In this document: piece after piece, positions 1 to 64,000 of the stretch
How positions within the stretch are numbered: position 1 is the stretch's first letter
Layout of the letters: each line of letters starts with the position of its first letter
NCBI RefSeq assembly: GCF_910592395.1
Contig: NC_088308.1
Location: 13,035,001 to 13,099,000, forward strand
Source of the DNA: Lineus longissimus
Lineage: Eukaryota > Nemertea > Pilidiophora > Heteronemertea > Lineidae
Length of the DNA: 64,000 bases
Direction of reading: 5' to 3'
The notes under the pieces: model-generated
The model's database searches: none
What the model was told of the DNA's origin: nothing
Seen by the model: only the letters and a program-made list of their open reading frames with translations
Program-made: the position numbers and the translations under genes

Positions 1-282
1 ATGCATGAACATAGTGACACATACAACAAAATCCTAAAGACCAGGCTACATTATTTTATTCATGCGATACCAAAGTTAACCACTTAGTAATCTAGAATTC
101 ATAGGTGTTAAAACCCCGCTGTTATATCTGGCTCATATATAGAACCTATATATGATTTTTACATTTATTATATAGATTTTTGAAATGTTTATTTTCATCA
201 AACAAATGCAGGGAATGCAGATAAGCAAAAAAAGTATGTCAAAATACAAAAAATATTTTTTTTAGTTATATATGATTATATA
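1..282. other. AT-rich flank, no gene
   Basis: No coding potential seen. Several short runs related to TATATAG/CTATATA occur near 130-175 and 262-285. They resemble the AT-rich repeat on the other side of the BEL element (7365-7500), so the retrotransposon appears to have landed inside an AT-rich simple-repeat tract. Confidence 0.6.
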
Positions 283-287
283 GGTTC

Positions 288-447
288 TGTTTGTACGACT
301 CCCTAGGCCCGCTACTTCGGCAACATAACACAAATGAATATCGAAAATAACACTTTTATTTCGCAGCAACTTCCAACGATTACAAAACGTTGTCTCTCGT
401 CACAGCCTCCATCATTACAGCCTATTCCAAAATCAATCGCCACAACA
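288..447 (-). repeat. 3' LTR of the BEL element
   Basis: A 160-bp copy matching 7200-7359 with one C/T difference. It starts TGTTTG and ends CACAACA on the plus strand, so it is TG...CA when read either way. The short length is at the low end for BEL LTRs. Confidence 0.93.
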
Positions 448-459
448 TATTCTCCCCTC
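448..459 (-). other. Polypurine tract of the BEL element
   Basis: On the minus strand GAGGGGAGAATA lies directly before the 3' LTR, the expected place for the plus-strand primer. Confidence 0.7.
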
Positions 460-1040
460 ATGAACAGACAGTGGTAACGAAATGTTCATCACTAACGTTA
501 AGAGTCCAAAACACATTAAAATTTACAAATTGTCTCATTGAAGACCGAAAAACGAACGAAGTTGTCCCGTTATGGACCGAAGTATGAGTCCGGTTAATCC
601 GGGCCCGGTGAGCGCTCAACGATCTGCGAAGGTAACAACAAGCAATCCTTATGCTAGATGTCCGAAATTAATGTGGATCTGCTGAATCCCGAAAGAACTT
701 ATATAAGTGATATACATTAATACCGCGGTGATAAAAATACTAGTGCACACGTCTAACGAATAAAGTCCAAATTAACTGGTAACACGAGAAAAGAGCAAAT
801 TAAAATAGTTAAGAAACTCAGCCTGGGCAGCGCACGGCGTGCACCCAACAATTGGGAAGCATTATTCTGGCTTGGACCCCAATTGCCGCGAAGATTCTAA
901 CCATCCAAATTTCCTCAAAACAGCACACTATGTCGAGTTATTATAATGTCCAAATAACCAAACACAAGTTATCATCACAAAAGTTCAAGCCTAGGATGCT
1001 AGCGGAGCATCACCTAGCGCAATGTTCAAAGTCTGATTGT

Positions 1041-2626
1041 CTATTTCTTCACAACGAGTGGGCACAATCTAGTAATCGGACGGATATACTCCTGGCCACC
1101 GCTCTTGACCTTCACAACACGAACGTGTCCGTCGGTTCCTGGAAAGAGCTCCGTTACCACTCCCAATGGCCATTTTCCACGAGGGTTGGTTTGATTGACC
1201 AGAATACACACATCATCGACTTGAACGTCTTGGACTTCTCTGTACCATTTTCCTCTTCGGTTTAGGTCTGTGAGTATCTCCTTCATCCAGCGTTTCCACA
1301 CGTCACAGATGAGCTGTTGGACATAGCGCCATCTATTCCGTGGGTTCACGACCAAGCTGTCCACTACTCGTGGTGCCAACTGTCCCCCAGCCTGACCGTA
1401 TATGAAATGGTTGGGCGTCAAGACGTTGGGATCATTGGGACTGTCACTGCAATAGCTTAAGGGTCGAGAGTTAAGCAATCCCTCGACTTCCACGACAGCT
1501 GTAAGAAGCTCTTCGTCAGTGATGCCCTTGTCCTTCAAGATGGCACTCAGCGCCCGCTTCGCTTGTTTCACCATGGATTCAAATAGACCCCCATGATGAG
1601 ATCCGGTGGGTGGGTTGAATTTCCATTCGATGCCGTCGTTTGCTGCTTGATCAACTATATTGCTCTGATCCATTGCCTGGACAAGTTCCTTCAACTCTCG
1701 GTTCGCCCCACAAAATTAGTTCCATTATCGGAGACGACAAACTCCGGTTTCCCGCGTCTCGCGACCATTCGGGAAAACGCATTCAGGAAGCTGCTTGTGT
1801 CGAGCGAATACGCGACTTCAAGGTGCACAGCTCTGCTAGTAGTGCAGGTAAACAGGCAGATATAGCGTTTCGCACTGGTCTTTCGACTAATCTTCACAAA
1901 AAACGGACCAGCGTAATCAACTCCACATCTACTGAAGGCTCGCACTAGGATTGTTGCTCGGAAATCAGGCAAAGGAGCCATCAGTTGCTGTCCTTTTATC
2001 TTTTTCATCAGCTTACATGTGTAGCATGTTCGCTCCCATCGTTTCACTTCTTCTCTACCGTGCACTATCCAGTACTTTGCACGGATGTCAGCCAATGTTC
2101 CATTCACTCCTCGCACATGGTGACCAAGCACATGGTAGTGTGCCACAACAAGCTGAGTGATGCGATGCTTGTTCGGCAGGATTACATGATGCTTGGTCTC
2201 GTAAGGTAGGCTGGACTTCTGGAGGCGACCTCCAACACGCATAACACCTTCGGCATCAAGGAAGGGTACCAATGGCTTTAGTCTTCCCCGAGCTGGTTCA
2301 CGTTTACTCAAATGGCTCAGATCCTCCGTGAACACCTGCTGGGCCTCTTTTATCCAGTACTGCTCAGCCTCCCTTAGTTCATCGACCCGAGATTTAACAG
2401 CACACCGCTTCAGTCTCTTTATAAAACGTATGACTAATGCTGTGACTCTCACCAACTGCAACCAACTCGGAAACTTGTCTGGATCGATGATGCTGTCAAC
2501 TCTCTGGGCCATGAACAGTACAGGAGAAGTCCGCATTTCTGTACTTGCTTCTGGGCTGCAACTTCCGACTTGGGTTCTCGGTCCTCCCCCTCGAGCAGAA
2601 ACCTGGGCCCAGCAAACCAAGGACAA
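1041..2626 (-). pseudogene. BEL pol: integrase region, two frames
   Basis: Carries the C-terminal half of the BEL polyprotein. From 2626 to 1691 there is an H-H-C-C zinc-binding module (HYHVLGHH, then CYTC), then the integrase core with the first Asp in GVDYAGPF and the second in VVSDNGTNF. The reading frame breaks close to 1705. From 1694 to 1041 another frame continues with the Glu-containing segment HHGGLFESMVKQ and the BEL C-terminal domain. The integrase inserts the reverse-transcribed copy into the genome. The break falls between the second and third catalytic residues, so no intact enzyme is encoded. Another frame change near 2520 separates this part from RNase H. Indels at these places could also be consensus errors of the assembly. 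Confidence 0.9.
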
Positions 2627-2892
2627 TCTTCGATCAACTCTGTCACTTGGATGCCTCGGGTTCCTAGATCAGCTGGGTTCTGGAGTCCGGGTACGTGTCG
2701 CCACTGCGATGGTGATGACTTCTCGTGGAGTTCTGCTACACGATTGGCGACAAATGGTTTATAATGACGTGACTTCCCATGAACCCAATGAACGACGTCC
2801 ATGGAGTCAGTCCAATATAAACTCTCGGAGACTGGACAATCTATGCTCCTGGCTATGACGTTGGCTAGACGCACTCCTGTAACTGCAGCCAT
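2449..2892 (-). pseudogene. BEL pol: RNase H C-terminal part
   Basis: A 147-codon open stretch holding the second half of BEL RNase H (LYWTDSMDVVHWVHG, then PADLGTRG). It follows the reverse transcriptase after a frame change near 2905, inside a short C run, where the upstream frame stops soon after entering the RNase H domain. Its own end is out of frame with the integrase part (break near 2520). Confidence 0.85.
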
Positions 2893-5800
2893 CAGCTCGA
2901 GCCGGGAATGCTAACGTTCTTCAGTGGAGCAACTTTAAACTTTGCAGCTACCATGCTGATCCCAATTTCTCCATCTGTATACTGGTACCTAAGATAGGCT
3001 ACTGCCCCGTAGGCGAGTCTCGAGGCATCTGTAAATGTATGTAGGGCCATCTTCACGATATCTTCAACTGGCCTGTTGCGATAACACCGAGGGATGTGAA
3101 TCTCGTTCACCCGCTGTAGCTCTCCTATCCACTGGTCAAGTCTAGTTTGGATATCATCTGGTAGGTCATCGTCCCATCCGATTCCACGTAACCAGCATTC
3201 TTGCAGAGCTATCTTGCCCCGGATGACAACAGGGGCCAAGAATTGGAACAGATCAAAGATGGTTGCATTACGACTCAGAATCTGTCTCTTCGTGGTAATC
3301 GTCTGCTCGGTACTGCTTAAGATGAAGGTAAACGTGTCCGAAGCTGCATCCCATTCAACACCAAGGGTCTTCACACTGGGAAGTACCGACTCTTCCAGAT
3401 TAACTCCAGATGCTTGCTCCGACTCGTCCAACCCTTCTAGAACAGCAAGTCTATTGCTGCACCAACGGCGGATTGTAAAACCAGCTGGTTTCAAAACGGC
3501 TTGTAGATCCTGGCGCATACGCCTGGCTTCATCATCATCTTCAAGGCTGTCGATTACGTCAACAATGTATATTGCTTTGAGAACAACCTCTGCTGCCTCC
3601 GGATACTGCTCTCGCATTGCCTCGGCTTGATGTTTTGTTACAAACTGCGCCAAAAACGGAGATGCTGCATCACCAAACACCAATCTGGATGCTTCATAAA
3701 CTTCAATGGGTGCTGTTGGATCGAGATGCCGCCACAACAGCCGGTGAAACTTCCTGTCCTTCTCCGCCATACTGACTTGATTAAACATCTCCTTTATATC
3801 TCCGATTAAGGCAACAGGCTTCAAGCGAAACTTCAGCAGGATCTCCAAGATATCTCGTTGCAGCTTCGGACCTGGGAACATCTTCTGGTTCAGACTTGTT
3901 CCTTCGTAGGCTGCTGCAGCATCATAAACGATGCGCACCTTCGTAGTTTGCTTATCATCCCGGATCACGGCAAAATGCGGCAGGTACCATCCTGGTTCTT
4001 GCGCTTTTTCCGATGATATCTTGGTGATGTATCCTTTCTCGACAGTCGCCTCAAATGCTTCTTTGTATCTTTTGGCTACTTCCGGTCTCCTCATCAGACT
4101 GGCTTCAAGTGATCTAAGTCTTCTTTCAGCCACTATTCTGTTATATTTTAAATCCGGAGGGTCTTCACGCCAAGGAATCCCAACTTCGAACCGGTCTGGT
4201 AACTTCCTTATCGAACTCTTAGTTTTCTCAATCACCATCTTGTCTTCTGGAGTATAGATGTCCTCATGAACTTCTCCAATGACGTCCTGGTCCCACAACT
4301 TTTGCAACTGCTGATCGGTTGACTCGTGTGTGGCATGAAAGCTCATCGTGAAGTTGGTGGTGGTCTGATGTACATTGATCAAGGGTAGAGGACCAACACA
4401 CGTCCAACCAAGCGGTGTTCTCCTTGCGACTGGCTCGCCGGGTTTTCCAATACGCTCCTCAAGGGCGATACCTAACTCTGGGTAGTCAGATCCTATCAAA
4501 ACATCAACAGTCTTCCTACCCGATGCTGTAGGAAACTCCAAATCAGCAATATGGTCAAACTTAGTCTTGTGGTGGTTCCAATTCTGTATCGGCAGCTTTC
4601 TGCACATGTCACTCATCGTCCAGATCTTCATCTTCCGAACCGTGCTGCCATCTATACTCTCAAGCTGAACTTCTACTTTCTGGCTGTCCAGTGACACACA
4701 GTCAGCAATTGAAGCAATCTTCAAATTCTCCTTAGTTCCACTTATTCCCAGAGCTGTTACGACATCCGCTCGAACATAAGACGTGTCAGATCCTTCATCC
4801 AATAGGGCATTTATCAGCACTCTCTTTCCTCCTGGACCAACTAACCACACTGGAACCGTCCGCAGCACAACCTGTATGGGTACATTAGGCTGAAAATCAC
4901 TGGTACCAAAGGAACTGTTGGCATTATTGGCAGGGTCGGCTTTTGACTTTGGTGACGGTCGGTCTTCATGAAGATGGAAATGGTGACTTTTACCACAGCC
5001 ATTGACATTGCATGTGTTCCCGCGGGGGCAGTTTTTACCCATATGATTTCCCGCCAAACATCTGTAACATAACCTCTTTTCCTTTGCTAGGCTCCATCGC
5101 CTTGGCACGGCCGCCGACTTCCAAACAGGACAGTCCAACAATCTGTGTGTGGATTCACAGATGTAGCATTTCATGTTGGCTTTCGCAAGGTTCTTGGCTT
5201 CACCTGTAGTGTGGGATCTAGCTTTCCATTGCACATAATCCTGTGGCTTTCCACCTGCGGTGCGACCATCCTTCTTTGAACAGTCTTGCTCCGACGGCTT
5301 GGTGACTCCAAATACGGGATCGTTTGCCTCTCGAGCGACACGTTGTAGGAAATTTACAAGTTCCTGTATCCCTGGATAAACTTTATCCTTCACCACTTTA
5401 TCTACTGCAAGCTTACGCCATCTGGACTTTAAAAACAGAGGTAGCCTCTCAACAATCTGTACGACCCTTGATCTCGTGTCGATTTCACCGATACAGTTCA
5501 TTGCTTGTAAGGTTTCACTACAGCTTGACACCTCATCAGCCAAATCTTGCAGAGCCGTAGAATCAGTCCCCTTTATCACTGGACCTTCCGTCACGTGCTT
5601 TACACAAGCTTCAGATATCTGGTACTCATTACCGAATCGCTCCTTCAACAACTCCAGGGCTCGGATATAGCCTTTACGTGGATCCATAATGGCACACGGT
5701 TGAATCACAGCTGCAGCTTTACCCTTACACAACTCAAACAGACAATTCAACTTGGCGCTATCATCAACGGTTGTGTCCCCAATGCAGCTATTGAAACGTC

Positions 5801-5993
5801 GCATAAACATCCAAAACTGTCTGGGATCTCCCGAAAATGTCATCATAGAGGTTTTCGGTAAAGCCATGGTATCCACCAATCGTTGTTGCCAATCACTGAC
5901 ATGACTGACCGACATGACTGACCTGGGTGTCGGTCTTGGGCTGACGCTGAGGAGATTTTGGCTCTCTCCTTGACAACTCTCGTGAAACTTCAA
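2892..5993 (-). pseudogene. BEL gag-protease-reverse transcriptase
   Basis: A long open stretch of 1,033 codons. Roughly from its start: DUF1759 gag domain (residues 45-200, FSGDPRQFWMF onward); two CCHC zinc knuckles (about 275-330); DUF1758 retropepsin with LLDEGSDTSYV (about 400); reverse transcriptase (about 650-850); and the first part of RNase H (TDASRLAYGA). The expected RT catalytic motif is altered: the sequence reads YIVDVIDS where the family has Tyr-x-Asp-Asp, so the first Asp is Val. The product would process gag, reverse-transcribe the RNA and degrade it. The gag N-terminus lies in another frame upstream (5893-6507), joined through a short tandem repeat near 5910. Confidence 0.92.
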
Positions 5994-6507
5994 CCGCGGC
6001 TAGCGAACTCGACTTGGGATGGGGTGAGATGTCACTCATATTCATCATAGGTAAGTGTACTCGGGGGGTGCTTGATGCATCAGGTGACTGCAATGGTGGC
6101 CTCTTAGACTCAGACTGCATAACTGGCGATGACGTCTTCATGGCCTTCTCTTGTGGATTCGAAAAAGAAGTAGGCCTATGTTCTATAGGCTCGGTATGCC
6201 CGGTCGATAACGGCATTGCCTGTGAAACATGCTGCTCATCATCCTGAGACCGTAACTTGGCTGGTGGTTGCACTGGCATGCAGTGCCGCAATTGAGCCGT
6301 AAGCATGGCCACCTCCCGTCGGCTCTTCTCTAACTCGGATTGCATCTTGTCCATAAAATCCATATAGTCGGTGGCTGCCACATCACTGAGCAGCTGTAGC
6401 CCTGAAAACGTAGGTGGCTTTCTCTGCTTGCTGCTTCTATCCCCAAGATATGGGGACGACATCCTTTGCATAGCCCGGGCAGAATCTGCAACGCCATCTT
6501 CCGCCAT
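5893..6507 (-). pseudogene. BEL gag N-terminal part
   Basis: Starts at an ATG (6507) and runs 204 codons. It contains a heptad-like segment (DKMQSELEKSRREVAMLTAQL), which could form a coiled coil, and a Pro/Ser-rich tail. The frame leaves the gag-pol frame inside an imperfect tandem repeat near 5900-5925. This may be a lesion, or a programmed shift; the repeat makes replication slippage plausible. It probably supplies the N-terminus of the gag-pol protein. Confidence 0.75.
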
Positions 6508-7177
6508 CTCGTCCTCGGAACTGATAATCGAATTCTGCCATCTTATAAATTACATTCACCGAGTATACACGATATGCATGTGATCATAATACTGATTTAA
6601 CGAACGCCGCCTATCGATTTTTTGACAACAGTTTACAGATTACCATACCATCGCACAGTTTGTGGGAGAGAATCGGGCTGGTGTTCACACTCACTCTAGC
6701 AGGACACTCGAAAAGTCAGCCAACAAATCGAACACCACACGAATACACCGCAAAAACTCGGGGAAAGTTAGTCAGTGTTTTACGAAATTCCACAAATTAA
6801 TGCGACAGAAGAAGTTCTAAAACAAATGTCAAATCGAACACCACAGCAAGTTTCTGTTCAAACGCAGTTTTCAACGATGAATCCTGAATATTGTCCCTAA
6901 AGTCACACGTTTACAAACAGCCAATCATGCCAATATGCAGAATCAAAATACGGAACATCGAGTCACTAGCCACACGAATTTCCATCGAAACAAAGTCAAA
7001 ATGTCAAGAAAATCTCGGCAAAGTCACAAATTCTCGAACAGCCTATAATCCAGCTTTCAGCGCGAACAGCACCGTCCCATAAAAAATGTACACAGCATGT
7101 ACACAATACACAGTTCCGACAAATGTCAAGATCCTCGTCACTTTGCGATCATCGATATTTTATCAAAAGTCAATTAT

Positions 7178-7194
7178 CCGGTCGATAGAGACCA
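7178..7194 (-). other. Candidate primer-binding site
   Basis: On the minus strand, five bases inside the 5' LTR, TGGTCTCTATCGACCGG begins with the TGG expected for pairing with a tRNA 3' CCA end. I could not assign the tRNA. Confidence 0.5.
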
Positions 7195-7199
7195 TTTTA

Positions 7200-7359
7200 T
7201 GTTTGTACGATTCCCTAGGCCCGCTACTTCGGCAACATAACACAAATGAATATCGAAAATAACACTTTTATTTCGCAGCAACTTCCAACGATTACAAAAC
7301 GTTGTCTCTCGTCACAGCCTCCATCATTACAGCCTATTCCAAAATCAATCGCCACAACA
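7200..7359 (-). repeat. 5' LTR of the BEL element
   Basis: Second 160-bp LTR copy, followed by the GGTTC duplication at 7360-7364. About 690 bp of leader without a gene (6508-7199) separates it from the gag start at 6507. Confidence 0.93.
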
Positions 7360-7364
7360 GGTTC

Positions 7365-7500
7365 CATATGAATTCTATATAGAAAATGTTTCGTATTTCC
7401 TATATAAATCATATATAGGAAATATATAGGAAATCCTATATAAATCATATGCTTACCATTTTCTTTATATGATTTATATAGGATTCTATATAAAACATAT
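7365..7500. repeat. AT-rich simple repeat
   Basis: Irregular repeats of TATATAGGAAA and TATATAAATCATAT, continuing the tract on the left side of the BEL element. The BEL insertion split this tract. The following 190 bp hold nothing I recognise. Confidence 0.7.
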
Positions 7501-7693
7501 ATAAGAAAATATCATATACAGTAGAACTTACACATAACGTACAAGGTAGGACCAGTGATTTTTGTCCGTTCTACAGAAGTAGTTATACAGTGTGTGGTTA
7601 ACAATAGAATGCAGAGGTTGGGACTTCAAAATCCAGTCCATTATATGTGAGTATCCGTTATATACGAGTACGTTATACGCAAGTTTTACAGTA

Positions 7694-8146
7694 CCGTAAA
7701 AAGCTATAATTTTGGCCGGTTTGGGTGGTTTCGTTGCGATAACTTATGTTTGTGATATCGGATGAAGTTAGATTTTGGTACAGGGCTTGGCCTAGGTGAG
7801 GTCTATCAGCTGTATGCAAACAAGTACATGAATATTCTCTACTTGTGTTTTTATTGGGGTGTTTATGGGTGGCCAAAATTAGCAACGTGATGTGGCTAGT
7901 AATTATGGCCACCCAAGACAGCATGGTTTCGACTCATTAAACCTCTGCCCATGGACATACAGCATCTAAAGGGACTGCTAATCTTCCACAGGACCTCAGA
8001 GTGCATAATCATCATGTTGCAGCCACATCCAATGCCAATGACTAGGTATGGTTTGCAGACACATGGGTTCAAAATATTGTCAAATAACTCTTTACCAGGG
8101 GGTGGCCAAAATTAGCAAGGGTGGCCAAAATTAGAGCGTTTTACGG
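7694..8146. mobile_element. Tc1/mariner-type MITE, TA duplication
   Basis: A 453-bp segment flanked by TA at 7692-7693 and 8147-8148. It has inverted ends: CCGTAAAAAGCTATAAT then TTTGGCC on the left, and GGCCAAAATTAGAGC then GTTTTACGG on the right. Internal copies of GGTGGCCAAAATTAGC appear at about 7870 and 8102-8120. No coding region is seen. TA flanks and short inverted ends suggest mobilisation by a Tc1/mariner-family transposase. The 400 bp after it (8149-8557) contain no feature I can support. Confidence 0.75.
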
Positions 8147-8557
8147 TATAAGTTTTATATAGACAGCAACAGTCTTGATAAAACGTTTACTAAGCTTTGA
8201 TTTCTCAGGGGTTAAAAATGGTCCATCGGTTACCAGTAATTGAGAGATGCAAATTTGAACTTGTCATTCATTTTTATCTTAAAGAAAAATCAACTTCTGT
8301 CTATGGTGTGCAAAATAGTTTTAAACTATAGATACAGCCTTCAGGGCAATATTTTCTATCATCTTCATTCATGTTTTCTTATTTCATGTACCCTGTATAA
8401 TGTCATTTGTCCCTAGTTACCAGTTGCTGCTTTGGTGGGGTCTTGAGAGGTTCTTTCACTTTTCAAATATCCTACCCTATGATATTATGGTTTGTGTTTT
8501 CATGAAGAAGCACAGCAGTCCCACACCAGCAAATTACACACAAAGAAGTCTCAATCT

Positions 8558-9923
8558 TTATATGATCTCTTGTCCAACGTGCTCATGCACATAGTTCCGT
8601 GCTGATAGGTATATATCAACCCCATAATCATTACTATCAGTTAATGGATTGATAAGTTCCGATAATTCTTCAACATCTAAAGCTGGAAGAAGTGTCTCTG
8701 GTATAACAATGTTAATTTCATCATGCACAATTTCGGGTATAGGACCTTCTGGATCAATGCCATATGTCATCAAATCAATTCCTACATCATCAGAATCATC
8801 AGAACAGCTATCAATCATACCATTTGTCCAAATCTGGATTAGGGTCCAGCTTCTCACTGCACGTAAACTATGATTGTTGTAGGCATTCATAAATTCAGTA
8901 AGACAATGATTTATGCGTGGTAAATACACAAAATGCAAACAAAAAATGTCGACCTCAGAATCAATGTCCAATTTGTCATTCCCTTCCATTTGGTAGAATA
9001 GTGAATAGAATGTCTGAATAACACTGTAGTACACATCTCGCCAAAGGCGTTCAATGCAGCGTTGTGTACTGATCTTCCAGCAATAAAACTTCCTCTGTTT
9101 TCACCTCTAAGTTGTTCCATGATTTCCCCCACCTGTACATTTTCAATGCCCCTATCTGCTCGAAGACGCGATGGAACACCGAAGCTCTCCACAGCCCGAA
9201 GAAATAAATTTGCAACTGTTTCTGCTTTGTTGTTAGTGCTACATTCCAGATACACTATTAATCTACTATGCCCATCAATTCCACCATGCGTTACTAAGCG
9301 CCACCGAACTAAGGCATGGTGGCCGTCTATATGCCACAAACTATTGGGTCCGCGAACATTGTACATCCTTCTTTGGGTCATAAGCCCCCAACGTAAACCT
9401 GAATTCACTGGGTCAAGATTTCGCAGATTGATCCTGACACGGTTGTGTTGGACAATTATTCCTCTGGACCTGAGGTGTCCATTCATCATTGTTACTCCGC
9501 AATGAGGATGGCTGTGGTATATCTCACGCATGGTGTCCAGGAGATCTTCATCTGTTATGATTGTATAGCGTTCCAAATGAATTCCTCTTTGTTGGAGCCT
9601 TCTCCAGAGGGTTGTACGGTGGATCATGAACATCCTTGCGATGGTTGTTAACTTGAAACCAAGATAGAAGAGATAAGATACTTGCTCCAGATCTATGTGA
9701 ACTCGTGGACGACCAGGCCCAACGAATGGCAATAACTCAATGTCTCCAGCACCTGGTATGAGGGCAGGCACAGCAGCATGTTGTCGTTTCTGCTGAAAAG
9801 TTGCTGAATGCACCTGCCATAGCATCTTCATTTCTTTCAGCACAGTTATAAGTATTACAACCTTCCCATGAGACCTTTGAACATTTCTGTGGTTGTCGGC
9901 ATTCACCTGCGGCTGAGGTCCAA
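8558..9923 (-). CDS. Integrase-core (rve/DDE) gene, exon 2, one frameshift
   Basis: Main exon of a spliced minus-strand gene. It opens after an acceptor (TTTGCAG, AG at 9925-9924). It contains a GRPR-type linker and helix-turn-helix (GRPRVHIDLEQ to TTLWRRLQQRG), then a retroviral-type integrase core with the first Asp in LWHIDGHH, a second conserved block GGIDGHSRL, and the second Asp in RADRGIEN. The Glu segment (IERLWRD) lies in the -1 frame, because a base appears to be missing near 9060. That frame then stays open to the stop at 8558. The family is widespread in invertebrate and fish genomes as integrase-domain proteins of transposon origin; I cannot say whether this copy is a transposon gene (IS3EU- or Ginger-like) or host-retained. 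With exon 1 the product would be about 565 residues. Confidence 0.75.
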
Positions 9924-10243
9924 CTGCAAATACAGAATAAAAAAGTACCATCAGAGATAGAGGTCAGAGGTTCCCTCCACCTTAAAATAAATACTAAAGT
10001 AACGTCCCCCAGAGGGTGGATACAAAAGGACAACATGCAATACAGGGCTTGAAAAAAAGGTCCAAGGACCTTGTGCTGACCTGGGTGAACATTCAAGGTA
10101 ACCCAATAGACAAAATGTCAATAAATGTTTTACATTAGTTGTAGAGGCACTTACAGTAATAAGTTCACTGTCTAAGCTCAAAAATGGAGCTCATTTTGGC
10201 ACTATTTTGCATTTTCAGCATTATTTACGCTATTTGACCTACA

Positions 10244-10566
10244 TAATTATGAAAATGAGGTCAAATCAAAAACACGTACTATATACATATATGATGTAGC
10301 ATCGGCTGATGCACCTTCAGTAAAAAATGTGAGCATATTAGCTTGAAGAACCTTTTTTCTGTTTTTCACGTTTCGCCCCCTAGCGGCCAGAAAGTAGGTC
10401 AAACTGCGCTGATTTTTTGGTAACCCAGACACACCCACACACCAAAAATCAAAAGTCTAGGTCCAAGGATAACGAAACGTGCCACTATTGTTGACGGATG
10501 GACGACGACGACGACGACACCGGACGACGGACGAATCGGTATGACATAAGCTGACCCAGGTCAGCT
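10244..10566 (-). repeat. Hairpin-ended CGT repeat element, copy 1
   Basis: Read on the minus strand it starts with a perfect 8-bp hairpin (AGCTGACC, CA loop, GGTCAGCT at 10566-10549), then TTATGTCATACCG, a CGT-rich run (about 10498-10538) and a body mentioning GGCACGTTTCG. The same order (hairpin, CCATACCG, CGT run, GGCACGTTTCG) recurs at 36846-38010, so both are members of one dispersed family. Non-coding. It lies in the intron of the integrase gene. Confidence 0.7.
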
Positions 10567-11497
10567 ATTAAATCAGAGCTTCAAACAGCTTCTGGTTTTT
10601 CAAGTTTGAGGGCTTTAGGGGAGTTGTTTTCCTAGACAGCAAGCAGCTATGTAATGGAAATGCTGGGAAATGAACTACAGCTCATGTCAGTGGCTCCATA
10701 AATACCTCCAGTAATTGCTAGTGGTAGTGCAAAAAAAACCCGAACAAATAAATGCATGTAAAGCGATGTTGGTTGAGTGCTTGTGCCATATTTGGGGGTA
10801 CTCCTACCCCCGGTGTAATAGAAATCTAAGTCACACCAGGAACAGATGTCCGCCTTGCTTTGTCTGACAGATTAAGACGCCTTTGTTCTATTGTATTGTA
10901 TGGGGTTATGTAGCTAGCCCTGACCACCACCCTTATCAAAGCACAGCTATTGTTTGGGGGACGTTCTTTCCTAGGACACTCGTTCATTTTACAGCTGACT
11001 CTCATGATTATGGACAAAATAAGAGAATTCTTGAGAATTCACATTTGTTCATCGTTCAATACTTTCAGTATGTGACAAAATAAATCATCCATCAGACGAA
11101 ATTCATGTTGATGTTTGTAGTAAATATATATAGCTGATGGCCTTCACAAACCACAGTGAATTTTTTGTACACACCGGACCAACATATCATGTTTTTTGTG
11201 CTTTTGCAAAAAAGCCTGCTGGTCAACAACCGAGTCTGACCTAAATTTGGTCAGGTAGTACATTGTAAATCAGGTCAGCTGAGTTTATCACCATGTATAC
11301 TTCACACTGGACGATACTTGGTGAAGCTGCAGAACAGTAGGGTTACTTCCTCCTTAAACATGTTAAATGTTTGCATAAATAAAGATAATGTTCAAATGAT
11401 AGCAAAGGGTCTAGGCTCTAAAACAGGGGGGTCAAAAAAGGTACAAGCATATTTCCAGCATACTCAGCATGCTCAGTGAGTCCCAAGCCACTCCTGC

Positions 11498-12207
11498 GCG
11501 GAAGGGGCTATTGTCGTCCTGGGTGATGCACAATATCACCCATCCTCTATCTGGGTGATGCATAACATCACCCTGGGTGATATTGTGCATGTGCAGTAGT
11601 TTCGCGATTGGTGACGAGGTTGTGAACTATTGTACTCGTTGCAATGCACTTTTCAGATTATTTTGGCGACTGTTGGATGAGACACACACATCATTAACAC
11701 AGCATTAGACTAACCTGCAATGCATTTTCCCATTCCGCCGCACTTCCGCTGGCACTGAGTTGTCGCGGCCAGACGCAATGCCAGAACAGATTAGTTAGTC
11801 CCTGACGAGCCATGACAGGTTGGCCGGCAACTTCACGGCAGGATCTACTGCCTCGAAGAAATCATCGGCCCCTTTTTTTTATCGCACGAACATATTTCTT
11901 CTTTACCTCTCTCCTATTAGCCACTAATGCAGCCCTTTCTATGTCAGGAATTGAGGATAAGTGGACTTTTAAATCCCGCTGATCAACGTAATGGTCAACA
12001 AGTGCTGCCATTTTGGTCCTGTGACTGACGTTCTTGATATAGCAGACCACGATTTCACAACCTCGTCAACAATCGCGAAACGACTGCACAAGATCACACA
12101 GGGTGATCTTATGCATGCACAATATCACCCAGGGTGATGTTATGCATCACCCAGATAAAGGCTGGGTGATATTGTGCATCATCCAGGACGACAATAACCC
12201 CTTCCGC
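11498..12207. mobile_element. Foldback DNA transposon with about 140-bp inverted ends
   Basis: Left arm (about 11498-11630) and right arm (about 12060-12207) are inverted copies starting GCGGAAGGGG. Within each arm a GGGTGATAT-type unit is itself repeated and palindromic (CACAATATCACCC, GGGTGATGCATAA). The flanks CACTCCTG and CACTGGTG agree at six of eight bases, so an 8-bp target duplication is possible but not clear. Inside is one short ORF. Confidence 0.8.
11862..12011 (-). CDS. Small basic ORF inside the foldback element
   Basis: ATG at 12011, 49 codons, ending in a Lys/Arg-rich tail (EVKKKYVRAIKKRGR). It is not recognised. It might be the remaining N-terminal exon of the element's former transposase, since it is the only open frame between the arms. 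No DDE motif is present. Confidence 0.3.
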   Translation of the reverse strand: MAALVDHYVDQRDLKVHLSSIPDIERAALVANRREVKKKYVRAIKKRGR

Positions 12208-12306
12208 CACTGGTGTGAATGGCATGGACCGGATGCCTTGTACTGTACTCATACTGGAGAATCTTATGGTAACAAGGAAAAATTCATGAGAGAATGAGTG
12301 ACTCAC

Positions 12307-12612
12307 CATTGGCGACCAGTGCATGGCCATGCTGCTGGTCCTGAGGTGGCTGATCATCATCATCAGCCGGCGTAGCCGTAGGTCCACCGACGTGGTCATC
12401 AACATCAATAATATTGTCATTAATATTGTCAATAATAACGACTGGGTCAGATCCAAGTTCATGGCGAAACAGCGCATCTATCGATTCCAATGCGATTATA
12501 TAGGCTGTCAACCGATGAAGTAGACTGTAACCATCGATAAAGTCGCCTGCGTTGTACTTTTGCTGTAAATTTTCAACAAATACAGCTAATGATTCGAAGA
12601 ACTCTATCAGCA
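12307..12612 (-). CDS. Integrase-domain gene, exon 1 (3' portion)
   Basis: Coding from the insertion junction (AGCA at 12609-12612) to a good donor, AATG/GTGAGT, at 12307/12306. The peptide has an amphipathic helical start (LIEFFESLAVFVENLQQKY) and an acidic, Asp- and Gln-rich end (PADDDDQPPQDQQ). The open frame seems to run on into MITE A, but no ATG starts it there; the apparent first codon at 12688 is TTG inside the MITE. Bridging from 17676 across the inserted block gives a continuous frame with in-frame ATGs at 17704 and 17692. Together exon 1 is 331 nt, leaving one base, which matches exon 2. Confidence 0.7.
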
Positions 12613-13048
12613 GAGACAAGACCACAATTGATTTTTTAAGCCTTTTAGCAGTTAAATTGTCAATGTTTGACCGCGACGCATCAAACAACGCGTGGTGTTG
12701 TGAATCTGAAATTTAGATTATGTTATTCCGGAGAGTCGGGCAAGTAAATGGTGAAAAATAAAATGGTGATTGACCACGGAAATTTTTTGATAATCGACAA
12801 ATTAGACAGACTTTGATATTTCCACTCTTTTCAGCCAACTGGCAGAAAAAACTCAAAACACGCCCCCTATTACCCAATTAGCAAAATTCGAAATTAATTT
12901 TTTCATCAAATAATTTCTTTATATCTGTAGACTTGCCACAACAAATATTTTTTCAATACCTCTCCAAATATGTACTTGAGAGTTAAAAACATGAACTCGT
13001 CTAATTGATAGGCCTCGACCTATGAATATTCATTAGTGGTCTTGTCTC
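12613..13048 (+). mobile_element. MITE copy A (GAGACAAG family), AGCA duplication
   Basis: 436 bp, ending in the 13-bp inverted repeats GAGACAAGACCAC and GTGGTCTTGTCTC. Flanked on both sides by AGCA (12609-12612 and 13049-13052). It is visibly diverged from copies B and C in its left half, so it belongs to an older or different subfamily. Confidence 0.85.
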
Positions 13049-13052
13049 AGCA

Positions 13053-13484
13053 GAGACAAGACCACAATTGATTTTCCAAGCCATTTCCAGTTATTTAAAA
13101 TGCCTGCCATTAAAGAATGCGTGGAGCTGTGAAACTGAAATTCGGATATGATATACGGGTTAGTCTTGCGAGTAGCTGGTGCGATGGAAATTGGTGATTG
13201 ACCACGGAAATTTTTTTTTAAATTGACAAGTTTGACACAAGTGGACATTTTTACCCATTTCGGCCATTTTCACTCCAAATTTGAACCACCCCCCCTATGG
13301 CCAGGTTGTCAAAATTCAAAATTATTTTTTTTACCAAACAATTTATTTATATCTGTAGACTTGCCACAGCAAATATTTTTTCAATGCCTCTCCAAATATG
13401 TACTTGAGAGTAAAAAACATGCACTCGTCTAATAGATAGGCCTGGACCCTCCAACCTATGAATATTCATTAGTGGTCTTGTCTC
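13053..13484 (+). repeat. MITE copy B (left terminal repeat of the composite)
   Basis: 432 bp with the same GAGACAAGACCAC/GTGGTCTTGTCTC ends. Differs from copy C by three substitutions and one base in a C run. Confidence 0.9.
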
Positions 13485-14212
13485 AATGAAGAGGGATAAT
13501 CTTGAGATATCAATGAAATATGCCTTTTCCCAAGCATTTGAGATGTCTTGACTAACATAACCAAGTTTCATCAAAAATGAACTTGATTTGAGCGAGCTAT
13601 TAACGTTTTAAAATTTTGTCCGATACGGACAACCTACCTTATATTTCGTCTTCAAATTGTTTACAGACTGTCTTCAAGTTAAGCTCATTAACTCGTAGAA
13701 TTCTTAATCGAATGGTACCGAATCTTCGACAAATCACCAGTGGTCTACAGTCAATCTGAAATAGGAATTTGAAACAATTTTAATTCATGAGAAATATTCA
13801 AAAATTTCAATTTTTTGGAAAAAAGTTGTCTTTTTAAAGGATGTTCCAAGGTTGTGACAGTGGTATCATGCTGAAAATGTCAAAATTTCAAATCGAACAA
13901 TATTAACTTTGTCTGAAATTTGAAAAACAACAAATATATGATGCATTATAAGCATGGAAAGCTTGTTAGTAAGGTGTGAAATGAGAAAAAGATTAACCCA
14001 TATGTTATCTCCCTGTCTGTCACATCCAAGTCTGACACTTCCACAACAGCAACCATTGTCATCGCTATTGTCCTATCAACATCGACCCTTTTGTAATCTC
14101 TTGTCCTTTCTTGTGTATTTTCAGTCTGTTGAAGGAAGCATCCCGAAATAGACATCTCCTAGGAGTACGATTTTAAGCGAAGAAAGACAAGTATACGAAA
14201 AGACAAGACAAG
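13485..14212 (+). other. Upstream region of the transposase gene
   Basis: About 730 bp without a supported gene, moderately AT-rich, lying between repeat B and the transposase ATG. It presumably holds the promoter; no clear TATA or initiator call was made. Confidence 0.4.
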
Positions 14213-16417
14213 ATGAGGACAAAGGCGAGGAGATTGATAGGAAAACGGGGTTCTCCGAGGCGTGCTAGGGCATCGAATGCAGCAATGAGAACAATGTTCA
14301 AGAGCGGACACGTGCGGAGTGGAGGTGTCGAGGTGGTGAGCGACGACGAACGAGAAGTAGGCCTACAACCCACATGGAGACGACTCACGCCCCAGGAGTA
14401 CGGACAGGTCACAACGATGGGACACGACGGCAAAAGACACATACCGGATATTAATAACCGTACTGCCAAGAATGTCAACTTACTACGGCTGAACATGAAA
14501 GAAGACACTGATGATGAGATGGAGATACCAGATGAGACCATGGAGCATGAGCATGAGAGTTTCGTTGTTCAGACAACCAAACTGATGGATGTGCTCAACG
14601 ACGTTAACAGGGCCCATAGCGAATATCACGTGAACTGTCAGCCGATATTCAAATATGGAGAGGTGCGTAAGCAGGGGGTGTGTTGTTCAGTCACTGTGGT
14701 GTGTAAAAACTGTGGTTTTTATTCGAAATTGTATAAACTTTTTGAGGACATAGACACTGGCAAGCGCGGACGAAAAGCCGCTCTTCCAAATGTTGCATTA
14801 CAGATTGCGTTGCAGGACACAATGATTGGCAACGAGAGTATGAGTTACATACTGAGCATGATGGGAATCCCGCCCCCCTGTAGGAGTATCATGCAAAAGC
14901 AGGCAAATAAGGTTGGTGATGAAACAGTTAAAATGAATGTGGCCGATATGGCAGACATACGCGAGAACTTGAAAAGGATACTGCGCCTAAGAAATCAGGA
15001 CGACACAGGAATCAATGTCCAAGCTGATGGACGCTATAATAGTTTACACCTCACTTCGAGGAACAAGATGGGCCGTTGTGCGAGCACAATGACTGGATTA
15101 TGTGTTGAAAATGTGACAGATGAACACAAAATCATTGACATTGAGGTTAAAACAAAACTCTGCTGGATAGGGGCTGCAATGCGGGCGAAAGGTTTTGAAG
15201 TTAAATGTGGTGCCACTGGCACAAACGTTGACGAACGACACTCGAAGTGCACGGCTAACTTTCCTGAAGCAGATGCATTCAGAGAATATGATCTTGGGGT
15301 TGCATTTGCCGAGACTTTTGAGAAACAGGGCCTACATGTAGAACATTTGACTACAGATGGTGATTCCAGTTCATTCAAAGGGTTAACTGATGCAACAAAA
15401 AAGCTCTTCGGCGGCTTGTTCACGGTGAAGCATCAACTTGACTCTATACATTTGCATCAAGCCCAGACGCGTGCAGGACATAGAGCTGAATTCAGTAAAG
15501 GTATGTTCCCGGGACGTACTGCTGAGGAGAGAACACTGTTAAAAACAACGTTTCTGAATGATCTTAGGGTAAGGTCATCCAAGATTTTGCAATCTCTATT
15601 CAAGCGCTGCAACGGTGATCTTGACAGGATCATGGGATACCTGTATGACACTGTTGCCTGTGTTGTGAACTGTTATGGTGGTGACTGCACTGGTTGTCCA
15701 CAGAACGAATTCTCACTGTGCTCAGGCACAACTGGTTCTTGGTGGCACAAATCAACACGATGGTCATCTTACGGTGAGATTCCCAAGTTTAAAATGACAG
15801 TGATTGACAAGAACTTGGTACATCTCGTTTTGGAGGTATGCCTTAGTAAAGGAGCGTTGCAACAGCTGAGTCTTGGCGTGACAACCCAGGGGGTCGAGTC
15901 CAAGAATCGAGGTCTGTCGGCCAGCGATCCTAAGATTGTGACCAGGAGCAGGAACTCAACCCCTCGTATCCATTCAGCAGCCCACAGAATGAACCATAAC
16001 ATAGCCGAGAGCGGGCGACGGAAACTAAAGTGGTTCAACATCGAAGTCGATACTTGTTGCCGCCCAATGAAAGCACTGGACAGAATTGCAATGAACAGGC
16101 AGTACACAGTCAGGTACCAACGGAGTGCTAGACACCAGAAGTTAGCTGGTGTTTTGAAAAACATCAGGGCAACAGATTACTTCACCAAAAAGAAAAACAA
16201 AACCAGGGGTGGTGACTACAAGAAACATGTGATGATAACAATGCCGGACTTGCGAAGGAAGGCTGTCAAGAAGGCTGTTGCACGACGAGACAGACCGCCT
16301 GTACCAGAGTGGAAATGTCTCCACCCAAACAGCAGAAACTATGACCACTCCTACTTTCGGCGATCCTTCAAGATCCAACCAGCCACCAAGACATCCAAGA
16401 GGTTGCCATCGCGGTAA
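14213..16417 (+). CDS. Mutator-like transposase (PF20700-type)
   Basis: A complete 734-codon ORF from an ATG at 14213. Basic N-terminus; zinc-binding CxxC (VCKNCGF, residues 164-167); a conserved block VQADGRYNS (Asp272); the central TTDGDSSSFKG (Asp382, Asp384); KHQLDSIH (410-413); a Cys cluster NCYGGDCTGC (487-495); and GVESKNRGLS (Glu562). These match the invertebrate family annotated as Mutator-like transposase domain and fit a DDE-type active site, though the exact triad is inferred. The gene has no frameshift or stop over 2.2 kb, so it is either recent or under selection. It should cut and join DNA in the nucleus. Its 3' end overlaps the convergent endonuclease frame by about 50 bp. Flanked by MITE repeats B and C. 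Confidence 0.85.
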   Translation: MRTKARRLIGKRGSPRRARASNAAMRTMFKSGHVRSGGVEVVSDDEREVGLQPTWRRLTPQEYGQVTTMGHDGKRHIPDINNRTAKNVNLLRLNMKEDTDDEMEIPDETMEHEHESFVVQTTKLMDVLNDVNRAHSEYHVNCQPIFKYGEVRKQGVCCSVTVVCKNCGFYSKLYKLFEDIDTGKRGRKAALPNVALQIALQDTMIGNESMSYILSMMGIPPPCRSIMQKQANKVGDETVKMNVADMADIRENLKRILRLRNQDDTGINVQADGRYNSLHLTSRNKMGRCASTMTGLCVENVTDEHKIIDIEVKTKLCWIGAAMRAKGFEVKCGATGTNVDERHSKCTANFPEADAFREYDLGVAFAETFEKQGLHVEHLTTDGDSSSFKGLTDATKKLFGGLFTVKHQLDSIHLHQAQTRAGHRAEFSKGMFPGRTAEERTLLKTTFLNDLRVRSSKILQSLFKRCNGDLDRIMGYLYDTVACVVNCYGGDCTGCPQNEFSLCSGTTGSWWHKSTRWSSYGEIPKFKMTVIDKNLVHLVLEVCLSKGALQQLSLGVTTQGVESKNRGLSASDPKIVTRSRNSTPRIHSAAHRMNHNIAESGRRKLKWFNIEVDTCCRPMKALDRIAMNRQYTVRYQRSARHQKLAGVLKNIRATDYFTKKKNKTRGGDYKKHVMITMPDLRRKAVKKAVARRDRPPVPEWKCLHPNSRNYDHSYFRRSFKIQPATKTSKRLPSR

Positions 16418-16961
16418 GAAAACTTTCAAATGTCAATTCAATATAATGATATTTTCTTTCAACTTCAACATATAGCTTACCAGGAAAAATGCATTTAGGG
16501 CGGTTGCCATGGCCTGCACAGACTTTCTTGGCATTGCACCTTTTTCTACTTTGATTGACCCTTCCTCTTTCTATTGTCAAGTGCTCGACTTTCACGCACA
16601 GAGGATTATGACAAAGATGACTTATATGATAACCTGCGCCAGTTTTGAATTTCAATTCATCATGGTCACACAAAAACATTGCCCGGTGTGCCGTCATTGT
16701 GACCGGCTTATCTAAAAAACTTACTTTAACAAACCCGTATGTTACCCCCCTCTTTTTTTGTTTAGCCCCCTTCCAATTCAAACAAAAACCATTACTTTTA
16801 GTCTTTGCTAATATTCTTGCTCGTAATTCAGATACTTTTCTCTTGAATTCACCTGCTGAAATAAAAAAATTAGTGAAAGCTTGGTACCCTGCCACCCAGC
16901 GTGCTCTGTGCCCGACACCTCCCAAAATGAAAATAACATGCAAAACAATCAACACTTTCAT
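16368..16961 (-). CDS. His-Me finger (HNH-like) endonuclease, zf-His_Me_endon type
   Basis: A 197-codon frame convergent with and slightly overlapping the transposase gene. Residues 113-127 read ISHLCHNPLCVKVEH, followed by Asn136 and Cys142, Cys148 and Cys157. This is the catalytic His plus zinc-binding pattern of the PF05551 family, related to the homing endonuclease I-PpoI. The N-terminal 15 residues are hydrophobic and may not be genuine; an acceptor-like CACAG lies near residue 20, so the first exon could be elsewhere. As the only other gene inside the composite unit, it may nick or cut DNA to help excision or target choice. That role is inference. Confidence 0.75.
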   Translation of the reverse strand: MKVLIVLHVIFILGGVGHRARWVAGYQAFTNFFISAGEFKRKVSELRARILAKTKSNGFCLNWKGAKQKKRGVTYGFVKVSFLDKPVTMTAHRAMFLCDHDELKFKTGAGYHISHLCHNPLCVKVEHLTIERGRVNQSRKRCNAKKVCAGHGNRPKCIFPGKLYVEVERKYHYIELTFESFLTAMATSWMSWWLVGS

Positions 16962-17244
16962 TACTATTCACAATTGATGATTGTTATGAAACATATCTAG
17001 CCCAAAAAAGTAGAAAAATTTGAAATTATTTGAAATTTTTTGAAAATTTCAATTTTTGGCATTTTCACTTAAAAGCCCTGTAGGCCAGGGGGGGTTAAAT
17101 TTGAGAATTTTCTTTTTTTCCACATTTTCCAATTTCAATGATATGTCCACACATTCTCAACACATTTCAGCCAATTCAAACGGTTTTTGTGGATTTCAGA
17201 GCTCATTTACTATTTTTGACCTGTAACCCAAAACCCTCTAAATA

Positions 17245-17675
17245 GAGACAAGACCACAATTGATTTTCAAAGCCATTTCCAGTTATTTAAAATGCCTGCC
17301 ATTAAAGAATGCGTGGAGCTGTGAAACTGAAATTCGGATATGATATACGGGTTAGTCTTGCGAGTAACTGGTGCGATGGAAATTGGTGATTGACCACGGA
17401 AATTTTTTTTTAAATTGACAAGTTTGACACAAGTGGACATTTTTACCCATTTCGGCCATTTTCACTCCAAATTTGAACCACCCCCCTATGGCCAGGTTGT
17501 CAAAATTCAAAATTATTTTTTTTACCAAACAATTTATTTATATCTGTAGACTTGCCACAGCAAATATTTTTTCAATACCTCTCCAAATATGTACTTGAGA
17601 GTAAAAAACATGCACTCGTCTAATAGATAGGCCTGGACCCTCCAACCTATGAATATTCATTAGTGGTCTTGTCTC
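17245..17675 (+). repeat. MITE copy C (right terminal repeat of the composite)
   Basis: 431 bp, about 99% identical to copy B in the same orientation. Followed directly by AGCA at 17676-17679. The 280 bp before it (16962-17244) are non-coding. Confidence 0.9.
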
Positions 17676-17704
17676 AGCAAAACGTCTCCCATGGGCGCAG
17701 CCAT
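17676..17704 (-). CDS. Integrase-domain gene, exon 1 (start segment)
   Basis: Minus-strand ATG at 17704 with a second in-frame ATG at 17692. The frame runs to the insertion junction and continues in frame at 12612 when the inserted block and one AGCA copy are ignored. This places the true start of the integrase-domain gene on the far side of the 5-kb insertion. A reverse CCAAT (ATTGG on the minus strand, 17730-17734) lies just upstream. Because of the inserted block the gene cannot produce its normal first exon here. Confidence 0.65.
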
Positions 17705-17729
17705 ATTGAATTCTAATAATCTTCGCGGA

Positions 17730-17734
17730 CCAAT
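17730..17734 (-). promoter_or_regulatory. CCAAT box near the integrase gene start
   Basis: CCAATCAGAG on the plus strand (ATTGG on the gene's strand), about 26 bp upstream of the ATG. The sequence around it is locally less AT-rich than what follows. Suggestive only. Confidence 0.35.
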
Positions 17735-17859
17735 CAGAGCCGTCGTTTCGTTTTTACCCACAATTCCGTTTTCGCATATATATTTAAAATTTATAAATAA
17801 ATTTTTCATGAGGTGACATATTTATTTTCTATCCATGACATATATTAGATATCATAAAA

Positions 17860-17922
17860 ATATATATGGAATATCGCAAATATATATTGGATATCGCATA
17901 TATATATGGGATATCGCATATA
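17860..17922. repeat. TATATGGGATATCGCATA satellite tract, left of Tigger
   Basis: Repeats of GGATATCGCATATATA with variants. The same repeat continues at 23683-23720 on the other side of the Tigger element, so the transposon entered this tract. Confidence 0.8.
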
Positions 17923-18328
17923 TACTGTCTTCTCCCACTTAACCGAGCGCGGCTGAATCGTAAAATGACTAAGTCCAAATGAATAGGCCGATTTTACTGG
18001 TGGCAGGCGAACATTAGAAAGAACAGCCACAGCTGATAATTGACTCCCTTTTCGTGGGGAATGCCAATGCCTTCCACGTAAGTGGATAAAAGACATGAAC
18101 ATTGACATGGGGTAGTCCTGTACTGAATGAATGAATACAATACAACTAGCGTCCTCATTTTATGCCTATAGTGTTCGTTGACCAGAAATTTCTAATCTTG
18201 GGTCTATTATAAATCCAGCTTCATGGGTCTGCAGAATGTCCCAATAAAGAAGTCTTGCTGTTAACGAATAAATTAAAGAAAAGATTTCCTTATCAATTTG
18301 CCAATCAATGTTATTATCCAAACGGGAT

Positions 18329-18859
18329 TTACACGTCATCATCAAAAACATCATCATCCTCTTCTCCTTCCGAAAACTCAATCCCCTCAACAAACTGCTC
18401 AAGCTCATCATTTACCATCTCTACCCCCTCCCCGACTTCGTCATCGTCCTCAGTAACTAGGCCACTGGCTCTCCAACCGTTCATAATCGTCTGTTGTGTG
18501 ACCCTTTCCCAGCCGAGGCTGATCATCCTGACCACATCCCGCCTAGTGATCCGCTCACAATGTCCTTGATCATCGGTGCGGCCGATTTTCCACACTTTCC
18601 AAATGGTCCTCAGGTGACACTTGAAGCTCCTGTTTACGGTCAAGTCCAAGGGCTGCAGCAGCGAAGTACATCGTCCTGGGATAAAAGTGTCTGTCCCATT
18701 CTCTGCGTTGATTGCATCACGAAATTGCTGATTTCGATGCGCCGGATACCTGTCTAAAAATAACAGGAATGTGGCCCCTGCTACAAATGGCACAATCAGG
18801 GCCTGCAACCACTCGATTAGCGACTGGTGTCGGGCCCAACCCTGTGGACTACCAGTTAC
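18329..18859 (-). pseudogene. Tigger transposase, last exon
   Basis: Begins after acceptor TTTTTCCAG (AG at 18861-18860). Encodes the C-terminal half of the DDE_1 domain: SPQGWARHQSLIEWL, a catalytic Asp in LFLDRYPAHR, FIPGRCTSLLQPLD, and an acidic tail (SEGEEDDDVFDDDV) that ends at 18329. It joins the 22402-19092 exon, whose donor GTGAGT is at 19091-19086. The final exon itself is undamaged. Confidence 0.82.
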
Positions 18860-19384
18860 CTGGAAAAATAAAGAACAAGTATGAACATTTACATTACTTT
18901 TCTGAACAGTCAGACACGCACAATGTTTTGGTTCCATCCATGACAAACCTATAATAATTTTAGTCATAGAAGTTCTGATTTTCCTAAAAAATACTACCAT
19001 TAACTAGAATGACCGTCAATGACAACACTGATGACGTCAGGTACATGTCCTGTACTACAAGCACGGACTTGTCTTCTATGCCAATACTCACTCGCACATT
19101 GGCTCATATGAATAAAAACGGAGCATTTGCTTTTACTCCAATTTTGAAGCATTTACTTGTATCTGTATGAATAAAAGTGTAGCAAATGCTTAAAAAAGGA
19201 AGATTTTACTACTCAGGAAGCAAATGCTTTTTAGCATTTAGTATTTGCTCCGGAGTGAAGTGAATGCTTGATTTGTCATGAATAAAGGGAAGCATAATCT
19301 ATTCACTCCGTAGTATATGCTTTGAATTTTGAAGACTGCCCCAGACGTGTCTTCGAATTTGTAGTGAAAGGTTGGCTGTCTACC

Positions 19385-20413
19385 ATGGCTGCTTTTATGC
19401 ATGTTCGGCAGGAAAAATTGTACATGAAGCGGAAAACGTGCCGTCCGGGAAAATATTGTGCCTTCTATCGCTTTGACGAGGAGAATGTTCAATGGATTTC
19501 GGACCATTTTGTGCCATATTCGGAGGAGACACGGGGTGGTCGACTTTGTGGAAAAGAACAAATGGAAATTTTCCTTAGGTACTTGGCAGACCCTGGACAC
19601 CAACTTGGCGTCGGAGAAGACAAGGGAGTCCACCAAACGACGGTTTCAAAAACATTTTCCAAAGTGCTTAGCCACGTTATAGAGAAGGCCGACTTGTGGA
19701 TTAAATTTCCCGTTACAATTGCGGATGTTCACCATGCTCAGCAGCTTTGGCAGGAGGAGAAGCAGATTCCTGGTACGGTTGGGGCCCTGGACTGTACGCA
19801 CGTACAGATTCTGAAACCTGGTATAAGAGGTGGCCATGGAGATGAGTATATCAACAGGAAAGGAGCCGCTTCCATAAACGTGCAAGCAACATGCGATGCG
19901 AAAGAACGGTTTACAAGCGTTGATGCTAATTGGCCGGGATCCGTTCACGATAGCCGAATATTGAAGAATTCACATGTTGCTGTAACGATGGTTAATTCGC
20001 GACACAGAGGCTTGCTGTTAGGTGATGAGGGCTACGCCATCGCCCCATGGCTTCTCACACCCTACAAAAATCCACTGCTTCCGGCCGAGAGAACCTTCAA
20101 TAACATCCACGCGAGGGAAAGGGTCGTCATCGAAAGGTGCTTTGGCCAGTTGAAAAAAAGATTTCCAATCTTACAAGGTCGTGTGAGACTGGCACTCCAC
20201 AAGGTGCCTAGCGTCATCGTCGCATGCATCATGCTCCATAACGTCGCGAAATACCTGAATGATCCTCATGACAACTTCCCCGAGTTTGATGAAGATAGCG
20301 ATAGTGAAGATGACGATGATGATGATGATGAAGATGTAGATAGGAGAATTCGTCAACGCGGACAGGATAAACGCCGAGCGATAGCCGATTTCCTGAATAA
20401 TGCCCAAGACTAG
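19385..20413 (+). CDS. Harbinger transposase (DDE_Tnp_4)
   Basis: 342 codons from the ATG at 19385, which has a strong context (ACCATGG); the frame is open further upstream but with no earlier ATG. The catalytic triad is visible: Asp136 (GALDCTHV), Asp189 (GSVHDSRI) and Glu250 (VIERCFGQLKKRF). GDEGYAIAPWLLTPY and IMLHNVAKY are also typical. A highly acidic stretch (DSEDDDDDDDEDVD) precedes the basic tail. The enzyme cuts the transposon out and inserts it at a 3-bp target. It works with the Myb-like partner encoded downstream on the opposite strand, which in this superfamily is needed for nuclear import and end recognition. No lesion seen. Confidence 0.93.
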   Translation: MAAFMHVRQEKLYMKRKTCRPGKYCAFYRFDEENVQWISDHFVPYSEETRGGRLCGKEQMEIFLRYLADPGHQLGVGEDKGVHQTTVSKTFSKVLSHVIEKADLWIKFPVTIADVHHAQQLWQEEKQIPGTVGALDCTHVQILKPGIRGGHGDEYINRKGAASINVQATCDAKERFTSVDANWPGSVHDSRILKNSHVAVTMVNSRHRGLLLGDEGYAIAPWLLTPYKNPLLPAERTFNNIHARERVVIERCFGQLKKRFPILQGRVRLALHKVPSVIVACIMLHNVAKYLNDPHDNFPEFDEDSDSEDDDDDDDEDVDRRIRQRGQDKRRAIADFLNNAQD

Positions 20414-20688
20414 GTATGTATAGGTACATGGGGCCTTAGAAAGGGGCTGTTTTTTCACAATTCCGATGGCAACAAATTAGTCTTTCATGTAAACATAATA
20501 CACAACGCTTACGAAATATCATTTTTCACGCCCAGATTTTAATTTATCAGACAACTATTATACATAAAGCAAGGTTATACATGTAGCAATAATTGCTGAA
20601 ACAACTGCATTTTGAAAGCACAACTCTGCGGCAGAAAAGGCAGTCCCGCATTTTAAAATCATTTTACCGGGTCTTTGTGAATTACTTC

Positions 20689-20978
20689 TTAATAGTCAGC
20701 TGGCAAATTAGCCGCAACTTGTTGCTGCTGCATTCGCGCCAATTTCAACTGTTCAAGGAGGACAAGTCTCTGCAACTCCTGGCTTGATAGTTGTCTGGTT
20801 TCTTCTGTTTCTTGATGAAGCATTTTGTTTTTCTTTCCAGGCGGTGGCGATATAGCATCGGATTGCGGTGAACCTTCCACGACTTTACTTTTCCCCGGAC
20901 CTTTTCTACAGCTGGTGCTCGCAACTGCATCAGGAGGAGGAAGATCGCTCGTAGACTGGCACTTTTTGGGGACGCCAA
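20689..20978 (-). CDS. Harbinger Myb-like accessory protein, exon 2
   Basis: Begins after the acceptor GTCAG (AG at 20980-20979). The alternative AG eleven bases upstream would put a TAG in frame, so this one is preferred. It encodes a Ser/Pro/Lys-rich linker and a Gln-rich helical tail (LVLLEQLKLARMQQQQVAA), stopping at 20689. With exon 1 the protein is 213 residues. The C-terminal helix is the kind of region that mediates contact with the transposase, but that is inference. Confidence 0.75.
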
Positions 20979-21308
20979 CTGACTATCCGCCTGAAAACAG
21001 AACAGTGGCTACCTGGTTACATGTGTACATTCAAAACATTTGCGCAGCTGAACTCTTTTGAAATCGAGCTTTACTGGTATTTTTTTTCGCTGGGGCTGAC
21101 ATTTCTGTATTTTCACGAGATTGCACAGGCCTACTACACGTATACCATCGATCTTATCAATCACAGCAAAGTGCCCCAGTCATTCTCATATAGCTATCAT
21201 AATAAGATGCAATCTCCTGAAAATACAGAAATTAAGTTAGGTCAAAGTGGAGTGAAATTCATGAAATCAATTGTTACAGTTATACATGCATTAGGAAACG
21301 TAGCCTAC

Positions 21309-21660
21309 CTTTGATACAGCTGAAGGTCGGATTCGTTTCGGAATGTAACAGTTCGAGGAGAAGTTTCTCCCAGTCTTTTAATACGCCGATAGGCTGATTG
21401 CCCGTTTTTGTTACGTCTGTCTTGTCCTTCACATTCGTTTTCATGTTCGTAATTTTCTTAGAGAACTTCGTTTCGTTTAGGTTCACAACAGTTTCCTCAT
21501 TAAATATCTTCATGGCTGCTTTGAGTGCAATTTTCTTTCGTTCCTTCACTTTCGGCAACTGCGACTTGGTTAGCAATACGAGATATTCCTTTAGGAGTAG
21601 GACAAACTTCATCTGTTCGCACACATTCCCCGTATCTCCATCCGAATCAGAATCCGACAT
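21309..21660 (-). CDS. Harbinger Myb-like accessory protein, exon 1
   Basis: ATG at 21660 followed by an acidic start (MSDSDSDGD) and a Myb/SANT- or MADF-like domain (FVLLLKEYLVLLTKSQ to WEKLLLELLHSE). It ends at donor AAAG/GTAGGC (21309/21308) after 352 nt, leaving one base. It joins exon 2 in phase. Confidence 0.78.
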
Positions 21661-22485
21661 TACTATCACACGGACGGATGCACAAACCAAAAAAGTAATG
21701 ATGTCTTCTGTCCAAAAACTGTCGGGAAGTGTCTCATGCCCAGGCCACGTCACCTGACAAACCTGATGAACTTCCGATGACAATAGAATTAGCCAGCGCG
21801 GAAGACCTGCGTAACCGATTATGAACGTAAATATCGCACTGACCACATATCCCATTCAAAGGAAATGTGACATCGAGCATTGACCTTGAAGCAAATGCTA
21901 CAACTCTCGGAGCAACGAGTTTGGAGTAAAAGGTGCACTTTATTCTTAGGAAACGAAGCATTCTCTTTTGCTCCAAGCAAATGCTCCTTTTATTTGAAGC
22001 ATCTACTCCGGAGCAAATGCTATTTTTTATTCATATGAGCCATTGTCTGGAGCATTCGCCTGAAGCTGCCGAATGACGCCGCCATCTGGTGCCAAGCCTC
22101 TGAAGTTGACCTCGGCTCGTCCTTTTCGTCCGTCTGTCGTAACTACTAGAGTCACCGTGCATCCAAGTTTCGGGTTGCCTTGGGATGATCTAATGTCAAC
22201 ATTCTGAGACCCAGTCGCTTCAATTGTTGATCTTGGCACCATATCAAACAACACGAACGTCTCATTCATGTTCATGATGACATCAAAATCAGCGTCTCTG
22301 ATGAGGTCGGCAAAATCTCCCCGGTAGTCGGCAACCAAAGCCTGGGCGTTGTCAAATAACCCCCTTGAATCTTTGGTCTTCCTTCGAAAGCTGATTTGTT
22401 TCCTGAAATGGAATTTGCATATTGTTAAAATTCACCGCATACAATCCATTAAGGCCGATCCATGCAACAGCGGAATAAAACTCAC

Positions 22486-22735
22486 CTTTCCATAAAGTTA
22501 CTAAGCCAATGTGCAGATGCATGGAAAAGGTATCGCAGGGGTCTCTGTTCTTGTCTTTCGGCCTTCTTTTCGTTCGGAAGCTCTGCCCACCATTGCCGAA
22601 ATTCTCTTCCAGCTTGCCCTTTAATATCCTCACCGGAAACAGGGAGACCAAGTCTTCGGCGCTCAAGGAACCAGGTGTTCAAATTGTTTTCCATTTCGGG
22701 CCAGTATGTTGAAATAAAAAAGCTAACACGTTTAA
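22486..22735 (-). pseudogene. Tigger transposase, CENP-B DNA-binding exon
   Basis: The open frame contains WPEMENNLNTWFLERRRLG, then GREFRQWWAELP and HWLSNFMER, the pattern of the HTH_Tnp_Tc5/CENPB domain that binds the inverted ends. It closes at a good donor, GAAAG/GTGAGT (22486/22485). The 5' limit is uncertain because the frame stays open upstream to 22943 without a clear acceptor. Confidence 0.7.
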
Positions 22736-22975
22736 CATCTTTGGAAATATTGATTGCCGATAACCACAGGTATGAACGAAATGTTAGTCCTAGGAATAAA
22801 GGTCCCAGGAACAATAATACTGATATTGTTAAAGGAATGGTGAGGGTCAGTCGCTTTGATGTATAGTGGGACTTATTCTTCCGTCCATGACACAGAAGCG
22901 GACTTATTCCGGTCGGTATAAGCCAACAAGGAAGGAAATTCATTTAGCGAGGAATATAATGCTTGTAGAAACACT

Positions 22976-23143
22976 ACCTTGTGCATCAGTGCCGTGTTGC
23001 CGTTGTCTCCTCCGTCTTCTATGGTCTTGAGTTGATCTATCTCGGAGGGCAAACAAGTCATCAAATGTCTGCGGTGCTATGCGGTGGTGTCGAGCAAAGG
23101 ATGTCGCAGTTTCAGCATGACGTAATCCTATAGCATGCTCCAA
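22976..23143 (-). pseudogene. Tigger transposase, N-terminal psq-like exon
   Basis: ETATSFARHHRIAPQTF resembles the recognition helix of the psq-type helix-turn-helix found N-terminal to CENP-B domains. A donor (CACAAG/GTAGTG) lies at 22976/22975. Start and frame are uncertain. Confidence 0.45.
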
Positions 23144-23682
23144 TTGGTATGTCTCGATATGGTCAATCTTCTGATTGAGACTGTAGCTGTCAACATCATC
23201 TCAATGCTCCATTCCATACGTTAAGATCATCAGGGTGCCTGCTAGGCCTACCCACAAAATCCATCGCATTGCGTGCCTCTTACCACAAGAACGTGGTCAA
23301 AGCGAGATGGCAGAAAACAATTATGACATTTGACACGAAAGTGCCCTTTATTGGATTTCCCCCACAAGAAAACGATTCCATAATCGATTAGATAAAATAA
23401 ATTCATTTGAAAGACTCTGGATTGGTCAACCATTTACATGGACTTACGTAACTTCAATAATCATCACCCTGACTGCAGGGATTACTAGCCCCCGACCGCG
23501 ACCAGGCGTTATTGAATTGACAACATTTACAAGGTTGTCTTCCTATAACCATTGATCAATATAATTGGCTGTCATATTGAATGTTTGCAGCCCACCGGTA
23601 AAAACTACAGACTGCCATGTTTCTGGACTTTGTCATTTTCGAGCCATTTTCCTGGCGCTCGGTTAAGTGGGAGAAGACAGTA

Positions 23683-23720
23683 TATGGGATATCGCATATG
23701 TATATGTAATATCGAAAATA
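23683..23720. repeat. TATATGGGATATCGCATA satellite tract, right of Tigger
   Basis: Continuation of the tract at 17860-17922, directly after the Tigger TA duplication. Confidence 0.75.
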
Positions 23721-23739
23721 AATTTTATGTTATCCAATT

Positions 23740-24540
23740 TTGCAACGTATATCATGCCATAGTCTCGTCAATTGAAGATTTGATAACGGCGCTAGATAGA
23801 CACTCATCTGACAAACCAGTTCAGTGGAGCGGTGATTTTCTTCTCACGCGGGGCCAACACGTAGCCATAAAACTGAGACACGGCGAGGCCATTTTGATGG
23901 ACACTTACTTAGCAGAAGTGCTCGGTTTTGCGAAGGCGAAACTTTTTCACGTCGATGGAAAAAATTATTATACCCAAGAGTAATTCTGAGGCTAAGAAAA
24001 CGACACCAGTACACACTGTTGGCAAAGACAGTATTGGGGGAACATTCGGCCAAGGAAACCCATTGACGGCGGGCGCTCTTGTTGGCAAAAAAAGTTCCGA
24101 AGGAGAGGACACCGATCGCACTTTTACAAGCGATGATTTTGGCAGGTCAGACGAAAGTAGTCTAGTTTACAAGGAGATCAGGCCGCCGTGAATTTATCCC
24201 CTCTGTCGAGGCGTTTTTATCGCGTTGTAGCGGAACGAAAATGTGATTTAATGTCCTCGAAGTATGCACTATTCTTTTACTCGAATTTAGTAAAGCCAAC
24301 ACAAGTGGGAAACGTTTTTGGCCCCTTGCTACGAACAATACCCACACGCCCGGAAGAACACGGCAAATATCTCTCCAAATCGTTTGAAAGAATACGCTAC
24401 AGACCCTGAGTGCAAAGTTTTTTCAATTCATAGAAATTAACATTTGCGACGATATGGGAAATCTAATCGATTTTAAATTCGGTAAAGTCATTGTGCCATT
24501 ACACATTCGACGCCAGCTAGATGAAAGGCAGACGAGAGCT
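23740..24540 (+). pseudogene. Polinton A minor capsid (penton-like) protein
   Basis: Three successive frames together give the family's recognisable blocks: SIEDLITALDRH and LAEVLGFAKAKLF (23.76-23.98 kb), then LFFYSNLVKPTQVGN and GPLLRTIP (24.26-24.35 kb), then MGNLIDFKFGKVIVPLHIR (24.45-24.51 kb). This order matches the minor capsid protein encoded near the major capsid in many invertebrate Polintons. At least two frame changes and an in-frame stop break it, and the N-terminus is missing or diverged beyond recognition. Confidence 0.7.
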
Positions 24541-24611
24541 AGATTACCCGTTGGCCTTGTAAATAGCACAAATCATAAAAAAACCAGGACAGAATCATTT
24601 TTAAGCGACAG

Positions 24612-24854
24612 ATGGAACGTCAGTGCTCTATCACAGACGGAGAAGAAATTAACGTTTACACGTATCGGTTGAGTGTTCGTGTGACCCTCCGCATATCAGC
24701 ACCCATCAACGCGCGGTTGCAAAAAATATCGCTAATTAACTTCGACGCGGAAAACCGCATCGATCCGACTTCAGAACAAGCCCAAGAGATGATGTGCATG
24801 AGTGAACAGTTAACAGATGCTTTTTTGCGCCAACACCATTCAGACGAAGAATAG
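24612..24854 (+). CDS. Unrecognised 80-codon ORF in Polinton A
   Basis: ATG at 24612. It has a Val/Thr/Arg-rich segment (YTYRLSVRVTLRISAPI) and an acidic end. No family recognised. It might be a small virion protein or a chance frame; the next 170 bp also stay partly open and contain a CPFC motif near 25035. Confidence 0.3.
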   Translation: MERQCSITDGEEINVYTYRLSVRVTLRISAPINARLQKISLINFDAENRIDPTSEQAQEMMCMSEQLTDAFLRQHHSDEE

Positions 24855-25030
24855 GTAGGACTGCTTGTTAATTTCAGCAGAAGGAATAGGCTAGAAATAC
24901 AAAGCTTGGACAAGTGCCGCCGAATTTCACTCAAATTGTGTGAATTTCGAAACTTTTTAAGAGCCTACGGTGAAGTTCAGAGAAAATTGCATTTCGTAGG
25001 TGATCATTTGAACCAACAAGAAGCAATCGA

Positions 25031-25543
25031 ATGTCCTTTTTGCACACCAGACACCTAAATCCGTCGGATTTCATCAAAGCTTTATATTCAAACATCATGC
25101 GGCGTGTTATTAATATCTCCTCGCTGAATTTAAGTAATATGGGCTTTCGAAATCTTGAAGAGTGGCTGTTAGCATCTCGTCGGCACCTGTACATCGGACG
25201 AAACTTGACGCATTATCTGAGAGATTCAGAGATATTGCGCTGTGGCACGAATACTACGAATATGACTGCAGAAGAACAACGCAAACGTCAGAAATGCTTC
25301 CTTCAAGCCATCAGGGATTCTATTCGCTGGCAGAATCCGTACATAATGGACGAAAATACCAGCCGAGAACGCTCTTTGAGGTTTTATAACGAGTACATAC
25401 GGCGGAGAAATCTTCTCCGTTACATTCACAAATTGTCGCATGCAGTTCTGGGCTGTTGGTGCAAACCAGAGCGCTGCCACGGAGATCTATTGAAAGCATT
25501 GCACGAAAACGAAAACCCTATTTGCAGGTCTGTTGCATGGTAA
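25031..25543 (+). CDS. DUF4326-like protein of Polinton A
   Basis: A 170-codon frame whose C-terminal part, VLGCWCKPERCHGDLLKAL, matches the core motif (GCWCKP..CHGD) of DUF4326, a small domain known from phages and some Polintons. The function of the family is not established; the Cys/His pattern suggests metal binding. The frame is undamaged. An alternative upstream start is possible. Confidence 0.6.
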   Translation: MSFLHTRHLNPSDFIKALYSNIMRRVINISSLNLSNMGFRNLEEWLLASRRHLYIGRNLTHYLRDSEILRCGTNTTNMTAEEQRKRQKCFLQAIRDSIRWQNPYIMDENTSRERSLRFYNEYIRRRNLLRYIHKLSHAVLGCWCKPERCHGDLLKALHENENPICRSVAW

Positions 25544-25784
25544 GTCAGAAATAGTTGCCCGAAGTGATCAACAGGCCATCTGCAAACACAAAAAGGAATT
25601 AAAGTGATAGAGGTTGACGGAGACGATACGCGTTTGCGGCAGGACGGCTTGAAAATTAGTGATTTTCGAGGTCTATTTTAGGACCTCTTTCTCTCTCTGA
25701 TAATGGCGCTCGAAGCAGAATTTCGTTTAAAAATATCATTCCGAGGCAATCTGGGAACGCAATGGGAACACACAAATATACACG

Positions 25785-28700
25785 TTGCAAATGATTTGTT
25801 GCCTCCCTGTTTTGCACAGGGAGGCAAACGGACGTATTCATAAACGCATTTCTCAGGAATGTGATAGTCTAACTGACGCGAAGAACGCTCTTAAGTATCA
25901 CTTTGAAGTTCAAGTTCTATTCAGCAAAGAAGTCGATGTCGTGGCAAATGATGGATCCATTATCGAGGGACAACATGAGAAACGCACATCGGAACCCTGG
26001 TTTTGCACCAATACAAAACAAGTTTTCTATAAGAGCCAATTGGAAGACTTGTCACAGACAGATTTTCAAGAAATCATCTCGAAATGCGAGTCCTATCTAC
26101 ACGAAGGTTCGGGGTGGGTTTTTGAACATGTGAACGCGTTGAGATTAACGGTGGCACAATTTGAGCCCCTGAGGGGTGGCACTTCGCATCCACACCCTTT
26201 CTTACCCTCGGCGGTGAGATATAAACGCGCTTGTATTCAGACGAACATTGATTACGGAAATGACGATAAATGTTTTTTGTTCTGTATCGCGGCCCACTCA
26301 GAACGCCTGGCAGGAGGTCGCATCAGATCGGACAGGCAGTTTGACATGATTTCATGGGAAAGACGTACATAGCTCGATTTGAGTAATATTTCGTATCCAA
26401 CTAGCATTGGTCAGATTTCCACCTTCAAACGACGGAACAACCTCTCCATTTACGTTTTTCGTTGGCTTTCGAACGAGAGTCATGAAGTTGCTGGCACAGC
26501 CGGACGTCATGCTGTTCCGTTGCAAGTACTGCATATTTCAGCAAACAGGAGATCAATTCCGCAAGAGAAGCATATTGACTTGTTTACTTTTTTCTGATCT
26601 CAAATCTGAGTAGGTTAATCGCCAACGGAGCTAGTGGTCGCCACGGGAAATAATTCGTTTGCAGATCGTGTTTGACCTGCTATTCCTCAAAGAGTAAAAA
26701 ACGTGCTCATGAAAGATGTTGTCTAGATACGGGCCAAGTGTACACCTTTCCAAGGAAAGGCCAAATGAAATTCGACAATTTCAAAGCCGGGACGGCACCT
26801 GATAATATATGATTTTGAAACTTGTCTTACGCCATGCGAATCAACTCTGAGTGATGGTTCAAGCCGCCATATGCCCATCGCGGTAGCGGGAAAACGTCTC
26901 TGCGTCAATCCCGATTACAATTCTTCCCTCTTCACCTACGTGGGCTCCGATTGTGTAAAGAAATTTCTCGAATGGCTCAATGAACAGATCGAGGAAGCGC
27001 ACATTATCGATTTGCATTGTTCAAAAGACAGTCTTGAACATATGTCTTCGCGTGATTGGAAGAAGTTTGTCTCGCAGCAGCATTGCGAGATGTGTGGCAT
27101 TGAATTCACTATAGGCGTGAAAAAGTGCATCGACCATTCTCACTTGCAAGCGGATCGGATGCGATACGTGCTCTGTAATCGTTGCAACTTGACTTATGCT
27201 TCGGAAAGGGAATTACAGATCAGATGTTTGGCGCATAATGCCACGAGATATGACAATCACCTTTTTGTAGAGGAATTGGCAAAACAAGATGGAGAATCGA
27301 AAAAGTTTCGAATATTGCCTAAAAACACAGAGCACTACTTGGTCATATATTGTCAAACGTTAGTCTTCCTGGATAGTTTTCAATTCTTGCCCTCGTCTTT
27401 AGCAAATCTAGTGGAATTGATGAAAAGCAAGACTAGCACTATTGTTGACCCGGAAAGTAGGATGAAGCAGAGCCAGAGCGCATTTCCTCTCCTCTCCGAA
27501 TACGTGAAAGGATCGAGTGAAATGTACGATCTTTTGTTGCGCAAGGGTGTCTTTTGCTACGAATATTTGGACAGGCCATCAAAACTTCAAGAGAGACAGC
27601 TTCCGCCGGTCGAGGCATTTTTCGATTCGCTAAAAAAACAACCCATTTCATCGGAGGATTACGAGCATGCAACACAGGTATGGCGAACAATGAACTGCAA
27701 GACCCTTGGTGATTATCTTGTAGTCTATCTCCAAACAGACGTTTTACTACTAGCCGATTGTTTTGAGAAATTTCGTGCCATGTCCATGAAACATTTTCAA
27801 TTAGATCCAGGAAAATATATATCTGCCCCTCGCCATGCTCAAAATGACAAGAGTTCATATAGACTTGATAGAAGACCTGGAGCAAGATCTGTTTGTCAAA
27901 AAAGGCATTCGTGGAGGTGTCGCTTCCATTTTCCAACGACGGGCCCACATATCTTTTGACGATGATGATGATGTTGAAGAGAAGGGGGTATTTTCAGGAG
28001 AAGCAGACAAGAAGAGTGGCGCCAGATATTTGCCCTCGACGCGACGAATCTCTACGGCTACTCCCTCAGTCAAGATTTACCGCACGGAAACTATCGCTGG
28101 ATCGAGGTTGACGACCCGAACGAATTTGATGTTTTGTCTTTGTCAGACGATAGCACTACAGCATACATACTGGAGGTGGACCTCGAATATCCTACTTGTC
28201 TACACGATTCGCACAATGACTTTCCTTTAGCGCCAGAGAAACTGTGCATATGCCCTTCGCAGTGGAGTCCACTAATGCATGTTTTGGCGGGAAAACTAAT
28301 GGATACCTCACAAATACGAAGTGCCGCCACCGGAGAAAAACTGATTCCTCATCTTGGACCGAGATTCTAAAATACCTTGGTACCGTAAAGTCAACTTTTA
28401 AATGGAAAATGCATAAGCCTCGTTCTGAGAGCGGAGTGTTTTGGACACGCAACCAAGATGCTCTACCAAAGTTCCCTCGGGTTGCACTAAAATGTGGAAC
28501 CATGCACACGTCACGTCAATGGAATTTCAGCTCACTTCAGAAGTTTGAGGCTCTTAAAACACTGCTTCAAACACAAATCAGTCAAGGAAGCATCAACCAC
28601 CCTAAGTTTTTTAATGAGCACTACACATATTTGCCGAGAAAAACGCTCCAAATAGCCCATTTGCGCGGATTTTAGCATCACTTGAGCGAGCCGATGCGGA

Positions 28701-29990
28701 CTTCCTATGCGCGCTGTACAAAATGTACATGTCTCATTTTCTGTAACGTTGCCGTAACATAATGTAAACAATGGCGCTACCGGCGCTCCGGCCGGGCCGG
28801 CGATGGATGGAATTTGCCAAATTCGCACATATTCAAGTTATTTTCGTGGCCTATCTTTTTAAGTTTGAGGTATTTTAGAATAGAAATTGAACCCTCGGCT
28901 TCGGACCTTGGTTGAGTTACCAAGACACTCTCGGGTGGAGCTAAAATTTCGTCCAAACCCTCGCCTGTCGGCTCGGGTTTGGACTGTATTTTAGCTCCAC
29001 CCTCGAGTGTCTTGGTAACTCAACCAAGGTCCTCCGCCTCGGGTTCAATTCCTTAAACAAATTACTTTGTCTATCTGAAAAACCTGCTATATTATCTTCA
29101 GCTGGGCATGACGCTGAGCAAAGTACATAGGAATCTGGCTTTCGATCAGTCGCCCTGGATGAAAGATTTCGTCAGCTTCTGCACGGGAAGGCAGAGGAAG
29201 GCCGCGGCAAACAATCCCTTTGAATCTGACTTTGTGAAAAAAGCAATTAATTCTTGCTACGGGAAATTCCTCCAAGACAAAACAAAGCACATCAATATGA
29301 GTCTAGTGTCGGACAAGAGAAAATTCCTAACAAAAACGAGCAAACCGAATTTCAAGTCAGTAACCATTTACAATAGGAAACTGGTAGGCATACAAATGAA
29401 CCCCCGCAGCATACTTCTGGATCGTCCCATCACAGCGGGAATGGTCTGTCTCGAAACAAGCAAAATGAAATTGTACAAAATGCACTATGACTTCAATAAG
29501 CCATTGTACGGGGACCGGTGCCACCTGTTGATGACGGACACGGATAGCCTGCTGTATTTCTTAGAAGAATATGAGGGGAACGTGGACGAGGACTTCTTCG
29601 CGAACCGACGCTATTTCGATCTGTCTAATTATCCGAAAGACTCGCCCTACTTCTGCGAAACGAACAAAAAACTTCGAGGTACTTTCAAGCGAGAGGATGC
29701 GTGCGATCCCATTGTGGACTTTGTTGGTTTGCGTGCCAAGACATCGGTCGGAGGCAGTCACCAGCAAGGCCAAGGGTTTGCCCAGATGCGTTATGCAAAG
29801 CATTGGCTTTGAGCAGTACGAAGATGAACACATCTTCACAAGTGGCAAGTACGTGTAATTTTAAATCGATTAGGTCGAAAAAACTAACGCAAGAGAAAAA
29901 GCTTTGTCACCATTGGACACGAAACGCTGGCTGTGCGAAGATAACATTCACACATTCGCCTTTGGACACTACCGCATCAAAAATGAGTAA
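25785..29990 (+). pseudogene. Polinton A DNA polymerase B (protein-primed)
   Basis: Pieces in the expected order: N-terminal block FLPSAVRYKRACIQTN with DDKCFLFCIAAH (26.2 kb), exonuclease Exo I YDFETCLTP (26.81 kb), a zinc/HNH-like strip with CEMCGIEF and DHSH (27.1 kb), NATRYDNHLFVEEL (27.24 kb), VYLQTDVLLLADCFE (27.72 kb), a palm block near 28.04-28.24 kb (DLPHGNYRWIE then ILEVDLEYP), and YYLQLG (29.09 kb) with the catalytic MTDTDSLLY (29.53 kb). It ends NIHTFAFGHYRIKNE at 29990. Frame changes occur near 26.37, 27.83, 28.0 and 29.8 kb, and about 690 bp is inserted after 28367. The enzyme would replicate the element from a terminal-protein primer; this copy cannot. Confidence 0.85.
28368..29055. 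mobile_element. Insertion in Polinton A polymerase, with perfect foldback
   Basis: Interrupts the polymerase between PHLGPR and YFVYLKNLLYY. The first 500 bp are unrecognised and non-coding. The last part, 28885-29050, is a near-perfect hairpin with arms of about 75 bp starting GAACCCTCGG, bordered by AATT on both sides (28885-28888 and 29047-29050), a possible 4-bp duplication. There may be two nested insertions. Confidence 0.65.
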
Positions 29991-30438
29991 AGAAGTCAGG
30001 GAATCACATTGTGACAAGGAAATATCCATAAGTGTATTAGACGCACCTCGCCGCAACATGAGGTCGACAAAGAATACTAGAAGTACAAAAAACATACGCT
30101 GCACCATAGCAGTCGGCAAACGGTGCAACGTTGATGTGACGAGATTTAAAGGTGACACCTGGTTTCACCTCTATTTGAAGAATAATCGTCAAAAGTGCAT
30201 CAGTTTACTTGGGGAAGACATCGCAGATTTTTTTATGAACGTGGAGAAATTGAAGAAGGCTAGTTACAAGGTTTTCAAAGCAGAACAGCAAAATGGAGAA
30301 GGCGATGGAAGAGGAAAGGGGCAACAGCAGATAGCAGAGCTTCGTCGTAGACAAAACGAAGAAAAAAATGTGGAGGATGAGTTTTTTCAGGCCGGCGATG
30401 CTAAAAAAGCTCCCCAAACGAGAGGAAGAAAAAGGTAG
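29983..30438 (+). CDS. Small basic protein, possibly PC4-like
   Basis: 151 codons from an ATG that overlaps the polymerase stop by 8 nt (ATGAGTAA). The N-terminus has a tandem of RSTKN; then VTRFKGDTWFHLYLKNN with KCISLLGEDIADFF, which recalls the beta-sheet plus helix of the PC4 single-strand-DNA-binding fold; then a Lys/Gln/Glu-rich tail. Intact. Position directly after the polymerase would suit a replication cofactor, but the PC4 assignment is only by eye. Confidence 0.5.
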   Translation: MSKEVRESHCDKEISISVLDAPRRNMRSTKNTRSTKNIRCTIAVGKRCNVDVTRFKGDTWFHLYLKNNRQKCISLLGEDIADFFMNVEKLKKASYKVFKAEQQNGEGDGRGKGQQQIAELRRRQNEEKNVEDEFFQAGDAKKAPQTRGRKR

Positions 30439-30785
30439 CCGTAAGCGCTGGAAAGAGCCTCTTAAAATCGGGCGCTCAAGCGCTTTCGGACGTGGTGTCC
30501 GGTGAAAAAGATATTAAAACCGCCCTGAAGGAAAGGGGAAAAGAAAGCTTACACGAAATCAGACATAACGTTAAAAAGCAAGTTGTTGGCGGGATCAAGC
30601 GTCAAATCTTAGCGCCGGATAATACAGACGAAGAAATTGGGCAGAGTTTAACGGCCAAAAGACACAAAAACAAGGAAAAGCCCATGTGGGGGCCCAGGAG
30701 TCCCAAGGAGGAAAAAGGAAGAGAAAATCGCGTAAAAACCGACGACAACGACAGGGAGGCAACATTTTCTTCAGCTAAAATATAA
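30402..30785 (+). CDS. Basic virion-associated protein of Polinton A
   Basis: The open frame after a TAA at 30398 has no clear ATG. It contains AGKSLLKSGAQALSDVVSGE followed by DIKTALKERGKE, a motif repeatedly found in small proteins encoded just before the Polinton major capsid and possibly equivalent to a core or cement protein. The Lys/Arg-rich tail is consistent with DNA or membrane contact. The start is missing or lies in another frame, so it may be damaged. Confidence 0.5.
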
Positions 30786-30793
30786 GAGCTATC

Positions 30794-32106
30794 ATGTCGC
30801 TATTGGATACGGACTCTTGCGATTGCGGACGTAGCGAATTGGAACTCTTTGAAGTTAAGCCCACACAGACGAGTATAGAGGACAGTTCATTCAAAGAGTT
30901 CCACAAGGGTGGTCCAATTGAATTTAGGGTCAACGCCGCCGAAGACGAATATTTGAATTTGGGAGACAGCTTTTTATATCTGAAATTTAGGATACTGGAC
31001 AAAGATGGTGCAGTACTCACGACAGCGGACCCATTTCCCGATAAATCGCTGGTGTTTCCCATCAATTATTTTATTTCAAACAAGTTGAGGTTTACGCCAA
31101 TGGAAGACAGGTAGGGGGGCACGATCAGATGTACGGCTATCGATCGTATCTTGAGTCCACCCTCTCGTTCTCGAAGGCAGCAAAAAGTGACCAGCTCCAA
31201 ATTGGTGGATATTACAAGGACACAGCGAACCCCGATCTACAGGGTAATACCGTGAAAACAGGAACAAGTGCAAACAAAGGCGCCAATGCTCGCTTTAAGT
31301 GGACAAAAGGCAGTAAAACGGTAGAATGCCTGGGGCAGATTCACAACGAACTCTTTGCGCAGAAAAAATAAATTCTGAGTCAAGTAAAACTGACGGTAAG
31401 ATTGGTGAGACAAGACCCCAGTTTTTTCTTAATGGTCAAGGATAACACCCAGGAGTACACGATTAGTTTGGAGGAAGCGATTTTGAAAATCAATATCAAA
31501 ACCATTGCCGAACATGTTCGCCTTAGCCGTGAGGAACGTCTTTTGCAAGGACCCGCCAAATATCCCGTAAAATCGGTTCAAATGAAGTTTTACACACGTG
31601 GCGCCAACCGTTCGGATCTGTCAGAAAATAACTTGTTACAGGGTCGTTTACCGGGAAGAATCGTCGTAGGATTGGTGGAGTCCGACGCTTTCAACGGAAC
31701 GCTTGACAAGAACCCGTTCAACTTTCAACACTTCAATGTGTCGAGTATTACGTTGCGACAAAACCGAACGCCAGTACCGTTTGAAACGATCAAACTCGAT
31801 TACGGCAACGATCAGTTCCTACCCGGTTACTTCACGGTATTACACGGAACTAACGTTTGGGGAACTGACCAAGGAATAGGTATAAACGCGAACGAGGATT
31901 ATCCGAAAGGATACGCTCTCTACGTCTTCAACCTGTTAGCAGATGATTCAAACGGTTCCAATTTCAACTTGGTACGTGAAGGAAGCATAAGTCTTGACAT
32001 TCGTTTGAAAGAACCAGCCGATAAGAGTATAACTATTGTAGTTTTTATGGAATTCGACGCTACTGTGGAAATTGACAACAATCGCACAGTCACCTTCAAT
32101 GAATAA
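30794..32106 (+). pseudogene. Polinton A major capsid protein (double jelly roll)
   Basis: ATG at 30794. First frame: ELELFEVKPTQTSIEDSSF to KLRFTPMEDR. A frame change near 31112, within a G run, is followed by YGYRSYLESTLSF to LGQIHNELFAQKK, then an in-frame TAA at 31369, then VRQDPSFFLM, FYTRGANRSDLSENNLL, NPFNFQHFNVSS and IVVFMEFDATVEID up to 32106. The order and spacing match Polinton capsids, about 435 codons. One frameshift and one stop disable it. Its stop overlaps the protease start by 8 nt. Confidence 0.85.
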
Positions 32107-32638
32107 TAAGGAAATCGATCGTCTTCTCAAACGACATTTGGAAACACGAACAACCTTCGTTGAAGTTTGCGCGGCTGATACACTGCCGTTAGAGACAAGA
32201 GACAGAAAACCATGTGCATACGTTGTGAATACGGACATCGCTTCCGGTCCAGGCAAACATTGGATTGGCTTTTACTTTTCTCCATATCAAATGCCCGAAT
32301 ATTGTGATCCGAACGCCTTTTTTCCAGCTGTATCAACATTCTACGATTTTCTAGGCACAAGAAAACATTACAGGCGAAATACACTCATGATCCAAAACCC
32401 ACTCAGTACAGTTTGTGGACAACACGTTATTTACTATATTTTCCAAAAATGTAGAAACCACACCATGCGGGATATAGTGAACAGTTTTGATAAGAATCGT
32501 TCGAACGAAAACGATGAAATGGTGAACAATTTTGTGACAAAAACATTTGCCGCTGATCATAAACCAGTGTTCGATTCCAGTTTCCTCCATTTCCACACCG
32601 CAAAAAGCTTAAAAGAGATATTGTATGGGGCAGACTGA
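32099..32638 (+). CDS. Adenain-like cysteine protease of Polinton A
   Basis: 179 codons from the ATG at 32099, which sits in the ATGAATAA overlap with the capsid stop; the frame is open slightly upstream. Catalytic residues expected for the adenovirus-type maturation protease are present: His54 (GKHWIGFYF) and Cys106 (STVCGQHVIYY), with an acidic candidate around Glu67/Asp70. The family cleaves capsid precursors during particle maturation. It is the only late gene of this element without visible damage. Confidence 0.85.
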   Translation: MNNKEIDRLLKRHLETRTTFVEVCAADTLPLETRDRKPCAYVVNTDIASGPGKHWIGFYFSPYQMPEYCDPNAFFPAVSTFYDFLGTRKHYRRNTLMIQNPLSTVCGQHVIYYIFQKCRNHTMRDIVNSFDKNRSNENDEMVNNFVTKTFAADHKPVFDSSFLHFHTAKSLKEILYGAD

Positions 32639-33823
32639 CAGCATATATAACAAGCGCATCATGTATCCATTAATAATGTGTATCTCTTCTTGTAAAATGA
32701 ATATTAATTGTAGAACTTGTTGGCTGAATGCATGTAAAGACCATACTCGAGCAAGTATAGATTTTTAAATTGAGTAATTTATTTTTTTTCTGACGAACTG
32801 ATTAGCAATTTCCTAAAAAAAAAATTAACGAATGAGATAGTTGCACGCGTGTGGTTTTTAACGGTTTATTTATAGCTCATCTGAAACCCCGATATAGGTT
32901 TCATTGCTTACTATGCAACTTATGTAAATGTCAAAAGAGTAAGACCAATGAAGAAAATGAAATGTTTCTTACCTTTGCTGTTGTGAAGGATGCAGTCGAT
33001 CAGACGCTAAAATTGTCGCGCTAAATATCGGGAGATTGTTCCCGCAAAACATCGGAGCGTTTTAGGAAAAAGCAACGCCGCATCAGACATCCTTCATTGC
33101 TGCATTCTAGACTCAGAATAACAGTAGCTTCATCATCAGTTTCATTATAATGGTGCTTATTAAAACACAAAATATTGAATGCAAATATATATACGCCATT
33201 GTATACTCTTATAGACCTTCATAAGAAAGGTATACTCTTGTATAACAAAGATTAATGGAAAATGCCGACCAACTTTATATCATAAGCATAGCCAACTTGA
33301 GACAACTATTTTCATGGCGGGTGAGCTTCTCCCGAAAAACATAGAAAAAAATGCGCCATGTACGGCAGGCATCTTCCATTGAGTGTTGATTTTAGAATCG
33401 GAATATATTAAGCATTCTATAGGGCGTTTATAAAAATAAAACGCGTATACCCGATCGGTGAACATGCACGTAGACCAGGAAATGAAGAAGAAGATGTATT
33501 CCTCTATATAGTGAGCCAAGCAAACGCTCAGCCCGGGCACACATACAATGTACATGAGCTATCGTCATCAAAAACCCAATCAGGGAAACAGAATAAAAAT
33601 GCATAAGCATGTCTAAAACTGCATTTTTTGTCACGAGGTCGGACGCGCCTGGGTCTTTAAGCATATAAAAATGTTATGCATGAAGAAAAATCTAACAAAA
33701 CGATGTGAAAAGACAACAGAAATAAAAGTGTTTTTCATATCACAAATACGTCGTATATGAGTTATTCTTTCTTCGTGTGCATGTCAAAATATCCACCCTT
33801 CCATCAGGAAAGGGGTGACGCAA
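32639..33823. other. AT-rich region, no gene
   Basis: About 1.2 kb of AT-rich sequence after the protease. No terminal inverted repeat of the Polinton was found here. Short repeats of GTATACTC/GAGTATAC are visible near 33205-33240. Confidence 0.5.
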
Positions 33824-34370
33824 GAGAGTTGTCCTGTCCTCCTCTTCCCGCGCTATACGAACCCGGCCACCATGCGAGACGAAGAGGACAGACTTCGTTG
33901 CTTTGGAGCTAAACGGACATTGAGGAGACGGGGCCCTAAAATGTGGCGACGAGTCGAGGCAATTCGCGTCATAATTCTAGCTAAGATGAGCAATCAAAGA
34001 CTAGGATTGGAGAGTTGTCCTGTCCTCCTCTTCCCGCGCTATACGAACCCGGCCACCATGCGAGACGAAGAGGACAGACCTCGTTGCTTTGGAGCTAAAC
34101 GGACATTGAGGAGACGGGACCCCTAAAATGTGGCGACGAGTCGAGGCAATTCGCGTCATAATTCTAGCTAAGATGAGCAATCAAAGACTAGGATTGGAGA
34201 GTTGTCCTGTCCTCCTCTTCCCGCGCTATACGAACCCGGCCACCATGCGAGACGAAGAGGACAGACCTCGTTGCTTTGGAGCTAAACGGACATTGAGGAG
34301 ACGGGACCCCTAAAATGTGGCGACGAGTCGAGGCAATTCGCGTCATAATTTTAGCTAGGATGAGCAGTCT
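33824..34370. repeat. Three tandem copies of a 186-187-bp unit
   Basis: Units start GAGAGTTGTCCTGTCC at 33824, 34010 and 34197. The second and third are almost identical; the first differs at a few positions, including one base that changes the period from 186 to 187. Each copy contains a short open stretch on the plus strand (TNPATMRDEEDRPRCFG) that is interrupted in every copy, so a repeat protein is unlikely. Confidence 0.88.
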
Positions 34371-34975
34371 CTATGCATAGTCAATGACAAGGATTGCCTA
34401 GACACTGACAACATCCCAGTTATAGCAACAGAATGCTTCAGTAGGCTATTTGCCCCGAACAGACTTCCCCGATGGTGGAGACCCTAATTGATCCACACTC
34501 TTCGCTCCGCTCGGCTTTTGACAGCAGCCCGTAAAACCTCAGGAGGAGCGCGAATAAGAGTGCACATTAATCTGTACTCGTTGCGGCATCGGGCTGTTTG
34601 TACTCTGCTACGCGACGAATACCCTCTCGTGGACAGCGCGGACAGATAGCGCCGAATTTCTGAGCGCTTACACGAAGCGCGGAAAAAAATCTTCAAGCAC
34701 AATATCACGGGAGGGCATTTGTCGCGGGCGTCGAATGATGCACCTTTCAACGCCCCGGGACCCTCACACTTTGGGCCTCGGATTTCGGGCGTTGAAAGGG
34801 ACCTTATACCTACTACTCCCACTCAATTCATAGTTCATATTGTACGGGGCTTTTAGGGTTTGGGTCGGTTCACTAATTACCGGGTTTGAATTAAATGGAT
34901 TGGTTGAAGTAGTGAAGGGGACATGGTAAAATGCAAGAGTATTTATCCACCATATAGGGTTTAAGTAGGTGTTTG
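34371..34975. other. No gene recognised
   Basis: More GC-rich than its surroundings from 34490 to 34800. A short inverted pair (TTTCAACGCCC near 34745, GGGCGTTGAAAG near 34789) could fold. Nothing else can be supported. Confidence 0.4.
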
Positions 34976-35122
34976 TCTTACGCTTGTGAAGTGGTAAGAC
35001 TGCGCCGGCAATAGGGACAGTGATCCATGGAACAAATCTTACGCTTGTGAAATGGTAAGAATTGCTCCAGCAGTGGGAATAGCGATCTGGGGAATAACTC
35101 TTACGCTTGTAAAATGGTAAGA
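34976..35122. repeat. Three spaced copies of a 24-nt hairpin
   Basis: TCTTAC-GCTTGTGAAGTG-GTAAGA at 34976-34999, 35037-35060 and 35099-35122, spaced 61-62 bp. The 6-bp stem arms are identical in all three. The loop differs by one or two G/A changes. The intervening sequences resemble one another only loosely, so the hairpins are the conserved part. Confidence 0.85.
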
Positions 35123-36845
35123 GGTCTTCTCAAGGAATCACACAAGGTCCTGAGACAAGCAAATGTAAAGACAGCAACACTTTTAATTGACACCTGTGAT
35201 AGATTAGTTATCTTTGACCGCTGGCGGTCTTATTGAGACAATTCAATATTTCTAGTATGGTGTCGGTATGTTGCTTTAGGGAAACTGAATCCTAAATGCG
35301 AGGTATTCTTTGTGTCAGGCTTTGCTAGATGTTATAGAATTGGGGTTGGGGGATGGACTTAGCCACAAAAGTAAAGCACAAGCTTTATTATAGCAGAAGG
35401 GGGCGCCTGTAAGAATGGTACCTATTCGCTAGGAATCAATTTTATGCAAACGGTTGTTAGTATAGCACACGATATTACCAAGATGAGAGTAAAATATGTT
35501 TTACAAATTTATTGAGGAGAATTTACAATAGTAGGAGGAGGGATTAATTTCAAAGGCTCGAAGATTGATTGGGCTGAATACCGTTTATATGTTATTGATA
35601 AGAGCAGGTGTAAAGATACAGGTATAATAGTAATCAATATATTCTTATCAAAATTAATTTCCATTCACAAACCTAGAGAGAACACTTCAAAGCCAGAAAT
35701 AATGATGATCAAGATGGTGGCTAAGTAAGTTGGTAACAGGTGAATAATAATAATTACAGCATGGAACAATGTATGAAATTGGTTTATTCACGTGTCCTGT
35801 GCTTGGTTGAAACCGTGTAAGCGTTTGAAAATATCCAAAATATGAGAAATACGGGAAATCGGAGAGTTTTTACAGGGTTAAGATCTCAGTGACCACGTGT
35901 CTCTATGATCTATCCGCCGTCGTGTTCTGTTCCGTTCCGTTCTATTCTGTGTACTCGTCTAACCTGTTCTGTTCTGTTCTGTTCTGTGTACTCATCTCTC
36001 AATGGAGCAACTTGTTGCTCTTTACATACCCGTGTGAGTTCAGGAATATACCTGTTTTTGAGGAATTTAGTTATTCGTAATTTTGGTCAGATTACTCATC
36101 AAATCGCTACCTATTTCTGGTTTAAACTGGCTTTTCTAAAGTGTTTTTCCCTTGATTGCGTCAAAATGTATGACTCAATATGTTTCACAAGAATGGTATA
36201 CACAAATTCATGATATTTCTCAAATCTTACTTAAAGGCAATTCATGATAAAAGTATACAATAATATTGGATACAAAATAATACTAATCATTACTATTTTT
36301 CATCTTAGTTACAAATAAATATACAATGATTCTCAAGGTTTGTTATATTCACCATACGTCGACAATTCCTGATGTCTTGACTTTACCTGGCTATTGCTCA
36401 ATGTTATATTGTGTAAGTACACGTATTACTAAGCGATTCGTCAAATTATTCATTTCTTGGTATACGTATTCATTAGCATGATGAAATATCTTATCACAAC
36501 AAATTTGTTTTGAAATAGAAACTCATTAAATACCTTTATGAAATCATGCACCTGGCTAGGTGAACAATGTTGTGACTAAGATGCAATGAAGCCCGAAAAG
36601 TTAATGTATGGCCTAATGGTAGCATGCAGAATGATATTACAAAACAGTTATTTCCAGCAGTTCACAATTCCAAGTAGTGTTTATACAAATAATATAGTGC
36701 ACTCTGACACTGGCACTGGCACTGGCACTGGTAGCGTTTTTGCAAAACAATACAACAAAATATAGGTTTTACGTCCTATAAAATGCAATTGGTGAAAACT
36801 GATGAGGACTGTAGCCTATTGTGTCCGTAAAAGGCATTGATTTTT
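35123..36845. other. Non-coding region with short tandem repeats
   Basis: No gene supported. It contains a TTCTG run (about 35930-35987) and CACTGG repeats (about 36708-36733). Confidence 0.5.
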
Positions 36846-36896
36846 AGCTCACCTCTTAGCAGAGGTGAGCTTATCCCATACCGTGGCGTCCGTCGT

Positions 36897-36961
<65 letters not shown>

Positions 36962-38010
36962 CGTCGTCCGTTAGCAGGGCACGTTTCGTAACTGTTAGAG
37001 CTATTGAGTTGAAACTTGGTACACATGTACCCTTATGTAATGACACCTGGGAGACCAAGTTTCGGTCCGATTCGTTTCATGGTTTGGCCACCAGGGGGCC
37101 AAACGTTAAAAGTGAAAATATGCAATATCTCCCTTAATAGTAGTCGGGAAATTTTGAAAAAAATATGGTAGGTACTTCTAGCAAAGGTGCATCATATATC
37201 CTCCGGGTTTTTGATTTGACCTCCTTTTCAAGGTCACAGAGGTCAAATGGTGTAAATTAGCCGTTAGGATGTAACGATGGCACGTTTCTAAACTGCAATG
37301 ACTATTGATACCAAATTTGGTACACATTTACCCCTTAGTCAGGTGATCTCAGGGACCAAAGTTTGGTCCAATATGATTCACCACTTGACCACCAGGGGGC
37401 AAAATCCAAAAACCTTAAAAATGTGATTATTCCTTAACTTCTTGCCCGATTGCCACCAATTTGATATCATGGGTACATCTAACCACCATACAGTATATGT
37501 CACACAGGTTTTTAATTTGACCTTCTTGTCAAGGTCACAGAGGTCAAATGGCGTAAATTCGCCGTCAGGCCGTAGCTATGGCATGTTTCTTAACTGCAAT
37601 GACTATTGATCACAAATTAAGTACACATGTACCCCTTGGTCAGGTGATCTCGGGTACCGAAGTTTGATGCGATCTGATTTGCCGTTTGGCCTCCAGGGAG
37701 GGGGCCAAATCCTAAATTCTTCAAAATGCCATTATTCCTAGTAATGACTTGCCCGATTGGCACCAATTTTATATCATAGGTACATCTAATTCTAACATCC
37801 ATTCAATGTGTCACCCGGGTCTTCTTTGATTTGACCTACTTTTCAAGGTCACAGAGGTCGAATGTACTGTAAATTGGCCATTTTGGGGAAATTGTAATTG
37901 CTTGGACCTACATCAAACCTAACACTACATGACACAAGACCATGCTCTTTATCCATCTTTCCTCCACATGAGGTGAGCACAATGGCCCTGGCCATTTCAT
38001 TAAAACTTAA
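36846..38010 (+). repeat. Hairpin-ended CGT repeat element, copy 2
   Basis: Begins with a perfect 11-bp hairpin (AGCTCACCTCT, TAGC loop, reverse complement; 36846-36871), then CCATACCG, a CGT run (about 36892-36971) and three diverged tandem units of about 301 bp, seen from TACACATGTACCC-type anchors at 37020, 37320 and 37621. Each unit also carries a CACCAGGGGGC-type block, and each ends with a CAAGGTCACAGAGGTC block. A possible end lies near AGGTGAGCAC (37970). Non-coding; the arginine-rich frames across the CGT run are artefacts. Confidence 0.75.
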
Positions 38011-40314
38011 CCAAGTTCCGTTCTCAAGCCCCCCTGTGCAAAGTGGCTGCCGGCTGCAGACAATCCTTTATGCCATGTGCATATAGCCTGACATTTTACA
38101 AATGAGCCTGCATGGATGTCTAGCTCTGGAGATCATGTCGTTTCAACTGGAAGAGGACAACCGGTAAATATCTGGACCAATATTATATTAACACAATCCA
38201 CCGCTTGCTTTGTGGTCTGAAAATCAGACTGGCTGTTCGATTCCAGTCATCACATGTGGATTCCTCATGAAACCCATTAGGCTAGGCCGATCCCTGCCAT
38301 GAAATAGAGAAACAGAATTTTTTCTGTATCAACCCAGCCCCACTCTGACACCAATAACTTGTCCAATGAAACTAATTTTCTCCAATCTTTTGTCCGTCGT
38401 TTCTTACACTTCCTACTGGCACTTTCTAGTGACAGTACTGGTTCTATATCCCCTGTTTCCTCATGGTTCTGTGTTCCTCGGGTCTGATGAATGTACATAA
38501 CCATTTCGTGATACTACTACAAAGTTGAATGCTAATTCAGAATTTAAAGTTCATCGTTCGTTATATTTGTGGGACATCGCAGCTCATTCCCCGTCCCCAC
38601 ATGTTTGTTCTATTCTCAAAAATCACTACTGTTTTATTGAATCATCAATACATACAGTATAACACATCTATCAATGACAACCTTTGGACCTAATTGAAGA
38701 GGTCGAATTGAATGGAAACAACCAATTCGGGACGTAGAATAAGGCCCATAGTGTAGAGAAGTCCTGCTAACAGAGGTGTCAGCTCCACCGCATTATATAT
38801 TCAGAGACGTATTCATATATCTTTATACATTTGGACCTTATTCCTAGCCACAATACATAATTTGCTGTAAACACTTGAAAACTCTTGACTACGGAGCAAT
38901 TAAAAGAATGAAAGGCCAAGTTCAATTAGGCCTAAAAGGCTTATTTAATAGCTTGTTATGAAATGTTGATTAAGATTATAATTGCAAAGAAAACTAATCC
39001 CTTAAAATATTGATTGTTGAAACAACAAGGTGTTCCACAATTATGAGGTATTACCAAGAAGTTTGAATATTATTAGGGGACAAACTTCAGTAGGTTAATC
39101 AATCCTTGGCCAACAAAAGTCCTGCTGGGTGCCCAAACATATAACATACTTGAGAATGTGTATGATGTAATTGGAACAGCCACCCTGCCGAGTGAATTGG
39201 AGTATCAAGAACCTGAATCTCATGATGCACCACATGATGATTTATACCAGCAGTGTATGACCGATACTCAACGATCGTACTTGAAATTGGTGTCTCATTG
39301 ATTAATGTCCTGTTTTATCCACACAAGTGCTTGATAAGATACCACGGTGACCTTTTAAATAGCTTATCCATGTCAGGGTTGGCCTACTCAAACAAAACGA
39401 AATGTGATGTTTAATTATGCGTATGCACAAGATGTTATTGCTATAGTTCTTGGACGTATTGTTTAAGAGAAAGAGAAATTTGGATAGATTTAAGCCATTT
39501 TTGTTACTGGGATTCTGCGTATTGGAGAGGCATGCGCACTTGCTTCACGGACCTTGTTAGAACACTTCGGTTTATACAAATTAGGATTTGGTAAGTTACG
39601 ATTCACTTACGGTGATTTGAATGTTGTCGTTTACCTAGTGTAGAAAACTGAAGTAAAGGCATCGGTATCCATTATTCATAACAACCATTGCCTGGTTGGG
39701 TTTTCTCAGTTAGTGAAATGAAAATGACAATGGTGTAAATTCGATAATTAATGGACGACTTACATAAAAGAGTATTTCCTAACAGAAGTAACAGTCTAAT
39801 GTTTAAATCGCTCATAAAAACAAAACTAGGCTCCAGAACGCTTTTTACGAAAGCCGAGAAGGATCATTCGAGATCCGAAATCCGAAATTCGAAATCTGAA
39901 ATCCGAGATACGAGATCCGATACCTGAATTATCCAATCAGCGGCGGCGTATCTAGACGTTGACGCAACTAGCCAATGTAGTCAGGCGTATCAATATTGAC
40001 ACTAGAGGGCGTTGATCGGGGCTCACAAACACCCTCCAGCGCAGGTGTCAAACGTCCATATTGAAAAGTAGTGCATATCTCTACATTTTGGGAAGAATTT
40101 GTGAAGAGGCTGCGGATCTCTACTTGTTTAACTGTGGGCAAATTGGGAAGGGGCAGAGTGGGAAGGGGCGAGATGGGAATGAACCCTTAACTTTCATCCG
40201 TTTAACGGTTTTAAATGTAGGTCACATTTTTTTACCCTCCAAGGAAAAAGCTAGCTAGTAGGTAAAATCTTTGGCCAAAAATGACTTTGAGTGATTTTGA
40301 ACTTACTAGCTTAT
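38011..40314. other. No gene recognised; minisatellite at 39865-39930
   Basis: 2.3 kb without a supported gene. A small minisatellite of GAGATCCGAAAT-type units is present at about 39865-39930. It borders the Academ-like element on the right. Confidence 0.5.
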
Positions 40315-41173
40315 TAGTCCATGGGCCAGACCAAATGTCGGTACCATCTCTGGTGGCAAAGTCTCATAGTGATTTTTTTATTCCTTGGTATATCTAGTTT
40401 ATGAATTCAAATGATAGCCCTGCCCAATGAGTAGCTTTTTGGTAGTTTTCAGCCGGTTTTCATGATAGGGTATGGTCAATTTCGGGGGCCCTGAATAATG
40501 GGGTAGGGGAAACAAAAGAAGCTGCCATTTGGTAACGGATGGACCAAATCATTATTATTATACCTCAAAATGTTCAACTAGGATGCCTCTAACAGATTCT
40601 AAGATGTGTTTTGATGTAATACATGTAATCAGGTCAACAGAGGTCAAAAGGTCACGAATTTTGAGGGTTGCTCAAAATCTGTGACAGTCAAACACCTGAC
40701 GAAAAAGTAATGCTGAGGGTCAATTATTCAAACATTTTACACTTGAAATCTGTTTTTTTAGTGTTTTCTAATGCTCTAAATATAATTTCAGAGGGGCTTT
40801 AGGAAATTTGTTGATAGATTTGGAATCCACAACAACTGTACGGAGTGCTTACAATCTGAAATTTTGAAATTTCAGAATATGGGGTAAGGGAAACATAACC
40901 GACTGTTAAATCGCAATGGGTGGACCCAATTAATAGTTTAAGACCTCAAAATGTTAAACATAGCTGCCTCTGATAAAACCGTAAGGTGTGTTCGAATATA
41001 AAGCATGTAACTAGGTCAACTGAGGTGAAAAAGGTCAACAAAATTGGGATCCTGATTAAGTTAATACTGATTAACAAAAGGATAAAGAAAAGCCAATGGT
41101 TCCCTCGATCAAAAACATCGCCAGAGAATTATTTTCAGATTATTTACAGATTAAATATGCTTAAAACAATCAT

Positions 41174-42074
41174 TTGGATGACTTGATAGCCAAGGATTCG
41201 GTTGTTACTCTCAGGGGCAGAAAAAAAGGGATGCTCCCCAGCAGTCTGCAGTTGGACAGGGTTCAATATCCAATGTCGGGACAACATTGCTGTTACACAG
41301 GACACGGTAGCTTATCTTCCAACAGTCAATGCACCAGCTACACAGCTGTCTACGGTAAATGAAGTCTTGAACCAAACCCTCAGAATCATGGAGTCATTGG
41401 AACTGTCAGAAATAGTTTGTGTTTTCGACCAAGCGCTGTATGCAAAAGCACTAGAAGTTGCATGGAAACACCAAGACAAGTTTGGTTGTATCATATTCAG
41501 AATGGGTGTTTTCCATACGTTATGCACATTGCTGGCAGTTCTAGGCAAACGCTTTGGAGATGCTGGCTTAAAAGATCTGTGCGTCGAATCGGGCATTGTT
41601 GCTGATGGTTCAATAGGCGGTGTTCTGGATGGAAGGAAGTACAATCGTGCTATTCGAATGCACAAGATAATGTACGAATCAACGATGAGAATAGCATGGG
41701 ACGGATTCCTTCAGTGGCTGGGAACAAGAGAAGCAGACTCCCTGAATCAAGCCTTGCCAGTGCTAAAATCTCTGGTGGACAATGCTTCAGGAGTCGTCCT
41801 ACATGATGTGATGTCCAATCCGTCTTACTTACGCATAGTTCACCTTTTCCAACAGTATCTTGATTTCCTCAGGAGCGACAATGGCAGTCTTTCAGCATTT
41901 TGGATGTCATATATAGATATGGTGGAGATTGTCTTTGGATTGGTACGCGCAACAAGAGAAGGTGATTGGCTGTTACATCTTTCCTCGATCAAGGCGATGA
42001 TTTCGTGGTGTCTTGCATACGATAGGCTGAACTACGCACGTTACTTGAGATTATACTATGCACGATCACCCTGA
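41174..42074 (+). pseudogene. Academ-like protein, N-terminal part
   Basis: Open from 41202 with no ATG; the start seems to lie in the frame beginning at 41174, so a frame change is likely near 41235. It contains LELSEIVCVFDQALYAKALE, a segment with an acidic residue in a PIN/FEN-like setting, then MGVFHTLCTLLAVLGKRFGDAG and CLAYDRLNYARYL. It ends at 42074 in the wrong frame relative to the next part. The family is repeated many times in invertebrate genomes. Confidence 0.7.
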
Positions 42075-42094
42075 TACGTTTTCTCATCTCATGA

Positions 42095-42904
42095 GTGGGG
42101 GGGTTCTCAGTTCAACTAGGGCCAGACAACCCTTTTGGAAAGATTCCAGTTGACCAGACCATTGAAGAAACTGTCAACAAGGATACCCAAACACCTGGGG
42201 GCACTCGTGGATTTAGCCTAAATACTGGAGCAGTTCGGCGTTATTACCTGAACGCAGAGTACCGAAGCATGTTCCTCCGCCAACTGAGAGCCGTGATAAG
42301 AATAAGTTCGTCATCTTTGAACCATCCGGACCTGCATAGCACACGAATCACAAAGGATGAATCAGATGTCAAGGCCGTGATGGAAATGATCCAGGAGGCA
42401 ATGATAAACCCATTCAAGTCGGAAGATGAATCCCTTGTCAGTATTTCAAACGGCACTCTCGCTCCAGATGAGGTAACCAAGGATCTCCTCAACGCTCGCA
42501 CAATTGGGGAGAAGGCTTACACAGATTTCCGATCTGAGCGCCTCGAAAAGGAAGAACCAGATGCAAAAGACTTTTTCGCAACAGTTAAGAAACAGAAACT
42601 GAAAACATTCACTGATGTATGTACGAAGAAAGTGAAGTGCAATGATAAAGAAATAATCCTTCGGGCTGACCAGGATCTATTTGCTCGCATGATTATCATT
42701 GCACAAGGAAGAGCGTTGGACATGGAGATTGTCTTATCATATCCACTGGGACCGATACCCTGGGCTCTAGCAAATGAAAGTGGTTTACTAAGGAAAACGG
42801 ATAAGACCAAACTCATGAACAGTATCGGGGACATCATACCCCCTGCAGAAAATCTTCCAAGTCATTCCGCATGCATTGTCGATGGCATGAGCCTGGTGCA
42901 GTAA
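42095..42904 (+). pseudogene. Academ-like protein, middle part
   Basis: Continues the same protein after a frame change near 42075-42100: GGFSVQLGPDNPFGKIPVDQ, TVNKDTQTPGGTRGFSLNTG and RRYYLNAEYRSMFLRQL are strongly conserved in this family. It ends at a TAA (42902-42904); the next part follows in the same frame, so this stop is a nonsense mutation. Confidence 0.75.
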
Positions 42905-42928
42905 CTGAATGTCAAAAACAATACATTC

Positions 42929-44179
42929 TTGGAGGTCTCCAACTCTCTTCTGAAATGGGTATTGAGGGAAGGAGGTACAAGTCAGAGAATTGATGTAGTA
43001 TTCGATGTCTACAGAGAAACATCTATCAAGGATGCGGAACGGCAGAAACGTGGCTCAGGCACTGGTATCAAATTCAGTACAATTGTACCTGGACACAAGA
43101 TCAAGAAGTGGAGGAACTTTCTTTCAGAGGCGGACAATAAGACACGACTTGTTGAGTTTTTCGTTTCTGACTGGAAGTCAACTAGCAAGAGGGGACTGAT
43201 CAAAGAAAATGTACTGCTTGTCACTTGTGGTACTAAATGCTTCAAGGTTACTGGCAGCTGTTGCAGTGAGGTCAAGGAACTTGAGTCATCACAAGAAGAG
43301 TCGGATACACGAATGATTTTGCATGCAAAACATGCCGCAGAAAGCGGATACAAAAGTGTTATAGTAGTGTCCGAGGACACAGACGTCTTCGTGCTTCTTC
43401 TCTCGTTCGCAAAGGATATTCCTGCCACCTTGTACCAAAAGCAGGGAACAAAGACTAGAACGCAGTTCGTTGACGTCTCTCAGTTACAGGTGTCTCTTGG
43501 AGATGATGTTTGTGACGCACTCATCGGCTTTCACAGCTTTTCCGGATGCGATACAGTTAGTGCATTTGTTGGACGCGGCAAGATAGGGCCTTTGGACAAG
43601 ATGCGATCTAGCGAGTTGTTCCTGCAAGCATTCGCACAACTTGGAAACATGTGGAAGCAGTCAGCTGATTTATTGGGAACATTACAGCACTTTACGTGTG
43701 TCATGTCCGCTCCGACCACGAAGACTGTGTTAGTGAATAAAATGCGGCATGATCTGTTCATGGCAAAGAGAGGAGAGGTAGAATCAAGTATGCTTCCTCC
43801 ATGCGAGGACACCCTAAACAAGCATGCCCAGCGCGCAAATTATCAAGCTCGTGTTTGGAAACTAAGCCTTGAGAATAAACCAGTGGTTCCAGACCCTGAT
43901 GGGTATGGATGGGTACGGGATGAGAAAGGAAACCTGGGGAGAGAAAGGAAACCCATTGACTGGATGGCGGGAAAGACTGCTCCAGATGCTGTCATTGAAC
44001 TGATGGCCTGCCGATGCAAACGCATTTGTCAGGAAGGGGAATGCATATGTCTTGATAAAGGACTAAAGTGCACACCAATGTGCAAATTGCAAACATGTGG
44101 AAATATGAGAGATGATGATGATGTCGTGGTTGAGACCGATGTAGATATGGAATCATGTAGTGATGACGAGGATGATTGA
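42929..44179 (+). pseudogene. Academ-like protein, nuclease and Cys8 part
   Basis: 416 codons in the same frame as the preceding part. It includes SSQEESDTRMILHAKHAAE, VIVVSEDTDVFVLLLSF and GFHSFSGCDTVSAFVGRGK, the acidic clusters expected of an XPG/PIN-type nuclease. Near the C-terminus eight cysteines are spaced CxC-x3-C-x4-CxC-x6-C-x3-C-x4-C (43.99-44.1 kb), followed by a very acidic tail. The role in transposition would be cleavage near the ends. Only the upstream stop and frameshift prevent a full protein. Confidence 0.78.
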
Positions 44180-45141
44180 CTTTTTTGGAGAAGGGACCTT
44201 TGGCATTTGCATCTTTTCCAGTGGCTCATCTTTTAAAGACGTTAGAGCCTATTTAGAAGAAAGGTTCAGTGAACTTTACTTTTTGGTTTGATAGGATGGA
44301 TATTTGGCACTAAGTTTTAACGTTTATTACATAAAATGTCGGTGTAGTGGGCCTACACAGCATTGCCTTTGTTGCATGTGGCCAATGTTTTAAGCAGCCC
44401 CCGTAATTCATGACCTTTTGACCTCAGTTGACCTAGTTACATGCATTATATTAGAACACACCTTACGGTTTTATCAGAGGCAGCTATGCTTAACATTTGA
44501 GGTCTTATACTATTAATTGGGTCCATCCATTGCGATTTAACATTCGGTTATGTTTCCCTTACCCCATATTCTGAAATTTCATAATTTCAGATTTTAAGCA
44601 TTCCGTACAGTTGTTGTGGATTCCAAATCTATCAAAATAATTTCCTATAGCCCCTCTGAAATTATATTTAGAGCATTAGAAAACACTAAAAAACAGATTT
44701 CAAGTGTAAAATGTTTGAATAATTGACCCTCAGCATTACTTTTTCGTCAGGTGTTTGACTGTCACAGATTTTGAGCAACCCTCAAAATTCGTGACCTTTT
44801 GACCTCTGTTGCCCTAATTACATGCATTACATCAAAACACATCTTAGAATCTGTTAGAGGCATCCTAGCTGAACATTTTGAGGTATAATAATAATGATTT
44901 GGTCCATCCGTTACCAAATGGCAGCTTCTTTTGTTTCCCCTACCCCATTATTCAGGGCCCCCGAAATTGACCATACCCTATCATGAAAACCGGCTGAAAA
45001 CTACCAAAAAGCTACTCATTGGGCAGGGCTATCATTTGAATTCATAAACTAGAGATACCAAGGAATAAAAAAATCACTATGAGACTTTGCCACCAGAGAT
45101 GGTACCCGTTGGTCCAATTTTGAGACTTGGCCCATGGACTA

Positions 45142-45809
45142 TATTCCGCACCTGTTCGTGTACGAAAGACAGAGAAACTTCCATAACCAAAAATGATTTG
45201 GCAATTGTTAGTAAGTTACTTAGTAGAGGCAATTACTACCGAATGGATTAGTTGCATGAGAGGCAAAAAGCTGCATTTCATCTACATGTACATGTACAAT
45301 GCCGAGATGACAATTTCGCAGCACCTCTTTGAAGATCTTTAAACCATGCAATTCTTTTCAAAACAATGCTGTAATAATTAATAAGCAGTATAAAAAGAAA
45401 TGAATTTAGGTATGTCCCCGCACAACCGCTCCCAGGACAACTGTCCCCTGGACATGTCCTGGGGGCAATCATCTATGGATGGCAGTTGTTCGGTGGCAGT
45501 TGCCAAGCTGGCAGTTGTCCTGATACGCTTTACAGTTGTATAACATAGCAATATATATTACAGCGATCTAACAGGTGAACTGAATAAAATCACCTAGCGT
45601 AAAATGTTGAAATCTGCCACCTTGGGTCATCCACGAACGAGCAGAAATCTCACCACACTGAACCGCACACCATCTCCCGAAACTGGCAAAGGAATATTTA
45701 GTAATAAGTTTTTAAATAATCTAGCTCAACTAACACTACTGAAAATGTCAGCTCAGTATTCAGACCTCGTCTTGTCCGAAATCAGGTTAACCGAATTATG
45801 CAATGCATT
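45142..45809. other. No gene; nested short palindromes
   Basis: Around 45408-45462 the words CCAGGACA/TGTCCTGG and GGGGACAG-type repeats alternate in both orientations, and GGCAGTTG occurs several times to 45520. No coding region. Confidence 0.45.
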
Positions 45810-47106
45810 TTAGGTGTCGTGGCGACTGATTTCGTGCATAAGTTTGCCGTACAAAGCTGCTGCTTCATCAACAATCGATGGCTTCAGATTTCCAGGAAGA
45901 ATCTGGTTTCCTAGTTCAATGAAATATTTGGAGCAACCATGAGGTGGGTTGTCTCTTCCATACTGCTGCTGGCAATAAGCGATGTAGTTAGAATCACAAG
46001 GAACCTGGAAGTTGTGCACACCACGTGATTCCACCATAAAAAATAATACGCCTGGCTTCCCTCTAGGATTCCCACAATTATTTTTAGCCTGAACTGTATG
46101 TTGATTCCATTGGACAACAACATGGTGTAGTTCTTTCTGAAGAATATCCATGAAACAGTATCGTAGGTATGCTACTTGCAGTGGATCCGCATCATTATAA
46201 AGATTGGTTTCGCGCAGATTCTCAAAGAAAGTTATCCACCAGTCTCGAGCTTGGCGACGCAGAATGCCCAACCAAGCTTTAATCCTTTGGCTGGCAGTGC
46301 TTTTGCCACAGATGAAACAATTATCATGAATTTCTCTGTCACTTAGCGCATGTAATTCTTGCAGATGTGTGTTTTCAGTGCCTAAATCACATCTGCAGAT
46401 CTCTGGGCATCCTCCAAATTGTTCAACTGTATCTAAGAAGTGTCTAGCGATAATACTTGGGTCGTTATTGCTAGGCCCCACCTCAAGCCACAAGATGCGT
46501 CTCGAAAAGCCATCTATGGCGCCATGTACGGCAAAGCCAAAAGGGCTTGAGTTTATCATATTCATCTGTGTGCCAGATTGAATTGGATCCAGTCGCTCTA
46601 TATTCAGGTCGGAGCTGGAGCAGCCTGCGCTTTTTCTCCTTGATGCACCATCGGGGTCTATCATTTGCATGAGTTCCACGACACAGTCCCTTTGAACTGC
46701 ATATCCATCATCAGTGGTTAGCTTGTTCCATACGGTTCGGTAACCGAGGCACAGCCCATTATATATCTGATAATATCGAGAATAGAGCCAATGATTCATT
46801 GAAGCTCGACAATTTCTGGTCTGCGCCTCAGACCGAACTTTAAATTTGTGGAATACTTGTACCGATGTATCTTCCATACATTCTACGCAGAGCGTCCGGT
46901 ATCTCTTTCTTTGTGTACCCGTGCCAAAAATACCTTTCAATTAATTCATCATTCCATACGTCGACATTTGGTCGTAAAGCTGGTGTGTACTCGGGCAATA
47001 CCATCCTCTGAAAAAAGTGTTCTCTATCGGCTCTGAGATAGCATTTTCTCCTTAAAAATCTGACTGAGATCCCGCCGTACCCCAGATAGACCCCTCTGGT
47101 GTACAT
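45810..47106 (-). pseudogene. Second integrase-core gene, catalytic acids altered
   Basis: An ATG at 47106 starts a frame with a helix-turn-helix (NDELIERYFWHGYTKKEI). A change near 46850-46930 leads to a 376-codon frame with LGYRTVWNKLT, FGFAVHGAIDGFSRRILWL, RCDLGTEN (second Asp) and the C-terminal WNQHTVQAKNN. It is a different subfamily from the gene at 8558-17704. Where relatives have Trp-His-Ile-Asp-Gly the sequence reads TQMNMINS, and the expected Glu is Lys (STASQRIKAWLGILRR). Two of three catalytic acids are therefore absent although 1.1 kb stays open. It is either decaying slowly or kept for a non-catalytic role. Confidence 0.75.
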
Positions 47107-48236
47107 GGTGTAGGGTTGGATCCCATTGGGCCAGACGCATTTGGCAGAGTGGGATCACCGGGGGTGGGGTGGGATTTCTGTGGGAAATGGGGTGATATCT
47201 CAATCCAAGCGGGTTGGGGTGGGAACCCAGTAGGGTGTGGGATTGGTGGGAAGAGGGTGAGGATCCTACCCCTATTTCATAAAGTGAAGTCTTCCATTTT
47301 GTTAAATCAAACAGATACATGTATAGGGCTGAAAATTGAATCATGATAGGTGATAGGCTTTTACCCTTTTGACAATTGTCGACTTTGTCCACGCTGAGTT
47401 ACTACCGGATATATCCGAATTTTTGGGGGCCCGTCCATAATCCCCGGTTGGCCCACTGGGATCCAAAGTGGGGCAAATTGGGATCTGGGGTATCCCATTC
47501 AGATTTTTTAAGATGATAAGAACGTTTGAATCCCCCGAAAAAAATCACCAATTGACAGAGGGTTACACATGATCACAGGTACATGATCAAAAATGATGAA
47601 AGTTTAGGCTGCATTTTGTCGCCTGAGTTACTGTATCTATGGAAAGAGTATACAGCGTTACAGCGTAGGCATAGCCTACATGTAAGCCTATATACTCGAC
47701 ATAATTTTATGCATGTAGTGTAGGATTTAAAGGGGGACGCAGTGTCCCCAGTGTCAGTAAGGCTTTTAGCACCCAACGCGGACCCCAAGGTCAAAGCAAT
47801 CTGCATTGCGGTCTATGCCAGCGCACAAGCCAGTGGGGCCCCCGATAGGTTATTTAAGTAAAGGAAAATGCCTGTCTGACAACTCACGTCTTTTTTAAAA
47901 ACGACCCCAGAAAACATTGTCTTTAGCCTTAATTTTAGGAAAAAGACAATTTCTAGAGCCATTTTAGCTCAATTTCAGTAAAAAGGCAATTTCTAGAAAT
48001 ACCACTTTCCCTAAAATTAAGGCCAAAGACAGTGTTTTTGAAGCCTTTTTAAAAAAAGGCTCGGATTAGTCGTACCAATTTTTCCTTTTACTAGGGTTTA
48101 ACACTATGATTTATTGTGAAACTCTTGTATAACACTAAGTAAATTTGGTGGCAAAAATACTTGTTAACTTACGGGCGTTCATAGCAAGGCCAGAGGTCAA
48201 GTATTTTCTTCTTCAGACGAAAGGTATATTGCGAAC
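47107..48236. other. Non-coding; G-rich tract and hairpin
   Basis: 47135-47270 is rich in GGG runs on the plus strand (GGGGGTGGGGTGGG near 47160), with the potential to form a quadruplex. An inverted pair at 47911-47940 and 48011-48040 (AAAACATTGTCTTTAGCC against its complement) forms a 30-bp stem. No gene. Confidence 0.5.
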
Positions 48237-48239
48237 AAT

Positions 48240-48357
48240 GGGTGATATGAATAAAGACAAGCAAATGATTTTATCTAAAACTCCATGTACATTTACACTA
48301 GGCCTTTCTGTACAAAATTGAAGTAAAAGCATTTGCTAGTCTTTATTCATATCACCC
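48240..48357. mobile_element. Harbinger-type MITE, 118 bp, AAT duplication
   Basis: Ends GGGTGATATGAATAAAGAC and its reverse complement, flanked by AAT at 48237-48239 and 48358-48360. The ends resemble those of the Harbinger element at 19101 (ATATGAATAAA core and nearby GCAAATGC), so a related transposase may mobilise it. A close copy is at 63029. Confidence 0.88.
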
Positions 48358-48550
48358 AATGAAACGAAAGCTATCACAGCTTTAACACCGTAACATGTTT
48401 TCTCTGATACGAAAGTTATTTATCAGAGCCTTCATTGATGTAAGGAGAAACAGAACCGAGTTTATTCCTATGTAGGCGCCATACATAGGAGTGATTTTTG
48501 AAAGCAAGGATTTTTTGAATAAACAGATTACATTTGATGACTTAGATAGT

Positions 48551-48790
48551 ATGACAGAGAAGGAAATCTTGAAACATCTTAGAATCTACCAGACAAAGAT
48601 GGCTGCCAGACTTAATGATTCATTGGGTAAGACAGTCTTGAAAGCTTACACTAAATTAACAAACTTGTTCTTGCCGGTTGATGACGCAGATGATCTTGAG
48701 GAAGACTTAAGAAATGATTACCTCGTTACCAATGAACTGTTATCGGGTTCCATTTCCGATCTCCTGGGGGTTTCTGCCTTGGGGAACTAA
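48551..48790 (+). CDS. Small Polinton-B-associated protein
   Basis: First ATG at 48551 in a frame open from 48491; 79 codons, acidic, mostly helical (MTEKEILKHLRIYQTKM, then LPVDDADDLEEDLRND). Not recognised. The next gene starts 3 bp after its stop, an operon-like spacing typical of viral or Polinton gene clusters. It could be a virion or assembly protein, but nothing proves it. Confidence 0.5.
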   Translation: MTEKEILKHLRIYQTKMAARLNDSLGKTVLKAYTKLTNLFLPVDDADDLEEDLRNDYLVTNELLSGSISDLLGVSALGN

Positions 48791-48793
48791 CTC

Positions 48794-49219
48794 ATGGATC
48801 GAACAAGGAAGAACATCCGCACGAGAATATTGTTATACGTACTTGTTGTTTATTACTCTCATCTCTCGACCATTAAGAAACCAAAGAAACAAAGATCAGA
48901 GAAACAATTAGCGTGGTCAAGAGAATTAGATAAAAGATCACAAGAATTTAAGAGGTTGAAAAGGGATATCAGACAACCGGTTGAACCCAACAAGGTTGAA
49001 CCAGAACCTGAACCAGAACCTGAACCAGAATTCGAACCAGAACCAAAACATGTCGCTAGGGCCTCATCTGGTTACTTAGTAGCTGTGGCAGTAGTTGCTA
49101 TTGCTACTATCATTTTCTTTAAGTTAAAGAAAAAGTTAATGAGTGTTAAAGAGGTTATAGATACACATGTAATGACATATACACCTGTATTGAAAGATAA
49201 GGCGAAAAGTGTCGATTGA
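48794..49219 (+). CDS. Single-pass membrane protein with Pro-Glu repeats
   Basis: 141 codons from an ATG at 48794. A basic N-terminal region with a hydrophobic stretch (ILLYVLVVYYSHL), then a Lys/Glu helical part, a PEPEPEPEPE tract, and a strong transmembrane helix (SGYLVAVAVVAIATIIFF) followed by KLKKK. The small cytoplasmic or luminal tail ends at 49219. Unidentified. Together with the preceding ORF it lies beside copies of the motif that also sits inside the polymerase of element B, so it probably belongs to that element. Confidence 0.55.
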   Translation: MDRTRKNIRTRILLYVLVVYYSHLSTIKKPKKQRSEKQLAWSRELDKRSQEFKRLKRDIRQPVEPNKVEPEPEPEPEPEFEPEPKHVARASSGYLVAVAVVAIATIIFFKLKKKLMSVKEVIDTHVMTYTPVLKDKAKSVD

Positions 49220-49230
49220 GAGAACATAAC

Positions 49231-49323
49231 TCGACCATGACTTCGTCACAAGAGCATGACAGGGTCACAGGAGCAAAAGCTCAATAGCTCGACCATGACT
49301 TCGTCAAGAGAACAAAGTTTGAC
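49231..49323 (+). repeat. Two copies of the CTTCGTCAAGAGAAC motif
   Basis: ATGACTTCGTCACAAGAGCA at about 49237-49256 and ATGACTTCGTCAAGAGAACA at about 49295-49314, directly after the membrane-protein stop. The same motif is found in the opposite orientation at 56815-56900, 60988-61015 and 61842-61905. Confidence 0.75.
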
Positions 49324-49614
49324 CAATACTATGTTTTTAATGGAGTGAACCTGACTATGATTTTGTCATAGTCATAGTTTAACTCTAACAATCACAAAAT
49401 ACACCGTCAAAAATGTAAGGTAATATATATATATATATAGTTTATTTATCGTACTCTTGTACATTTTACAGTATTGTGCATTGTGCGCTTACAAGAAAAC
49501 GTGCATTGAACAAGACAAGAACGTAAAAACAAAATACATGTATCAAAGTCTATTTATGAAAGAAAAATTCTCATGGATCCTCTGCCGCGGGGGGGGGGGG
49601 CAAAGGTCAACTTA

Positions 49615-51780
49615 TCATTCGCATGCTAGATGCGTAATAGCATCTGACAGCTCATCTCTATCAAAGAGGTGATAGTCACCCCTGTCTCTCATCAGTATAA
49701 GATCCCTGATCACACTGCCTATGTCATTCGTTTCGATATCACCAACTTTGTTACCCCTTCTAATAAGGTTGTCCCTATCGGTCCCTATCTTCTCACATAG
49801 TACATTGATGTTTCCCCCGACGGAGGAACTACTTCCGTAAATGACTAATTTCGCAGACAGTTCAACCAGTTCATTATTACTTCTCAGAGCAGTCTTAAAA
49901 AATTTTAAAAAACTGCTGTGCATCTGAAATTCCGGATTGATATCCCGGCATATAGTAGGCAACAAATTTGAGTGTGTCCGATACGGTAATTTGAATAGTT
50001 TCCTTATACATTTCCTCCAGGTCGTAAGCAGTCTATCCATGTGCCTAGAAGAAAAATCCCACAGTACGCTGCCGTATAAACACATGACATATGTTTTGAA
50101 CAGGCGATATTTTACATCAATGTCGCAATGACCAAATGCAGAGACAAGTGCATTAGTTCGGGCAATCATGTTTCCAATAGCTTGATCAATAAGTGTCTGC
50201 TCGGCGTGGGGGCCTATGATATGGCCCAGGTGATTTGCTATATCTTCTACCTCAAGTCTGTTGTTTTGCCACCTTAAAAAAGTATCGGCTGCTTCTTTTC
50301 CAAACAATAGGAAGTGTGTTTTAATGACATTGAACAATAATCTATACTCCTCGGAATATCTATCACAAATCTTAAGCATTTCCTGCATGCCATGTCTAGT
50401 GGGGCACAATAGAACTACATCATCGGCGTACGCCAATGCCCCTACAAATTGTTGGCCAATATAACATCCGTAACTCGACTGTTTCAAGTCCAGTAGCATT
50501 TCATCCGAGTAAATGCAGAATAAAATAGGGGACATTACTCCACCCTGCTTTATACCATTTTTTACATCAATTACCCTACTTAGAGTGTCCTTCCATTTTA
50601 CTTGGACATATTGACACGTGTACAGCGTTGCCAGAAATTTCACAATCAGTGGACAACATTTCTTTTTTACTAACAAGTTGAACAGCCTGGTGTATTCAAT
50701 CCTGTCGAATGCACGACTGGCATCTAATAACGTCACGTAAACATTACTTCCATGCGAGAGATAATAATCAATAACTTCTTTGAGCACAAATGTACACTGG
50801 GTGGTAGAACTCTTTTTCTTAAACCCAAATTGCAGATCAGATGTGCAAAAAACCTGAGGGCATTTTTCCATAATGATGTGGTCTAACACCTTACATAAGA
50901 CACTACTTAATGCGATTCCTCTATAGTTATCAGAATCGTTAATAGACTTTCTCTTGTTCTTGGGGATAGGAATTATAATCGACCTTTGAACGCCTCTGGT
51001 ATGTAAGAATGGGACAACATGAGCGTGAAAAGCTCCGCTAGCTTCTTGTCGAGTACCTGTACCATGTATCAAATGGTCACTAAATAGAGTCTTCCCACCA
51101 TCATGTTTTCCTTTGTTCAGTTTGAAAATTGCAGATCGAACTTCAACTGCTGAGATAGTGTGGCTAATGCACCCACATCTGTTAGTTTCACATCTAGAGT
51201 CTATGTCGTTGTCCAAGTCTTTAATTATATCACTCATCTGATCCTCGTCGTAACCAACCGATGAATATAAAGCCTCATATTTAACAGCAAACCTATCCGC
51301 GATGGATCTGTCATCCATAGCATCATCAATTCTCACCGCGTAGGTCTGTTTCTTCTTTTTTCCCCTATTGATCAACTTCCAGAAGTCGCTGTCATTCTTT
51401 TCCAGGTATGCCATTGCTATTCTATTACTCTCAGCTACCTTATTCTCCTTTTTGGAGAGTTTGACGGCATGGTGGTATCTCGCCCTAGTCGTTTTACGGA
51501 TCTCGAATACGACCCCTTGCCTTTGCGACCCCCCGGCCTTCCAGATGTTGTGCCAAAGCAGCGCCCTTTCTCTAAGCTCTCTAATGTTTTCGTTCCACCC
51601 TGGAAAAGGTTTCCGACCTTTTGCCTGAGCATTGACCTGACTAGGAAAACATTCTTCCCCTGCAGTTAAACATGCACTAATGATATCATTGTGTAAAGCC
51701 TCGATCCCTTCCTTGTGGTCATTACATTTGAATATATTACAATAGTCGCGTGCCGTTCTTTCAATGGCGTTCACCTCCCT
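49615..51780 (-). CDS. LINE ORF2 reverse transcriptase part
   Basis: Open for 741 codons (51840-49615), but the first 20 codons belong to the adjoining inserted sequence. Contains the thumb-upstream linker (KGRKPFPGWNENIRELRERA), RT motifs SIIIPIPKNK, NYRGIALSS, TLLDASRAFD, GIKQGGVMSPILF and the catalytic ALAYADDVVLLCPT, and a C-terminal region without a recognisable RNase H or zinc knuckle. It copies the element RNA at a nicked target. Undamaged on its own, but cut off from the endonuclease by the insertion. Confidence 0.88.
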   Translation of the reverse strand, partial: REVNAIERTARDYCNIFKCNDHKEGIEALHNDIISACLTAGEECFPSQVNAQAKGRKPFPGWNENIRELRERALLWHNIWKAGGSQRQGVVFEIRKTTRARYHHAVKLSKKENKVAESNRIAMAYLEKNDSDFWKLINRGKKKKQTYAVRIDDAMDDRSIADRFAVKYEALYSSVGYDEDQMSDIIKDLDNDIDSRCETNRCGCISHTISAVEVRSAIFKLNKGKHDGGKTLFSDHLIHGTGTRQEASGAFHAHVVPFLHTRGVQRSIIIPIPKNKRKSINDSDNYRGIALSSVLCKVLDHIIMEKCPQVFCTSDLQFGFKKKSSTTQCTFVLKEVIDYYLSHGSNVYVTLLDASRAFDRIEYTRLFNLLVKKKCCPLIVKFLATLYTCQYVQVKWKDTLSRVIDVKNGIKQGGVMSPILFCIYSDEMLLDLKQSSYGCYIGQQFVGALAYADDVVLLCPTRHGMQEMLKICDRYSEEYRLLFNVIKTHFLLFGKEAADTFLRWQNNRLEVEDIANHLGHIIGPHAEQTLIDQAIGNMIARTNALVSAFGHCDIDVKYRLFKTYVMCLYGSVLWDFSSRHMDRLLTTWRKCIRKLFKLPYRTHSNLLPTICRDINPEFQMHSSFLKFFKTALRSNNELVELSAKLVIYGSSSSVGGNINVLCEKIGTDRDNLIRRGNKVGDIETNDIGSVIRDLILMRDRGDYHLFDRDELSDAITHLACE

Positions 51781-54510
51781 GTCTAGACGCAAGGGCCCAA
51801 CGCGCCGCGTAGCGGCAAAAAAGCGAAGCTGGCGAAACATTTATAACGGGTCACCGTCACTTATTATTGGACTTATAGCGCATTTACGGGGTTTTGCTTT
51901 ATAGTGTCACCAGGAAAGAAAAGCATGCGACCTAACGCCGATCTATTTGTATAAAGTGATAATTGGAAGGTATATAGTAGGAAATATCAATAAAATAATC
52001 ATTCCATGTCGTCTTTTGAGGGCATTTTTGATTGTAAAAAATATATGTGTACGTCACCGTAGTCTCTGCAATGATAATTTTATCAGAGCAGTCTCGCGCA
52101 AGTAGAAGTTCTTTACCTACTAGTTCTTCACTTATTAGTGTCAACGTCTGGCGCAAAGCCAGACGTTTTCCATTACGATTTCACTACGATGTTTGACAAT
52201 AAGGAGCAGTGCGCGAGATATGCTAATGAGCAGACTTCCCTCGCTTGAGTTTCTGAAGAATGTTCCATATCGCGCTAAGCTCATCACTGCTGATTATGAC
52301 AGGCGTGCAGCGGTAGGTATCTGCTCCCCAACTTCCACCCTAATACGGTACAATAAGTTACCATTTGATGAGAATGGGACAATGCCCTCACTGTGTATGG
52401 AGTCATAGGGATAAGAAGACATTATTCATTAGTGTTGGTACAAGTGATTTTGCCCAAAAAGCATGCGCATTCAAAAAACAAAATATGCAAGGTATCACGT
52501 ACATGACCATGACGACGTGCAGAAAGTGCACTGGCCAGTGCATACCCTATGGCTATGTATAGTAAACATGGTAAACATGAACAACATCATTATTCATCGG
52601 CAGTTCATTTTACTCCCAGCTTTTTCTGAAACATATTGCCATGATGATTAGGCCTACCATGTACCATGACCAATAACGGCACTAGATCATGTAGATGTCA
52701 ACAAGTTCACATGAACCGTATAATCCCGCATAATCCCGCATGGCGCATGTGGGACATGCGTCTAAACCAAAGCCCCAAAATCACTTGTTTTGGTCTATTT
52801 CACTTGTGTTTCCCCCGTCTCCCAGTCCATAATACATTTACAGTTTACAATCCCCGATCATGGCCCAACAAAAGGTCATCGGTTGACTAAAGCCAAGGAA
52901 CACAACTGTTCAATGGATTTATAGTTGAATGCGATCAAACTACGTCTTTTCAATCGTGGATTGTAAATTTAACCCCATGGGCCTAGGGAAGGCCCTATAA
53001 CAATACTTTCGACACAGTTATTATCTCCGCTGCTTTCACCATGTTACACACAGTGCTCACTGCTGATTCTAAAATGCGCCACCTAGTCAATTGCACTATC
53101 GTCATCACCTCATCATACTTCATTGACATTACAGGCACACATTGACATAGACCACTGTTGCAATCAACGACACAGTCGCTATCCAAGTAGCATTATAGAG
53201 GTAATTATCATTATCATACCTCATTAGCATGTGAACCAATCGCGTCGCTTCCTTTGCGATCACGGCAAAGCCTCATGGAATAATGTCTTTCAACGTTGAA
53301 TAATTTTTCATATTCCATGCCTACAACTTCAATTTCTTCATAATCCATGGCTAGAAGTTCAATACTAATATAATATCCAAGATAAAGTTACAAGAAGTAG
53401 TCAATAGGGGTCTCTCACCTCTCACTGTATGTCCACACTATTCACGCTTGTACGAGGAATACATTCAATGCTGAATCTAACAACACCCAGTGCCCTTACT
53501 CTGTATATTAGTCACTGGAAGATGGCCCATTTCACTCCTTGCTTCTACTTCACCTATAGTCTCATTGCAAACGCCTCAGTTCTATGATATCACATTCACT
53601 TTCAGCTGTCATGCAACGCAACAACTGTGCTATCTGCCATCGCACATCAACGAAGAAGTGCAGCCGCCCACATTCCACCTCACGTCTGTCCGACCAGCTG
53701 CAATCCTCGAGGACACCCCACTGTACCACGATTTCACTACGATGTTTGACAAGAAGGAGCAGTGCGCGAGATAGGCTAATGAGCAGACTTCCCTCGCTTG
53801 AGTTTCGGAAGAATGTTCCATATCGCGCTAAGCTGACCACTGCTGACCATGACAGGCGTGCATTGGACTGGTACAGGTTGGAACTGAACATTGAATATGC
53901 TGGTGGTGACGCTTTCTGATGAGAAGTTGGTCGTGACTCATGCAGTATCCTTGGACTTGTCCACAGCATCGTTCAATCATTGCTCTCTGAGCTGCCTTAA
54001 TTCTGTACCCAAATACTAAGACCAAATGCCTGTTGACTGTGCTTTAAGAGAAACTGGCGCCATGCCTAGAGATATGACTGACCCCTATTGGCAAATTTGT
54101 ATGACTTTATCTTGCCTACCTAGCTGCTGCCTATAGTCTCCCTTTAACTGCGGAACACTTCAAAGTCGATAAAATGCCATGTTCCACCTTTTAATGTGTT
54201 CAGACTGCCATTTTCGAAATAATCAAGTCAGGACACTGCCTTCTAGTCTCATAATAAATTTTGCTTTCCTCAATATATAATAACATTTCTTCTTCTTCAA
54301 TGCTTTCATCATTCCAAACTTCTCCTCCTCTGACTTTTACAGGGGTACAGTCATGGCAATCAAAACCCAAATACTGAGACCAAATGCCTGTTGACTGTGC
54401 TTTAAGAGAGACTGGCGCCATGCCTAGTCTCTCTTAAAGCACAGTCAACAGACACCAACCCCCTCAGACTCAGAAACCACAAACGCCCAACCCTTCCTGC
54501 TACCCTAATA
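51780..54510. mobile_element. 2.7-kb insertion in the LINE, internally repetitive
   Basis: Not recognised. It contains direct repeats of about 135 bp (52170-52309 and 53728-53864, GTTTGACAA then GGAGCAGTGCGCGAGAT), direct repeats of about 64 bp (54005-54070 and 54364-54427), and a perfect 24-bp inverted repeat (54390-54413 and 54426-54449). Terminal inverted repeats or a target duplication were not resolved. It may be several nested insertions. Confidence 0.55.
54200..54421 (-). CDS. Short ORF in the LINE insertion
   Basis: ATG at 54421, 73 codons: MAPVSLKAQSTGIWSQYLG, then an acidic helix (WNDESIEEEEMLLYIEESK). The first 15 codons are repeated at about 54062 in the same orientation. Unrecognised; possibly a first coding exon of the inserted element. 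Confidence 0.35.
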   Translation of the reverse strand: MAPVSLKAQSTGIWSQYLGFDCHDCTPVKVRGGEVWNDESIEEEEMLLYIEESKIYYETRRQCPDLIISKMAV

Positions 54511-55414
54511 CTTCTGGATTAAACTTATATTGCACAATGTCTTCTGGGGCGAGTGAGTCCCATTTAGGCACATTTCCTCGGGCACCGGCTGACTGCCCTT
54601 CATTATAAACATGTTCAATCTGCATGTTAAACTCGACAGAAAGTGGCGAGTGATCTGAAAAGTTATCGACATCGTGAGTCACTCTATGGTCAGATATGTC
54701 CCCCAAAAGATTCTCTGTGATATAGAAATGGTCTAACACTGACCTGCTGTTGTTTATCTTACTCTCGAATGTAAAATCAATCTCACCAAAATCGCTGATA
54801 GTCTTCAGTGACTCTGACTGCAGGAATATCTCAAGTTGTTGAGTCGTGTTCAGATGCGTTCTGACCCAATCTACATTAAAATCTCCTCCCAGAATTATTC
54901 GGTCAATATCTTGTTGAGCAAACAGAGCATTCAATTCTTGTAAAGTGTCTTCGTACTCGGTGGGGTTATCGACGCCTGGCATATATACATTGCACATAAG
55001 TATTTTTACCGAGTCAGTTAATTCTACAACAATGGCGCAAAACCGGTTCGTTTTGAAAGTAACTGGCGAGATTACATGCCTGATACTAGTCTTCCAGAGG
55101 ATGGCAGTGCCACCATAAGGCCTGCCCCTCGTTATAACGCCAGGCTCCATCCCAGATACCGCGTGGGCATTGCATTCGGGAAATATACTGGTCAACACAT
55201 CAAAAAGTTCGCACTCGTGAAGCCAGTGTTCTTGCACAAATATAAAATCGTATTTGTCCGAAAGGATTGTCAGGTATTCAACTCTCCCAGTACCAAGTCC
55301 CTGAGCGTTGTAACTGGTGATGGAAAGTGGAAGTCTATTGCCGAACGAATGTGCCATGATTGGGAATAGGATACAAGTAAGAATGAAATAATACGTTAGA
55401 GGGCTCTTGTTCAT
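54510..55414 (-). CDS. LINE ORF2 endonuclease part (APE type)
   Basis: ATG at 55414. The exonuclease/endonuclease/phosphatase fold is evident: SYNAQGLG, FVQEHWLHECE, YGGTAILW, CNVYMPG, GGDFNVDW and FSDHSPLSVEF, with the catalytic Glu, Asp, Asn and His in place. The enzyme nicks target DNA to prime reverse transcription. The frame enters foreign sequence near 54510. The start codon overlaps the ORF1 stop (ATGA), an arrangement suited to termination-reinitiation. Confidence 0.88.
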
Positions 55415-55875
55415 ATAACGGATTCTTTTGTGGCGCGATCCCGAGACGGGACGATATATTTTCTTACCATTACTCCTTCAGGCCACGTGTCCTCACTCAT
55501 TAGCTTTGGAAAGTCCGACTTCCCCACCGTCACTCTAAACGAGCAAAAAGCTGCGTCACAGTGCGAGAGCATTTTAACCGCGCGCACTTTGATATTCTGC
55601 TCCGACACGTAGTCCTCTATGTCCGCTTCGAGAGTACCCTTGTTTATCCTATAGACGAAAGCGTCCCTTGCTGGTTCCGGACCAGCCTTTAATTTGTCGT
55701 GCGATTTTCCGCTGCCAGTAATGGCCTTGCGCCTTTTGGCCTCGCGTTTCTTTCTTTTCAGTAATTCATGTATGCCTGGTTCGAAACCGTCACTGTCACA
55801 ACCCACATAGTCCGATGCTAGCGACTGCATGCTATCAGCACCCTTAAGGCGTGACACACTTCTATGAATAGACAT
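55411..55875 (-). CDS. LINE ORF1 (RRM-like) protein
   Basis: 154 codons from an ATG at 55875. A Lys/Arg-rich segment (ELLKRKKREAKRRK) precedes a globular part (RDAFVYRINKG to FCSFRVTVGKSDFPKLM and WPEGVMVRKYIVPS) resembling the RRM-like C-terminus of ORF1 proteins in several invertebrate LINE clades. It probably binds the LINE RNA. It seems short, so the 5' end may be truncated. Confidence 0.65.
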   Translation of the reverse strand: MSIHRSVSRLKGADSMQSLASDYVGCDSDGFEPGIHELLKRKKREAKRRKAITGSGKSHDKLKAGPEPARDAFVYRINKGTLEADIEDYVSEQNIKVRAVKMLSHCDAAFCSFRVTVGKSDFPKLMSEDTWPEGVMVRKYIVPSRDRATKESVI

Positions 55876-55885
55876 TAGGTGTTCC

Positions 55886-56929
55886 TCTAAAATGAACTAG
55901 GTTACCAGTTGCATCAGTGATATCAAATTTGAGATGATTAGTACATTTATTAGCAACTTTAGTAAAATTAAGTTCATGTCTTTGAAGCTTTATCTGTTCA
56001 CCATCATCTACTGGCACAATACAAATATATTAGAAGGTTTATTGGTAAACAATGTCTCACTATGGTCACCAATAAACAATGTCTTACTATGGTCAATCAA
56101 ATTTGTCCTTAGAATAAGATCTGTTACATAAAATGGAAGAGGCTTGGTGGAGTAGTATTTTCCTTTCTTTTTAAACTTCTCCTGACTGAAATCAAACCAC
56201 TTATTAACCACTTTTGTTATGCTTTTTCTAATTTATTTAATTTTAGTCTTTTCTTCCACTTCAACGCCAATAATCGTTTCTTTTTCAATCTTAGTTTCTT
56301 CACGTTCCTCTTTATCAAATGTTTCTTCCAATGAGAAATATTTATCCTCTGTAAGTTCAATTATTATGTAATGCTTATCATCACAGTTAATTTTAACACG
56401 GTCAATTCCAGCTTATTCTATTTTATCTTGCCATTCTACACAAAACTCACTTAAACTAAAATGATGTGTGTATGGAAATCTAGATTCACTAGTAATATTT
56501 TCTTTTGAGGTTGTAGCGTTTTTTTTATATGATGGATATTTAGCCAGAAAAGCACCACAATCATATATTTGTCCACGTGCACCACCTCTGAATTCCTAAG
56601 CATCAGGTATCCTACCTGATCGTAGTATACGTATGTATTTATGACCTAAATCTGAGGTTTCAGTTTTTGTCTTTCTAAATAAATCGGTTAGGAATGTGAA
56701 AATAGTGACACTAGGTGGTAGGAAATCAAATGTCCACCAAGAATTGTAAAATTATTTTTCTGTTAAGTAATACTCAAAAGTGCCTTCATTACATTCTTGT
56801 TCTCTTATTATGAAGTCGAACTCTGTTCTCTTGACAAAGTCATAGTCGAGCTTTCGTGCTTTGCTCCCCGGACTCCATCCTGCTCTCTTGACTGAGTCAT
56901 AGTTGATTACTATTTATCTTAAACTTGAC
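55886..56929 (-). other. Decayed Polinton B sequence
   Basis: AT-rich sequence with a short open piece at 56211-56008 (NKWFDFSQEKFKKKGKYY) but no complete gene. Motif copies at 56815-56900 link it to element B. Confidence 0.45.
56815..56900 (-). repeat. Motif copies beside the polymerase end
   Basis: GTCGAACTCTGTTCTCTTGA then CAAAGTCATAGTCGAG, followed by a looser copy (TGCTCTCTTGACTGAGTCAT at about 56881-56900). On the minus strand these read as ATGACTTTGTCAAGAGAACA-type units. Confidence 0.65.
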
Positions 56930-58017
56930 TTAGTCTAGATAAACAAAATTAGGATCAGAGTAATCACTGTATTTTTCATAATACATACCGAAAGGCATAG
57001 TAGAGATTCCATCTTCAAATATGAATCTCTTGTCATCAAAAGGACACGGACTTTTCTTTTCAACCTCCTCCAAATAGATCTGATGCTTTTCTGATCTTAA
57101 ATATCTCCTTTTGTGGTCGGATGACTTACTCTATTCAAGATAGTCAATGTAATCAGCGAATGATATATCTTTCTGAACTACGTTCTTGGTAATTCTCTTC
57201 AGTTTATTTGCTTCTGAATCTTTCGTACTGTAAGCATACATCTTACTTCTCAAGGCAATGAATTCTATCATCTCTTCTCCTCTTAGCTTGTCCTTAAAAT
57301 AACCTGGTACCTTCTTCTTGATAGTGTTATAGAGTTGGTTATCCTTGGGGTAGTTACTAAAATCCTATATATGATCCTTTATATTTGTCAGGTCCTTAGT
57401 CAAATCGTCTGTCTTTAACTTGAAAACAAAACTGTCAGTGTCAAGATATAGTAGTTCCATGTTCTTCTCGCCAGAGTAGAATTCATATATCAGATGCTTA
57501 GACATTTCCAATACTGAAGCACCGATATAAATTGGTTTGTCAAACCGCATGGATGTCTTTATCATGCTAATAGCTGCGTTCTCTTCATCGAATATGCAAA
57601 TTGATGAAAACCTAGGATTGGCCATGAAGCTCCTGGCTTTTTCTCCATCTGTGACCAATTCAATTTTCATCCTGTTCCTTATGTTCTCACAAGTTTTACC
57701 GTAAAACGAATTGTTCATCAGTTTAAAATAATCTTTCTCGAAATTATTAGTAGGATCCATCCTTCTTTTAGTGTTAAAATCAATGTAGGACTCCAACCAC
57801 TTTGACTGTTTAAAACTAATTATGTTGTGAACCTTCTTAAGTACCTTTCCTTGCTTTAAGTAAAACTGTAACATTCTGTAAGGCAGAACATTATATATGT
57901 TCTCGTCACCAAATAACTCTCTCTGGTAAGGACTTAATTCATCATCATCGATTGTGAGAGATTCAGGACAGAATGGAAAGTTCTTTGATTTGAACTTGAT
58001 GTCAAGTCGATCTCTAA

Positions 58018-58716
58018 GGCTGGGTTCACATAGAACTATACGGTATTCGGTATACGCTATTCGATATACGCTATTCGCTATTCGCTATACGCTATACGGG
58101 CACGGCGAGTCACATAGGGTAGCATGCGTGCGGTATTCGGTCTTTTGGCGCCGATCAGATGGACAGTTCAGACGAAGAAGATTTGGCTCTTCTCCTCTTA
58201 GCCGAGGATGAAGCTGACCAGGCACAAAGACCAAAGAAAGAAAGAACAGAATGAGTGCGGCAGACCTGTGTTGGGGGAGTACCACAGGACATTTAAAAAC
58301 CTCATGGATCATCCAGATGTTAATTAAAAGAATCATTTAGTTGATTAGTAATAAAACATGTAATGAAGTCCTGTACTTAGAAATTGCAATAAAATGAGTA
58401 AAAATGAGTACTATTGTTTCTAACTTATCCTATAGTATGCAATAAATCGTTTAATAATTGTGATCGATAACATTAAAATGCATGTTCTTACCAAGTCCTC
58501 TGGTCACTTCTGAACAGGGTGGTATATGCTGCACGAAAATCGAACGCGCACGATTCCCACTATACTATACTATACGCAGGTATACGACCTTTTCGAATAG
58601 TGCCCTCTTATGTGACCCGGTATTGTGAAATTTCCTTGTCAGATTTCAGGTACCCGCGTGCCCTGGCAAAACGTGCACCGAATACCCGAATAGTATAGTT
58701 CTATGTGAACCCAGCC
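58018..58716 (+). mobile_element. Harbinger derivative with TAA duplication
   Basis: 699 bp with inverted ends GGCTGGGTTCACATAGAACT and its complement, flanked by TAA at 58015-58017 and 58717-58719, the preferred 3-bp Harbinger target. Inside, near the left end, are repeats of CGCTATTCGGTATA and a short N-terminal remnant of a transposase. It interrupts the Polinton B polymerase between GFFL and RDRLDIKF. Confidence 0.88.
58159..58254 (+). pseudogene. Harbinger transposase N-terminal remnant
   Basis: MDSSDEEDLALLLLAEDEAD opens a 31-codon frame ending at TGA. Just after it, in another frame, LGEYHRTFKNLMDHPD matches the next conserved block of Harbinger transposases. The rest of the gene is missing, which shows that the element is an internally deleted derivative. 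Confidence 0.7.
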
Positions 58717-59535
58717 TAAGAAGAAGCCTACTTCACTGTGCTTAAGAATTCCTAATATCTGTTCTGCAGTGATATATCTGTCTTCCATCATCTCAAAACT
58801 GACATAAGGCTGAGGTTCCATCTTTAAGGTTATTTGCATTGATGTAAAGTAGCTTGTGGTGATCATCGGTCTTGACGTGTCTTGTTCCCATCTTTCCTGA
58901 AATACCTCCTCTTATTGCCTTTTCAAAAGTAAGTAAAATCTGTTAGGAGTTCCAGGTTTACTCCAGTGTGTTCAAACCTGCTTGCCGGGTTAAGCCAGGT
59001 GCTGAGTAACAATGACATGGATCGATCTGAAAATAGTTTAAATTGACCTCCCTAAATTTCTCATATAAATCAGCTAGAAGTAAAACATCTGTTTTTAAAT
59101 ACAAATTAATGAACTCTCCATGATCATTGAAATTAAAATGATTCCATATGTATTTGGCCTGTTCGTAAGCAGAATCAGGTGCCATTTCATTCTTTAATTC
59201 GTTGAATAACATAGTCTTCTCCAAGTAATTAACTTGATAACTTTAATGTGATGTGTAAAAAGAATAAGGAATTAATCCTTTCTTTCTCAGTAACCCGAAA
59301 TCTTCATTATCTGGATAAAACATCCTGCTGATTTTAAAGTTGTCATCTACCATCAACTTTGTGATTATCTAAACCTGATTGCAGAAATCTGCATGAGTCT
59401 AAAAACCTAAAACATCCGAACTGGAAAGAAATATATTGTTCTGGTCCTTTGGCAAGTATTTTCAATTTCTTATGTTCAGGAAGTTTAGTCATTACATCTC
59501 TAATGAAGAGATGAGCATCGTAATTGCTCAGGTTG

Positions 59536-60582
59536 ATGTTGCATGACCGCAACTGAATGAAGAGATCATTCAGGGACTGTCTGACAGCTGTGATTGTTGA
59601 CATACGTCATGATGACGTCATGGCATCCTTGTGACGTCATCAGTGACATCATAGCCTGAGCATGCATGCTCTGTTGCTCATGGCAACAAGAGAGGACAGA
59701 GGACCAAAATGAAGGAATTTGGCTACTGGGCACCGTGCACTGATGGTATGAAGCAACCATGTGTGCCTGATAGGCCATGAAGGTGCAGGAAATGCGGTTT
59801 CGTCAAGAGAGACTCATCAGATGCGTGTGGCGACAAAGAAATACGGTTGGATATACAGAGGTATCCTGATAGCGGGACCGCAAGGAGTCAATTTCTCCCC
59901 TTGATTGACCTAGAGTAAACCAGTCCATCCAGGCAGTATGGCCTGCTGAAGGGCGGTCTGAGCCAAGCCTTTGGCAAAAAGTTGGTATCGATGGTTGAAA
60001 GTTTAACCTGTGTGCCTAAAGAAGACACCTGAAACCGGAGAGGTTAAAACAGCTGGACAGTAAAGGAAATAAGCATACGGAGGGAAATATTATTTAAATG
60101 ACGTGGCAATGTACGTATACTTACATTGGAAACATGAAATCCACAGGGGCTGGGTGCACTGATGAAAGCTTCATGGAGCTGAAGCCCATTAATAATGCAC
60201 TCTGAAGTGAGTGCGGGGCCCTAGGCCAAAATGGTTGCGACAAAAATCGACCACTTACGAAGATGGGAGAGTGTGAGACTTCCTCATCACAGGCACTACA
60301 GATGTGCAGTGCCAACGCCAGAGCGCCCTGGGGTGTTCCCAGTCAGTGGGCACCAAGGAAATAATAACAAATGATGTTGACGTGGCAATTTGGTGTCCAC
60401 TGTGCCTGCATGACCGCAACTGAATGAAGCGATCATTCAGGGACTGTCTGACAGCTGTGATTGTTGACCCGACGTCATGACATCATGATGACGTCATGGC
60501 ATCCTTGTGACGTCATCAGTGACATCATAGCCTAAGCCTGCATGCTCTGTTGCTCATGGCAACAAGAGAGGACAAAAATGAA
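59536..60582. mobile_element. 1,047-bp insertion with 17-bp target duplication
   Basis: Flanked by CGTAATTGCTCAGGTTG (59519-59535) and CGTAATTGCTTAGGTTG (60583-60599), one mismatch. These are polymerase codons for NLSNY, so they mark a real target duplication. Inside are direct repeats at 59540-59698 and 60407-60574 that begin TG and end CA and contain tandem TGACGTCA-like words. Long duplications are typical of target-primed retroposons, whereas TG...CA repeats recall a small LTR (TRIM) element; neither fits completely. No coding region. Confidence 0.7.
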
Positions 60583-60987
60583 CGTAATTGCTTAGGTTGT
60601 GAAAGAAAACCGGGACAAACATGGCTTTCTTTTCATTGAAGTTACAAGAGTTGTGAGCAGCTCCTCGATATCTACCATTGTAGTGATCATGATCTTTTAC
60701 TCTGTCATAACCTAGCAGTTGATTACAGTAGAAACAGTGGGTTTCTTAATGCTATATTTGCCAGTCGGACCCAGTCATAACCAAAGGAGCATTACAGCTA
60801 AACAGTTTAGAGAATAATTCTTCTGTTCTAATCAGCCAGTCACAGAAAGCATCTACAACATCAACACCCCTGTAACGTGAGTATTCACTCCTGTATAGTA
60901 ATGGATAGTCATAGTGCACATACACTCAAACTGCAGACGCAATCTGTTTGAATAGCTTTTTGGTTACTGGGGTTACGGGGTTAACAG

Positions 60988-61015
60988 TCGAACTTTGTTC
61001 TCTTGACGAAGTCAT
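60988..61015 (-). repeat. In-frame motif copy in the polymerase (1)
   Basis: On the minus strand it encodes MTSSREQSST within VVNLMTSSREQSSTVNPVTP, in the reading frame of the exonuclease region. Confidence 0.75.
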
Positions 61016-61841
61016 AAGGTTTACAACAGGAATGCTGAATGATTCAAAATCAGCAAAGATCACTAAAACGACTCTGTTCTTGAATGAGTGCTTTTCAAAC
61101 TTAAGTTGAGACCATTTACTATTCGGTTCTGGTAGACTAATCTTGCAGTAGTCATGTTCACCACATTTCTTTTTATGATTTTCTAGTGTTGATTTTCGGT
61201 AGAAGTAATTCATGCATCTCTTGCAAAGAAATACGCAACTCCTGGTTGAACAAATGTATGTCCCTTATATACATAAAATGAAAAAAAACTGAAGTAAAGA
61301 AGATGACAATAGACTCCATAGAAAACATTTATTATCATTTGATTGAACATTGATTACAGCTCTTGTTTTAAATGGTAGTTGAGTGTAATGACCACCTTTA
61401 CACTTTTTGTAGGAACATATTGTAAGGTCACAAGACTTTATCTTATTTAAAGACAAACCACTTCCTTGAAAGTACCTCTCCTCAATCTGAGCCTTCATGT
61501 AGTTAAACTGAATTGTATGGCATAAATTGCCTGACTCCTCGAATTATGCTTTCCATTGGAGACTGAATGGGATGTACTTTCACCAGATTGAGCGAAGCTC
61601 TCTGGACTTTGTCCGGATCGAGCGAATTCAGCAAAAACTGAGATACTAATTTTGTGATGGTAATCATTGAGTTTGAATAGGACCTCTTCTAACTTATCTC
61701 TGTGCTCATTAATCTGTTTTGCCTGTTTATCAATATTTAATCGAATGGTGACAACGGGCTTAATTCTTTACAACTTCGATATCTTCAACTTTTCTAATGT
61801 TATCTTATTCTTCTGTTTCAAATGCAAGTTTCTTATCCATT

Positions 61842-61905
61842 GTCGAACTTTGTTCTCTTGACGAAGTCGAGCCTTGCTCTATTGACGAAGTCATAGTCAT
61901 AGACT
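61842..61905 (-). repeat. In-frame motif copies in the polymerase (2, tandem)
   Basis: Two tandem copies coding MTSSIEQGST then SSREQSST in the N-terminal region of the polymerase. The first copy carries small changes (CAATAGAGCAAGG), the second matches the copy at 60988. Confidence 0.75.
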
Positions 61906-62127
61906 TAAGACCTAGGATGTTAGGTTTACCCTGATGGCCCATTTTAGTTTGATGACCCTTGGTTTTTCTATGAGATGCCATGTTGGTATATGAAATATAC
62001 CTGCCACGTGTATCACAATGAGCCTTTTTATTTCTATCCATTTAGTTGGATAAAATTTTATTAAATTTACAATATTGGGTCTATGGTGTGTATTGAGGTG
62101 CTGATGGCAATACAGTTTGATAGTAGT

Positions 62128-62888
62128 GTTACAGATCGATAGCTTGTTTAGTCTTTGTTTGTACATCTACTTGACAGTTTAAGTAGGCCTATATTTTGGT
62201 GAATCATAACAGGGTTTTTGTCTGTGCCGTGCCCAATCAAGGTCGTCATTTCTTATTTTAGCATGTGATTAGATAATGATTGATGATATGTTTTGTAACT
62301 CGACATTGACGCTATGACAACGAAAGAGCACGTCTGTAGAAGGAACTACAGGTTTCTCTAGGATTGTGAATCCGACAAAACAAGAAAATCACTATTTGTA
62401 CTTTACTTAAAACGTAATTCTTGGGCTTCCAAAATATATAAGGGTTGTATAGACGAGATAGACAATAGATGATAAACGAGAAACGAGAACGGCAGTGTTT
62501 CCTGTACAGGTGTTGTCGTACGGACAGCTATTCCAGAACTCCCCCCCGAAGGCCACGTATGGACCCAAATATTTTCTAATCGCATAGCAACAGTCCACGT
62601 CAGCAGGTCAGCTGGTCAATAACTTATATATGCGAAATGACATAATACATCAAAGTACACCTTATGAAACTCGTGCCTACGTCAATACTATTTCGTTGCA
62701 TAGCGTCAATGTCGAGTTACAAAACATATCATCAAACATTATCTAATCACATGCTAAAATAAGAAATGACGACCTTGACTGGGCACGGCACAGACAAAAA
62801 CCCTGTTATGATTCACCAAAATATAGGCCTACTTAAACTGTCAAGTAGATGTACAAACAAAGACTAAACAAGCTACCGATCTGTAACA
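62128..62888. mobile_element. Foldback element with about 190-bp inverted arms
   Basis: Left arm about 62128-62318, right arm about 62695-62888, starting TGTTACAGATCGATAGC and nearly identical over their length (a few changes). The 376-bp middle has no gene. A target duplication was not resolved; the flanks themselves are weakly inverted (GATAGTAG outside the left arm, AGCGATAG outside the right). Confidence 0.8.
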
Positions 62889-63028
62889 GTAGCGATAGTG
62901 GTAATGTAAGTGCCACTACACTGTTACTGGAGTTACAGGAACTGACATTCCATGTGTAGTGGCGTTACAGGAATTGACGATCATGTTACTGGCTTTTCAG
63001 TTTCTCTAATATCTCTGTCTTTGCTAGT

Positions 63029-63146
63029 GGGTGATATGAATAAAGACTAGCAAATGCTTTTATCTAAATCTCCATGTACATTTACACTAGGCCTTCCTGT
63101 ACAAAACCGGAGTAAAAGCATTTGCTCATCTTTATTCATATCACCC
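63029..63146. mobile_element. Harbinger-type MITE, 118 bp, AGT duplication
   Basis: Same family and orientation as 48240-48357, with AGT at 63026-63028 and 63147-63149. The two copies differ at roughly ten positions. Confidence 0.88.
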
Positions 63147-63381
63147 AGTTTCTTTCCTTCTTCTAAAAAAGGATAAAGCTTATTACCTTCTTCCATTTAG
63201 TTAATGAGAAAAACTAGAAACTAATGTTGTCTCGCAACGAACTCTGTTCTCAGGACTTTGAACATCTGAACGAAGTATGCTAGGAACTGGCTCACCAGTC
63301 AAAGTCATACTGTTAGATCTTAGAACTGGTGTTACCAGTTTAACTGTAATTACTGGTTTACTAATAATGGGATTGCCAGTA

Positions 63382-63412
<31 letters not shown>

Positions 63413-63817
63413 CTTCTTCTATTTTTCTGTAAAACTATTATATTACTTCTTTACAGTGAATCAGTCTCTTTGAGTAACCCCAAGTTCTGTTCATTTAACT
63501 TAAGGTAAACTTACTAATCAATCTTAAAGGTATAACTGAGTGGCACCAACATGTCGGTTTAGAAGGTCTAAGTATGCATTAAGACAACAATTAATTTTTA
63601 AAAAATCGATTTCAAGCAATGTGGTTCGTTTTCTTTCAACTTTTATTCCCAAACCACGCCCATCCAATAAAAACGAAAATCTTCGGGAATCTTCGGGAAT
63701 CTTCGGCGATGACGACAACAAAGGAAGACCGAGCGCTCTCAGGAATATCATGGCGGACGGTGCAGTGCATTTGCATGTGAATAGTTTCTTGAGATATCAT
63801 ACGAAATATCAATTGAT
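63147..63817. other. Upstream region with TTC microsatellite
   Basis: About 13 TTC units at 63383-63421. Three GGAATCTTC repeats occur near 63686-63706, and an octamer-like ATTTGCAT near 63769. It probably includes the 5' untranslated region or promoter of the THAP gene; no core promoter call. Confidence 0.4.
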
Positions 63818-64000
63818 ATGGTGAATAGATGTGTTTTGTTCGGCTGTAGTGCCACGGCCGATGCATCGAGTGCTCTTTCGAAGCATTCATTCCCGAAAAA
63901 AACAGCAATTCGACGTCAGTGGGTGAAGTTTGTACAAACAACGAGAGTGGACTTCGTGGATCCGAAACCGACCAACACTTCGGCCGTAGTGTGTTCAAAA
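63818..64000 (+). CDS. THAP-domain protein, 5' end, cut by window
   Basis: ATG at 63818, then 61 codons open to the window edge. The C2CH zinc-finger pattern is clear: Cys5 and Cys10 (CVLFGC), SFPKK (24-28), Trp35 within RRQWVKFV, and Cys59 (VVCS), with the final His expected just beyond the window. THAP domains bind DNA and occur both in transcription factors and in P-element-type transposases; the part seen does not tell which. The start is supported by the usual closeness of the first Cys to Met1. Confidence 0.85.
   Translation, partial: MVNRCVLFGCSATADASSALSKHSFPKKTAIRRQWVKFVQTTRVDFVDPKPTNTSAVVCSK

Follow-up and report, generated by a model that had tools for sequence, protein, structure and literature searches.

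Apparently intact KolobokP element abutting a diverged solo repeat in Lineus longissimus

Two nearly identical direct repeats enclose a transposase frame and a nuclease frame in the stretch of Lineus longissimus DNA analysed here (64,000 nucleotides in all, called the window below), which raises the question of whether the assembly is a single transposon and, if it is, to which group it belongs. The initial annotation had taken it for one composite unit, made of two MITEs around a Mutator-like transposase and a nuclease in an architecture that it did not recognise, and had explained the matching 4-bp outer flanks by movement of the unit in one piece. Movement as one unit fits the evidence, and the structure is the one published for KolobokP, in which a transposase and a homing-type nuclease lie between two long direct repeats (LTDRs) (PMC9587614). 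We conclude, with a probability of about 0.95, that the unit is an apparently intact, probably young autonomous KolobokP element that would transpose as a block by means of its 13-bp terminal inverted repeats (TIRs), with AGCA as its target-site duplication (TSD). The coordinates of its parts and of the sequences beside it are collected in Table 1.

Table 1. Features of the KolobokP unit and of the adjoining solo repeat (positions are those of the window; INT, interior of the unit)
Feature	Position	Strand	Length	Basis
AGCA, left TSD copy	12609-12612			flank comparison
Solo LTDR (A)	12613-13048	+	436 bp	diverged from B/C, perfect 13-bp TIR, own AGCA/AGCA flanks
AGCA that is the right flank of A and the left flank of B, in the middle of the TIR-4bp-TIR junction	13049-13052			flank comparison
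KolobokP unit LTDR-INT-LTDR	13053-17675	+	4,623 bp	direct repeats, internal genes, outer AGCA/AGCA
Left LTDR (B)	13053-13484	+	432 bp	alignment to C, perfect 13-bp TIR
INT	13485-17244	+	3,760 bp	AATG and AATA as tips, AGAGGG/CCCTCT at each end and in register
DDD/E transposase	14213-16417	+	734 aa, open reading frame	PF20700 9.5e-53
zf-His_Me (I-PpoI-like) nuclease	16368-16961	-	197 aa	PF05551 1.9e-13
Right LTDR (C)	17245-17675	+	431 bp	alignment to B
AGCA, right TSD copy	17676-17679			flank comparison

Pairwise alignment of the left repeat (B) with the right repeat (C) gave 428 identical bases among the 431 aligned (99.3%) and a single 1-base gap, in agreement with the two copies of ~430 bp, 99% identical and in the same orientation, that had been described before. 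Each terminates in a perfect 13-bp inverted repeat (GAGACAAGACCAC..GTGGTCTTGTCTC), as had also been described, and the INT between them has the length of 3.76 kb given for it. In addition, a third copy (A) lies to the left of B, and its ends carry this perfect 13-bp inverted repeat as well. The repeat search and the alignments placed all three copies in one orientation, and A was found to be ~80% identical to both B (340/423 aligned bases, 22 gap columns) and C (341/422 aligned bases, 23 gap columns). The exact 13-mer occurs six times in the whole window, and all six occurrences are the ends of A, B and C. When up to 3 mismatches were allowed, 20 matches were found in the window versus 14.9 expected; 17 of 100 shuffles reached 20, and thus the inexact matches are no more than chance gives.

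The flanks of the repeats bear on whether B and C arrived together or singly. B is flanked by AGCA/AATG and C by AATA/AGCA, neither of which is a matching pair, whereas the outer flanks of the B and C pair do match (AGCA/AGCA), as the initial annotation had pointed out. Two 4-mers taken from the window agree by chance with a probability of 0.0046, and a 4-bp match of this kind is by itself a modest signal. The accompanying remark that the individual repeats have unmatched flanks is correct for B and C and fails for A, which has AGCA on both sides, the AGCA on its right being at the same time the left flank of B. Had two independent MITE insertions come by chance to flank an unrelated autonomous transposon, each repeat would be expected to carry a TSD of its own, as only A does. 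The complete inverted ends on each repeat, by which each could move alone, would suit such an assembly, as would the published view that LTDRs of KolobokP are mobile singly (PMC9587614) and the AGAGGG found in register at both ends of INT; an in-register run of at least 6 within the first 20 bases occurred in 75 of 20,000 random pairs. However, the 99.3% identity of B and C and their common orientation speak against it, as does the recurrence of the gene pair and layout in a published lineage (PMC9587614). We consider a chance pair of MITEs very improbable and rejected it on the unmatched flanks of B and C and the matched outer pair. B and C are instead read as the LTDRs of the element itself, and the term MITE is given up for them.

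Kojima and Bao reported KolobokP in 2022, with representatives in seven animal phyla (PMC9587614), and 228 families of it have been published. The architecture with this nuclease partner, which had seemed new at first sight, is thus already known, and the present unit is a further member. All five of the defining features of KolobokP that are testable here fit, the transposase motifs by eye only. The lengths of B and C are near the ~450 bp of one of the two published LTDR classes (~450 or ~660 bp), each LTDR has its own short TIR, for which 11-18 bp is reported in oyster, and the termini read GA..TC in the alignment, i.e. the 5'-RR / YY-3' type of the group (PMC9587614). The outer AGCA, with the inner flanks unmatched, agrees with the short TSDs of KolobokP (3-5 bp; 3-4 or 4-5 bp as given for solo LTDRs), and the length of the whole unit falls among those of the autonomous oyster families (4,022-4,748 bp) (PMC9587614). 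Furthermore, the published layout, with the transposase on the direct strand and the nuclease downstream on the opposite strand (PMC9587614), is found here too, in that INT carries a DDD/E transposase and, downstream on the complementary strand, an I-PpoI-like His-Me nuclease. Classical Kolobok, outside KolobokP, differs in its target: the TSD given for Kolobok in general is TTAA, whereas that of the unit is AGCA, and no strong target preference is reported for KolobokP (PMC9587614). Solo LTDRs elsewhere in the genome are another trait of the group; within the window, one diverged solo LTDR was seen, copy A. A difference from the elements described in the main text of PMC9587614 is the position of this copy, which borders the unit with a common TSD between them.

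The transposase had been annotated as intact and Mutator-like. Its uninterrupted frame and its match to PF20700 (Table 1) bear out the first part of that description, and the second part gives way: 'Mutator' is the Pfam name for the domain and not the class of the element, and we rejected it as a label because the motifs, read by eye, fit Kolobok. A candidate triad of D272, D382 (or D384) and E562, the motif DSIH at 410-413, the set C317/C332/H343/C346 and cysteines between 483 and 503 were all assigned by eye, and on this assignment they appear to match the description of Kolobok in PMC9587614. The transposase had no match up to E 1 among PDB sequences and none among phage records; the search for its relatives returned one pattern stretch in viral contigs and eight in genome contigs, and none of these was confirmed.

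The second gene had been called a convergent zf-His_Me endonuclease, and the PF05551 match of the minus-strand frame agrees with this (Table 1). By their coordinates the transposase and nuclease frames are convergent and their 3' ends overlap by 50 bp; the remaining Pfam matches in the scan of the two proteins were below the cut-offs. Against PDB up to E 10, the nuclease matched four sequences, all of them I-PpoI and all weakly (E 0.021 to 0.76). All eight of the I-PpoI positions that were checked are present in the nuclease at identical spacing, and we take C100, C105 and C125 to be among them. The five others are the I-PpoI residues S97, H98, H110, E114 and N119 given in PMC9587614. On the minus strand, a splice-acceptor-like TTTTTTTATTTCAG (16856-16869) lies within the nuclease frame just before the residues AGEFK, and thus the first ~34 residues may be non-coding and the N-terminus may be supplied from another exon by splicing. 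The search for nuclease relatives in viral contigs gave one pattern stretch, which was not confirmed, and the 23-bp terminal sequence of the unit was not found in viral contigs either. These collections were viral, bacterial and archaeal, and near records may have been left out of them; for an animal element, absence from them carries little weight. The Rfam scan gave no matches in the window, and NCBIfam gave nothing above cut-off and one match far below it. The two structures that were predicted, each from a single sequence, had mean pLDDT values of 37.1 and 32.6, which are too low for use.

Most likely, the KolobokP transposase would recognise the 13-bp TIRs that end each LTDR and would move the LTDR-INT-LTDR block entire, duplicating 4 bp of the target, in this case AGCA; single LTDRs would presumably be mobile by the same transposase. 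The I-PpoI-like nuclease probably cuts within or at the ends of the LTDRs, which would lead to unequal crossover or to integration of a circle. Cutting of LTDRs or of abutted ends with these outcomes is the role proposed for the KolobokP nuclease (PMC9587614). The same authors likened the excision footprints of KolobokP to those of copy-out-paste-in elements and left open how paired repeats are maintained (PMC9587614). Because its genes are open and its repeats nearly identical, the copy described here would suit activity tests.

A and the unit lie 4 bp apart and meet as TIR-AGCA-TIR, and two insertions apparently used one 4-bp target. In the simplest history, A inserted first, with AGCA as its TSD, and the block landed later in exactly that AGCA beside the diverged solo LTDR; the reverse order is possible, and A is probably the earlier and older insertion. 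A single origin for all three repeats would make them remnants of one multimer, (LTDR-INT)n-LTDR, from which the INT between A and B was lost. Multimers are common in KolobokP, in which arrays with shared LTDRs are described (PMC9587614), and all three copies of AGCA are identical. However, A is much less similar to B and C than these are to each other (~80% versus 99.3%), and between A and B there is only the 4-bp target and no remnant of INT. On these two grounds we rejected the multimer as unlikely and retain two separate insertions.

The arrival of the unit beside A could be a coincidence at a random AGCA, and we regard this as quite possible, though short of an even chance. The junction is a single case, and no strong target preference is reported for KolobokP (PMC9587614). 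On the other hand, in a large genome a randomly placed insertion would seem unlikely to strike the exact 4 bp against a resident end, and the 13-bp TIR of A is identical to those of B and C despite ~20% divergence. Alternatively, KolobokP might preferentially insert against the TIR ends of resident LTDRs, as bacterial IS3/IS30 can; by analogy and from one case, we put this forward as a tentative and rather doubtful proposal. The published account of KolobokP discusses abutted TIRs with a spacer for a supposed circle, and no chromosomal LTDR-TSD-LTDR junction was found in its main text (PMC9587614). If end-targeting were true, it would yield near-palindromic TIR-4bp-TIR junctions, a possible substrate of the I-PpoI-like nuclease, and it would help to explain how paired repeats and arrays are rebuilt after the loss of single LTDRs. 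A junction with a diverged LTDR makes end-targeted insertion directly countable in any KolobokP-rich genome.

To our knowledge, KolobokP is the sole eukaryotic transposon group that resembles a bacterial composite transposon and also carries a homing-type nuclease, and we know of no nuclease partner in the bacterial copy-out-paste-in IS elements. In IS26 the transposase lies inside the IS, whereas in KolobokP it lies between the repeats. According to PMC7986276, the pseudo-compound transposons of IS26 (IS6 family) likewise have direct repeats around other DNA, and IS26 favours sites beside another copy. The same paper describes circles of bacterial copy-out-paste-in elements (IS3, IS30) with ends a few bases apart, and members of the IS3 and IS30 families that are able to insert into inverted-repeat ends; the circle junction of IS3/IS30/IS911 resembles TIR-4bp-TIR, and such a junction would also result if an element inserted into an inverted-repeat end (PMC7986276). 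These elements are bacterial and have no LTDRs, and the mechanism considered for KolobokP here is drawn from one site.

Within the LTDRs, near-palindromes were listed 14 times for A, 3 times for B and 3 times for C, many of them being registers of one site; in C, the only copy that was shuffled, they were not in excess of shuffles (mean 2.7, sd 2.4). A 12-bp perfect palindrome, ATGAATATTCAT, was seen by eye near the right TIR inside a listed near-palindromic site and is retained in A, B and C; as a candidate nuclease target it is only a lead. In addition, A and C are not conserved evenly along their length. Two widths were tried: the best stretch of 100 columns, near the right end, holds 96 identities, a value reached by 1 of 10,000 column shuffles, and the best stretch of 50 columns holds 49, reached by 112 of 10,000. 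This pattern may reflect gene conversion, or it may mark a promoter or a binding site.

Several other elements lie in the window. Close by on the right side of the unit are an AT-rich tandem repeat of period 20 (17840-17924), a DDE_1 transposase frame on the minus strand (18329-19003) and a DDE_Tnp_4 transposase frame on the plus strand (19298-20413). Two minus-strand frames (8911-9963 and 45810-46940) have the integrase core PF24764 (rva_4), and large minus-strand frames at 1041-5999 look by eye like a BEL/Pao-type retroelement. Several frames occupy 26769-30438, two of which have DNA_pol_B_2 matches, the Pfam cut-off being passed by one of them and not by the other; we take these frames to be Polinton-like from their look. 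At 33748-34369, a unit of ~187 bp is repeated in tandem, with three copies and a partial fourth. Finally, in the element at 40316-45142, three open frames (41190-44179) are enclosed by long inverted arms (419 bp, 99% complementary), to which further arm segments add; the outermost tips were read by eye as TAGTCCATGGGCCA, and none of the three frames matched Pfam at E 0.001.
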